The position numbers and the translations under genes were made by a program. Below are positions 1-45,798 of a stretch of 45,798 nucleotides of DNA, piece by piece. The stretch covers positions 1 through 45,798 of the forward strand of contig JAESRA010000155.1 in the NCBI GenBank assembly GCA_016764895.1, read 5' to 3'. The first letter of the stretch is position 1; every line of letters starts with the position of its first letter. The stretch comes from Phycisphaerales bacterium (lineage in GTDB: Bacteria > Planctomycetota > Phycisphaerae > Phycisphaerales > UBA1924). The notes beneath the pieces were generated by a model. It saw nothing but the letters and a program-made list of their open reading frames with translations, made no database searches and was not told the DNA's origin.

Positions 1-1
1 C

Positions 2-424
2 ACCCTCACCCGCACCACCATCGACTCGGTCTGCGGCGAGGATTCCCCGTGTGTCTGCCTCAGCTTTGCCAATACAAACTACAAACTCTGCCTCGACTAC
101 TCAGCAACGGATTTGGACGAACTCCGTTCAATGGTCGGCAAGACCGTCCTGGGCACCATCCACGCGACCGCTCGCCGGATCGACCCTGTGGGTGCTGGTG
201 GCCGAAGCATTGATCCAGTTGCCGGTCATCCCCGCCGCATCATGGGCAAGATCATCGGCATCGACACCCGCTCCAACGGCCTGGTCATCAATGTCGGCCC
301 AGACATGGCCATCTGGCTCAAAGTCAACGCACCAAATCAGCACGCCAAAGACTTCGCAGAGGTTGAGTTCATCACCTGCGACATCGAGCCCGGCGCATCA
401 TTCCGCTTCAAAGAGCAAGCCTGA
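2..424 (+). CDS. Partial protein of unknown function, C-terminal 140 residues
   Basis: The frame is open from the first bases of the window to a TGA at 422-424, so the start lies outside the window. The visible part has no signal peptide or membrane segment. It contains a cysteine-containing N-terminal stretch (TIDSVCGEDSPCVCLSF) and a small, probably beta-rich C-terminal part (RIMGKIIGIDTRSNGLVINV, then WLKVNAP). I do not recognise the family. It converges on the minus-strand oppB-like gene with a gap of 44 bp, so the two are not co-transcribed. Codon use matches the other genes here, which argues that it is a real gene rather than a chance frame. Confidence 0.65.
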   Translation, partial: TLTRTTIDSVCGEDSPCVCLSFANTNYKLCLDYSATDLDELRSMVGKTVLGTIHATARRIDPVGAGGRSIDPVAGHPRRIMGKIIGIDTRSNGLVINVGPDMAIWLKVNAPNQHAKDFAEVEFITCDIEPGASFRFKEQA

Positions 425-468
425 TTTACTTCTCAAACTTTGGGGCGAGTCGTGGCACCCAGAATAGA

Positions 469-1473
469 TCACGCAATCCGCGGGTCCACCCAGCGGTAGA
501 GCACATCGACCACGAGGTTAAACAAAATCAGCATCGTTGCGAAGATCAAGACCACGCCCATGATGAGGAAGAGGTCTTTGTTCTGCACGCCGTTGACGAA
601 GTGTTGTCCCATGCCGGGGATGGTAAAGACCTGTTCGATGACGAACGATCCGGTCATCGCCAAGGCCGCGGCTGGTCCAAGGAATGACAGCACCGGCAAG
701 AACGCATTTTTGAGCGCATGTTTGTACAACACCGCGTTCTCCGAGGCCCCTTTAGCGCGAGCGGTTCGGATGTAATCAGCACCGAGCGCTTCGATCATGC
801 CCATGCGTGTGAGCCGGGCGATGTAGGCCGCAAACGGCAGCGAAAGCGTCACCGCAGGCAGCACCGCTTTCATCGGCCCGCCCCATCCCCCAACGGGGAA
901 CAACGGAATCAACACCGCAAAGACCAGCAAGAGCGCCGTCCCGATCACAAAGCTGGGCAATGAAATCCCGATCATTGCGATGGTCAGCGTAAAGAGATCA
1001 CTCGCCGAGTTGGGTTTGACAGCACCAACGACCCCGGCCCCGACACCGACAACCAGCGCGATCAAAATCGCCGCCGCTCCGAGCGTGATGGATACGGGCA
1101 ACGCCGAGCCGACGATTTCGTTGACCGTCCAATCGTCGTATTCCAGCGATGGCCCAAGATCAAAGATCGGACGCGGAGCCGCCGGGAACCCAGCATCAAG
1201 AGCCGCCTGCTCGTCGCGCGCCAGATCCCCGCTGATCCAGTCCTTGGCGTACTCAAACCCCGTCACGCTGCTGAGGTACGACACATAGAACTTCGGGAAC
1301 GAATCGAGGTTGTACTGTTTTTTCATCTGCTCGATGACCTCTGGCTTGGGCCGTTTCTCCGGGTTTTCTAGTGGATTCCCAGGCACCGCCCACGCGAGGG
1401 TCAGCGTGATCGTGTAGATCACCAGCAGGATAAAAGGCAACGCCGCGAGCCGGCGGAGGATCATGGTCATCAT
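469..1473 (-). CDS. oppB: Peptide/oligopeptide ABC transporter permease, OppB/DppB family
   Basis: This is an inner-membrane permease subunit of a dipeptide/oligopeptide importer, 334 residues. Membrane segments are visible near residues 8-30 and then repeatedly from about 128 to the C-terminus. A soluble loop of roughly 100 residues follows the first segment, as in the family. The cytoplasmic EAA-type loop that contacts the ATPase is present (YIRTARAKGASENAVLYKHA, then LKNAFLPVLSF), followed by the typical GSFVIEQVFTIPGMG and a C-terminal VDPR. The start ATG overlaps the stop of the oppA-like gene by 4 bp (ATGA), which indicates translational coupling. No oppC, oppD or oppF follows: the next gene is on the other strand. 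Confidence 0.93.
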   Translation of the reverse strand: MMTMILRRLAALPFILLVIYTITLTLAWAVPGNPLENPEKRPKPEVIEQMKKQYNLDSFPKFYVSYLSSVTGFEYAKDWISGDLARDEQAALDAGFPAAPRPIFDLGPSLEYDDWTVNEIVGSALPVSITLGAAAILIALVVGVGAGVVGAVKPNSASDLFTLTIAMIGISLPSFVIGTALLLVFAVLIPLFPVGGWGGPMKAVLPAVTLSLPFAAYIARLTRMGMIEALGADYIRTARAKGASENAVLYKHALKNAFLPVLSFLGPAAALAMTGSFVIEQVFTIPGMGQHFVNGVQNKDLFLIMGVVLIFATMLILFNLVVDVLYRWVDPRIA

Positions 1474-3407
1474 GGCGTGGTCGCCTCCGCAGAAGGAATG
1501 ATCTGATCCGGGTTCATCGGACGAGGCAGGTCGGGCCCGATGCCATCACCCAGCACATCAATCAGAAACGCATTCTGCATCGTGCGCGGATGCGTCGAGA
1601 GCCCAGTGATCTTCTTGGCATCAAACATATACACCGTCGCGTAATGGAAAATGGGAACCAACGGCAGGTCCTCTTCCATAATAATCCGCTCGGCCTCGCT
1701 CAAGATTGCCATCCGTTTGACGGGATCAAACTCATTGCTCGCCTGAAACAAGAGATCATCAAACACCGGGTTGTTGTACGCCCGGTCGTTGTTGCCGTCT
1801 TTGGAATGGTTGATGTCTAAAAAAGTCGTCGGGTCGCCATAGTCTCCGAACCACCCGGCCCGTGCGGTCATATATTGCTTGTTTTTCAGATCATCGCGAA
1901 AAATCTTGATTTCTTTCTGCGACAGCGAAGTCTGCACGCCGAGCGTTTTTTGCCAACTCTTGGCGATTGCTTGGCCGATCAGATCATGCCCCGCGTCTTT
2001 GTTGAATGCGAGTTCAACGATGAAATCATCCGGGAAGTTCGCTTCTTTGAGCAACGCCTTGGCTCTGGCGATGATCGCCTGTCGTTCTTCTTCATTGGCC
2101 GCATCGCCGATGTTGGGCAATCCCTTGGGCGAGGTGTACCCCCCAATCGACCCCGGCGGGATCAGCGTGGCAGCGGACGGCTCCCCAAGCCGGCGGATCT
2201 CACGGGCAATCGCGGGTTTATCAATACACATCGCAAAGGCCCGGCGCACGCGAGAGTCAGCGAACGGATTTTCACGCCCATCGGGCAAGCGGGTCTTGCA
2301 ATTAAAATTGTAGAAATAAGTTCCAAACGACGACACCGCGTGCGTAAAAGCCCGCGGATCATCGGGCAGCATCCGGGTGATCGAGAACTGGTCGTACCCA
2401 AGTGCCTCAAGTTCCGCGACCCGTTCCTTGTGTTCATCAAGGAACGCCAGTTTCTGGGCAACCATGTCCCCGCGGTACGGGCTCGTCACATCGGCGATCC
2501 AGTCAATCGACCCGGTCTGGTACGCCAGCACCCCAGCGTTTGGATCAGAAATCGACGGGATCGAGATGGTACGAATCGCAATCGAGTCGCGATCCCAGTA
2601 GTGGGGGCTCTTGACCATCCGCATATCGCGTTTGAACCGCCAGCCGGTGAGTTCAAAGGGCCCATTGGAGATCAGCACCCCGCCCTTGGTCCATCCCGGA
2701 CGCCGGATCAAGCGGGCCGTCACCGGATCGGGTCGTTCATACTGCGCCACCAGCGGCTCATACACCGGCGAAAACACCGCAAAGGCGCACAGTTCAAGAA
2801 AGTACGGGATTGGCCGCTCAAGGGTGATCACAAGCGTGTGTTCATCAACGGCTTTGAGCCCGACCATCGAATCGAAGCGTTCTTTGGTGTCTTCCCAGAG
2901 TTCATAGGCCGCGATTCGTTGGGCATCGTCGTTGTCGAAGGTGCGATCGGTAAAGCCGTCGAGTTGTTCCTGTCGCCAGTCATAGAACGCCTGGGCGCCC
3001 TCGATATTGAGGAACATGGCGACATAATCCGACACCAAGTCGGGGAGCAACGCACGCCGCCACGAGAACACGAAATCGTTGGCCGTCACATTTGCCCCGT
3101 TGGTCCACTTGGCGTCTTTGCGGAGATGAAAGGTGTAGGTGCGGGCGTCGTCTGAGATCTCCCAAGACTCGGCAACGCCTGGGATGATGTCGAAGCCGTC
3201 GCTCAGCACATCGTTCTTGACGAGCCCTTCATAGAGCAGCCGGGCTGTGCGAAGATCGTGCATCCAGCTCATCCGCTGGGGATCGAGCGTGTTGACTTCC
3301 GACGAGTTGATAAAGGTCAGATCCGCTCTAGGCAGTGGGCGATCCCCAAAGACCGACAACGCGACCAACGCAACAAGAACAGCAACAGGAATTAACATTC
3401 GGCTCAT
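1470..3407 (-). CDS. oppA: Peptide ABC transporter substrate-binding protein, OppA-like (SBP_bac_5)
   Basis: This is the extracytoplasmic binding protein, 645 residues, that would deliver peptides to the OppB-like permease. An N-terminal hydrophobic segment (residues 4-20, LIPVAVLVALVALSVFG) acts as signal or membrane anchor; there is no lipobox cysteine. The family signature follows: NTLDPQRMSWMHDLRTARLL, then LYEGLV, and later YTFHLRKDAKWTNG and FVFSWRRAL. Further on are ARAGWFGDYGDPTTFLD and RAYNNPVFDDLL, typical of OppA. The length exceeds the usual 530-600 because of extra charged segments around residues 150-330. It starts 51 bp after the stop of the upstream secreted-protein gene and overlaps oppB by 4 bp, so the two form an operon. 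Peptide specificity cannot be read from the sequence. Confidence 0.93.
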   Translation of the reverse strand: MSRMLIPVAVLVALVALSVFGDRPLPRADLTFINSSEVNTLDPQRMSWMHDLRTARLLYEGLVKNDVLSDGFDIIPGVAESWEISDDARTYTFHLRKDAKWTNGANVTANDFVFSWRRALLPDLVSDYVAMFLNIEGAQAFYDWRQEQLDGFTDRTFDNDDAQRIAAYELWEDTKERFDSMVGLKAVDEHTLVITLERPIPYFLELCAFAVFSPVYEPLVAQYERPDPVTARLIRRPGWTKGGVLISNGPFELTGWRFKRDMRMVKSPHYWDRDSIAIRTISIPSISDPNAGVLAYQTGSIDWIADVTSPYRGDMVAQKLAFLDEHKERVAELEALGYDQFSITRMLPDDPRAFTHAVSSFGTYFYNFNCKTRLPDGRENPFADSRVRRAFAMCIDKPAIAREIRRLGEPSAATLIPPGSIGGYTSPKGLPNIGDAANEEERQAIIARAKALLKEANFPDDFIVELAFNKDAGHDLIGQAIAKSWQKTLGVQTSLSQKEIKIFRDDLKNKQYMTARAGWFGDYGDPTTFLDINHSKDGNNDRAYNNPVFDDLLFQASNEFDPVKRMAILSEAERIIMEEDLPLVPIFHYATVYMFDAKKITGLSTHPRTMQNAFLIDVLGDGIGPDLPRPMNPDQIIPSAEATTP

Positions 3408-3458
3408 AGAACCACTCTACCCGCTGATGGTGTCAAATGTTGCTGTTTAGATCAAAGA

Positions 3459-4613
3459 TCAGCGCACGAACTCGTCGTCGGCGAAACCGAAATCGGTCAC
3501 AATCGGCGATCCAGGCCCCAGCAGCAACGCCGCCTTGTTGCGGAAACTGCGATCATCGCCCGCTTCGAGCAGATCAGCAAATGCGGTCTGATCCACTCCT
3601 GATGCAGACCGACCATTGAGTTCTGCGTACTCGCGGAGAGCAAAGTACAACAACGATTCACCAGACCGCACAAGCGTGACATAGAGAGCCCGGTCATCGA
3701 CCCCAGGCATCGTTCCCGCAATCACCTCAGACAACGCGATCGAGATCATGCTGGCCCCGAGCCCCACAGCCGATCTGACCGCTTCATTGGTCGAATCTTC
3801 CCCAACCTGTGACAGCGAATGGGTCGCGGCCCCAGAAGCCAGCATCGCTATGCGGACACGAGAATCCAGATCCGACGATCCCGTTGAGAGTTGCGCACCA
3901 GCCACATTGGACATAATACGAATACAGTCGGCGCGGGTGGCTAAGAAATCATCCGACGGGAGCGAACACCCATATCCCAAAGCCTGGATACTGGCACTCA
4001 TCAACGACTGATTATCAGTCGAGTTTGCGATTGAATCGAGCTTGGCAATCAACGAATTCAAGTCATTGGCCGACATGGCTGGGCCATTGGCCGCGGTCGT
4101 CCGGAAAGTTCGGCCCGCGCGTCCCGCCGCAAAGATCCGAATCCCGACATCACTGTTATCGAGCCCGCTGAGAATAATCTGAGTGCCCCTCGTCGAACCC
4201 AGCTCGCCCGCCAGACGCAAAGCTGACAAGGTCGATCCGATATCGCCGTTGGCTTGGAGTGCATCCAAGAGTGATCCCAGCGCGTCGGAGTACGCGCGCC
4301 GGAACGAAATGGATACCCGCGCGTTGATCATTGGCTCTAGGAGTTTGGTCATTGCCCGCGATGCTTGCTGGGAATCGGTTCCGATTGCACGCTGGCCCCA
4401 ATGGTCAACAAAGCTCGCAATCTGAGATTGCTGCGTACCGTTTACAGCCGCGGCTTCAACAATCGAAGGCGGCAGCACGGTCGTCTGCCCAAAGGCCGGC
4501 GAGACCAAGGCAAGATTGAGTAGCCCGAGGGTCAAGATGATGCTCAGCTTTGAACTCAATTTCGAGTTCAGCTTCGAGTTCAGGTTCATAAGGTATGTCG
4601 ATTTGGTCCTCAT
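3459..4613 (-). CDS. Secreted helical-repeat protein of unknown function
   Basis: A protein of 384 residues. The start chosen is the ATG at 4613 because GGAGG lies five bases upstream; an earlier in-frame ATG at 4628 has no such site. The N-terminus is a signal peptide with an unusual polar part made of a short repeat (NSKLNSKLSSKLS), then a hydrophobic core (IILTLGLLNLALVSPAFG) and a likely cleavage after AFG. The mature part is alanine/leucine-rich and predicted helical. Segments such as LDALQANGDIGSTLSALRLA and IILSGLDNSDVGIRIFAAGR resemble HEAT-type repeats, suggesting an alpha-solenoid. No catalytic motif is seen. It lies between the FNR gene and oppA on the same strand. Function is unknown; a periplasmic scaffold is only a guess. 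Confidence 0.8.
   Translation of the reverse strand: MRTKSTYLMNLNSKLNSKLSSKLSIILTLGLLNLALVSPAFGQTTVLPPSIVEAAAVNGTQQSQIASFVDHWGQRAIGTDSQQASRAMTKLLEPMINARVSISFRRAYSDALGSLLDALQANGDIGSTLSALRLAGELGSTRGTQIILSGLDNSDVGIRIFAAGRAGRTFRTTAANGPAMSANDLNSLIAKLDSIANSTDNQSLMSASIQALGYGCSLPSDDFLATRADCIRIMSNVAGAQLSTGSSDLDSRVRIAMLASGAATHSLSQVGEDSTNEAVRSAVGLGASMISIALSEVIAGTMPGVDDRALYVTLVRSGESLLYFALREYAELNGRSASGVDQTAFADLLEAGDDRSFRNKAALLLGPGSPIVTDFGFADDEFVR
4543..4590. repeat. Four imperfect 12-bp tandem units inside a signal-peptide coding region
   Basis: Units at 4543-4554, 4555-4566, 4567-4578 and 4579-4590 are variants of CTCAGCTTCGAG. Read on the minus strand they encode the repeated Asn/Ser-Ser/Leu-Lys-Leu pattern of the signal-peptide n-region. 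The unit length is a multiple of three, so gain or loss of a unit would keep the reading frame. Confidence 0.8.
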
Positions 4614-4727
4614 CGGATCCTCCATCAAATACGATCTTCATCGATTGCAAAATACTGCCCCAAGTCTATGCCACAAAGCCCCACGACCTCTCCCCATCTG
4701 GCCAGAAGAGCCCTCTTCCCGTTGGAC

Positions 4728-5702
4728 TCAATAAACCTCGAGGAACATCCGTTTCGTAGGTTTGAGCGTCCTGGGGATCATCTTTCGATTCCAGCGGCCG
4801 GGATCAGTCCCGATCTCAGGGTCAATGGTCAAGTATTGGCTGAGGGATTTGGGGTCGAGCACCCCGGCGAGTGTCTGGAGGATGCCCAGTTCCATCCCTG
4901 CGATCCCGCAAATGTAGATCAGCGTCCGGTCGCTCTTGAGGATTTCAACAAGGACCGAAGCGTCTTCTTGGAGGCGTCCCTGGACATAGAGTTTTTTAGG
5001 TTGGCCCGGAGTTGTGTGCCGAGAGATCGCGGTTCGGTAGTGGAATCGCCCCGGATAATCCTCGGCCAGTTCCTTAAAATCTTCGTCGTAGAGCAGGTCC
5101 GATTCATACGGAACCCCCATGATCAGATCCACCCGCGAAGGCATCCCCAACTTGACCAGATCGCCCAGCATCGACCGGAACGGCGCGATCCCGGTGCCCG
5201 TAGCGATGAAGATGTAGTTGTGAGCCGCGGGATCAGCGGGGAGCAAGAACCGTTTGCCCGCAGGCCCCGTCAGATGAACTTTATCACCGATTTGCAGGTC
5301 CGCGAGGTAGTTGGAGCACAGGCCTTGAAAGAGTGTGTGGTCTTCCCAATGTTCGTCTACCACGCGTTTGAGTGTTGTGGAGATGATCGTCCCGTCGCCG
5401 GTTTCTCCGCCAGTGGGGGCGGCGATCGAGTACAGACGGAGTTTGTGGGGCTTGCCCGCCTCGGTCAGCCCCGGAGGGACCACCCCGAATGATTGCCCCG
5501 ATACCCATGCTCCCTCAAGAGCAGTCCCCGACACATCAATCTCGATATGCCTGACAAACCCGGCAGCCTTCTTGGATTTGGTACACACCCGCGACTCAAC
5601 GACCGTCCCAATGACCGGATCGGTCGGACGCACAACATGCTGCAAGACCTCGGGGAATGTTGGTACCCCCTCAACAACGATGGATTGGTCGGTTTCGCTC
5701 AT
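4728..5702 (-). CDS. petH: Plant-type ferredoxin--NADP(+) reductase
   Basis: This FAD enzyme exchanges electrons between NADP(H) and ferredoxin or flavodoxin. From the ATG at 5702 (MSETDQSIV) it has 324 residues. The FAD-binding motif RLYSIAAP is at about residues 89-96, followed by GLCSNYLADLQIGDKV, the counterpart of the GVCSNFL element of plant and cyanobacterial enzymes. The NADP-binding domain has FIATGTGIAPFRSM near residue 165 and YICGIAGMELGI. The protein ends in LEVY; the terminal tyrosine that stacks on the flavin is a hallmark of the plant-type family. A longer frame from a TTG at 5798 would add a hydrophobic stretch partly encoded by a tandem repeat, and I consider that an artefact. 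It is a lone gene in a minus-strand run; no ferredoxin gene is adjacent. Confidence 0.92.
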   Translation of the reverse strand: MSETDQSIVVEGVPTFPEVLQHVVRPTDPVIGTVVESRVCTKSKKAAGFVRHIEIDVSGTALEGAWVSGQSFGVVPPGLTEAGKPHKLRLYSIAAPTGGETGDGTIISTTLKRVVDEHWEDHTLFQGLCSNYLADLQIGDKVHLTGPAGKRFLLPADPAAHNYIFIATGTGIAPFRSMLGDLVKLGMPSRVDLIMGVPYESDLLYDEDFKELAEDYPGRFHYRTAISRHTTPGQPKKLYVQGRLQEDASVLVEILKSDRTLIYICGIAGMELGILQTLAGVLDPKSLSQYLTIDPEIGTDPGRWNRKMIPRTLKPTKRMFLEVY

Positions 5703-5770
5703 AAATGCACAACTCGCAGCGGTAGCAACGGCGATGGCAATAGTGATGGCAAAGAGGAGAAACGATTCTA

Positions 5771-5826
5771 CTGTGGGGTATCTACTGTGGGGTATCAACT
5801 GTGGGGTATCAACTGCGGGGTATCAA
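5771..5826. repeat. Four tandem 14-bp units upstream of the FNR gene
   Basis: Units at 5771-5784, 5785-5798, 5799-5812 and 5813-5826 follow CTGTGGGGTATCAA. Units 2 and 3 are identical; units 1 and 4 differ at the last base or two and at one base respectively. The array begins at the stop codon of the lipoprotein gene (5823-5825) and ends about 70 bp before the FNR start, so it lies in the leader of the FNR message. Confidence 0.95.
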
Positions 5827-7223
5827 CCCTCTATATCGTTATCCTCGTTATCGTAATCTGTATCGTCATAGTCAGGCTCATCTGATTCATATTCTTCGCT
5901 GTACTCGGGTTCGGGTTCAACGCCCCCAAGACGATCAAGCCTGACGGCCGCCGCTTCGATGCTCTCACCGGCATCGCCGCGGGCGCGAGTGCTTCGGAGT
6001 GCCGAGGCCGCGCTCTGGAAGGCTTGCTTGGAACTCTCAATGAGTTCGTCACGGGTCACGGTGTGCGAATCAAGCTTTGATTGCCAGTTGCCAGGAATCC
6101 CGGAACTGATGATTGATTGGTACATCGACACCATCTCGGCCTCGCCTCGTGACTGACGGGAATACGCGCGAGCCAATGATTCATTGGCCGAAGCTTTGGC
6201 AATAGCGCCGCTGGCTTTGGCTGTCTTTGAAGCATCGCGGGACGCAGAAAGCGACTGACGGATGAGCGAGATGGCCTTTTCATTGGCGGGAATAGAGGTG
6301 TTCTGGCGGTAGTCCTCAAGGGCATCGACCAGTTCATTGAGTTTGGATTGGGCGAGTTCTGCTTGGGCTCGCGCCTGGGCCGAATCCGTCTTTGAATCAC
6401 GCACACGCTGATCGAGTTCGTCGATCGATAGGTTTAAGAGAGATATCTGATCTTTTGCTTTCTTGACTTGGAGTTTGATCTCATGGGCCCCAGGAAGAAG
6501 CTGGCCGACCTGTCCCTGGATACGGACAGATTCAAGCTCAAACCCGTCGGCCCGCAGCCAATGCTCACGCACACGCTCGGCGAGCTTGGCGGCTTGGGTT
6601 GCCGTCACGCTGGTCATCTGGAGCTCAAATCGTGCGCTCTCGTTACGCTCGGTGACAGATTTGGCATCAAGGTCCTGAATCTGGGTTTGTAAGCTCTGGA
6701 TTACAGAGTTGAGCGATTCAAACAGCTCCGTGTACTCATTCATATCAGCCGTGCGGAGTGTAATAAGACCCTTGAGTTCCTTCTTCTCATCGGTAATGTC
6801 AAAGTTTATCGAGGCTTTGGCGACTGAATTCATCGTGATCCATTCGCTCAGATGCCCACGGATAATCCGGGACTTGTGCATCGCCGCTGTTTCAGCTTTG
6901 GAAGCTTTGCTGTTGGCCAGCGTCGCTAGACCAAGTTTGGAAAGGGCAACAGATACCGCGGCCGCCTCGCCATAGGGCGTGTCGTTGCCAGCAAACTCAG
7001 CAGTCGCATTCCCCGCATTGGTATAGGCAGTATTGGCAAGGCTCTCTGAGAGCGTCGCGTCGCCGATCGAGACTTTTCGGAACTCAAGGCTGGCTTCATT
7101 GACCGCCTCTTTGGCCTCGTCGTTCTTGGAACATCCACCCAGCGCAACAGCCGAAGCGGCCAGAGCAAGAATCAATCGTTGGGTGGTGGTGCGGGACTGG
7201 AACAATCGGTGTGTCATCGGCAT
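5823..7223 (-). CDS. Lipoprotein with long coiled-coil body and acidic tail
   Basis: A protein of 466 residues from the ATG at 7223, which has GAGG five bases upstream; a second in-frame ATG lies two codons later. A signal peptide ends in a lipobox (SAVALGGC, then SKND), so the mature protein should be lipid-anchored. The body is dominated by charged heptad-like sequence, for example ESLNSVIQSLQTQIQDLDAK and KLNELVDALEDYRQNTS, consistent with long coiled coils. The last 40 residues are strikingly acidic and tyrosine-rich (EPEYSEEYESDEPDYDDTDY). No enzyme motif is seen. Family unrecognised; a structural or envelope-spacing role is an inference from coiled coil plus lipid anchor. It starts about 93 bp after the stop of the CX4CH protein gene. 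Confidence 0.85.
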   Translation of the reverse strand: MPMTHRLFQSRTTTQRLILALAASAVALGGCSKNDEAKEAVNEASLEFRKVSIGDATLSESLANTAYTNAGNATAEFAGNDTPYGEAAAVSVALSKLGLATLANSKASKAETAAMHKSRIIRGHLSEWITMNSVAKASINFDITDEKKELKGLITLRTADMNEYTELFESLNSVIQSLQTQIQDLDAKSVTERNESARFELQMTSVTATQAAKLAERVREHWLRADGFELESVRIQGQVGQLLPGAHEIKLQVKKAKDQISLLNLSIDELDQRVRDSKTDSAQARAQAELAQSKLNELVDALEDYRQNTSIPANEKAISLIRQSLSASRDASKTAKASGAIAKASANESLARAYSRQSRGEAEMVSMYQSIISSGIPGNWQSKLDSHTVTRDELIESSKQAFQSAASALRSTRARGDAGESIEAAAVRLDRLGGVEPEPEYSEEYESDEPDYDDTDYDNEDNDIEG

Positions 7224-7316
7224 GGCATCCTCTTCAAACTCACCAACCGGCGGGTGCCGGTTGGTCAAAGGGCATAAGGGTCGTATCGTAGCGCGCCCGG
7301 CGGGGGTCGGGGCCAA

Positions 7317-8612
7317 TTATGGATCCGGGCTTGATGATCCAGAATCCAGATTTATTTCGCCCTCAGGCGGATATTCAAACCCATAATCTGGCCTGGGGGT
7401 GTAGAGCGAGCGAATCCACTCGATCGTCCGCTTAAAATTCATCGCGGTGGTCGTCCGAAACACCGGCCTCCATTTACGACCAAACTTGACCGCATCGACG
7501 GTTGGATGAGGATAAAGCGACCGCGAACGGACCATCCCCATATGAACCAAAGGGGACCGTTCAGGGTCGGTATAGTTGATCAGAGGCGTCCCATTTCGGA
7601 GCTCAAACTGTTCGAGTACCAGAAAGTTCGAATACATGGATTCCGAAGAGTTCGGGTTGTGGCTGGTGAGCCTAAATTGTCCCGCATCCGACCCGCCATG
7701 ACATCTGGCAGTCGCGCACCCATTGATGACCCACCCGCTTTGTCCGAGGACATTCTTCTTGAAATCTTGGAAGGATGCGGGGTCTTCAAGAATTTGGATT
7801 TGTGGATAGAGGTCACGGGCCTTGTGCCGAAAAAGCAGCTTGAGCTTATCCAGATCCGATCCATCAAGAATCGCCTTCCGCTGTCGCTCATCGACTGGGA
7901 ACGATTCTGGAGAACGATGCATCAACTCTTTGATCGTCTCGTCATGTATTTTAAATCGAGGCGGATTGGTGAGATCAATCTCGTAAATCCGGATAAGGTT
8001 GATCTGCTCTTTGGTAAGCGTCGGGATATTGCTCTGACTTCTTCTTAAATTCCGTATTCGCTCGGATGATTTTTTCCGCTCCACGCGGTTCTGGGCGAGC
8101 TTGAGATGCTGCTCTAACCAGGTCTTAAGGATCTTTGCCTGAGGATTGGTAGGCTCTGTTTCAAGAATAGAATCGAGTTCTTCGATCGCCAGTTCATACG
8201 CCCGGCGATCCCGAAGCCAATCCACAAGCAGCAGCCGACTGTCTATATCCGAATCCGGAATCGCGGACCGAAACTCTTTGAACCTCTCAGAGACGGGCGC
8301 GAGAAACTTGATCGAATCAATTCTCGTCCTTCTATATGTCGTATCAATCCCATTAATCCTGAGCACCACATTCTCGTCATTGGATTCCATCATGATCCCG
8401 GTGATCTTTCGGCCTGTCGAGAATGTCAACACACACTCTTGCACACCAGAATCTTTGGCGGAATCTTCACTCTGAGAACCAAGATCACTTCCGGCGGGCT
8501 GGTGAGACTGCTCAGAGGCTGTAAAGCCCAGCAGTACAATCCCGCACACGCTCAGAGCAAGGAGCGAAGGGGCGAATAAGAGCCGTTGTTTGTTTGGTCG
8601 TTGTACGGGCAT
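7317..8612 (-). CDS. Exported protein with a CX4CH cytochrome c-like motif
   Basis: A protein of 431 residues; the ATG at 8612 has GAGGA five bases upstream. An N-terminal hydrophobic segment (residues 11-30) directs export. Next comes a small beta-rich part (LTFSTGRKITGIMM, VVLRINGIDTTY), then a TPR-like helical section around residues 115-165 (AYELAIEELDSILETEPTNP). The C-terminal half carries GWVINGCATARCHGG: Cys299, Cys304 and His305 form CX4CH, a spaced variant of the CXXCH haem attachment site that occurs in planctomycete proteins. A methionine-rich stretch (PLVHMGMVRSRS) follows and could give the second iron ligand. Haem attachment is not shown by sequence alone. The lipoprotein and FNR genes follow on the same strand. 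Confidence 0.85.
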   Translation of the reverse strand: MPVQRPNKQRLLFAPSLLALSVCGIVLLGFTASEQSHQPAGSDLGSQSEDSAKDSGVQECVLTFSTGRKITGIMMESNDENVVLRINGIDTTYRRTRIDSIKFLAPVSERFKEFRSAIPDSDIDSRLLLVDWLRDRRAYELAIEELDSILETEPTNPQAKILKTWLEQHLKLAQNRVERKKSSERIRNLRRSQSNIPTLTKEQINLIRIYEIDLTNPPRFKIHDETIKELMHRSPESFPVDERQRKAILDGSDLDKLKLLFRHKARDLYPQIQILEDPASFQDFKKNVLGQSGWVINGCATARCHGGSDAGQFRLTSHNPNSSESMYSNFLVLEQFELRNGTPLINYTDPERSPLVHMGMVRSRSLYPHPTVDAVKFGRKWRPVFRTTTAMNFKRTIEWIRSLYTPRPDYGFEYPPEGEINLDSGSSSPDP

Positions 8613-8715
8613 GAGTGTCCTCGACCCGGCTTGTCATTGCTTGGGTCTGCAGGAGCATATACCGCTCAAGGCCGCCAACGGTTCTGGTATATTTGTGTTG
8701 GATCGGGTGCTCAAA

Positions 8716-10296
8716 TCAAGCGGCTTCGCTCAAAGTCTCTTCATTCTGAATGACCCGAAGGATCCGGTCATCGGACATCACCCGAGCATGCTCGCTCAGG
8801 GCACAGGTTTTGCCACGGAAGGTGATGCTCGGATGTCCCGTCTGGCCCAGTTCGATGGTTGATTCGCCCATGAGTTCAGTCGGGAACTCGACCCGGTACC
8901 CAGGGAGGTAAATGACGACTTTGGAGTAGATCGCTTTGTGGATATCAAGTTTGGCATGGGTGTTCTTGGACAAGATATGGAGAAGCCCGGCTTTGGCTTT
9001 GGTGAGTTGCTTCTGCCTGAGTTCCATCTCATCGATTTCAAACTGCATCCCCATTTGTTCTTCGATCTGTGACGCTGTGGGCTTGGCAATGGCGGACAAA
9101 TAGGTTTCTATCTTAGATTTCTGAGATTCGATCCCCGATTCGAGCCGTTCAAAGAATCCATCGATGGCCCGAACATGTGATTCCACTTCTGGGAGTGATC
9201 CGATCTCAATCACCGTCTCAACCCCCTGCACCGACCCAATCGCACCGATATTTCCGCCCATCGATGCTTGGACATGCCCGCCACGCACCGCTGCGTGTTC
9301 TGCGTGGAGTTCATTTTTTATGGTGATCTTTGAGTTGGTGATTTCCCCCTTGACCGAAACATTTCCACCGACATCAGCGATCACTGCTTCAAGATACCCG
9401 GCCTCAAGATTTTGACCGGCCGTGATGGTTCCGGTATCTTTTCCAGCCATTCCACGCGCCAGTGAGATATTCATAGTGGATTCGAGATTCGCCGCTTCGA
9501 CCAAGCCTCGGATGAGAATGTCGCCCTCAGCGCAAACGCTAAATTGATCGCGGACGGCCCCCCCAACGGTCACCATTCCTGGAAAGATAATTCGACCGGT
9601 TTGAAAATCAACATCTTCTTTGATTTCAAGTTCTGTGTTTACTGAAATTTGACCGGGCTCAGCGGTCAGTACTCCCGAGACCAGCGATGTGCATGTGCCG
9701 TCACTGGCGACATGGATCGAGGCGTCCAGTACACCTTCGTTTGATTTGCCTTCGTGGGCGGGGATAACTTTTCCAAAGATATCAGATCCGTCAAACCCGT
9801 CGGATCTTTTTGATTTCATCGCGATCTTGTCGCCTTTTTTCACGATCACAAACGCCATTTGGTCATAATGATTGACGGTTTCATCGCTGTAGGCTGTGGG
9901 ATTATCAGGTTCTGGTTCGAGTGCAGGCGGATTGTCGGGATCAAATGTTCCCTCCTTGATCGCATTTTTCCGGCTCTTGACGATCTCAACCTGCTTTGCG
10001 ATTGAGTCGGTCAATGTGTATGTGACACAGTTGCCGTTGATTGCCTTTTCACCTCTGGCGACAACCCTTTCATGGGGTTCTAGCGGTGCTTCGAGGACTT
10101 CCTCGCAGAGTTTGGCAAGATCATCGGCGTCTATGTATTGCGACAGCACTTCGTTACCAATCAAGAACGCATGGAGCGCATCGACATCCAGGCCCTTGAC
10201 TGATTCAAGCGGTTCAACATGCAGCGTGCCCTCGACCTTCGATGGGTTGGTCTGGAGCCGAAGCTGACGGTCTAAATCGCACTCGCCCTGAGACAT
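8716..10296 (-). CDS. FapA / DUF342 family polysaccharide-free beta-helix protein
   Basis: A protein of 526 residues with no signal peptide, so cytoplasmic. The FapA (DUF342) signature is clear: DKIAMKSKRSDGFDGSDIFG with KVIPAHEGK, then a glycine-rich repetitive region in the middle (ILIRGLVEAANLESTMNISL; LEAGYLEAVIADVGGNVSVK; AAVRGGHVQASMGGNIGAIG) that should fold as a right-handed beta-helix. A helical hairpin (residues about 385-445) interrupts before the C-terminal strand region. In other bacteria FapA-type proteins affect flagellar assembly or polar placement of chemotaxis or flagellar parts. Here it is the last gene of the che operon, 58 bp after cheY, which supports a role in that system. 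ATG at 10296 has AAGG upstream. Confidence 0.87.
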   Translation of the reverse strand: MSQGECDLDRQLRLQTNPSKVEGTLHVEPLESVKGLDVDALHAFLIGNEVLSQYIDADDLAKLCEEVLEAPLEPHERVVARGEKAINGNCVTYTLTDSIAKQVEIVKSRKNAIKEGTFDPDNPPALEPEPDNPTAYSDETVNHYDQMAFVIVKKGDKIAMKSKRSDGFDGSDIFGKVIPAHEGKSNEGVLDASIHVASDGTCTSLVSGVLTAEPGQISVNTELEIKEDVDFQTGRIIFPGMVTVGGAVRDQFSVCAEGDILIRGLVEAANLESTMNISLARGMAGKDTGTITAGQNLEAGYLEAVIADVGGNVSVKGEITNSKITIKNELHAEHAAVRGGHVQASMGGNIGAIGSVQGVETVIEIGSLPEVESHVRAIDGFFERLESGIESQKSKIETYLSAIAKPTASQIEEQMGMQFEIDEMELRQKQLTKAKAGLLHILSKNTHAKLDIHKAIYSKVVIYLPGYRVEFPTELMGESTIELGQTGHPSITFRGKTCALSEHARVMSDDRILRVIQNEETLSEAA

Positions 10297-10314
10297 GGAG
10301 TACCTTCTTCATGC

Positions 10315-10340
10315 GCAGAAACCCACAAGGGGCTTTCCGC
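10315..10340 (-). promoter_or_regulatory. Hairpin between cheY and the FapA gene
   Basis: GCAGAAACCC (10315-10324) can pair with GGGCTTTCCGC (10330-10340) around a 5-base loop, with one bulged base and one G-U-type pair. It lies between the cheY stop and the FapA start. There is no T-run behind it, so it may tune read-through or mRNA stability rather than terminate. Confidence 0.4.
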
Positions 10341-10354
10341 ATGTCGGTAGGGTC

Positions 10355-10729
10355 TTATGACCCGACCGCGCACTTGGCCAAGGTCTCGGTGATCCGCTCA
10401 GAGAGCAGATCAGGAGTGAATGGTTTGACTACATAGTTGTTTACACCAGCTTTGATCGCTTCGATCACTCGTGATTTTTCAGCTTCTGTGGTCACCATAA
10501 TCAATGGCGTGGTTTTATTGGTCTGGCGGAAGGTCGTGACAAAGGTCAGGCCGTCCATCACAGGCATGTTCCAGTCAACAAGGCACAGGTCTGGGTTGAA
10601 CGCGCCAATCTTTGACAGTGCGTCTTGGCCATCACATGCCTCTTCGATCTCGGTGTAGCCGAGTTGCTTGAGTACGGACTTTTGGATGTTCCGCATAGTT
10701 TTTGAATCGTCAATCAACAGAATCTTCAT
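10355..10729 (-). CDS. cheY: Chemotaxis response regulator CheY
   Basis: A single receiver domain of 124 residues that takes phosphate from CheA and would act on a motor or other output. The acidic pocket is Asp7/Asp8, the phosphorylated residue is Asp52 (CLVDWNMPVMDG), the switch threonines are Thr80/Thr81 and the conserved lysine is Lys102 (VVKPF). There is no output domain. The ATG at 10729 has AGGAG upstream. It sits between cheX and the FapA gene in the che operon; the neighbouring CheX is a CheY-phosphate phosphatase family, which fits signal termination in a system that shows no CheZ here. Confidence 0.95.
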   Translation of the reverse strand: MKILLIDDSKTMRNIQKSVLKQLGYTEIEEACDGQDALSKIGAFNPDLCLVDWNMPVMDGLTFVTTFRQTNKTTPLIMVTTEAEKSRVIEAIKAGVNNYVVKPFTPDLLSERITETLAKCAVGS

Positions 10730-10777
10730 TACATACTCCTGGTCGTCAGAGAATTGTGTACTAAGTGAGTGCCCGGC

Positions 10778-11266
10778 TCAAGCCGCGGCAGAGGTGGATA
10801 CTTCGACTTCGGCTTCGCGAAGAGCTACTTCAAGAACTACTTCGCCGCAATCGGTTGAACAAGGGATCAATACGCATGGCACACCGGACTGCAACGCAAT
10901 GGTGTGGTCAGCTCCGATGACTACCGACGGGCAAGAGATCGAGACGCCTTTGCGCTGAAACTCTGCTTTGGCATTTCCGGAAATCATATTGACCAACTCG
11001 CCGACAGCATCGGCAAAGTCGTCAGAATCGGCTTCATATTCTTCGCCGGTAAACAGAGTGACAATCGATCCAGCCGCTTCGAGCGGCATCGAAAGAACAA
11101 TGGTTCCGACCATAACCCCAGAGACTCCGATGATGCCTGAAACATCATGCGTTGCCTTGCGGTTGGTCTTGAGGCGGGGTTCACCAATCTCCACGGGGAG
11201 TTGGAACATTGTCGAAAACACATTCTGAATCGCGTTGACGAACGGGGTAATCATATTGGCGTCCAT
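10778..11266 (-). CDS. cheX: CheX family CheY-phosphate phosphatase
   Basis: A protein of 162 residues of the CheC/CheX/FliY phosphatase group, which removes phosphate from CheY-P. The active-site helix ADAVGELVNMISGNAKAEF gives the ExxN pair as Glu90 and Asn93. The single ExxN site and the N-terminal segment MDANMITPFVNAIQNVFSTM match CheX rather than the two-site CheC. It ends in an Ala/Glu-rich tail. The ATG at 11266 has AAGGAG a few bases upstream. It lies 31 bp after the cheA stop and 48 bp before the cheY start, so kinase, phosphatase and substrate are encoded in a row. Confidence 0.9.
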   Translation of the reverse strand: MDANMITPFVNAIQNVFSTMFQLPVEIGEPRLKTNRKATHDVSGIIGVSGVMVGTIVLSMPLEAAGSIVTLFTGEEYEADSDDFADAVGELVNMISGNAKAEFQRKGVSISCPSVVIGADHTIALQSGVPCVLIPCSTDCGEVVLEVALREAEVEVSTSAAA

Positions 11267-11297
11267 GCTTGACTCCTTGGTTAAAAACGCTGTGAAA

Positions 11298-13598
11298 TCA
11301 GCGGCCGCACATCGCGACGGGTTCTTGTGAGTGATTTGAATTTGACTGTGCCTTGGCCGAGTTTATGAGCTTGGCGATATCCATAATCAGGCTGACTGAT
11401 CCATCATTTCGGATGGTTGCTCCAGAGATCGGGCCTTCGCGTTGCACTCCATCGAGTGGTTTAATCACGATTTCCTGCTGGCCAATGACCGAAGAAACAT
11501 TCAGCCCGATGACCCGCTGGTTGTAGCTGATGACGACTACAAAGTCTTCATCTCCGCGTTTGCTCGGTGGTACATCAAATATTTCTTGGGCACTGATCAG
11601 CGGATAGACCTGCCCTCGCAGGTGGATCACAGGATCATTGCCCAGGCCGGAGAGTTGATCAGGTGATGGGCGGACGATCTCAGTGATATTGGTCAGCGGG
11701 ATTGCAAAGACCTCATCGGCAACAGCCACCATCATCGCGGGCATAATCGCCACAGTCAAAGGGATCGAGATCGTCAGGGTGGTCCCCTTGCCGGCCTCGG
11801 ATTCAATAGTAAGTTCGCCCTTGAGCTTTGATTCGATATTGGTGCGGACGACATCCATGCCAACGCCGCGCCCGGACAAGTCAGAAACCTGCTCCGCCGT
11901 TGAGAACCCCGCTTCGAGAATAAAGCGGAAGACCTCTTCATTTGACATCGTGCTTAGTTGTTCTTCAGTGACCAATCCTTTTTCGACGGCCTTTGCTCCG
12001 ATGATATTTCGGTCAAGCCCTTTACCATCATCGATGATCTGGACACACACATGCGAACCCGCATGCCCGGCAATCAGGTGGATTGTTCCAACCTCATCTT
12101 TACCCGCAGCAATACGATCTGCAGGGAGTTCGATGCCGTGATCGCCGGAGTTGCGGAGCAAGTGGACCAGCGGATCGCCGAGCCCTTCGATCACGGATTT
12201 GTCAACTTCGGTGTCGCCACCTTCGATGACCAGGTTGATTTTTTTCTCCGTTTTACCAGCCAGATCGCGGACGAGCCGGGGGTATTTACCGAAGATTTTG
12301 TCGAGCGGCTGCATCCGTGTCCGCATGACTGCGAGCTGGATATCGCCGGTGACCCGATCGAGCATCCCCGCAGTCGATTCCATCTGTTCGATGATCTCGT
12401 TGTCGATATTGGTTTTTTCGATAAAATCAGAGATCGCACCGATCCGATTTTTTTGGAGAACAAGCTCGCCGGCAAGGTTCATCAGTGATTCAAGTCGGCC
12501 GACCTCGACCCGGATAGTTTGTTCGATGGTTCCGATCGCCGTGCGTTTGGCTGCGGATTGTGGCCCGGCAGCAATATCGATTGCCGATGAGCCCGCCGCG
12601 CCTGGAAGTGACTGGTCGCTCGAATCCTGTGCTTGAGCCAAATCGCCGAAGGGGATTCCATCGGCATGGAGTGCGTCGAATCCATCCGCGTTAGCATCGA
12701 GCATTTCGTCTGTGTTGGCATCGCCGTTGATCCAACTCATGAGTCGTTCGGTGAGTGTATCGGTATTCCATGAGATCGCAATCTGGTTGTTGAGTTGTGC
12801 TGTTTGCTCTGCAAACAAAAGGCATAATCCATGCAATCGAGGAATCACTTGATTGATCGCATCGCTGCTCAGGCTATCCATGCTTTCTATAGCGGATTCG
12901 AGAATTTTGACGAGCGAAGTCATTTCAGAGATTTCGAAGAAGTCGATCGTTTTGAGGAGCTCATCGAAGAGATCGATCAAGGCATTGCTTGCGGCAACCC
13001 GTGTCGTTTCATCGCGAAGTTGCTCGACCTTGAGCACTGATTCATTGATGGTGTCATCAATATCACTCGCAAGGGCATCGATCAGATCAAGTTTCGAAGA
13101 GTCAAGCGACAGCTTGCGAACAGTACGCCCATCGGGGTGCGCTGCATCGATATCTGAACATGCGTCCAAATCAATGACAACAATCTCGTCATCATCAACA
13201 GCATTACCCTCGCCCAGTTTGCTCAAAGACGCAATCAAATCCGGGTCGGCGGCGGTGAGATCCATATTGCCAGCAATGATCTCGTCAAACTGAATCTTGA
13301 GTACATCGACTGCAGCAAGCAGTTGGTCCATTTCTGAGGAGCCGACAATGATCTCGCTATTGCGGGCAGCATTGAGTGCGCTCTCTGCGACATGTGCGAT
13401 CGCAACAAGATTTGTCAACGCGAGAAACGAAGCACTCCCTTTGATGGTGTGCAACGCTCGGAAGATCTGATTGAGCAACTCAGGGTCTTGCGGGGTGGCT
13501 TCAAGAGTCACCAGATCACCTTCAAGCTGTTCGAGCAGTTCGCCGGATTCTGTAATGAAATCTTGCAGAATTTCTGGGTCAAAGTCATTGATCGACAT
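11298..13598 (-). CDS. cheA: Chemotaxis histidine kinase CheA
   Basis: The central kinase of the array, 766 residues. Domains in order: HPt (residues 1-110) with phospho-accepting His50 in RALHTIKGSASFLAL; a 230-residue acidic linker region; dimerisation domain (RVEVGRLESLMNLAGELVLQ near 370); HATPase with N-box LVHLLRNSGDHGIE and glycine boxes DDGKGLD and GRGVGMDVVR; and a C-terminal CheW-like domain from about residue 620. I do not see a clear P2 (CheY-binding) domain. Instead residues 155-270 are helical (INESVLKVEQLRDETTRVAA, FFEISEMTSLVKILESAIES) and could be a degenerate second HPt without a histidine. ATG at 13598 with GAGG upstream; 14 bp behind cheR. Confidence 0.96.
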   Translation of the reverse strand: MSINDFDPEILQDFITESGELLEQLEGDLVTLEATPQDPELLNQIFRALHTIKGSASFLALTNLVAIAHVAESALNAARNSEIIVGSSEMDQLLAAVDVLKIQFDEIIAGNMDLTAADPDLIASLSKLGEGNAVDDDEIVVIDLDACSDIDAAHPDGRTVRKLSLDSSKLDLIDALASDIDDTINESVLKVEQLRDETTRVAASNALIDLFDELLKTIDFFEISEMTSLVKILESAIESMDSLSSDAINQVIPRLHGLCLLFAEQTAQLNNQIAISWNTDTLTERLMSWINGDANTDEMLDANADGFDALHADGIPFGDLAQAQDSSDQSLPGAAGSSAIDIAAGPQSAAKRTAIGTIEQTIRVEVGRLESLMNLAGELVLQKNRIGAISDFIEKTNIDNEIIEQMESTAGMLDRVTGDIQLAVMRTRMQPLDKIFGKYPRLVRDLAGKTEKKINLVIEGGDTEVDKSVIEGLGDPLVHLLRNSGDHGIELPADRIAAGKDEVGTIHLIAGHAGSHVCVQIIDDGKGLDRNIIGAKAVEKGLVTEEQLSTMSNEEVFRFILEAGFSTAEQVSDLSGRGVGMDVVRTNIESKLKGELTIESEAGKGTTLTISIPLTVAIMPAMMVAVADEVFAIPLTNITEIVRPSPDQLSGLGNDPVIHLRGQVYPLISAQEIFDVPPSKRGDEDFVVVISYNQRVIGLNVSSVIGQQEIVIKPLDGVQREGPISGATIRNDGSVSLIMDIAKLINSAKAQSNSNHSQEPVAMCGR

Positions 13599-13612
13599 AG
13601 TGAATACCTCGT

Positions 13613-14479
13613 TTATACAGCCATCACATGGGCAGGTTTTTGATAGCAGAATCCCTGGGGGATTGAGAGTTGTTGGAAATCTTCGGTCAGGTCTTTGATG
13701 CGTTCGGAGTGCCCAATGAACAGTGTGCCGTCCTTGGCCAACTGATTTGCAAACATCGAAACCACGCCTTTTTTCATCTCGTCATCAAAGTAAATCAGTA
13801 CATTCCGGCAGAAGATCACATCCCAAATACCATGACGCTTTGCAGCGAGTCGGTCTTTCAGATTGTGTTTTTCAAAGTTCACCATCGAACGAATGTCTTC
13901 TGAGAGCTGAAAGTTGCGGCCGTCTTCTTTGAAGTACCGATCCTTGATGAGCGATGGCGTAGTACGGACCGCATAGTTGTTGTATGTACCGCCTTGAGCA
14001 ACCTTGAGCGCTTTTTCAGAGATGTCAGTACCCAAAATCTCGATACGCCAATCACTGATCCGGACGCCGAGGGTTCTGTGCAAGAGCATGGCGAGTGTGA
14101 ACGGCTCTTCTCCGGTCGAGCAAGCCGCCGACCAAATTCGGATCCGCTTGTCTTTGGCGCGGGCCTCGAGCAGTTCGGGGAGTATCTGCCGTTCAAAGAC
14201 ATCGAGCTGCGCGTCATTTCTAAAGAAGCTCGTCTCATTGATGGTAATACGGTTGAACATCTCCTGGAACTCGTCCATCTGGTACGGCCCCATCGTCAGG
14301 TACAAGATGTACTGGTCAAAATCTTCCATATCCAACTCATGCAAGCGATTGGATAGACGAGATTCAAGAATGTACTTCTTGGGTTCTGGGAAGTGGATAC
14401 CTGAACGATCATAAATGATCTTGGACATCCGGTTGAACTGTTCAGTGGACATATGAATTTTCGTTGATGTTATTGTCAC
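13613..14479 (-). CDS. cheR: Chemoreceptor methyltransferase CheR
   Basis: This enzyme methylates receptor glutamates with S-adenosylmethionine; 288 residues. The N-terminal helical domain (FNRMSKIIYDRSGIHFPEPK, then KYILESRLSNRL) is typical. The SAM site is in IRIWSAACSTGEEPFTLAML, followed by ILGTDISEKAL and DVIFCRNVLIYFD. The start is a GTG at 14477-14479 with AAGGA seven bases upstream. Gene order is cheW then cheR then cheA, gaps of 35 and 14 bp. No methyl-accepting receptor is encoded in the window, so its substrates must be elsewhere in the genome. Confidence 0.95.
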   Translation of the reverse strand: MTITSTKIHMSTEQFNRMSKIIYDRSGIHFPEPKKYILESRLSNRLHELDMEDFDQYILYLTMGPYQMDEFQEMFNRITINETSFFRNDAQLDVFERQILPELLEARAKDKRIRIWSAACSTGEEPFTLAMLLHRTLGVRISDWRIEILGTDISEKALKVAQGGTYNNYAVRTTPSLIKDRYFKEDGRNFQLSEDIRSMVNFEKHNLKDRLAAKRHGIWDVIFCRNVLIYFDDEMKKGVVSMFANQLAKDGTLFIGHSERIKDLTEDFQQLSIPQGFCYQKPAHVMAV

Positions 14480-14514
14480 GATGGATTCCTTGTGTGTGTA
14501 ATCAGTTCAGCAGA

Positions 14515-15027
14515 TCAGGCTGCTTGTGTTTTTATTGCCCCAGCAGATTCGAGTGACTCAGTTGTCATGAGTTCGTCGAGATCCAGCAGGATCAGCAGCG
14601 TGTCTTTCATTTTGGCGACCCCTTTGATGAACCGAGCATCTGCACTGCTTGTGATCGCGGGCGCTTCTTCGATAATCGAAGGATTAATTTCCAAAACCTC
14701 ATGGACCGCATCAACGATGAAGCCAATGGTTGCCCCCTTAATCTCGACAACAATAATGCGTGATTCCTCGCAATGCTCACATTCCTTAAGACCGAATCGG
14801 GTCCGAAGATCAAGCACTGGGACAATCCGTCCACGAAGATTGATCACGCCGCAAACGCCAGGAGGGCTCTGAGGCACCTGAGTAAGGGACATCATTCGGT
14901 TGATCTCTTGCACACGAAGAATGTCAACAGCAAAGAGTTCTTTGCCAACATTGAAGCTCACCAATCTCAGTTGGTCAGTGCCAAATGAGCTGTTTGGTGT
15001 GGTTTGACCGATTTGGTTCATTGCCAT
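14515..15027 (-). CDS. cheW: Chemotaxis adaptor CheW
   Basis: This coupling protein joins receptors to CheA; 170 residues from the ATG at 15027 (MAMNQIGQTT), which has AAGGAG at the right distance. Sequence features are LVSFNVGKELFAVDILRVQE, then GVCGVINLRGRIVPVLDLRT with RFGLKECEH, and GFIVDAVHEVLEI, all characteristic of the CheW beta-barrel. A longer in-frame reading to 15207 would run back across the 10-bp tandem repeat and into cheB, and is rejected. The gene lies 115 bp behind cheB, the largest gap inside the che operon, and that gap holds the repeat. Confidence 0.94.
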   Translation of the reverse strand: MAMNQIGQTTPNSSFGTDQLRLVSFNVGKELFAVDILRVQEINRMMSLTQVPQSPPGVCGVINLRGRIVPVLDLRTRFGLKECEHCEESRIIVVEIKGATIGFIVDAVHEVLEINPSIIEEAPAITSSADARFIKGVAKMKDTLLILLDLDELMTTESLESAGAIKTQAA

Positions 15028-15040
15028 TGAAATCTCCTTA

Positions 15041-15090
15041 GTTGCATGCGGTCGCATGCGGATGCATGCAGATGCAAGCGGATGCAAGTC
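15041..15090. repeat. Five tandem 10-bp units in the cheW leader
   Basis: The stretch reads as five 10-base units (GTTGCATGCG, GTCGCATGCG, GATGCATGCA, GATGCAAGCG, GATGCAAGTC). The first three contain the palindrome GCATGC (15044, 15054, 15064), so neighbouring units can pair as hairpins with four-base loops. The array starts 14 bases upstream of the cheW start codon, on the 5' side of its ribosome site. Confidence 0.9.
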
Positions 15091-15142
15091 TCTATCGTCG
15101 CCTCTGGGCCTTGAAGTAAGTTCGGTATCGTGATTTCCGTAT

Positions 15143-16285
15143 TTATGCACTGATTCGATCAATAGCGTTGGTACCGGCACCGCCAGATTGGGCGGTTTCA
15201 CACACACGCTGGAGCACTTTCTGAATATCTATAGGACTTAGCACAGCATTGGCCGAGCCATTATCCACCACCGCCCGAGGCATCCCGTATACCACGCACG
15301 ATTGCTCGTTCTGAGCAATCACATGTCCCCCCTTATCTCGAATATCTCTGGCACCAATAGCCCCGTCCTCGCCCATTCCGGTAAGCTGGATCGCCAAGAC
15401 TCGGTCCCCAAAAAGTTTGGCGGCCGATGAAAACAAAAGATTCACAGACGGCTTGTACAAAGCCCCTTCGAGTTCGTCGAGCGAACGCGCAATCAGCTTC
15501 TTCCCAGCCACCAGGGTCGGTTTGAGATGCTTGCCTCCCAAAGCAATATAAATCTGAGGGGCGGTCATGCTTGTGCCGTGTTCAGCGATCGATGCACCGC
15601 AAGCACAATGATTATCCAAACGCTTCACCAATGAACGAGTAAAGAGTTCGGGCATATGCTGGGCAACAATAATCGGGACCGGGAGAGTCGCAGGCAGATT
15701 CGAGAATATCTTCTCAAGAATCGGCGGCCCACCTGTGGAAGACCCAATCACAATCGCATCAATATTGCTCGGCATCTCCCATTGTTCAAATGAAGTGCAC
15801 ATCCCATCAAGGGTCTTGGCGGCCGAGCGATCAATAGACATCGATTTGCGACCCGATGTTGTGACCGGATTCCGTAATCGACGCCGATGCCCCCCGATTG
15901 CTCGGAGTTTGGCCAGTAGATGCCGTTGAAAATCGGTATCATGTTGACCGACAACCTGGGGGTCTTTGGCAATAAAGTCCGCCGCGCCAATCTTCAGGGC
16001 TTTGAGAGCCTCAGAGCTGCCGTCGATGGTCAATGAGGAACACATCAAGATCGCGGGGTCATCGCCCTTACACTTGATCAAAATCTCTCGAAGAGCATCG
16101 ATCCCGTTCATGCGAGGCATCTCGATGTCCATCGTAATGAGATCAGGCTTGAGTTGGATCGCTTTTTCGACCGCCTCAACTCCATCTCGGGCAGTGCCCA
16201 CGACTTGGAGTGTGTCGTCGGACTGGATCATCTCTTTGATAACCTTGCGCATAAAAGCCGAATCGTCAACAATCAATACTTTCAC
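15143..16285 (-). CDS. cheB: Protein-glutamate methylesterase CheB
   Basis: This enzyme removes methyl groups from receptors (and deamidates glutamines), counteracting CheR; 380 residues. The N-terminal receiver domain has Asp7/Asp8 and the phosphorylated Asp53 (LITMDIEMPRMNG). The C-terminal esterase domain has its serine in IGSSTGGPP, histidine in VAQHMPELFT and aspartate in TGMGEDGAIGA. I chose the GTG at 16285 because GAGGAG lies seven bases upstream and the receiver then begins MKVLIVDDSAFMRK; an upstream ATG at 16327 would add 14 residues of unrelated sequence. It is the first gene of the che operon, just downstream of the tRNA-Leu terminator; I cannot identify its promoter with confidence. 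Confidence 0.95.
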   Translation of the reverse strand: MKVLIVDDSAFMRKVIKEMIQSDDTLQVVGTARDGVEAVEKAIQLKPDLITMDIEMPRMNGIDALREILIKCKGDDPAILMCSSLTIDGSSEALKALKIGAADFIAKDPQVVGQHDTDFQRHLLAKLRAIGGHRRRLRNPVTTSGRKSMSIDRSAAKTLDGMCTSFEQWEMPSNIDAIVIGSSTGGPPILEKIFSNLPATLPVPIIVAQHMPELFTRSLVKRLDNHCACGASIAEHGTSMTAPQIYIALGGKHLKPTLVAGKKLIARSLDELEGALYKPSVNLLFSSAAKLFGDRVLAIQLTGMGEDGAIGARDIRDKGGHVIAQNEQSCVVYGMPRAVVDNGSANAVLSPIDIQKVLQRVCETAQSGGAGTNAIDRISA

Positions 16286-16371
16286 AACCGTACTCCTCTG
16301 GTCAAAGAATTTACATACCAGAGGCATCGAACCGATCGGGTGAAGGCTTTATGCGGGGATCATGGATCGTC

Positions 16372-16409
16372 TAAAAATGAGAAGAAGCACCGGAAAACCG
16401 GTGCTTCTT
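16372..16409 (-). terminator. Rho-independent terminator of the tRNA-Leu gene
   Basis: AAGAAGCACCGG (16382-16393) and CCGGTGCTTCTT (16398-16409) form a perfect 12-bp stem with a four-base loop. Read on the minus strand it is followed by CTCATTTTT, giving a U-run. It lies 9 bases beyond the 3' end of the tRNA and upstream of cheB, so it should separate the two transcription units. Confidence 0.88.
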
Positions 16410-16417
16410 GCTTGCAA

Positions 16418-16501
16418 TGCCCAGAAGAGGACTCGAACCTCCACTCCCTTGCGAGAACCACCACCTCAAGGTGGCGCGTCTACCAATTCCGCCACCTGGG
16501 C
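16418..16501 (-). tRNA. tRNA-Leu (anticodon GAG)
   Basis: An 84-base class II tRNA. The acceptor arm GCCCAGG pairs with TCTGGGC (one G-U pair), discriminator A. The anticodon stem CCACC/GGTGG encloses the loop TTGAGGT, giving anticodon GAG for CUC/CUU leucine codons. A long variable arm (CTCGCAAGGGAG) and a T-arm with TTCGAGT are present. The 3' CCA is not encoded. CUC is a very common leucine codon in this window. Confidence 0.95.
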
Positions 16502-16529
16502 CGCGGATCCCGTCATCGACGGGGGAGGG

Positions 16530-16557
16530 AGTATACACCCTCGCTGCTCCGTGTCGA
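16530..16557 (-). promoter_or_regulatory. Probable promoter of tRNA-Leu
   Basis: On the minus strand TCGACA (16552-16557) and TATACT (16530-16535) are separated by 16 bp; each matches the sigma-70-type consensus at five of six positions. Transcription would start about 22 bases before the tRNA. The short leader can form a CCCGTC/GACGGG hairpin. Confidence 0.65.
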
Positions 16558-16706
16558 CCATGAATACCCTCAGATCGTGTCAAATCCACGATTTATGACG
16601 CGATTCCGTCACAGTCGCCATATGATTACGCTCTCTTATCAAGATCGGGTTAGAGTTCCGGTTCAGCAGGATCGTCCCAGTCCCAAGCTCCCTACAGAGG
16701 ATTATT

Positions 16707-17171
16707 ATGTCAAAAACAACTGCACAAGCACTCGATATCATCGTTCAAGGCGCAAAGAACGCCAATGTTTTCGGTTTGATCGAGCTTTCAGGCGATACCC
16801 TCACACTCAGCGCATGGGGGGCCGCCGAGCCCGCGTGTTACCGGGTGTACCTCGATTCCGACACCCCCATCATCGAACTCGCCACCAAAGACCGCTGGCT
16901 CTCTGAATCCATCGAAGCCGAACTCGTCGAGTCCGGCGACAAACTCGACGAACTCATCGAAGACGAACTCGTCGATCTTGGGTACGACGAAGATACCGGG
17001 GTCATCAAATTCGAGCACTACCGCTCCGACGACATGGAGTTTGTGTTCAGATCAAAGGTCATCCCCATGAACAACCAAGAACAATCCCAGGCATGCCTAC
17101 AGTGGTTGTTGGCCTACGAGCAGTGCTTTCGCCAGCTCGGGGATATGGACGATTCAAGCGAAGATTTATAA
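16707..17171 (+). CDS. YbjN-like small acidic protein
   Basis: A cytoplasmic protein of 154 residues with no signal or membrane segment. The ATG has AGAGG six bases upstream. The pattern of a short N-terminal helix, beta strands (VFGLIELSGDTLTLSAW, CYRVYLDSDTPIIELATKDR), a very acidic middle (EAELVESGDKLDELIEDELV), a further strand (DMEFVFRSKVIP) and C-terminal helices resembles the YbjN / type III chaperone-like fold. That assignment rests on pattern only. It is 36 bp upstream of the glycosyltransferase on the same strand, so the two are likely co-transcribed. Molecular role unknown. Confidence 0.7.
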   Translation: MSKTTAQALDIIVQGAKNANVFGLIELSGDTLTLSAWGAAEPACYRVYLDSDTPIIELATKDRWLSESIEAELVESGDKLDELIEDELVDLGYDEDTGVIKFEHYRSDDMEFVFRSKVIPMNNQEQSQACLQWLLAYEQCFRQLGDMDDSSEDL

Positions 17172-17207
17172 AGCTCAAGCCGCAGTGTTTGGGTCAAGGA
17201 CTGCATC

Positions 17208-18674
17208 ATGCGGATACTCATGCTCGGCTGGGAGTTCCCACCATTCATCGCAGGCGGGCTCGGCACCGCCTGTTCCGGGCTCACCAAAGCCATGGTCGCC
17301 CAAGGACACGAAATCACATTCGTGTTCCCACAACCAATTCCCGTCGGGCACCAATCCCATGTCAACCTCATAGGCCCACGAATCCTCAAAGAACGCATCG
17401 CCAAAGTCCGGGCCGCGGGTCAAGGCACCCAAACCCAAATCCTGACAACAACACAGATCAAAACCCACACGGTCTCCCGTCATTCCACCCCGGACACCAT
17501 CGAACAAGAACTCATCGAAACCAGCCCGTATCCCAGTTCATACCCAGGCGTAGACGCCGGCGATGTCCTCCGCCGAGTCGTCGAACACATCAGACAAGGC
17601 ACCAGCGAAGAATCCATCTCCGAATCGGTTTCCACAAGCCAGACCACCACGGTCCTCCGCGGGCTCCAAAGCAGCAACGCCTCAGAACTCGCCGATGCCA
17701 TGCAAGAAGCACTCGATTCTCTGGGCGAGCTTGGTACTGGTTCCAAAGGCTATTCAGGCGATCTCTTCGCCGATGCCGACCGCTACGCCCGCCTCGCGTC
17801 GGCGCTCTCGATGCATGAAAAATTCGATGTCATCCACGCCCACGACTGGCTAACTTACCCCGCCGGGATGGCCGTCCGCGCTCTCACCGGCAAGCCCCTC
17901 GTCTGCCATATCCACGCGACCGAGTTTGATCGTTCCGGCGAGCACATCAACCAAGCCGTCTATGACCTCGAACGAATGGGCATGCACGCCGCCGACCGCG
18001 TCATCGCCGTTTCACGCCTGACCAAAGCCATCGTCCACACCAAGTACGGCGTACCAAACGAAAAAATCGATGTCGTCTACAACGGCGTCGAACAAGACGA
18101 TGTTCAGCCAGACCTGGGCACCGCGATCGAGAGCGATGAAAAAATCGTACTATTCCTAGGCAGAATCACCATGCAAAAAGGCCCGGAGTATTTTATCCAG
18201 GCCGCCAAACGGGTGCTGGAGGTCTATGACAAGGTCAAGTTTGTTGTTGCGGGTTCGGGTGATATGGCTGTCCGCATGATCGAAGACGCCGCCGCCAACG
18301 GCATCGGGCACAAAGTTCTCTTCACCGGATTCCTGCGAGGCAAAGATGTCGACAAGGTCTACGCAATGGCCGATTGTTATGTGATGCCCAGCGTCTCCGA
18401 GCCCTTCGGGATCGCCCCGCTCGAAGCGATGCGCAATGACACACCGGTGATCGTGTCCAAACAGTCCGGCGTCGCCGAGGTGCTGACGCATGCTCTGAAG
18501 GTCGATTTCTGGGATGTCGATGAGATGGCCAACAAGATCGTCGCGGTTCTGAAATATCCACCATTGAGCAAGACCTTGACCGAGCATGGCCGCTTTGAAC
18601 TGCGTGGACTCAAATGGGACGGGGCAAGTGAGAAATGCGTCAAGACCTACGCGCGGGCAATCGCTGATTTATAG
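17208..18674 (+). CDS. Family 4 glycosyltransferase (GT-B fold)
   Basis: A sugar-nucleotide-dependent transferase of 488 residues. The N-terminal Rossmann half opens with MRILMLGWEFPPFIAGGLGT, the glycine-rich start of GT4/GT5 enzymes, and has FDVIHAHDW near residue 205. The C-terminal half has VVYNGVEQ, KIVLFLGRITMQKGPEYFIQ and the donor-site E-x7-E in SEPFGIAPLEAM near 397-405. About 100 residues between 65 and 170 are an insertion relative to standard GT4 proteins, rich in Gln, Thr and Ser (QGTQTQILTTTQIKTHTVS). AAGGA lies seven bases before the ATG. Base composition at third codon positions changes near 18180: C/A-rich before, more G/T after. Donor and acceptor cannot be predicted. Confidence 0.92.
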   Translation: MRILMLGWEFPPFIAGGLGTACSGLTKAMVAQGHEITFVFPQPIPVGHQSHVNLIGPRILKERIAKVRAAGQGTQTQILTTTQIKTHTVSRHSTPDTIEQELIETSPYPSSYPGVDAGDVLRRVVEHIRQGTSEESISESVSTSQTTTVLRGLQSSNASELADAMQEALDSLGELGTGSKGYSGDLFADADRYARLASALSMHEKFDVIHAHDWLTYPAGMAVRALTGKPLVCHIHATEFDRSGEHINQAVYDLERMGMHAADRVIAVSRLTKAIVHTKYGVPNEKIDVVYNGVEQDDVQPDLGTAIESDEKIVLFLGRITMQKGPEYFIQAAKRVLEVYDKVKFVVAGSGDMAVRMIEDAAANGIGHKVLFTGFLRGKDVDKVYAMADCYVMPSVSEPFGIAPLEAMRNDTPVIVSKQSGVAEVLTHALKVDFWDVDEMANKIVAVLKYPPLSKTLTEHGRFELRGLKWDGASEKCVKTYARAIADL

Positions 18675-18704
18675 TCTTTGCCACCGATTGAACCGGAGGC
18701 ACCA

Positions 18705-19217
18705 TTACCAATTCTTGCCCCCTGAGGTATACACCGCCCACGAATATGTGGAGCGTCTGGGATCAACGAACGGATTGTCGTCGTCGAAAGTTTTGGGTGT
18801 CTGATGGAGCAGGAATTTGTAATTTTTGCCATCGGATCTGTAGAGATACCCTCGTCCTGCGGTGGGGGTCACTGTAGGATCTTGGGGGAGTTCTTTGAGG
18901 AAGTAAGGTGCAAGGCCTGGGATATACCCGTTGTCCCCGACATAGCCCTTTCCGCCGTAGTTTGGTGCATCACCAGACCAGCCGGGGCTCACTGGGTAGT
19001 AGTCGTGTTTCCCGTAGTACTGCTCCAATGCATTCTCCACGGCTCGCAAATGGGTCTTTCGGATGCCGTCGCCTGATTTGTCTTTGGCCCTGGCGAAGTT
19101 CGGCACCACAATAGCAGCCAAAATGCCCAATACGATCACCACGATGAGGATCTCGATGAGTGAGAATCCGCGTCGTGTATTCTGATGCCGGCTCGACTGA
19201 ATGAATGGTGTATCCAC
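18705..19217 (-). CDS. Type II secretion / type IV pilus-like major pseudopilin
   Basis: A prepilin of 170 residues. The GTG at 19217 is chosen because AGGAG lies six bases upstream, giving a short leader (MDTPFIQSSRHQNTRRG). The prepilin-peptidase site is RRG followed by FSLIEILIVVIVLGILAAIV, with the conserved Glu at position +5. The C-terminal part (ALEQYYGKHDYYPV, DPTVTPTAGRGYLYRSDGKN) resembles GspG-type pseudopilins. An ATG at 19253 is an alternative start. No other secretion or pilus gene is nearby, as is common for scattered pseudopilins in planctomycetes. It converges on the glycosyltransferase gene, 30 bp between stops. Confidence 0.9.
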   Translation of the reverse strand: MDTPFIQSSRHQNTRRGFSLIEILIVVIVLGILAAIVVPNFARAKDKSGDGIRKTHLRAVENALEQYYGKHDYYPVSPGWSGDAPNYGGKGYVGDNGYIPGLAPYFLKELPQDPTVTPTAGRGYLYRSDGKNYKFLLHQTPKTFDDDNPFVDPRRSTYSWAVYTSGGKNW

Positions 19218-19472
19218 GGTGTTCTCCTGTGCTGCTCGATTTTGAGGGTGCATTGGTCGTAGATCGGCCCAAAATCGGTTGATGTTGAGTGGTATGGAGA
19301 CGATCTGGTGGGTGGGTGTGGCTGTGATGATTCGTCGTCCGAGAACCACGATGCGAGAAGTCAGATCAAATATCAGATCATTCTTCAATGCCCAGAGAAT
19401 GACCAGCAGAGAAAAAACATGCACGAGATGACCCATTGTGCAAAGATGAAAGCCATCAGATAATCACACGGC

Positions 19473-20993
19473 CTAGCCCACATCCCGTCCCTGAAACAGC
19501 ACCACCGCAAGTCCCAAGAACACCAAAATCTGGCACCCGCTGTACATCGTCACCAGCAGAATATGCGACGGCGGCACCGGCTGATTCTTGTTGATCGCAT
19601 CAATCAACCAAAACGACTGCATGTTCGGGATCACCGACCATGCAACCAATGGCACCATGTTGGTCTTGGTCGGAGCCATGAACACCGAATCCTTCGGCAG
19701 CGGCGGACGAGACAACGGCACCGAAGTATGACCGATCTGCATCACCAGCATCGATTGCCCAAGCGAGTTGGGGTCGATCTGAACGATTATCAGCCCCGGC
19801 GTCTCGCGCGAGTTCTCGACAAGCTCATCATTCTCATCAAACGGCTCAAACGGCGGGGTCACCAGTCCGACACCATTGGGCGACGAGCCGTAGTAAAACG
19901 AATCCCCCGCCTTGAGTTGCACCGTCGGAGGCCCCAGCAAATCAATAATCATCTGCGAGCCCGGCGACCTGAGCATGACCTCTTGCCACTGCGGGTCTTC
20001 CACTTGGCCCATTGCCAGCACTTCGCGGATAGAGACAAAGTTGCGTGGGTCGTAGCCGAGTTCGATAAACTCTTCGAGTTCTATTCCATTGCGTTTGGCC
20101 GCCAGATCCCAAACCTCGTCGTGTTTGAAGTCGTAGGCATCGAGTTTGGTCGGCGACCGCGCCGAGGCGATCTCAGCGACCCGTGTATTGGAATACACAT
20201 GCCGCCCGATGAAGTAGTTGGACATCAGCCCCATGACAAAGACAATCGCGCAGATCATGATCGTCAGGACCTGTCCAACGCGCGTCGAAACCGCCGTAGC
20301 CAAGGCCGCGATGACCAAGAGCGCCATCCCCAGGGTCAGGCATGAGAGAAAAATTTGCGGGGTAAAATCCGTTCCGATCGGTTGGAGTTCCCATTCATCG
20401 GTCAGCAGCAGCACTCCGAAGTACGCCAGCCAGATCAGCGGGAGCATCAGCAGTACAGCGGTCTGCCCGAACGACCATCCATAGATAAAGTTGCCCAGCC
20501 CCGCGATGAAAATCGCCCCGCCCAGTGCGGTCAATCCAAAGATGATGACCACGAAATCAGGTTCATCGGCGGCCGTGGTCTGGACCCCGTGCCGGATCGC
20601 CAGCAGTAGCATTGCGACCATAATCCCGATCGCCAGAATCATCGCCCCAGCAATGCCGATGTATTTCCCAAGAATCACGCTCGGCCGACTGATCGGCTTG
20701 GAAACCACCGTCAAAATGGTCTTATTCTCAATCTCCCGAGAGATCGCGGCGGTCGCTATAAAGGATGCCAGCACAATCCCCAGCACAAAAACCGTCGACA
20801 TCGAAACATCGTATAAGAGCTTGTTATCCCCCGTCACTTCGCCCGGAACGGACGCTCGCCCCATCGTGAATCCGATGATCCAGGTGTTCATAATTTGCAG
20901 GAATGCTGCAATAAGCATCATGATCACCAGAATGGGCTGGCGGAGACTCTCGATAAACGAGTTGCGTGCGATGGGGAGGATGTGGCCAATCAT
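19473..20993 (-). CDS. ABC-2 type transporter permease
   Basis: An integral membrane protein of 506 residues from the ATG at 20993 (MIGHILPIARNSFIESLRQP). Membrane segments appear near residues 20-45, 65-90, 110-140 and then several between 160 and 270; a large extracytoplasmic region (about 270-460) follows and a final segment closes the protein. The ISREIENKTILTVVSKPISR motif after the second segment is typical of ABC-2 exporter permeases, where it faces the ATPase. The shape parallels the permease at 27382-29340. No ATPase gene is adjacent on this strand; the nearest is 26033-27382 on the other strand, and sharing it is an inference. No strong ribosome site precedes this ATG, so the start is less certain. 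Confidence 0.85.
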   Translation of the reverse strand: MIGHILPIARNSFIESLRQPILVIMMLIAAFLQIMNTWIIGFTMGRASVPGEVTGDNKLLYDVSMSTVFVLGIVLASFIATAAISREIENKTILTVVSKPISRPSVILGKYIGIAGAMILAIGIMVAMLLLAIRHGVQTTAADEPDFVVIIFGLTALGGAIFIAGLGNFIYGWSFGQTAVLLMLPLIWLAYFGVLLLTDEWELQPIGTDFTPQIFLSCLTLGMALLVIAALATAVSTRVGQVLTIMICAIVFVMGLMSNYFIGRHVYSNTRVAEIASARSPTKLDAYDFKHDEVWDLAAKRNGIELEEFIELGYDPRNFVSIREVLAMGQVEDPQWQEVMLRSPGSQMIIDLLGPPTVQLKAGDSFYYGSSPNGVGLVTPPFEPFDENDELVENSRETPGLIIVQIDPNSLGQSMLVMQIGHTSVPLSRPPLPKDSVFMAPTKTNMVPLVAWSVIPNMQSFWLIDAINKNQPVPPSHILLVTMYSGCQILVFLGLAVVLFQGRDVG

Positions 20994-21335
20994 GCGGTGT
21001 CGATGGTAGGGGGGCTTTGGGGGGTGGATGGTCGATGAGGGGCTCTGGCGGCGCATCTTTCGCGCCTCGCAAAGGACAATGCCTTTCCCTACGGCAATGC
21101 CACGACTTGGTTCGGTGATCTTCTTGATGATTTGCCATTTCCCGGCGAACCCCCGCCTTCAAATCAGCGTAAGGTGAACCACAGGGGCGAACTGGCATAG
21201 ATGGGACCCCGCGGCTGGTTTGATGCGTTTGGCCTTGATTGAGGTCAATGAGTGGACTCTGACCGCCCAGATGCCCACAATAGAGCCCCCGGTACACTCC
21301 GGAATGGATATGTCAGCAGGCTGGCACAGGCAAGC
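20994..21335. other. Divergent intergenic region between ABC-2 permease and SPFH operon
   Basis: About 340 bp with no convincing gene. The left end has two G6 runs within 20 bp (near 21010-21026) and is C-rich as the leader of the minus-strand permease. A possible -10 box TACACT (21293-21298) would start + strand transcription about 30 bp before the ATG at 21336, but no good -35 box is seen. The SPFH gene may also start in this region, at a GTG at 21252 in the same frame. Confidence 0.5.
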
Positions 21336-23513
21336 ATGGGCGACACACGAACACTGAGGTTTCAACGAGACATGGTTCGAGGCGATTACCAAACATACCG
21401 AAGAGCGGCCCTCATTTGCGTAGTCGGTCTGGTCATCCAGACTTTCGTCGCGCTGCTGATACTCATCTACTCCATATACTCCGGCGACCACGCCGCCCGC
21501 AGTGCCTCGATCCTGTTCGGATCAGGCGTGATCGTGTGGGCGATGCTCCTGTTCGTCTTTGATCAGCACCGTCGCGAGCGGATCGAAGCCATGGAGGCCG
21601 AGCAGTACACCACCGCAGGTGGAGCCTCGGCCAGCGCATTCTCAGATGCCTCCGACGAACTCCGCGTCGCCGCACGCCGACTGATATTCATCCAGAAATG
21701 GGTAATCCCCGCCAGTGGCCTGCTCTTTGCCGCTGTCAATATTCTCGCCGGTGTATCCAGGCTCCGTTCGTGGGACGCGTACTCGTCCTCCGAAACCTTC
21801 ACATACAACACCAACATCCTCGGCGCCATGCTCGCTATCGGGCTTGCAATCGGTGTTGTAGGGTTCATTTTCGCTCGCTTTGTCTCAGGCATGGGCAAGG
21901 TGCCCATCTGGTCGAGCCTGCGGGCAGGGGCCGCGCAGTCCGTCGCGATCTCGATGGTCGGGGTGTTGCTGGCGATTGCTGCATTTATGGAACTCTCGCT
22001 CGGGCAGATGGGCCTCAAATCTTTGACGCCCATGATCGTTCCCATCGGGATGATCGTCCTGGGTTGCGAGGTCGCCCTGAATCTGGTGCTCGATCTCTAT
22101 CGCCCCCGCAAGCCCGGCGAAGACCCACGCCCAGCCTTTGATTCCCGCCTTCTTGGATTGCTCGCCGCTCCGGACCGGATCGCGGCCAATATCGGCGAAG
22201 CGGTCAACTACCAATTCGGTGTCGATGTCACCGGGACTTGGTTCTATCAACTGATTTCAAAGCTCGTCATCTGGCTCCTAGGCATGGGCGTTGCCATCGC
22301 ATGGCTCATGACCATGCTGGTGGTTGTCGAGCCTCATGAACGAGGATTGATCCTGACCAATGGTCGCGTCAGCAGCCCGATCTACAGCTTTGGTGATCGT
22401 GGCGAGAGTGATATAGGCCCAGGCCTGCATGTCAAGTGGCCCTGGCCCATCGCCAGCTACGAAACCCCAGTCTCGCTCTCACGCGCAGCCGGGAAGCAGA
22501 GCGAGGTCCGCACCACCACAGGCGTGCGCATTCTTCAACTCGCTTCCAACCGACCCGATGAAGACAAATCAAGCCCGATCATCTGGACAGAGTCACACAC
22601 ATCACGCGAAAAACTCAATATCGTTCAGCCAACTCAGGATGTCGAACACTCAAGTTCTACTCCTGGTTCATCTCAGCAGTCACAAGCAAATCTCTCGCTC
22701 GTGGCTGTCGAGGTCCCGATGCACTTTGTGATCCGTGATGTCAAACTCTTCGACCAGTTCGCAGGCCCAGGCCAGCGGGAAGACCTCCTGCAAATGATCG
22801 GGCGACGCGTCGTCACCCAGTTCCTCGGCGAATGGTCCATCGATCAGGTCCTGACCCACAATCAAACCCCAATGCTCGGCCAACTCCGCACAAGACTCGA
22901 AAACGCCTACGCAGAGCTCAATGAAGGGCAAGGCCCCGGAATTGAAATCCTCTTCGTCGGGATGCAAGGGGCTCATCCCCCGCTCAAGGTCGCGCCGTCA
23001 TTTGAACGCATCATCGCCGCTCGTCAGAACCGCGAGTCCATGATCGAAGACGCTCGGCGTATCGAAATCCTAACCCTCACAGAAATCGCGGGTTCGGTCG
23101 AACTTGCCGAGCAAATCGTCGGACAGCTCAGCCAGCTCGATATTGATCGCCGAGCCAACTCAGGTAATATTCAGATCGCAGAAGCCGAGCTCCAAGTCCA
23201 AAAACTCCTCGAGACCGCAGGCGGCGAAGCAGGCGAAAAACTCCTCGAAGCCAGCGCACAGCGTTGGACCCGTCACATGACCGAGCGAGGCCGCGCCGTC
23301 TTGCTCGGCGGTCAACTCCTCGCCTACGAAGCGTCCCCAAGCCTGTACCGTTCACAATCATATTTCGACGCGTTGCTCGATGCCATCAAGGACACCCGAG
23401 TGTACCTCACCCCAGGCGAGCTAAAATCGCTCCATGTCCGGATTGATCTGATGGATCAAGAAGCGGGCACCGATGTCTTTGCACCCGAAGCGGGTGTGGA
23501 CATGAATCAGTAA
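21336..23513 (+). CDS. Polytopic SPFH/band 7 protein (HflK-like C-terminal half)
   Basis: A protein of 725 residues if started at the ATG at 21336; an in-frame GTG at 21252 would add 28. The first 325 residues hold about seven membrane segments, for example ALICVVGLVIQTFVALLILI and LGAMLAIGLAIGVVGFIFAR. Then comes an SPFH domain opening with VVVEPHERGLILTNGRV and PGLHVKWPWPIASYE, as in HflK, with a Ser/Gln-rich loop near 430-455. It ends in a helical region (VGQLSQLDIDRRANSGNIQI) typical of SPFH oligomerisation. Ordinary HflK has a single membrane segment, so the polytopic N-terminus is unusual. It is the first gene of the SPFH/ABC operon. HflK/HflC form a membrane cage around FtsH in other bacteria; no ftsH is seen here. 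Confidence 0.85.
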   Translation: MGDTRTLRFQRDMVRGDYQTYRRAALICVVGLVIQTFVALLILIYSIYSGDHAARSASILFGSGVIVWAMLLFVFDQHRRERIEAMEAEQYTTAGGASASAFSDASDELRVAARRLIFIQKWVIPASGLLFAAVNILAGVSRLRSWDAYSSSETFTYNTNILGAMLAIGLAIGVVGFIFARFVSGMGKVPIWSSLRAGAAQSVAISMVGVLLAIAAFMELSLGQMGLKSLTPMIVPIGMIVLGCEVALNLVLDLYRPRKPGEDPRPAFDSRLLGLLAAPDRIAANIGEAVNYQFGVDVTGTWFYQLISKLVIWLLGMGVAIAWLMTMLVVVEPHERGLILTNGRVSSPIYSFGDRGESDIGPGLHVKWPWPIASYETPVSLSRAAGKQSEVRTTTGVRILQLASNRPDEDKSSPIIWTESHTSREKLNIVQPTQDVEHSSSTPGSSQQSQANLSLVAVEVPMHFVIRDVKLFDQFAGPGQREDLLQMIGRRVVTQFLGEWSIDQVLTHNQTPMLGQLRTRLENAYAELNEGQGPGIEILFVGMQGAHPPLKVAPSFERIIAARQNRESMIEDARRIEILTLTEIAGSVELAEQIVGQLSQLDIDRRANSGNIQIAEAELQVQKLLETAGGEAGEKLLEASAQRWTRHMTERGRAVLLGGQLLAYEASPSLYRSQSYFDALLDAIKDTRVYLTPGELKSLHVRIDLMDQEAGTDVFAPEAGVDMNQ

Positions 23514-23576
23514 GCAAAGATATTACGGACCAGACAGGTCCATTTGAACCCCATATTGGGGATACGGAGATTACTC

Positions 23577-24584
23577 GTGCGACACATCTTTATGCGATAC
23601 ATCTTTATCAGTGTGTTTCTGATCTTCCTGCTCTCGATGGTCGCTTTCAGCGCGACCTACACGGTCCGGTTCACAGAATCAGCCGTGAAGACCACCTTCG
23701 GCAAAGCAGGCGAGAACTCAATCGTCACCGAGCCCGGGTTCAAGTTCAAATGGCCCTTCCCGATCGAGTCGGTGACCAAGTACGACACCCGCACCCGAAT
23801 CGTCCAGGCTCGCTCTGAAACCCAGCAGACCGCCGACGACTTCCAGGTCATTGTCGAAGCGTTCTTGACCTACAAAGTCGTCGATCCGCTCAAGTTCTTC
23901 CGGAGTTTCTCAAACGCAGGCGATCGACCAATCGACCACTACATCAAAGCCGAAAACTCGGTTCTTCAGGACCTGCTGCGTTCATCACTCGGTGTGACCT
24001 CCAAGTTCTCCATCACCGATCTCTACTCCCCCATCTCCGGCGAATCAGCACTCCCAGAACTCGAGTCCCAAGTCTTTGCATTGCTCTCACAAGGCGGACA
24101 GGGCGGCAACCCTCTCAAAGATTACGGCATCGAAGTCACCTTCGTCGGAATCGACCGCATCGTCCTCCCAGAAGACGCCACCGACGCGGTCATCACACGC
24201 ATGGGCGCAAACCGCGACCGTCTCGCAGAACGCTACGAGTCCGAAGGCCGCTCCCAAGCGCGTGCCATCGAAGCCAAAGCAAGGTCCGATGCTGACAAGA
24301 TTCGTGCCTTTGCTCAGCGACGCGCCGACGAAATTCTCGCCAAGGGCGAGGCCGAAGCCGCACCATATCTCGCCCAGCAGAACATCAATCCAGAACTCGC
24401 GGTATTCATCCAAAACATCCGCCTCATGCGTGAATCCATGGCCAAAAAATTCACACTGATCTTCTCAACCTCAGACTACGGCATGCAACTCTTCGATCCC
24501 AACATCCTCCAAAATAGCCAGGGCAACCTGCCAGTCCCCCAGCAAGGCGACCGCTCGTTTGCTTCCTCGGGATCGGAGAACTGA
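23577..24584 (+). CDS. hflC: HflC-like SPFH protein
   Basis: An SPFH protein of 335 residues. The GTG at 23577 is chosen since GGAG lies seven bases upstream; a TTG at 23544 and an ATG at 23592 are alternatives. One N-terminal membrane segment (YIFISVFLIFLLSMVAFS) is followed by YTVRFTESAVKTTFGKAG and PGFKFKWPFPIESVTKYDTR, the HflC beginning. The long helix with ARAIEAKARSDADKIRAFAQ and RRADEILAKGEAEA and the C-terminal FTLIFSTSDYGMQLFDPN match HflC. It would assemble with the HflK-like proteins on either side. It lies 63 bp after the polytopic SPFH gene and 3 bp before the next. Confidence 0.9.
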   Translation: MRHIFMRYIFISVFLIFLLSMVAFSATYTVRFTESAVKTTFGKAGENSIVTEPGFKFKWPFPIESVTKYDTRTRIVQARSETQQTADDFQVIVEAFLTYKVVDPLKFFRSFSNAGDRPIDHYIKAENSVLQDLLRSSLGVTSKFSITDLYSPISGESALPELESQVFALLSQGGQGGNPLKDYGIEVTFVGIDRIVLPEDATDAVITRMGANRDRLAERYESEGRSQARAIEAKARSDADKIRAFAQRRADEILAKGEAEAAPYLAQQNINPELAVFIQNIRLMRESMAKKFTLIFSTSDYGMQLFDPNILQNSQGNLPVPQQGDRSFASSGSEN

Positions 24585-24587
24585 TCC

Positions 24588-26030
24588 ATGGCAGACAATG
24601 ACCACAACCTCGATGATCTGGTCAATGACCAAGATCAGGATCAATCAAATCCATCACCCCTCTCAAACCGGGCCGCCTCGGTTCGGCTCCGAGGCGGGCA
24701 GTCCGACCAAGACGCAAACGATATGGCACGGATGGACACCGCCAACGAATCGCTCGCCGACGCGCTCAAGATCACCTATGGCCTGCTCAAAGTCGCCATG
24801 ATCGTACTCGTTGGTCTGTTCACGATCTCCGGTGTTCAATCAATCAAAGAAGGCGAACGGGGCATTAGTGTCCGCTTCGGCAAGCAGGTCAGAACAAACC
24901 TTGAGCCCGGAATCCAATGGTCATTCCCCTATCCCATCGGCGAAATCGTCCGAGTTGGCGAGGGCGCTATCGAGATCGCCATCGCCAAAGAGTTCATGCC
25001 CAATATATCGGGCGATCAATCCGATGAAGCAGCCATGTCGCTCAACATCAGCCGCTTCAGTAATTCTGTCAAGCTCGATCCCGCGAGCGACGGCTCAAAC
25101 ATCACCTCCGATTTCAACATCGCCCACACACAATGGAGCGTGATCTACCGCCGGTCAGATCACGCGACCTATGTCTCCAACATCATCCCGTCACAAGAGC
25201 ACGCGATACTCAAGGCTGTGATTCAGCGGGCCGTTGTGCATGTGATCGCCACGATTAAAATCGACGATCTCCTCAAAAACTCATCAGAAGCCATCGCCGG
25301 CCGAGTCCGCTCGCTGACCCAGCAATCCCTCGACGATCTTGAGACAGGAATCTCGATCGACCGCGTAGTCCTCACCAGAAAAAACGCGGCCTTATCACTC
25401 AGAGCAAAGTTTAACTCCGTCCAAGCCGCAGCCCAAACCGCCGGCAAAGCCAGAGAAGACGCCCTCCTGCTCCGCGACCAAATGCTCAACGAAGTCGCAG
25501 GTTTCGGGAGCAAAGTGCTCATCGCTGAAATCAACGAATACGAACGCCTCATCGAACTGCAAATGACCAACGAGTCCGAAATCCAACTCGCCAGAATTGA
25601 CGCGATCCTCCAAGGCCATCAAGTCGAAATCGGCGGCGAAATGACAGGCTTACTGGTCTCAGGCGAAATTTCCGAACTACTAATCCAAGCACAATCCCAA
25701 TCGTCGAACCGCGTGAGCCTCGCGATCGCCCAACTCGAAAACTTCCGGTCCAAGCAAGCTCAATTCAAAGCCAACCCAAAGCTCATGATCGCTCGCGATT
25801 GGTCCTCTGCAATGAGCGAGTTCCTCGACAAAGACTTTGTCTCAACGATCGTGCTTCCAAGAGGCGTGAGTGCCGAAATACTAATCAACAACGACCCGGA
25901 CATCGCTCGTGAGATCGACCGGATGAGGAAACGCCGCGAGGCAGAGGGAACGATCGATCAACGCCGCGAAGATATGCGTCGATCATTCTTCAAAACCCAG
26001 CGCGGCCTCAAAGAACCAGAGGAACCCTAA
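24588..26030 (+). CDS. hflK: HflK-like SPFH protein
   Basis: An SPFH protein of 480 residues. It has a charged, Asp/Gln-rich N-terminal tail (about 60 residues), one membrane segment (VAMIVLVGLFTISGV, near residues 69-83), then the SPFH start SIKEGERGISVRFGKQV with LEPGIQWSFPYPIGEIVRVG. The middle includes RRSDHATYVSNIIPSQEHAI, and the long C-terminal helix region (SVQAAAQTAGKAREDALLLR) is as expected. A charged tail follows (EIDRMRKRREAEGTIDQRRE). Cytoplasmic tail and extracytoplasmic SPFH domain would match E. coli HflK topology. It starts 3 bp after the HflC stop, with GGAG about ten bases upstream. It is the third SPFH gene in a row. Confidence 0.88.
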   Translation: MADNDHNLDDLVNDQDQDQSNPSPLSNRAASVRLRGGQSDQDANDMARMDTANESLADALKITYGLLKVAMIVLVGLFTISGVQSIKEGERGISVRFGKQVRTNLEPGIQWSFPYPIGEIVRVGEGAIEIAIAKEFMPNISGDQSDEAAMSLNISRFSNSVKLDPASDGSNITSDFNIAHTQWSVIYRRSDHATYVSNIIPSQEHAILKAVIQRAVVHVIATIKIDDLLKNSSEAIAGRVRSLTQQSLDDLETGISIDRVVLTRKNAALSLRAKFNSVQAAAQTAGKAREDALLLRDQMLNEVAGFGSKVLIAEINEYERLIELQMTNESEIQLARIDAILQGHQVEIGGEMTGLLVSGEISELLIQAQSQSSNRVSLAIAQLENFRSKQAQFKANPKLMIARDWSSAMSEFLDKDFVSTIVLPRGVSAEILINNDPDIAREIDRMRKRREAEGTIDQRREDMRRSFFKTQRGLKEPEEP

Positions 26031-26032
26031 GC

Positions 26033-27382
26033 ATGTCCGTGGCGATGCCCGAATCGAATCACAGCACCAGTATCCAAGACGACACCCGTCGTCCAGTCGT
26101 TGCGTGCCAGCAGCTTACCAAAACATTCAAAGATTTCTGGATGCGTGACCAGGCGCGTGCAGTGGATAACCTGGATATGGTCATCCACGAACGAGAAATC
26201 TTCGGGCTCCTCGGTCCCAACGGCTCAGGCAAAAGCACGACCATCAAACTCATCCTCGGACTCCTCAAACCAACCAGCGGCCGCGTCATGGTCTTCGACA
26301 AACCAACCACACATGTCGCCACCAAAGCACGCATCGGATACCTCCCAGAAGAAAGCTACCTCTACCCCTTCCTCAACGCACGCGAAACACTCGACTACTA
26401 CGGCAAACTCTTCCGCCTCGACTCCAAAACCCGCAAGACCCGCATCGACGAACTCCTCGAAATGGTCGGGCTCGAACACGCACAGTTCCGTCCAGTCCGC
26501 GAATACTCCAAAGGAATGCAAAGGCGCATCGGCATCGCCCAAGCACTCATCAACGACCCAGACCTCCTGATCCTCGACGAACCCACCACCGGGCTCGATC
26601 CCATCGGCACCAAGCAGGTCAAAGACCTGATCCTCGAACTCGGACGCCGCGGAAAAACAATCATCCTCTCAAGCCATCTCCTCACCGATGTCGAAGATGT
26701 CGTCGATCGCATGGTCATCCTCTATGGCGGCAAAATTCGCAGAGAAGGCACCTGCGACGACCTGCTCTCCTCCAAAGAACGCACCTCAATTGAAACCGAC
26801 GAACTCGACGACGCAACCATCGCCGAGATCGACGAAGTCATCCGTCGCCGGTCATCAGGAAGCAAATCCATCCTCTCGGTCAGCTCGCCAAGACAGAAAC
26901 TCGAAGAACTCTTCCTCGGCATCGTCGAAGAAGCACAAGCACAACGCACCGCAACCTCAGGCGTCACCAAAGGCGGCGAAACCGCAGCCTTCCTAAGGTC
27001 CCAAGATGCACCCATCGCCGGCGATGCCCTCATCGACAGCCTGCTCGATTCCGGGTCAACACAAGAAACCTCATCTGATGGACAAACCGAACTGTCTGAG
27101 GCCAATGCTGTGGCCAACGAATCCGACACCGCCTCAAAAGAATCACAAACACAGGATGATGACGGCGTAATCAGCGCCCTTATGACAGCCCAAGACACTC
27201 CCGAAACTCAACCCAACGCGCAGACCAACACGCAGCCCAAAGCGCAATCCGGCACACAAACCGGCACACAATCCGCCGAGCCCGCCCAAAGCCAGCATCA
27301 GTCAAATGACGATGTGGACACCGGGATCATTGATTCTTTGCTCGATTCAGACGACAGTACCGACAATGAAACGGAGCGGTAA
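26033..27382 (+). CDS. ABC transporter ATP-binding protein with long repetitive C-terminal tail
   Basis: The ATPase of an ABC-2 type exporter, 449 residues. Walker A is GPNGSGKST (residues 61-69), signature YSKGMQRRIGIAQAL near 158, Walker B LLILDEPTTGLDP near 178, and the H-loop histidine is in IILSSHLLTDVEDV. About 300 residues make a normal CcmA/NatA-type subunit. The remaining 150 are an acidic, Gln/Thr/Ser-rich, probably disordered tail carrying three similar short motifs: DALIDSLLDSGS near 330, DGVISALMTAQD near 378 and DTGIIDSLLDSD near 428. ATG 2 bp after the HflK-like stop, and the TAA overlaps the next ATG by one base (TAATG), so translation of all three is coupled. Confidence 0.93.
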   Translation: MSVAMPESNHSTSIQDDTRRPVVACQQLTKTFKDFWMRDQARAVDNLDMVIHEREIFGLLGPNGSGKSTTIKLILGLLKPTSGRVMVFDKPTTHVATKARIGYLPEESYLYPFLNARETLDYYGKLFRLDSKTRKTRIDELLEMVGLEHAQFRPVREYSKGMQRRIGIAQALINDPDLLILDEPTTGLDPIGTKQVKDLILELGRRGKTIILSSHLLTDVEDVVDRMVILYGGKIRREGTCDDLLSSKERTSIETDELDDATIAEIDEVIRRRSSGSKSILSVSSPRQKLEELFLGIVEEAQAQRTATSGVTKGGETAAFLRSQDAPIAGDALIDSLLDSGSTQETSSDGQTELSEANAVANESDTASKESQTQDDDGVISALMTAQDTPETQPNAQTNTQPKAQSGTQTGTQSAEPAQSQHQSNDDVDTGIIDSLLDSDDSTDNETER

Positions 27383-29340
27383 TGTTGAGTTCTCGTATCA
27401 GTTCCCGGATAAGCGCACTCGACCGCTTTCAGCATGGGCGATCATTCAAGATCGCCGCTTCGGCACTCGTGCTGATCGCGCTGCTGACCTACATCGGATT
27501 CTCGATCGTCGGCTCAACAACCAAACAATCCGGCGACTGGGTCTCAGAGGTCCCCGAACTGCTCCAAGACCAAGACGGCAACATCGTCTCCAACCCAATC
27601 GCTGCCCGTGACAAACAACTCCGAGCAATCCTCGATGTCTCTCAATCACCCGTCAATGGCGTCATCAGCGTCTCGCTACTCCTCGCCTTTCTTCTCGTCG
27701 TCATCTGGCTCAACCTGGGGCTGACCTACATAGGCACCATCGCGATCGTCGGGCTCATAGGCTGGCCGCTCTTTAAATTTGGATATGGCGCGTGGTCCGG
27801 GCTGGGCTTTGTCATCATCGGCGTCACCATGCTGATGATGAGCTTCACAGTATTGCTCCGCGCCCTGCGGATCGCACTCAGCGGCGCTCATCCTGTGTTG
27901 GCCATCGCTCGCAATGTGCTTGCCGAAGCGGTCAGGATGAAAATCTCAATCGTGTTCATTCTGCTCTTGGCGTTCATGCTCGCCGTGATGCCCATGATGC
28001 TCGATACCGATCAACCACTGCGGTACCGGGTTCAGGGGTTCTTGCAATGGTCAACGGGGGCCTCATTCTGGCTCATCGCACTCTTGGTGGTGTTCTTTAG
28101 TGCCGCCACTGTGTCGTATGAACAACGCGAAAAAGTAATCTGGCAGACCATGACCAAGCCCGTCGCGGCCTGGCAATACATCTTGGGCAAATGGCTCGGA
28201 GTGGTCCTCCTCTCAGGTGCCTTGCTGACCGTCTCCGGACTGGGAATATTCCAGTTCACCGAATATCTCCGCTCCCAGACCGCTCTGGGCGAAGTCGCCC
28301 CCTACCAAGCAAGCGAAGGCCGGATCATGACCGAGGATCGGATGATCCTCGAAACCCAGGTCTTGACTGCCCGGAAATCGGTGATCCCATATCTGCCCTT
28401 TGGCCCCAACGACCAGCAGTTCGATGCAGCCCTTGAGTCTGAGGTTCAAAAAGAACGGCTCCTCCAATCCAACTTCAATCCAACGCCTGCCCAACTCGCC
28501 GGCATGCGAAAGAAAATCTACGACGATGCGGTCACCGATTACCGTTCAATCGATCCGCGAACAGAGGGATACGCGACATTCTCATTCCAGAATCTCCATC
28601 AAGCCAAAATCTCCGGCAAACCGCTCACGCTTCGGTACAAGATCAACGCCGAGGGAAACCGTCCCGATATGTTCTACGCGTTGACCTTTGCCTTTGAAGA
28701 CGGAACGATAATCCCCAGGCCACAGACCGGGCTTGGGTTCTCACACACATTTACTATTGATTCCCAATTCATCAATCAGCAAGGCGTACTGAATTTTCAA
28801 ATCTATAACGGCGAACTCGGATTGGACCGCAACGAGAACATGATGCTGCGTCCAAACTCGGGCACCATGACCATCCCTCCCGACGGGCTCGAAATTTCTT
28901 ATCAGGTCGGTTCTTTCCAGAGCAATTTCATGCGCATCATGATGGTCCTCTGGGTCAAACTCGCGATGCTTGCGATGATCGCTGTCTGGGCCTCGTCTTT
29001 CGCTTCGTTCCCGGTCGCGTGCCTGATGTCGATCTCGGTTTTCCTCATCGGAGAGTCCGCCGGGTTTGTTCAATCTGCACTCCCGGCCTGGGCGATGGAT
29101 TCAGATTCGATCATTGGCATATTCAGAACAGGCATCTTCCACTTTGCCAATGCCGTCTCCAAGTTCTTCAGCATCTATCACGAACTCAAGCCAACCCAAA
29201 GAATTTCCGACGGCCGTGTACTCAGTTGGGCACAAGTTTCAAGCGGCGTCCTCGCACTCGGGGCGGCCACCGGCGTGTTTTATCTATTGAGCATCTACAT
29301 CTTCAAGCGTCGCCAGCTGGCGATCTATTCAGGGCAATAG
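27382..29340 (+). CDS. ABC-2 type transporter permease
   Basis: A large membrane protein of 652 residues that partners the ATPase just upstream. It has an N-terminal segment near 27-47, a cluster near 95-160, further segments near 190-300, a soluble extracytoplasmic domain of about 210 residues (300-510, with beta-rich TFSFQNLHQAKISGKPLTLR) and three or four C-terminal segments including KLAMLAMIAVWASSFASFPV. The coupling sequence VSYEQREKVIWQTMTKPVAA resembles the ISREIENKT element of the permease at 19473-20993, and both share the same overall plan, so they look like distant paralogs. One-base overlap with the ATPase gene. The substrate is unknown. Confidence 0.9.
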   Translation: MLSSRISSRISALDRFQHGRSFKIAASALVLIALLTYIGFSIVGSTTKQSGDWVSEVPELLQDQDGNIVSNPIAARDKQLRAILDVSQSPVNGVISVSLLLAFLLVVIWLNLGLTYIGTIAIVGLIGWPLFKFGYGAWSGLGFVIIGVTMLMMSFTVLLRALRIALSGAHPVLAIARNVLAEAVRMKISIVFILLLAFMLAVMPMMLDTDQPLRYRVQGFLQWSTGASFWLIALLVVFFSAATVSYEQREKVIWQTMTKPVAAWQYILGKWLGVVLLSGALLTVSGLGIFQFTEYLRSQTALGEVAPYQASEGRIMTEDRMILETQVLTARKSVIPYLPFGPNDQQFDAALESEVQKERLLQSNFNPTPAQLAGMRKKIYDDAVTDYRSIDPRTEGYATFSFQNLHQAKISGKPLTLRYKINAEGNRPDMFYALTFAFEDGTIIPRPQTGLGFSHTFTIDSQFINQQGVLNFQIYNGELGLDRNENMMLRPNSGTMTIPPDGLEISYQVGSFQSNFMRIMMVLWVKLAMLAMIAVWASSFASFPVACLMSISVFLIGESAGFVQSALPAWAMDSDSIIGIFRTGIFHFANAVSKFFSIYHELKPTQRISDGRVLSWAQVSSGVLALGAATGVFYLLSIYIFKRRQLAIYSGQ

Positions 29341-29350
29341 GAGAGCAACC

Positions 29351-31339
29351 ATGGGACACAACACAAAGGTGCGTCTGATCGCGATCCTGGTGATGATGCT
29401 CGGGCTCCTAGGCTCAGGCATCTTGACCACCGCCATCGCATCTTCGCAAGGCCGCCACGAACTCGTCTACACCGACCGCGCCGAAGATGGCGACCCGCCC
29501 CAAGTCGCCCTCGGTATCGCCATGGGCGCGTTCCGCGGAATCTTCGTCAACATCCTCTGGCTCCAAGCAACCGCCGCCAAAGAAGACGGCCGCTTCTACG
29601 AATCCATCGAACTCGCCTCGATGATCACAAAACTCCAACCAAGACTCCCCCAAGTATGGACATTCCACGCATGGAACATGGCCTACAACATCTCCGTCAC
29701 CACACACACACCAGAAGAACGCTGGCAGTGGGTCATGGCAGGGATTAATCTGCTCCGCAAAGAAGGCCTCAGGGCAAACCCAAACGACATGCACATGCAC
29801 AAGGAACTCGGGTGGATGTTCCTCCACAAAATCGGCGGCTACACCGACGATGCAAACCAACACTACAAACGACAGCTCGCCTACAAATGGCACAACATCA
29901 TGGGCCCCGCCCCAATCATCAACCCCGAAGAACGCGAGCGAGCCAAGGTCATCGAGCTTTACGCAGCGTGGGTTCAACGCATTGTTGATGCCCCCAACTC
30001 CCGCTCGATGCTCCGCGAATTGAATCCAGTGGCCGATGAGATCGCCCAAAGATACGAAGCAGACTTCAAAACAAACAGACGGCTTGGGTCAGACACAACG
30101 ATCGATCAAGAGTTCCTCCGCCGCTATCAACTCGACATCGAGATTGTCCGCGCCGGCAAGCTTTGGACAATCGAAAATGAATCGGGACCCAAAACCAAAA
30201 ACATGCACGCCCTCCGCGAGCAGTACACCAACGAGCAAGACTGGGACGACCTGGCCAACTTCCTCCGCAAGCATGTTTTGATCAAAGAATACAACATGGA
30301 ACCCGTGCGGATGGTCCAGCAGGTCCACAAGTTCGGCCCCATCGACTGGCGCGTGCCCGCAGCCCACGCCCTGTACTGGTCCTCACGCGGCACCGATGTA
30401 GGACGCATGGAAGTCAGCGCACGCAACCGCTCATCGCTCGACTTCCTCAACGCCTTCCGCATCGTCATGCAATCCGTCCAAGACCTCTGGCGCCACGGAG
30501 ACATGTACTTCAACTATCTCGATGTCCACGAAGGACGCGCCGCCTACTACCAAGGCGTGCCCAATGTCTACTTCGTACCAACCTACGGCGCGATGCTCCA
30601 CGAGGTCGTCAACGCCTCGGGCATCTACGAAGCCGACCACAAACCCTACCGCCAGTACGCCGTCGGCTACGAGAACTTCCTGCGTGATGCCGTCCGGTTC
30701 TTCTACCGCCGCGGCGATCTAGAGAACGCCAACTTCTGGTACGACAAACTGAGAAACTTCGAAGGCGTCAATGTCAACGATCCAGACTTTGCCTACGAGA
30801 TGTCCCTCTCGCTCAAAGAGTTCGCAGACAAACAACTCTATGACTCACTCGGAGCGCCACAAGTCGCCGTCTCCGAGGTCTTTGCCTCGCTCCAAAACGC
30901 CTTCTTCAATGGCCTCATGGTCCGAGACATGGATGTATTCAACGGACAATGGGACTATGCGCGCAAAGCCCACGCCTACTACTTCAAGCAACAGTTCAAC
31001 GAAGTTGTCGCCTCAACAAACACCGCTCGCATGGAGTTTATGGACCGCGATTTCACATTCCTCGCAGGCCAGTTGTTCGCCAACATGATCATGACCGTCC
31101 ATCCCGAACAAGCCGAACTCTTATACGGCTACGCCCCGGATGATCTCAAACGCTACGCCTACGACTCACTAGCAACCCAGTTCAAACCGCTGGTTGACTC
31201 CATGGCCGAGCAAGGCAAGTCCGAACCATTCTCAGTCCTCTTCCCAGAACCCGAAGGCATGCCCCAGTTCCGCGTCTTCTATGAAGCCAAAATCGACGCC
31301 CGCTCCAAACGCGGTGCCAAAGGCGTGAAGAACAACTGA
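29351..31339 (+). CDS. Exported 662-residue protein of unknown function, last gene of the SPFH/ABC operon
   Basis: The ATG has GGAG seven bases upstream and lies 10 bp after the permease stop. One N-terminal membrane segment (VRLIAILVMMLGLLGSGILT) anchors it or acts as a signal; the rest looks extracytoplasmic and helical, with TPR-like pattern (EDGRFYESIELASMITKLQP near 78-97). Tryptophan/tyrosine-rich segments (VWTFHAWNMAYNISVTTHTP, ELGWMFLHKIGGYTDDANQH) look strongly conserved in character. No catalytic signature is seen. I do not recognise a named family, though such proteins seem planctomycete-like. Its operon position suggests it works with the exporter and the SPFH complex on the outer face of the membrane; that is an inference. 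Confidence 0.85.
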   Translation: MGHNTKVRLIAILVMMLGLLGSGILTTAIASSQGRHELVYTDRAEDGDPPQVALGIAMGAFRGIFVNILWLQATAAKEDGRFYESIELASMITKLQPRLPQVWTFHAWNMAYNISVTTHTPEERWQWVMAGINLLRKEGLRANPNDMHMHKELGWMFLHKIGGYTDDANQHYKRQLAYKWHNIMGPAPIINPEERERAKVIELYAAWVQRIVDAPNSRSMLRELNPVADEIAQRYEADFKTNRRLGSDTTIDQEFLRRYQLDIEIVRAGKLWTIENESGPKTKNMHALREQYTNEQDWDDLANFLRKHVLIKEYNMEPVRMVQQVHKFGPIDWRVPAAHALYWSSRGTDVGRMEVSARNRSSLDFLNAFRIVMQSVQDLWRHGDMYFNYLDVHEGRAAYYQGVPNVYFVPTYGAMLHEVVNASGIYEADHKPYRQYAVGYENFLRDAVRFFYRRGDLENANFWYDKLRNFEGVNVNDPDFAYEMSLSLKEFADKQLYDSLGAPQVAVSEVFASLQNAFFNGLMVRDMDVFNGQWDYARKAHAYYFKQQFNEVVASTNTARMEFMDRDFTFLAGQLFANMIMTVHPEQAELLYGYAPDDLKRYAYDSLATQFKPLVDSMAEQGKSEPFSVLFPEPEGMPQFRVFYEAKIDARSKRGAKGVKNN

Positions 31340-31361
31340 TCAATCAGGCCTATAGATTGGA

Positions 31362-32384
31362 TCAATCCGTGAGCATTGCTCGCGCCTGCTCATAACGGTC
31401 GAGTGTGCCTTCAACGACATCAGCCGGGAGAACAGGTCCAGGAGTGGTCTTATCCCAAGAGCCCGAATCAACCAGTGATTGCAGGTACTCCCGAACAAAC
31501 TGCTTGTCAAAACTCGCCTGAGCGCGCCCAGGTTCATACAAATCCGCAGGCCAGAACCGCGACGAATCAGGCGTGAGCGCCTCGTCAATCAAGATCGGGT
31601 CGTTATCAATAATCTCTCCATCGCTGTTGATCGGGAGCCCGAACTCAAACTTGGTATCCGCCAAAATAATCCCACGCTTGAACGCATACTCAGCGGCTCG
31701 ACAGTAAATCTCAAGAGACCGCTCCCGAAGCACCCGCATCAACTTCTCCCCGCCCAAATCAGCAACATGCTCGCACGCCTGCTCATACCCAACATTTTCA
31801 TCATGCCCCTCCTGGGCCTTGGTCGCTGGGGTAAAAATCGGCTCATCGAGCCGGTCGCATTGCCTCAGACCAGCCGGGAGCAGCACCCCGCACACCGAGC
31901 CAGTTTGCTGATAGTCCACAAGCCCAGAACCTTCAAGATACCCCCGCACCACACACTCCACCGGAATCACCCGGCACAAACGACCAATCGTCGTCCGCCC
32001 CCGAAGATGCCCGCGCCCCGTCGTCGGGGTCAACGCCTCATCGGGGATCAGCCGGTCGTCCGTTGAAATCAGGTGGGTCTTGCAAATTCCTTGCGCTTCG
32101 ATCCATTTGAGCCAGAAGGTCGCAATCGAGGTCAGCACCCGTCCCTTCCCCGGGATCGGCGTAGGCAAAATGACATCAAATGCACTGATCCGATCCGTCG
32201 CGATCATCACAAGAGCCCCGGCTCCATCAAGCTCTGCCCCCGCAGAGCCGCCCTGCATCATCTCCTCAGGCAGAACATAAATATCCCGAACCTTCCCCCT
32301 CCGGACGCCGGGGAGTTTCAGATCAGTCTCAGAAGTCACCAGTGCTGATCCTGAAGAACTCTGCGATGATGGATTGGTGCTCAT
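31362..32384 (-). CDS. purC: Phosphoribosylaminoimidazole-succinocarboxamide synthase (SAICAR synthetase)
   Basis: This purine-synthesis enzyme joins CAIR and aspartate using ATP; 340 residues from the ATG at 32384 (MSTNPSSQ). Motifs: RRGKVRDIYVL, ATDRISAFDVILPTPIPGKG, VECVVRGYLEGSG, RGIILADTKFEFG and IDEALTPDSSRFWPADLY. The N-terminal 17-residue Ser-rich tail and an insertion after YVLPEEMMQGGSAGAELDG lengthen it slightly; the 300-residue eukaryote-type PurC subfamily is the better match. A longer frame to 32435 lacks a better start. It stands alone between two + strand blocks and is not next to other pur genes. The stop lies 22 bp from that of the SPFH/ABC operon (convergent). Confidence 0.95.
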   Translation of the reverse strand: MSTNPSSQSSSGSALVTSETDLKLPGVRRGKVRDIYVLPEEMMQGGSAGAELDGAGALVMIATDRISAFDVILPTPIPGKGRVLTSIATFWLKWIEAQGICKTHLISTDDRLIPDEALTPTTGRGHLRGRTTIGRLCRVIPVECVVRGYLEGSGLVDYQQTGSVCGVLLPAGLRQCDRLDEPIFTPATKAQEGHDENVGYEQACEHVADLGGEKLMRVLRERSLEIYCRAAEYAFKRGIILADTKFEFGLPINSDGEIIDNDPILIDEALTPDSSRFWPADLYEPGRAQASFDKQFVREYLQSLVDSGSWDKTTPGPVLPADVVEGTLDRYEQARAMLTD

Positions 32385-32567
32385 CTTGTGAGCGTAGTCA
32401 GCAAGCCCAATCCTCGCCAGCCAAGATCGACACAACTATCCTGATTCCTTCCCTTCGGGCTCGCCCTGAGCCTGAATGGATCATATTCTTATCGACCGAA
32501 CCCCCGCCGGGCTCGGCTTGTCTATCAGCAGGTAGACAACAGGTAGACAGAGGAGATTTTCGAGACC

Positions 32568-34265
32568 ATGCTCCGGTTTGTATCCATCGATCCCACGCCA
32601 ACAACCACCGGGGCACTCTCCGGCGCCTATCTCGTGGGCAAAGACAATGTCGCCATCGCCGGCGAAGTCACCGTCTGCGACGGGATCATTGTCTGTGAAA
32701 AAGGAACCACCGAAGCCGTTGCCATCGCCGTCCAACTCGACCTCGACCAAGGCCGGCTCGATCAACTCGGAAGCGACATCGTTGTTGAGGGCGTGAGGCT
32801 CGCTCCGCTTGGGACCTGGACTCTCCAGACCTGCCTCCTGCCCCAACGCGAGAGCCCGTATCTGCTGGTCTTGGAACTCGCCCGTCATCGAATCATGATG
32901 TTCCTGACCAAACTCGAAGACTGGCAAGCGATCGAATCAACCGAAGGCACCCTCCCGATGCGTTTGTTTGACATCGCCCGCGAGTCCTTTATCCAAGCGA
33001 TGGTCTGTGCACCAGATTCGATCCTCCCGGATTCCAAAGCCGCCAAGTTGGCTCTGCGTGCTCTTTGGATTGCGTTGGAAGCTTCTGAGCGTCTTGCGCT
33101 TCAGCAAGCTGAGCGCGATTTTACGCCGAGAAATGATGGCTCGATGTACGAAAGCATCGAATCAGAACACACCGACCCCGCCAAACGCAAGCCAATCCTC
33201 CACCCCGGACGAGGCGGCGTCATGCTCCCATTCAAGCCAGCCATGGGTTCGGTTGTTTCGCCCAATATCTTTGCCCCGATGACTCAAGACGCAATCGCAC
33301 GATCCTGCGATTTCATCACCGTCCCGATGCGATGGACCGAAATGGAACCCGCCGAGGGCGAGTACGACTATTCAAAGACAGACCGCTGGATCGAATGGGC
33401 GATCCGCCAGGCCAAAATACAAGTCGTCGGTGGCCCCCTCATCGACTTCCGTTCCACAAGCGTCCCCGAATGGCTCTACATCTGGGAAAACGACTACGAA
33501 ACCCTCCGAGAACTCGTCTACGAACACATCAAAACACTCGTCACCCGCTACCGAAGAACCGTCACCCGCTGGACCGTCTGCTCCGGACTCCACTGCGGCG
33601 AACACTTCAAACTCTCCTTCGAACAAATGATGGACCTCACAAGAATCTGCGTACTCGTCACCCGCAAACTTCACCCCAGAGCAAAAATCCAAGTCGAAAT
33701 CACCCAACCCTGGGGCGAGTACCACACCCACGACCGCTCATCACTCCCCCCTTTGTTGTACGCCGAAATGCTCTCCCAAGCAGGCATCCAGATCGACGCC
33801 TTCTCCCTTCGCATGCAAATGGGTTCCTACCGCCCAGGCCTCCAAACCCGCGACCTCTTGGCATTCAGCGCGATGCTCGATCAGTACGCAATGCTCGATC
33901 GTCCAATCACCATCTCATCATTGGGTGTCCCCACATCCAAGATTTCACCGAAAGACAATCTTCCGAATCATCCCAATGCCGGAATGTGGAGGCAGCCATG
34001 GAGCGAAGCCCTCCAAGCCGATTGGCTCTCGGCCTACGCCGCCGTAGCGTTGTCGAAGCCCTACATCGAAAGCATCTGCTGGCATGAACTCGCCGACCCC
34101 ACAGGCTCCACCGACATGCGCACCGGCGGACTCATGGACATCAAAGGCCTCGGACGCCCAGCACTCGATCGAATGACCGAACTCCGAACCGCGGTCGCCG
34201 AGTCCAAACTCCCACCCACATGGTCCGCCGATGCACTCCTCGGTTCACAAAACGCTCCCACCTAA
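32568..34265 (+). CDS. GH10-like protein lacking both catalytic glutamates
   Basis: A protein of 565 residues with no signal peptide. Residues 1-185 form a separate N-terminal domain (beta-rich then helical) that I do not recognise. Residues about 215-555 follow the GH10 xylanase plan: CDFITVPMRWTEMEPAEGEY, DYSKTDRWIEWAIRQAKIQV, YRRTVTRWTVCSGLH, TISSLGVP, and SICWHELADP. Where GH10 has WDVVNE (acid/base Glu), this has W335-T-V-C-S-G340; where it has TELD (nucleophile Glu), it has S450-S451-L-G453. So both catalytic positions appear replaced, and xylanase activity is unlikely. It may bind sugar, or be a scaffold. AGGAG lies upstream. Transcribed away from purC. Confidence 0.85.
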   Translation: MLRFVSIDPTPTTTGALSGAYLVGKDNVAIAGEVTVCDGIIVCEKGTTEAVAIAVQLDLDQGRLDQLGSDIVVEGVRLAPLGTWTLQTCLLPQRESPYLLVLELARHRIMMFLTKLEDWQAIESTEGTLPMRLFDIARESFIQAMVCAPDSILPDSKAAKLALRALWIALEASERLALQQAERDFTPRNDGSMYESIESEHTDPAKRKPILHPGRGGVMLPFKPAMGSVVSPNIFAPMTQDAIARSCDFITVPMRWTEMEPAEGEYDYSKTDRWIEWAIRQAKIQVVGGPLIDFRSTSVPEWLYIWENDYETLRELVYEHIKTLVTRYRRTVTRWTVCSGLHCGEHFKLSFEQMMDLTRICVLVTRKLHPRAKIQVEITQPWGEYHTHDRSSLPPLLYAEMLSQAGIQIDAFSLRMQMGSYRPGLQTRDLLAFSAMLDQYAMLDRPITISSLGVPTSKISPKDNLPNHPNAGMWRQPWSEALQADWLSAYAAVALSKPYIESICWHELADPTGSTDMRTGGLMDIKGLGRPALDRMTELRTAVAESKLPPTWSADALLGSQNAPT

Positions 34266-34281
34266 TCGGCGTGTGCCCCAA

Positions 34282-34662
34282 ATGACAAACCAAGAATCAA
34301 CACCCTCCGACTGGTCCAAAACACCCGCGGCCATGGTCTCAACAGCCATCCTCGGAATCGCCTCAATCTCCGGCTTGATATGGTCAATGACCACCACCGC
34401 CGCAACACCAACAGTCCACACGCAACAAATTATAAAAACCGGCCAACCCCCACCCGCCAAGTTGCTAGTCAACATCAACACCGCAGGCACCAACCAGCTC
34501 CAACTCCTCCCCTCCATCGGCCCAAAACTTGCCCAACGAATCATCGACGACCGCACAGAAAATGGCCAATTTAAATCCCTCAAAGACCTCGACCGCGTCA
34601 AAGGCATCGGACCCAAAACCCTAAAACGCCTCGCCGATTGGGTCACCATCACCACACCCTGA
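34282..34662 (+). CDS. ComEA-like helix-hairpin-helix protein
   Basis: A short membrane-anchored protein, 126 residues from the ATG at 34282; an in-frame GTG at 34273 is an alternative. There is one membrane segment near residues 15-37 (MVSTAILGIASISGLIWSM), a Thr/Pro-rich linker, and a C-terminal double helix-hairpin-helix domain: VNINTAGTNQLQLLPSIGPK, then KLAQRIIDDRTENG and LDRVKGIGPKTLKRLADWV. Such domains bind DNA without sequence preference; ComEA-type proteins do so at the outer face of the membrane during DNA uptake. No other competence gene is nearby. It is 16 bp behind the GH10-like gene. Confidence 0.88.
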   Translation: MTNQESTPSDWSKTPAAMVSTAILGIASISGLIWSMTTTAATPTVHTQQIIKTGQPPPAKLLVNINTAGTNQLQLLPSIGPKLAQRIIDDRTENGQFKSLKDLDRVKGIGPKTLKRLADWVTITTP

Positions 34663-34775
34663 CCCACATTCCCGGATATGCTCTCAACAACCCAAACCAA
34701 CCCCATCGGGCGGCTTCAACACAGCCATCCGAGTACACCCGTGCGCGCACTGAAAAAAACAACCACTCAGTATAC

Positions 34776-37700
34776 ATGAACCTCCTCGACCCCATCCAAC
34801 TCAACCCAAACTTCAGAACCCTCGCAAAGGCAATGGATTCAGGAGGCCGCGTCGTCGCAACAGGATCCAGCGGCTGCTCCGTCGCCCTCATCGCCCTGGC
34901 TCTCCACCAACGAACAAAGCGTTCAGTCGTCATCGTCTGCGCCCACCTTGACGAAGCCGAAGACCTCCACGCCGAAATCAGCACCCTCGATCCAAAAGCC
35001 TCGACACTCTTCCCCGCCATGGAACTCTCCCCAGGCGAAACCAGTATCTCCGCCGACCTCTTCACTCAGCGACTCTTGATCGCCCGCGACATCGAAGCTG
35101 GCAACACATCGGGCATCATCATCGCCCCAATCGCCGCACTCATGCAACCCATCCCCGCACCGGGTCGCAGCGAATCACTCATCCGAGAACTCGCCGCCGG
35201 CGACTCCATCGACCCCTCCGAACTCATCCAATGGCTCTCAAACCACGGCTACGAACGCAACGACACCATCGAATCCCCAGGACAATTCGCACTCCGAGGC
35301 GGCATCCTCGATATCTTCCCATCAACCGGCGGCGGACTCGACGGAAGTAATAGTGGGGGATCAATCCCACTCCGCCTCGACTTCTTCGGCGACGAACTCG
35401 AAACCATCTCCGAAATCGACCTCGACACCATGGGCTCAGACCGCAAAGTCACCGCCGCCAAACTCGCCGCAATGGGTGAAAAATACCTCGAAGAATCCTC
35501 CGACGACCAATCCTTCCTTCAATCAATCCCACAAGAATCCCTCATCCTCATCGCCGAAACATTCGAAGTCGTCGAGCAAGGCCGAGGCTACTTTGAACGC
35601 GTCCACGACGGCCGAACAATCTTCGGCCCACCCGCCGTCCTCAAACTCCTCGAAACCAGATTCCACGCACTCGCCGAGCTCAACCAATTCTCAGCAGGCA
35701 AAGCCGGAGCCGACACCCTCGTCGCCCTCCCCGTCGAGCCCGTCCCACCCTTCGACCGCGAGAGCAGCCAAGCCATCAAAGAACTCGGCGAACTCGCAAC
35801 CCAGGTTGGCCGAGTAATTCTCACCTGCACCTCCGACGGCGAGTTCGCCCGACTCGGAGAACTCCTCTCCATCCACGCCCGCGGCGCGCCCATCGAGCGA
35901 GAGATCATCGACATCCGCCGCGGCTTCATCTGGCGCACCCATGATCCCGATACCGACAAACCAACCGGATTCGCCATCGTCCCATCGGGCGAACTCCTGC
36001 ACCGATCAAGCGTCCGCCGCCGGGTTTCCAAAATCCGCGCCGGCCGCGCAATGGACACCTTCCTCGACATCCAAGAAGGCGACTATGTCGTCCACGCCGA
36101 CCACGGCATCGCCAAATTCACAGGCCTCACAATCCTCAACGCCTCAGGCACCGCCAAACACAAACAACAACTCGGCAAACCACCAAAGAAACACAAAGAA
36201 GACCAAGAAGAGTACCTCACCCTTGAATTCAAGGGCAAAAGCCGCATCCATGTCCCATGCTCCCAGATCGACCTCGTCCAAAAATATGTCGGCGGCTTCG
36301 CAGGCAAACCCCCGCTCAGTTCCATCGGTGGCAAAAAATGGAAAGCCCAAAAACAAAAAGTAGTCGAATCCGTCAAAGACCTCGCAAGTGAAATGCTCAG
36401 AGTCCGCGCCGCCCGCGAGCACCTGACCGGGTTCCAATATCCCGGCGACTCCCAAATGTTCAAAGACTTCGAAGCCGAGTTCCCCTACGACGAAACCGAA
36501 GACCAAATCTCCGCACTCCTCGAAATCAAAAAAGACATGGCCTCATCCCGCCCAATGGACCGCCTCATCTGCGGCGATGTCGGCTTCGGAAAAACCGAAC
36601 TCGCCATCCGCGCCGCCTTCAGAGTCGTCGAATCCGGAAGGCAAGTCGCCATCCTCGTCCCCACAACCGTCCTTGCAGAACAACACGAACGCACCTTCAA
36701 ACAACGCTACGCCGACTACCCATTCCGAATCGAATCTCTTTCACGCTTCAAAACCAAGAAAGAAATCAAACGCACCCTCGAAGACCTCAAACTTGGGAGA
36801 GTCGACATCGTCGTCGGCACCCATCGTATTCTTTCAAAAGATGTCATCTTCAACGACCTAGGCATGGTCGTCATCGACGAAGAACAACGCTTCGGCGTCG
36901 AACACAAAGAACGCCTCATCCAACTCCGCATGACCGTCGATGTCATGACCCTCAGCGCAACACCCATCCCAAGAACCCTCCACATGTCCATGCTTGGTCT
37001 CCGCGATATTTCCAGTTTGACCACGCCCCCCGTAGACCGAAGAGCCATCGTCACCGAGGTCATCCCCTACAACAAACACCGCATCCAAAGGGCCATCGAG
37101 CGTGAACTCGCCCGCGAAGGGCAAGTGTTTTATGTCCATAACCGCGTATCCAACATCGAGTCCATCGCCGCCGATGTCCGCGCCCTGGTCCCCGGCGCAA
37201 AGGTCATCTTCGGCCACGGCCAAATGGAATCGAGCCAACTCGAAGAAGTCATGCTCAAGTTCATGCGCCGCCAAGCAGACATCCTCGTCTCCACAACCAT
37301 CATCGAATCCGGCATCGACATCCCCACCGCAAACACCATGATCATCAACGACGCCGACCGCTTCGGCCTCTCAGAACTCCACCAACTCCGAGGCCGAGTC
37401 GGTCGTTCCCACCACCGCGCCTACTGCTACCTCCTGCTCCCCGAAGACCGCACCGTCAAAGAAGTCGCCCAAAAACGCCTCAAAGCCATCGAAGAATATT
37501 CCATGCTCGGCGCCGGATTCAAAATCGCCATGCGCGATCTCGAAATCCGCGGCGCAGGCAATCTCCTAGGCGCAGAACAATCCGGCCACATCGCATCAGT
37601 CGGATACGAAATGTACTGCCAACTCCTCGACCAAACCGTCGAACGCCTCAACGACTCAACAATCCAAGACCAAATCACCCACACCAGCGTCGACATCGGC

Positions 37701-38156
37701 CTCATCGGCTACATTCCAAAAAATTACATCCCATCAGACGCGCGGCGTATCGAAGTCTACCGACGACTCGCAATGGCCAGATCACAAAATGAAATCGACC
37801 GCGTCGTCCAAGACTTAACAAGCGCCTACACCAAACCCCCCGAACTCACCCGCCGCCTCATCATGGGCGCTCGCGTCCGCGCCTCCTATCAAGCCCTCAG
37901 CGTCCGCGCCCTGGGCGTCCGAGGCAGCGACATCATCTTCCTCACCGCCGACCCAAACAAACTCGCAACCATACTTGCAAAATCACCCGCCAATACTCGC
38001 GTGATCACAGCCGATCTCGCCCAGACCAACGCCAAAACCGCCGCAGGCCAAAGCTACGCCGAAGTCTATGTCCGACCTGTCGAAGCCCTGCATTCACCCA
38101 TGGCCATCGCCAAAGCCCTCGTCGAGTGGGCACAGCAAACCCCAATGGCAGGCTAA
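34776..38156 (+). CDS. mfd: Transcription-repair coupling factor Mfd
   Basis: An ATP-dependent translocase that removes RNA polymerase stalled at DNA damage and recruits UvrA; 1126 residues from the ATG at 34776. The N-terminal UvrB-like module runs to about 400. The RNA-polymerase-interacting (CarD-like) domain starts at EGDYVVHADHGIAKFTGL (434). The translocase motor has Walker A GDVGFGKTE (599), the DEEQ box VVIDEEQRFG (701), LSATPIPRTLHMSMLGLRD, and motif VI DRFGLSELHQLRGRVGRS (853). The C-terminal TRCF domain starts near 965. A frame extension to 34638 (starting GHHHHTLTH) would overlap the comEA-like gene and is rejected. Codon use is extreme: third positions are mostly C or A. Confidence 0.97.
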   Translation: MNLLDPIQLNPNFRTLAKAMDSGGRVVATGSSGCSVALIALALHQRTKRSVVIVCAHLDEAEDLHAEISTLDPKASTLFPAMELSPGETSISADLFTQRLLIARDIEAGNTSGIIIAPIAALMQPIPAPGRSESLIRELAAGDSIDPSELIQWLSNHGYERNDTIESPGQFALRGGILDIFPSTGGGLDGSNSGGSIPLRLDFFGDELETISEIDLDTMGSDRKVTAAKLAAMGEKYLEESSDDQSFLQSIPQESLILIAETFEVVEQGRGYFERVHDGRTIFGPPAVLKLLETRFHALAELNQFSAGKAGADTLVALPVEPVPPFDRESSQAIKELGELATQVGRVILTCTSDGEFARLGELLSIHARGAPIEREIIDIRRGFIWRTHDPDTDKPTGFAIVPSGELLHRSSVRRRVSKIRAGRAMDTFLDIQEGDYVVHADHGIAKFTGLTILNASGTAKHKQQLGKPPKKHKEDQEEYLTLEFKGKSRIHVPCSQIDLVQKYVGGFAGKPPLSSIGGKKWKAQKQKVVESVKDLASEMLRVRAAREHLTGFQYPGDSQMFKDFEAEFPYDETEDQISALLEIKKDMASSRPMDRLICGDVGFGKTELAIRAAFRVVESGRQVAILVPTTVLAEQHERTFKQRYADYPFRIESLSRFKTKKEIKRTLEDLKLGRVDIVVGTHRILSKDVIFNDLGMVVIDEEQRFGVEHKERLIQLRMTVDVMTLSATPIPRTLHMSMLGLRDISSLTTPPVDRRAIVTEVIPYNKHRIQRAIERELAREGQVFYVHNRVSNIESIAADVRALVPGAKVIFGHGQMESSQLEEVMLKFMRRQADILVSTTIIESGIDIPTANTMIINDADRFGLSELHQLRGRVGRSHHRAYCYLLLPEDRTVKEVAQKRLKAIEEYSMLGAGFKIAMRDLEIRGAGNLLGAEQSGHIASVGYEMYCQLLDQTVERLNDSTIQDQITHTSVDIGLIGYIPKNYIPSDARRIEVYRRLAMARSQNEIDRVVQDLTSAYTKPPELTRRLIMGARVRASYQALSVRALGVRGSDIIFLTADPNKLATILAKSPANTRVITADLAQTNAKTAAGQSYAEVYVRPVEALHSPMAIAKALVEWAQQTPMAG

Positions 38157-38198
38157 TCCCCTTCAAAACACGCAATTTTCGACAGTTCTAACAAACTC

Positions 38199-38230
38199 TT
38201 GACACAAAAACCCACCAGTTCCGATATACT
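38199..38230 (+). promoter_or_regulatory. Possible promoter of the PhoU-like gene
   Basis: TTGACA (38199-38204) matches the -35 consensus exactly and TATACT (38225-38230) matches the -10 at five of six. The 20-bp spacer is longer than the usual 17; using GATATA as -10 makes it 18. The message would have a leader of about 25 bases with AAGGA before the ATG. Confidence 0.5.
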
Positions 38231-38261
38231 ACACAGTCAACAATCCACTTCAAGGACGAAC

Positions 38262-38999
38262 ATGCACAACGACCCAGAACATACATCAGCCGAATTCGAT
38301 TCATCACCATTGACCTCGACCGACATCTCGCTCGACGACGACCTATCCCAGGTCCGCCGCCGCATGATCAGCGAGGCCGCCCAAGCCATCGAGATTGTCA
38401 AATCCGCAATCGACTCGCTCTGGGAACTCGATGAATCGACCGCTTCGATGATCTCAAAGATCGAAAATGAGATCGACAAAGAAGAGGTTGAAATCGAGCA
38501 GGAATGCTACCGGATCCTCGCGCTCAAAAACCCATTCGCTGCCGACTTCCGGCTCCTCACCTTCATCCTTCGCGTCAACACCGATATCGAACGCGTCGCC
38601 GACCACGCCTCATCAATCCGCAAGATCATCGCCCGCATCCAAGCCCCCACACCACAATGGCCAGAATCACTCCGAGAAATGGGCCAGCGCATCCCCGTAA
38701 TGTGTGATCAACTCTTACGCGCCGTCGTCAACACCGACGCCGAACTCGCAAGATCAGTCGTCAAACAAGACCGCGCCATCGACAAACTCGACGGCCAAGC
38801 CTTCGACGAAATCACACTGCTCATCAAAAGCGACCCCACAAAAGCCTCAAACTATCTATTAATCTACCGAGTCGCCCGCGAACTCGAACGCGTCGGCGAC
38901 CTCCTGGGCAACATCGCCGAAGGCGTCATCTACCTCGTCACAGGCGACATCGTCCGCCACACGCCAAAAATAAAGAGAAATAATCCAACAACTTCATAA
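38262..38999 (+). CDS. phoU: PhoU-like phosphate regulatory protein
   Basis: A cytoplasmic helical protein of 245 residues from the ATG at 38262 (MHNDPEHTSAEF), which has AAGGA upstream; an earlier frame start at 38199 lies on the proposed promoter. It has two PhoU three-helix bundles with the family pattern: LILALKNPFAADFRLLTF is seen here as ILALKNPFAADFRLLTFILR, then RVNTDIERVADHASSIRKI; second copy TKASNYLLIYRVARELERVG with DLLGNIAEGVIYLVTGDIVR. In other bacteria PhoU couples the PstSCAB transporter to the PhoR kinase. No pst or phoR gene is in the window. The 105 bp behind mfd contain its own promoter, so it is likely a separate unit. Confidence 0.92.
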   Translation: MHNDPEHTSAEFDSSPLTSTDISLDDDLSQVRRRMISEAAQAIEIVKSAIDSLWELDESTASMISKIENEIDKEEVEIEQECYRILALKNPFAADFRLLTFILRVNTDIERVADHASSIRKIIARIQAPTPQWPESLREMGQRIPVMCDQLLRAVVNTDAELARSVVKQDRAIDKLDGQAFDEITLLIKSDPTKASNYLLIYRVARELERVGDLLGNIAEGVIYLVTGDIVRHTPKIKRNNPTTS

Positions 39000-39017
39000 C
39001 CCAGTGGATACCCAACC

Positions 39018-40667
39018 ATGCCCGTCCTCATCATGACATTCGGGAGTATCTTTACCTTGATCGGGTTAGTACTCTTGGTCAGGGCGATCTTCGGGCACCA
39101 AATTTCGGATCATCCGTTCTGCCGAGCGTGTCGGTATGACTTGATCGGACTGGACATCTCCTCACCAACCCCCTGCCCCGAGTGCGGGGCCGCCGTGGTC
39201 ATTAACACGCGATCCATCATCAAAGGCCAACGCCAAACCCGCCTCTGGCTTCTGCCCATCGCTCTTGTCATCATGCTCGTCGGCTCAGTGGGGATTGGAT
39301 ACACATCAATCAAACGACACCCATCACTCGAATATATCGATTGGCATGGTATCTATGAGCAGTCTTCCGAACCCACATTGCGTTTGTATGAAGCCCTAAA
39401 CGATGAGGACGCTGCCCATGAACTCTGGCGGCGCATGACCAAAGGCAAGATTTCCGACAAGGGACTCAGAATCCTCATCGACCGGGCGATCAAGCACATC
39501 GCCGATCCCTCCGCCGTGTACGACTACCGATGGGGCGGCGTGCTGCTCTATGCACTCTACGATAACCAACTCACCGATCAAGAACGCACCACATTCATCG
39601 AGGGATCCGTCACTTCAAAGATTCATCTGCACGCCTTGCAGAGCAACGACTCAGACACCACTTATGCCGTCATCTCCCACCACGGCGTCGAACGCTTCAT
39701 GGGCTCATGGATGACCACCATCCCGCTCCAACTCAAAGACCGACCCGTCAACAGCATGCGAGCCACATCCGACTTCCGTATCGTGTGCACCCCCCAAATA
39801 TTGGCCATCAACGGCAAACCATTGCCCAATCAAGAAAAATGGGCGAGCACCTCAAATGATTGGGCGGCCATCAACACCGAGTTCGCCACCAGCCGCATCC
39901 ATATCCCCTTCCCCATTGATCAGCAGGTACTCGATGCAACAATCGCCATCAACTATGTTCTTATGCAGAACGATACTCTGGTCCATACCTGGCAGCAGAC
40001 CATCAACACATCCATCCAACGAGCAACTGGCCCCGTTGAGCATGCCCAGCACATCGAAGACCCCGCGATCATCAATCCGATCCTGAGCAATCTGAACATT
40101 GGAATGGTGGTTGTCCCGACCCAGACCGATCTTGCGAGGCAAGCAGATACACGCCGCGGCGTCCGACCAGCGCTTTCCATTCAATCAACCAAGCTCTTTG
40201 ATCACAAACTCCTCGGCGACATCCGATTCCGAATCGGAGACCACCAAATCCCGTACCAATCCATCGAATGGAACCCCCAACCCCGCATTACTTCTCCAAG
40301 GAATCGCGGAAGGTCAATCTGCTATGTTTCAGGTTGGGGATGGAGCGGATCGAGCGAGTTCGATGAAACCCTCGCATACTTCGATCAGCACCATTCCTTC
40401 TGGGAAGAGGCACTCCAAGTCGGAAAGGTCGATGTTCTCATCATCCCCAATCTGAAGATGGCCGAGCAGAACCCAAGGATCACCTCATTCATCAACCGCC
40501 CGATCATCTTCAAAGATGTCCCAGTTTCACCGTTGGTCCCCCGCATCATCACACGGACAAGCAGTCTCACGGGTAAATCGGTCGAGGTCTTGCGATGGAG
40601 TCCTCAGAACTCGCCAACAACAACCCGCTCCCAACCAATCACCGCAGCATTCCTTGATATGGATTGA
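39018..40667 (+). CDS. Zinc-ribbon membrane protein, array copy 1
   Basis: A protein of 549 residues. Plan: TM1 (residues 6-24), zinc ribbon with Cys35/Cys38 and Cys53/Cys56 (FCRACRYDLIGLDISSPTPC, then PECG), a basic stretch, TM2 (about 76-97), then a 450-residue extracytoplasmic part. Positive charges beside the ribbon suggest it faces the cytoplasm. The extracytoplasmic part shares with the other three copies a segment with YDYRWGGVLLYALYDNQLTD and a C-terminal motif NLKMAEQNPRI followed by IFKDVPV. It is the most diverged copy and has a longer helical N-terminal part of the outer domain. Starts 18 bp after the PhoU-like gene. Family unnamed; function unknown. Confidence 0.82.
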   Translation: MPVLIMTFGSIFTLIGLVLLVRAIFGHQISDHPFCRACRYDLIGLDISSPTPCPECGAAVVINTRSIIKGQRQTRLWLLPIALVIMLVGSVGIGYTSIKRHPSLEYIDWHGIYEQSSEPTLRLYEALNDEDAAHELWRRMTKGKISDKGLRILIDRAIKHIADPSAVYDYRWGGVLLYALYDNQLTDQERTTFIEGSVTSKIHLHALQSNDSDTTYAVISHHGVERFMGSWMTTIPLQLKDRPVNSMRATSDFRIVCTPQILAINGKPLPNQEKWASTSNDWAAINTEFATSRIHIPFPIDQQVLDATIAINYVLMQNDTLVHTWQQTINTSIQRATGPVEHAQHIEDPAIINPILSNLNIGMVVVPTQTDLARQADTRRGVRPALSIQSTKLFDHKLLGDIRFRIGDHQIPYQSIEWNPQPRITSPRNRGRSICYVSGWGWSGSSEFDETLAYFDQHHSFWEEALQVGKVDVLIIPNLKMAEQNPRITSFINRPIIFKDVPVSPLVPRIITRTSSLTGKSVEVLRWSPQNSPTTTRSQPITAAFLDMD

Positions 40668-40672
40668 TCTGG

Positions 40673-40678
40673 TATACT
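40673..40678 (+). promoter_or_regulatory. Extended -10 box seven bases before the ATG of array copy 2
   Basis: TGGTATACTG contains TATACT at 40673-40678 preceded by TGG, an extended -10. Seven bases separate it from the ATG at 40686, so transcription would start at or next to the A of the ATG. No Shine-Dalgarno site fits in the 18-bp gap behind copy 1. Confidence 0.6.
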
Positions 40679-40685
40679 GAGCAAC

Positions 40686-42206
40686 ATGATTATCATCGGC
40701 ATTGCGTTCTTCGTCATTGGCTTACTCATGCTCCTCTTTGCCTGGCGCGGACGCATCTTCGCCCAAGGTCAGTTCTGCCGAAAATGCAAGTTCGACCTCG
40801 AAGGTTCTCCAATAGACACCCAAGGCAACAAATGCCCTGAATGTGGCCAACCCATCCACACCCAATCCTCCCGCCGAATCACCCTCCGCCGAAGCTCCCG
40901 GCTCGGGCTGACACTTGCCATTGTGCTCATGGCAAGCGGTATCGCCGCTCTCTGGCTTGGTTCATCTGGAAAAACAAGCATTTTCTTCGGTTTTCTACCA
41001 GACTCAACAATCCTCTGGCTCTCCGAACAAGGGGTTGACGAAGCACTCGATGAACTGGCTGGCCGTATTACTTCGACAACGAATCCCATCCCCGCAGAGT
41101 TTCATATCCGCGCGATCGAGCTTGCTTTGGTGCATCAAGCCGACACCTCGCAGCCATGGAACCCACGCTGGGGCGAAGTGCTCTCCCTGTCGTTCGGCAA
41201 TCCCATCATGACCGACGACCAAATGAAGCAGTATGTCAGGAATGGCACAAATATGAGTGCCCAGATCCGCAACCGCGTACGCCAAGGGGCCGATGCAGTC
41301 GATATCACCGTCACCTCATCTCCAGGACGAATCTCAGCCCAGAACCACAACGAGACCGGGTACTGGATACAAACGCAACTCGTCCGATCGGGCGTGGTGG
41401 GGGACAAGCCACGAAAGTTCTATGGGGATGACCAATCCATGCACAACTTCTATATTCCCAAACACGGGAGTAGTTCCTCATCTCCCTACAGGAACACAAT
41501 CAATCCGTTCGGAACCGGATTTGACAGAGAACCCGGATCGCAAGTCCAGGTCTATGTGGAGTACGAACTGGTGATCCGAGGCCTCGGCCTCGGCGTGGTC
41601 GGAGAATATCGAACCGAGCAATCCATTCTTATCATTGCCCAAGACGAGGATGTCGTTTCGACATTCAAAGACCCAGAGTTGGCCCAAAAATTCTGCGATT
41701 CAATCCAGATTTCACCCGTACGAATACTCAAGAATATCCCAGAACCAACATCAAACTTTGGGATAAGGGCTCTCGGAATACGACTGAAATTCGACGGCAT
41801 CCTCGCATCCGTCGCAATGCAACCGTTCTTGCGTTTTGATGACGGCGAACTCATCGAATTAAACAATAACTGGACCCAGCAAGGACCAAATCCAGCGTTG
41901 AAAGGGAGCGGTGCTTATTTGGCGGCCACCTATTACGACGCCGCGATGTACGAGCGGGTAGCGATCATCACCCAACGCATCATCGACCAAGGACACATTG
42001 ACATCGTTTTCAAAACGGACGCCTCTCTTGCCGAATGGAAACCAGGGATCGACCGAGTCCTGGATTTCACACTGGTCTTTGAAAACATCCCAATCGAAGT
42101 CTACGAGGAGGAAGACACGATCAAGTTCTTTCCAATAACCAAGACGCTGCGAGAGCTTGAGTGGATCGAGCATGGATGCACGGAGGATCATACAGCAGGC
42201 CCATGA
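40686..42206 (+). CDS. Zinc-ribbon membrane protein, array copy 2
   Basis: A protein of 506 residues with the array plan: TM1 (residues 1-20, MIIIGIAFFVIGLLMLLFAW), zinc ribbon Cys31/Cys34 and Cys50/Cys53 (FCRKCKFDLEGSPIDTQGNK, then CPECG), basic RRITLRRSSR, TM2 (about 77-97), large outer domain. Shared elements are SQPWNPRWGEVLSLSFGNPI and, near the C-terminus, TDASLAEWKPGIDRVLD with LVFENIPIEV. The ribbon-coding DNA is nearly identical to that of copy 3, while the outer domains are strongly diverged. No ribosome site precedes the ATG; a -10 box seven bases upstream suggests a leaderless message. Confidence 0.85.
   Translation: MIIIGIAFFVIGLLMLLFAWRGRIFAQGQFCRKCKFDLEGSPIDTQGNKCPECGQPIHTQSSRRITLRRSSRLGLTLAIVLMASGIAALWLGSSGKTSIFFGFLPDSTILWLSEQGVDEALDELAGRITSTTNPIPAEFHIRAIELALVHQADTSQPWNPRWGEVLSLSFGNPIMTDDQMKQYVRNGTNMSAQIRNRVRQGADAVDITVTSSPGRISAQNHNETGYWIQTQLVRSGVVGDKPRKFYGDDQSMHNFYIPKHGSSSSSPYRNTINPFGTGFDREPGSQVQVYVEYELVIRGLGLGVVGEYRTEQSILIIAQDEDVVSTFKDPELAQKFCDSIQISPVRILKNIPEPTSNFGIRALGIRLKFDGILASVAMQPFLRFDDGELIELNNNWTQQGPNPALKGSGAYLAATYYDAAMYERVAIITQRIIDQGHIDIVFKTDASLAEWKPGIDRVLDFTLVFENIPIEVYEEEDTIKFFPITKTLRELEWIEHGCTEDHTAGP
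40770..40894 (+). repeat. 125-bp zinc-ribbon repeat, copy A
   Basis: From CAGTTCTGCCG to CTCCGCCGAAG this stretch aligns without gaps to 42347-42471. By eye I count eight differences in 125 bases (about 94% identity), four of them in one short cluster. It covers the zinc ribbon and the basic segment before TM2. Confidence 0.9.
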
Positions 42207-42249
42207 GCCGATAGATTCACAGTCAAGTTCTCCAAGAGCAATAACTTGG

Positions 42250-42255
42250 TATACT
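42250..42255 (+). promoter_or_regulatory. Extended -10 box seven bases before the ATG of array copy 3
   Basis: TGGTATACTG again, with TATACT at 42250-42255 and exactly seven bases to the ATG at 42263. Sequence and spacing repeat those before copy 2, although the two flanking gene ends differ. No ribosome site is visible. Confidence 0.6.
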
Positions 42256-42262
42256 GCTCATC

Positions 42263-43798
42263 ATGATCATTATTGGAATCGCACTACTCGCTTTCAGCAT
42301 GTTCTTGCTCATATTCGCCTGGCGAGGACGCATCGTTGGCCGAGGCCAGTTCTGCCGAAAATGCAAGTTCGACCTCACCGGCTCTCCAATAGACACCCAA
42401 GGCAACAAATGCCCAGAGTGCGGCCAACCCATCCACACCCAATCCTCCCGCCGAACCACCCTCCGCCGAAGTTCCAAACCCGGGCTCATCGTCGTTGCAT
42501 TTCTCCTATTGGCAGGTCTTACCACCACAGGTATTGGAATCACCGGCAACTCCGCAGCCGTCTACGCCAAAATGCCCGATGGCATCATCGTTCGCCTTTC
42601 TACTATTGGTTCAGGTGGTGCGCTCGATGAACTGGTCAATCGGCTTACCCGTGTCCCCCCGCTAAGCAATGCTCACTGGGATCGACTTATTGACTACGCG
42701 CTCAAAATCCAAGCCGACCCACAGGCCCCATGGAAGCCCGTGATCGGCGAAATCCTCGCTGATGCTTGGATCACCAATCGACTGACCGACGAGCAAATCA
42801 ATCAGTATCTCGATCATGCACTGGACATCCAATTCTTGATGCGTGACCGGGCAGTCCGCGGCTCAACAGAAATACAGTTGACAACCCGGATGACACCAGC
42901 CAGAATCCATTCCCTCAATGGAACCCAAAGCGGCTATTCACTCAAAATTGGCATCGTGAGTTCTTCGATCGGAAAAGAACCCACTCGGCCATATCGACCC
43001 GATGGCAAGACCCTTTGGATATCACATACCGAGATCAACATTCCAAACACCTACTCAAACTGGAGCTATTCAAACGCGGTGGACATTCGTTCGATTGCCA
43101 AAGAAATATCCGCTCAGCCAGGGACAGATTTGCCAATCACGGTCAATGTTGAACTTGCGTTGGTTCCCTCTTCATTGACTTCCAACGGCAACACCGATGA
43201 CACCACCCGATACTACAAAGCCATCACCATCAATAAATCTATCCGAATCCTTGAAGAAGGTACACCTTTGGTCGATACGAAGTCCGACCCATTGAGCATC
43301 CAAAATCTCAAAGAACAATACACAATCTCGGCAATCCGTATGCTCGCCGAATTGGACCCGGATCGAAAAAGTTGGACTCCGATCCTGGGCTTTTCGATAA
43401 TGATCAACGAGGGACTTTCCGACTCGCTGGCTTTTCGCGCGTTCTTGAGGGTCACCGATGGAGCCCAGAGCCAAGAGATCGAAATCGCAAAGGTGATCCA
43501 CGAGCAAACCAACAGCAGAGGTTCCCATGGCACCGCGATCTCCTGGCGGGTGGACCCCGACGATCCCGAAAAATCCAAGCAAGCAGCCGACATAGTGGCC
43601 ATGCTCAAAAAAATTGGTAAAGCAGACATTATTTTACGCTCAGATCCAACGATCGCTGAGGGAAATCCCACGATTGATTCCATCCTCGACACCACATTGG
43701 TCTTTCGTGATGTATCGATCAACCTCGTCGATACCTATGGCAAGATCTGGATGACGACGCTCAATGAGCGACAATGGCATGCATCAAATGAAGATTAG
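42263..43798 (+). CDS. Zinc-ribbon membrane protein, array copy 3
   Basis: A protein of 511 residues, closest in its first 70 residues to copy 2: TM1 (MIIIGIALLAFSMFLLIFAW), Cys31/Cys34 and Cys50/Cys53 in FCRKCKFDLTGSPIDTQGNK plus CPECG, basic RRTTLRRSSK, TM2 (about 76-96). The outer domain has PQAPWKPVIGEILADAWITN and near the end SDPTIAEGNPTIDSILD with LVFRDVSINL, the C-terminal family motif. Unlike the other copies, its PW motif is followed by KPVIGE rather than an RWG. Intergenic gap to copy 2 is 56 bp. Function unknown; a membrane sensor with a cytoplasmic zinc ribbon is a guess from topology. Confidence 0.85.
   Translation: MIIIGIALLAFSMFLLIFAWRGRIVGRGQFCRKCKFDLTGSPIDTQGNKCPECGQPIHTQSSRRTTLRRSSKPGLIVVAFLLLAGLTTTGIGITGNSAAVYAKMPDGIIVRLSTIGSGGALDELVNRLTRVPPLSNAHWDRLIDYALKIQADPQAPWKPVIGEILADAWITNRLTDEQINQYLDHALDIQFLMRDRAVRGSTEIQLTTRMTPARIHSLNGTQSGYSLKIGIVSSSIGKEPTRPYRPDGKTLWISHTEINIPNTYSNWSYSNAVDIRSIAKEISAQPGTDLPITVNVELALVPSSLTSNGNTDDTTRYYKAITINKSIRILEEGTPLVDTKSDPLSIQNLKEQYTISAIRMLAELDPDRKSWTPILGFSIMINEGLSDSLAFRAFLRVTDGAQSQEIEIAKVIHEQTNSRGSHGTAISWRVDPDDPEKSKQAADIVAMLKKIGKADIILRSDPTIAEGNPTIDSILDTTLVFRDVSINLVDTYGKIWMTTLNERQWHASNED
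42347..42471 (+). repeat. 125-bp zinc-ribbon repeat, copy B
   Basis: Partner of 40770-40894 at a constant offset of 1577 bases with no insertion or deletion. Identity includes most synonymous positions, which is unexpected given how far the rest of the two genes has diverged. Confidence 0.9.
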
Positions 43799-43800
43799 CG

Positions 43801-43806
43801 TACAAT
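43801..43806 (+). promoter_or_regulatory. Possible -10 box eight bases before the ATG of array copy 4
   Basis: TACAAT at 43801-43806 lies eight bases before the ATG at 43815, in the 16-bp gap behind copy 3. It is not preceded by TGn and no -35 box is clear, so it is weaker than the boxes before copies 2 and 3. Confidence 0.35.
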
Positions 43807-43814
43807 AAGCTCCC

Positions 43815-45389
43815 ATGATGACGACAAACCTCTTCACCATCCTTGTATTTTCAATCGTCTCAGCATTGATGGGCCTCTTCCTCCTCCGCATCGCCATCCG
43901 AGGCAAACTCATCTCCCCAAACCCGCACTGCCGCAAGTGCAAGTTTGATCTCGCCGGCCTCAACCTCGCCGACCCAACCCCCTGCCCCGAATGCGGCACC
44001 ATCCTCCGCACAAACACCCCCGCCATCACCACAGGCCTCCGCAAGATCCGAAAACTCGCCCTCCTGGCCTCAATCCTCTTCCTCCTGACCGCCGCCACCG
44101 GATTCGCCTGGCCCAAACTCTCCACACTCCCCTCGATCCAGAACATCAACATCTACAACCACTTCCCCGAACCCCTCCTGACCAAACTCGCCACCACCGG
44201 CGATACCAACGCCCTCCAAACCCTCCACGACCGCCTCATCCCAGGCGATGTCACTGACCAAGCCCTCCAAAAACTCATCACCCACGCCTTCACCCTCCAA
44301 GCCGACGAATCAGTCCCCTGGGACAAGCGGTGGGGCGATGTGATTGTGTATGCGATGTATGTTGACCTTTTGGATAGTGAAACGATCGGAAAGATAGCCG
44401 AGGATTCAATGGAGCAATACATGGTCGCTCACGAAAGAATCGGCCCTGATTCGGACATGTTGCTCTATCAAATCAAGGGTCGAGAAACAAGGGGGGTTGG
44501 GAACCGTCAGTTTCGGCTGAGTTTATATGATGGGCACGAAACGCACTGGGACCTAGACATCAGGATTTTCGGAGCAATTACAGATGATTCAAAGATCAAT
44601 CGGTACGGCTCTATGGGGACAGGATTAAACTATTGGTACCCATTCCAGAGCATTGGAGCGATGACTACAAACGCCCCAATCCCTGTCGGGAAGGACCATA
44701 TTGTCTTTCGAATCCCCATCGAATATGTACTCTCAGAGAATGGCGAAGAAAGACACCGATGGAGTGTGGAACTCAGGCATGAAGTCGTGCGTCTAGGTTC
44801 AGAACCGGAATACATCGAAGTTGAAACCAATCAAGCAGTTGGGTCCGATGTTATCGAAGGGTTGTTCATTTCAGAGTTGATGGTCCCCACAGATGTCGTC
44901 GAGATGGCAAAGCACAACTCGATTAAAAGTACCACTTTCTTATTTGCAACAATTGAAAATCCGATAGCCGAGGATCTTTCATTGATGGGCACAATCCACT
45001 ATCGAATCGATGACCAAGAAATTGCCGGACAATCAATTATTGCGTTTCTTGATTCTCAATACTGTCTTGGAATAGGACCGCAATATTCTGGCGGCGAATC
45101 CGGCTGGCTCAAGCCATACATCGATCAGATCGAGTTTTGGGAGCGGGCTGTTCAGCGAGGCAAGATTGATGTGGTGTATCGTCCTGATCCATCTCTTGCT
45201 GAGATGAATCCTGGGCACAAAAAAATACTCGGAATCCCCTTCATATTCAAAGATGTACCGGTCAAGGGCTTGATCCCAGAGCAGGTTTCAACAAATCGTG
45301 CTGGCGTTGAAGGGATGGAGTGGAGATACATCAACAGATTCTCAAACCCCGCCCCACCCAAGACAGGGGCCGAGGCACTGGATGAATGA
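43815..45389 (+). CDS. Zinc-ribbon membrane protein, array copy 4
   Basis: A protein of 524 residues. TM1 (residues 6-26), zinc ribbon Cys39/Cys42 and Cys57/Cys60 (HCRKCKFDLAGLNLADPTPC, then PECG), basic linker, TM2 (about 76-95), outer domain. Shared elements are SVPWDKRWGDVIVYAMYVDL and the C-terminal DPSLAEMNPGHKKILGIPFI with FKDVPVKGL. The ribbon spacing (14 residues between CxxC pairs) matches copy 1, not copies 2 and 3 (15). Base composition changes inside the gene near 44320: in the 37 codons before it none ends in G, in the next 20 nine do. The last gene before the 16S rRNA, which faces it. Confidence 0.84.
   Translation: MMTTNLFTILVFSIVSALMGLFLLRIAIRGKLISPNPHCRKCKFDLAGLNLADPTPCPECGTILRTNTPAITTGLRKIRKLALLASILFLLTAATGFAWPKLSTLPSIQNINIYNHFPEPLLTKLATTGDTNALQTLHDRLIPGDVTDQALQKLITHAFTLQADESVPWDKRWGDVIVYAMYVDLLDSETIGKIAEDSMEQYMVAHERIGPDSDMLLYQIKGRETRGVGNRQFRLSLYDGHETHWDLDIRIFGAITDDSKINRYGSMGTGLNYWYPFQSIGAMTTNAPIPVGKDHIVFRIPIEYVLSENGEERHRWSVELRHEVVRLGSEPEYIEVETNQAVGSDVIEGLFISELMVPTDVVEMAKHNSIKSTTFLFATIENPIAEDLSLMGTIHYRIDDQEIAGQSIIAFLDSQYCLGIGPQYSGGESGWLKPYIDQIEFWERAVQRGKIDVVYRPDPSLAEMNPGHKKILGIPFIFKDVPVKGLIPEQVSTNRAGVEGMEWRYINRFSNPAPPKTGAEALDE

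Positions 45390-45798
<409 letters not shown>

What the first reader, a model, noticed from the sequence alone, without database searches (positions are those of the whole stretch)
39018..45389. Tandem array of four zinc-ribbon membrane proteins with a large outer domain
Seen: four consecutive genes share TM1, CxxC-X14/15-CxxC ribbon, basic stretch, TM2, and an outer domain with a PW..RWG..L segment and a C-terminal (S/T)(L/I/M)AExNP...(V/I)FKDVP-type motif. Positive charges put the ribbon in the cytoplasm. Inference: a family of one-piece membrane sensors or a lineage-specific expansion; no function is known to me.
Basis: partly seen in the sequence, partly recalled or inferred. Interest (0 to 1): 0.65.

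Follow-up and report, generated by a model that had tools for sequence, protein, structure and literature searches.

The report
Tandem membrane proteins with zinc ribbons
Four neighbouring genes of an uncultured planctomycete encode related membrane proteins that share a small zinc-ribbon-like segment inside the cell but carry strongly diverged outer domains of no named family; what they do is unknown, and relatives form similar gene clusters in other members of the class.

Summary
In detail: four tandem genes (39018-45389, +) share TM1, a C4 ribbon, a basic loop, TM2 and a large outer region. The quoted outer motifs are only partly conserved. AlphaFold models of proteins 3 and 4 (mean pLDDT 88.6 and 84.2) show a small helical domain plus two beta-sandwiches. 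Profiles of the two outer-domain types align at 99.9% probability, so this is one family. No Pfam or NCBIfam cut-off is reached; fold matches are common sandwich folds only.

Outer-domain hits were seen only in Phycisphaerae. In the window's genus the array lies between phoU and a convergent 16S gene, with 0 to 5 intact copies. Five other lineages hold separately clustering tandem arrays. Orthologous copies are under purifying selection, with dN/dS 2-3 times that of phoU and mfd. The ribbon codons of gene 2 look overwritten from gene 3 while the outer domains stay apart: constant inside, variable outside. In this genome 20 of 22 proteins with such a ribbon have predicted TM helices.

Best reading (inferred): envelope proteins that work like TcaA, with a ribbon docking a shared cytosolic partner and outer domains binding different things. 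New variant of a known kind; function untested.

The parts
39018..40667 (+). array gene 1 (type A): TM1, C4 ribbon (codons 39120-39185), TM2, outer domain
40686..42206 (+). array gene 2 (type B); ribbon codons 40776-40844; ortholog in G005
42263..43798 (+). array gene 3 (type B); ribbon codons 42353-42421; ortholog in G007
43815..45389 (+). array gene 4 (type A); ribbon codons 43929-43994; ortholog in G007
40781..40893 (+). gene-conversion-like tract in gene 2 covering ribbon and basic loop; matching stretch of gene 3 is 42358-42470
   Evidence: 26 of 27 informative sites favour the neighbouring paralog against 78 of 676 elsewhere; 240-nt repeat, 82%, spacing 1577
42551..42820 (+). gene 3 helical domain (residues 97-186) with the W..RWG segment region
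   Evidence: model
42821..43252 (+). gene 3 beta-sandwich 1 (residues 187-330)
43319..43732 (+). gene 3 beta-sandwich 2 (residues 353-490), ending in the A-E-x-x-P...F motif
44130..44408 (+). gene 4 helical domain (residues 106-198)
   Evidence: model
44409..45329 (+). gene 4 two beta-sandwiches (residues 199-505)
38199..38999 (+). phoU, conserved upstream neighbour in the genus
34638..38156 (+). mfd, upstream of phoU
45713..45798 (-). 3' end of a convergent 16S rRNA gene that bounds the array

Best explanation
The array encodes a family of inner-membrane envelope proteins with a constant cytosolic side and a variable outer side. TM1 and TM2 form a hairpin that holds a 49-62 residue basic loop with a C4 ribbon in the cytoplasm. 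The outer part (helical domain, then two beta-sandwiches) reaches into the periplasm. Inferred mechanism: the ribbon binds zinc and docks one shared cytosolic partner or surface, while each paralog's outer domain binds a different envelope or external ligand, so the tandem set gives the cell several outer specificities on one inner connector. It would work like the Firmicute TcaA / Llmg_0524 type of zinc-ribbon membrane protein, which affects cell-wall integrity. Shown by computation: architecture, topology by charge, homology, independent tandem expansions, purifying selection, one conversion tract over the ribbon. Not shown: zinc binding, the partner, the ligands, any phenotype.
For: Topology: loop net positive in 63 of 63 kept proteins. 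Four Cys and G61 invariant and RG (29, 30) and R76 at 89% or more of 63 sequences, while few outer positions are. Models of proteins 3 and 4, pLDDT 88.6 and 84.2, same element order. Outer domains homologous: probability 99.9 (type A vs B), 99.2 and 99.2 (each vs the G029 array). Copies are old and kept: each of genes 2, 3 and 4 has a closer ortholog in another genome than any paralog, gene 1 stands alone; dN/dS 0.175-0.295 in 9 of 9 ortholog pairs against 0.083-0.096 for 4 phoU/mfd pairs. Separate tandem clusters in G029, G190, G256, G162 and the g20 genomes. Ribbon tract of gene 2 resembles gene 3 (88% nt) more than its ortholog (78%), while its outer part does the reverse (45% vs 85%); same-residue codons inside the tract are identical in 32 of 37 cases to the paralog and 14 of 28 to the ortholog, outside it 55 of 135 and 274 of 368; 0 of 10000 permutations reach it. 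Ribbon proteins of this genome are membrane proteins in 20 of 22 cases. Analogy: Llmg_0524 (2 TM) and Llmg_0526 (1 TM) bind zinc through two CX2C pairs, have a cytosolic N-terminus, and loss or change of Llmg_0524 affects cell-wall integrity (PMC4628341, abstract and passages); TcaA is predicted with an inside zinc finger and most of its chain outside and affects wall teichoic acid (PMC10328498, passages).
Against: No partner, ligand or phenotype is known. No signalling gene accompanies the window array, and neighbours of other arrays differ (transporters, purine gene, FTR). A conversion tract can follow from high local similarity alone. It is clear in one pair: of 134 triplets tested 13 had 0 of 1000 permutations, and only 5 of these touch the TM-ribbon-basic-loop segment, 8 lie elsewhere. 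dN/dS of the outer part is not consistently above that of the TM-ribbon part, so diversifying selection is not shown. Two of 21 same-genus genomes have the locus without any copy, so the proteins are not essential.
Confidence: 0.4

Rival explanations
1. The ribbon is only a structural and topogenic element: zinc folds the loop between the two helices and holds it inside, and the proteins are envelope scaffolds or surface binders with no cytosolic partner.
For: In L. lactis the Cys-zinc complex was very stable and the authors suggest a role in protein stability (PMC4628341 abstract). The ribbon sits at N-terminal, internal or C-terminal places of otherwise unrelated membrane proteins, which suits a generic stabiliser. 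No conserved gene partner next to arrays.
Against: The RG before the ribbon and R76 after it are conserved beyond the cysteines, more than folding alone seems to need. The count of ribbon strings differs strongly between lineages of the class, which a simple stabiliser does not predict.
Confidence: 0.33
2. A diversifying recognition system (adhesion, self/non-self or phage-exposed surface proteins) whose copy number turns over by birth and death.
For: Copy number 0 to 5 intact at one site in a genus, one copy split into two frames in G015 (L045:5707-7351); outer domains 19-42% identical within arrays; sandwich folds resembling RbmA, alpha-2-macroglobulin and transglutaminase C-terminal domains.
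Against: No PADLOC hit at E up to 1; no relatives in the phage, plasmid or viral collections; dN/dS well below 1 in every pair; orthologs traceable between species.
Confidence: 0.17
3. One-piece transmembrane regulators like zinc anti-sigma factors, releasing a transcription factor on outer signals.
For: Cytosolic zinc-type domain plus TM plus outer domain in one chain.
Against: The motif is CxxC-CPECG, not the HxxxCxxC of zf-HC2 (recalled definition); no zf-HC2 hit; the window array's neighbours are mfd, phoU and 16S rRNA, no sigma factor.
Confidence: 0.05

Closest known systems
TcaA of Staphylococcus aureus (PMC10328498; passages)
   Same: Predicted zinc finger inside, membrane span, most of the chain outside; envelope role.
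   Different: One membrane span with the finger N-terminal to it; here the ribbon lies between two spans. No TcaA family appears among Pfam matches of the 30 members. No tandem arrays are known to me.
Llmg_0524 and Llmg_0526 of Lactococcus lactis (PMC4628341; abstract and passages)
   Same: Two CX2C pairs, 2 or 1 TM, two such genes in one operon, zinc bound by the cysteines, cytosolic N-terminus.
   Different: CX2CX10CX2C instead of X14/15; ribbon N-terminal rather than in a loop; no sequence comparison with these proteins was made here.
Pfam zinc-ribbon models (DZR PF12773, C1_1 PF00130)
   Same: DZR is the commonest weak Pfam match: 16 of 30 members at E <= 0.1.
   Different: Best scores stay below the cut-offs: C1_1 18.8 bits against 26.5, DZR 16.7 against 27.3.
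Common beta-sandwich folds: factor XIII / protein 4.2 C-terminal domains, RbmA, alpha-2-macroglobulin-type domains
   Same: Sandwich 1 superposes at Z 6.4 (rmsd 3.4, 109 residues, 5mhl_B) for protein 3 and Z 7.2 (rmsd 3.0, 97 residues, 8cs9_X) for protein 4.
   Different: Z below 8 means a common arrangement only; 6-13% identity in the top rows; no functional site carried over.

Membership tests
TcaA-like zinc-ribbon membrane proteins | cytosolic four-Cys zinc-type domain | tested here: met
   Four invariant Cys, net positive loop in 63 of 63 kept proteins; zinc itself not tested
TcaA-like zinc-ribbon membrane proteins | single membrane span after an N-terminal ribbon | tested here: not met
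   Ribbon lies between two hydrophobic segments in all four
TcaA-like zinc-ribbon membrane proteins | sequence match to TcaA family models | tested here: inconclusive
   None among the 20 Pfam families matched at E <= 0.1 by 30 members; which TcaA models the library holds was not checked
Zinc anti-sigma factors (ZAS) | HxxxCxxC zf-HC2 motif (recalled) | tested here: not met
   CxxC...CPECG in all four; no zf-HC2 among Pfam matches
Zinc anti-sigma factors (ZAS) | sigma factor gene next door | tested here: not met
   Window neighbours are mfd, phoU and 16S rRNA; neighbours of other arrays were only partly identified
Llmg_0524-type zinc membrane proteins | zinc bound by the CX2C pairs | not testable with these tools
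   needs purified loop and metal analysis
Own family (TM-ribbon-TM plus helical plus two sandwiches) | homologous outer domain | tested here: met
   hhalign probability 99.9, E 4.8e-32 between types A and B; 99.2 to the G029 array
Known structural family of the outer domain | clear fold match in the PDB | tested here: inconclusive
   Best Z 6.4 and 7.2, none at 8 or more; the helical domain was not searched alone
Anti-phage defence protein | PADLOC model match | tested here: not met
   0 families at E <= 1 for four proteins

The most novel reading that the evidence does not exclude
Phycisphaerae use one ribbon type (CxxC-x-Y/F-x-L-x-G-L...CPECG) as a dedicated module of membrane proteins, a docking tag for one common cytosolic partner or membrane site, spread over tens of proteins per genome. 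The tandem arrays are its variable-outer-domain branch: the inside tag is kept alike between neighbouring paralogs by gene conversion while the outside diversifies, an architecture like constant and variable regions.
Probability: 0.22. Interest if true: 0.8.

Novelty: new variant of a known kind. Interest (0 to 1): 0.55.

Why it matters
It defines an unnamed, fast-evolving membrane protein family with a predicted fold, a clear topology and a recurrent tandem organisation in a poorly studied bacterial class. If the constant-inside, variable-outside reading is right, it is a compact way for a bacterium to own several outer specificities on one inner connector. The wider ribbon module points to a class-wide feature of Phycisphaerae membranes that can be tested in one cultured strain. 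Because the ribbon is short and recognisable, a single pull-down could place dozens of hypothetical proteins at once.

Tried and rejected
Recent local duplication in this genome: rejected; genes 2, 3 and 4 have closer orthologs in other genomes than among their own neighbours. Mobile or phage origin: no relative in the viral, plasmid or phage collections. Known domain: Pfam, NCBIfam, PHROGs and PADLOC gave nothing at cut-off; the best PHROG E was 0.03. Sequence search of solved structures: outer-domain profile, best E 0.22, two designed proteins. TM-ribbon profile: E 1.9e-15 to a designed C2H2 finger protein and weaker matches to other C2H2 fingers, most of them over profile positions around the CPECG string only; read as a shared short string, not homology. 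Solved-structure Foldseek gave E down to 9.8e-08 but TM-scores of 0.15 to 0.17 on the whole model. Viral fold search: E 2.2e-06 at best with TM-scores near 0.15. Diversifying selection on the outer domain: not supported by pairwise dN/dS; one row of that call (phoU G014/G018, 22% identity) was a wrong frame and is not used. Phosphate role from the phoU neighbour: not general, since the mapped arrays of other families lie beside other genes. Promoter and terminator scan: as many sites as in shuffles. TM enrichment of ribbon proteins: with the looser TM threshold 17 of 28 other window ORFs also get a TM call, so I quote the stricter one; the 95 comparison ORFs include repeated orthologs and shadow ORFs, so the p-value is only a guide. 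The paralog G000:C110 matches the outer profile only over 84 helical columns (probability 35, E 4e-4): left open. The TM-ribbon profile gave three weak hits outside the class (E 2.7e-4 to 9.3e-4), not counted as family. Literature searches showed no paper on this family in their listings; the library lacks most subscription papers.
Full report
Observation. Four + strand ORFs at 39018-40667, 40686-42206, 42263-43798 and 43815-45389 each encode TM1, a C4 ribbon, a basic loop, TM2 and about 415-455 outer residues. Spacing of the CxxC pairs is 14 or 15 as reported. The outer motifs are weaker than stated: PW..RWG is complete in proteins 2 and 4 only, and the C-terminal motif is A-E, P and a later F as invariant columns.

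Topology. In 63 family proteins from 21 genomes, kept because both hydrophobic segments flank the ribbon, the loop has median net charge +7 and is positive in 63 of 63; the N-tail has median charge 0 and the first 40 residues after TM2 have median -1. This supports a cytosolic ribbon and an outer C-terminal part. Thirty-three of 63 outer parts have 0 or 1 cysteine, while the loop has at least four in each.

Structure. AlphaFold on alignments of window proteins and loci of named records (30 rows) gave pLDDT 84.2, pTM 0.68 for protein 4 and 88.6, 0.73 for protein 3. Both show TM1, a strand, the ribbon, a strand, TM2, a run of short helices and then two beta-sandwiches. Fold comparison finds common sandwich folds only: best Z 6.4 for protein 3 and 7.2 for protein 4, 0 of 996 and 0 of 992 chains at Z 8 or more. 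The helical domain was not searched alone.

One family. Profiles of type A (proteins 1 and 4 with orthologs) and type B (proteins 2 and 3 with orthologs) outer domains align over 362 columns at probability 99.9, E 4.8e-32. Each aligns to the seven-copy array of G029 at 99.2.

Distribution. Protein 4 finds relatives in 36 of 61 near genomes. A full-length profile matches 132 of 298 genomes of the class at E <= 1e-5, only 5 candidates per genome being scored, and many of these matches cover the TM-ribbon part only. Among the listed rows of that truncated table, nine genomes outside the order match out to profile position 475 or beyond (G176, G085, G195, G286, G232, G203, G303, G192, G077; the last from position 273 on). 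An outer-domain profile over 392 genomes of the phylum hits 9, all of the same order. Named relatives are 12 loci, all MAGs titled Phycisphaerales, Phycisphaerae or Planctomycetota. There are none in viral contigs, plasmids or phages.

Locus. In 16 of 21 same-genus genomes, the window included, a family gene follows this phoU; it is directly adjacent in 15 and separated by one methyltransferase-like gene in G020. A convergent 16S gene bounds the array in the four array loci scanned (window, L044, L045, L048) and lies next to phoU without any array in G002 and G016. In G003 and G010 the contig ends soon after phoU, and in G008 no close phoU ortholog was found, so these three are undetermined. 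Intact copies per locus range from 0 (G002, G016) to 5 (G014, and G015 with one further copy split into two frames); several contigs end in the array, so some counts are minima.

Evolution. In trees of 62 and 82 rows genes 2, 3 and 4 pair with copies in other genomes (gene 2 with G005, 3 and 4 with G007), gene 1 stands alone, and the genus copies form one side of a 99-supported branch. In the larger tree the arrays of G029 (95), G190 (98), G256 (91), G162 (100) and the three g20 genomes (95) form their own groups, so tandem sets arose repeatedly. Nine ortholog pairs have dN/dS 0.175-0.295; four phoU or mfd pairs have 0.083-0.096. The genes are functional and evolve under weaker constraint; positive selection is not shown.

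Constant inside, variable outside. Between genes 2 and 3 the ribbon segment is 88% identical in DNA and the outer part 45%; between gene 2 and its G005 ortholog the figures are 78% and 85%. Of informative sites at window 40781-40893, 26 of 27 favour the paralog, against 78 of 676 elsewhere; same-residue codons agree with the paralog in 32 of 37 cases inside the tract and 55 of 135 outside, and with the ortholog in 14 of 28 and 274 of 368; no shuffle of 10000 reaches it. The repeat finder sees the same as a 240-nt, 82% repeat. Gene 3 and its G007 ortholog share that ribbon type (94%), which suggests transfer from gene 3 to gene 2. Over 134 triplets 13 tests had 0 of 1000 permutations, 5 of them touching the ribbon segment and 8 elsewhere, so the ribbon is favoured but not exclusive.

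A wider module. The CPECG codon string occurs 26 times in the genome, 0 for the control. It lies in 24 distinct proteins, 22 with a full ribbon, 20 of these 22 with a predicted TM; at the stricter threshold 20 of 95 other ORFs have one (Fisher p 1.2e-9, with a redundant comparison set). Ribbons lie at the N-terminus, inside or at the C-terminus. In relative G126 131 strings occur; of the first 30 places 26 hold distinct full-ribbon proteins, 23 with TM, and some form tandem runs of 166-179-residue proteins. In the class draw counts run from 0 to 131, 10-62 in nine of nine genomes of the window's family. In the phylum draw 115 genomes outside that family have 0-14, and of 30 places in other genomes 7 are full ribbons, 2 of them with a TM.

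Mechanism. I think it most likely that these are envelope proteins working like TcaA and Llmg_0524: ribbon inside, binding domain outside. For Llmg_0524 and Llmg_0526 zinc binding and topology were shown by experiment and a cell-wall role was suggested for Llmg_0524 (PMC4628341, abstract and passages). For TcaA the topology is an AlphaFold prediction and a wall teichoic acid role was shown (PMC10328498, passages). Membership in either group is not claimed: the two-span hairpin differs. The shared partner for the ribbon is an inference from its conservation, the conversion tract and its reuse in other membrane proteins.

Novelty. No paper on the family appeared in eight searches of the open-access library (listings only). 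The outer domain is an unnamed family; the ribbon-TM-outer-domain plan is a known kind. I rate it a new variant of a known kind.

Noticed in passing
G126 loci L226:846-2945, L224, L223, L225: Tandem runs of small membrane proteins each with a C- or N-terminal CxxC...CPECG ribbon; the genome has 131 CPECG codon strings.
   Followed up: partly
G000 contigs C2, C25, C38, C51, C75, C129, C145, C190, C191, C252 and others (loci L137-L162): Many other membrane proteins of the window's genome carry the same ribbon type at different places of the chain.
   Followed up: partly
L073:769-2175 (G000:C110): 469-residue protein with several TMs, the ribbon and a possible relative of the helical domain (weak match).
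   Followed up: partly
L045:5707-7351 (G015): An array copy split into two reading frames beside phoU, a likely decaying copy.
   Followed up: no
G256 loci L131:2074-6631: Family members with a much longer spacing (about 31 residues) between the two Cys pairs.
   Followed up: no
window 23544-27382 (+): Two adjacent Band_7/SPFH genes followed by an ABC ATPase gene.
   Followed up: no
window 8716-16327 (-): FapA-like gene near a chemotaxis cluster with cheA (11298-13598) and cheB (15143-16327).
   Followed up: no
window 45713-45798 (-); L044, L045, L048, L120, L121: A 16S rRNA gene convergent to the array; no 23S was reported in the stretches scanned.
   Followed up: partly
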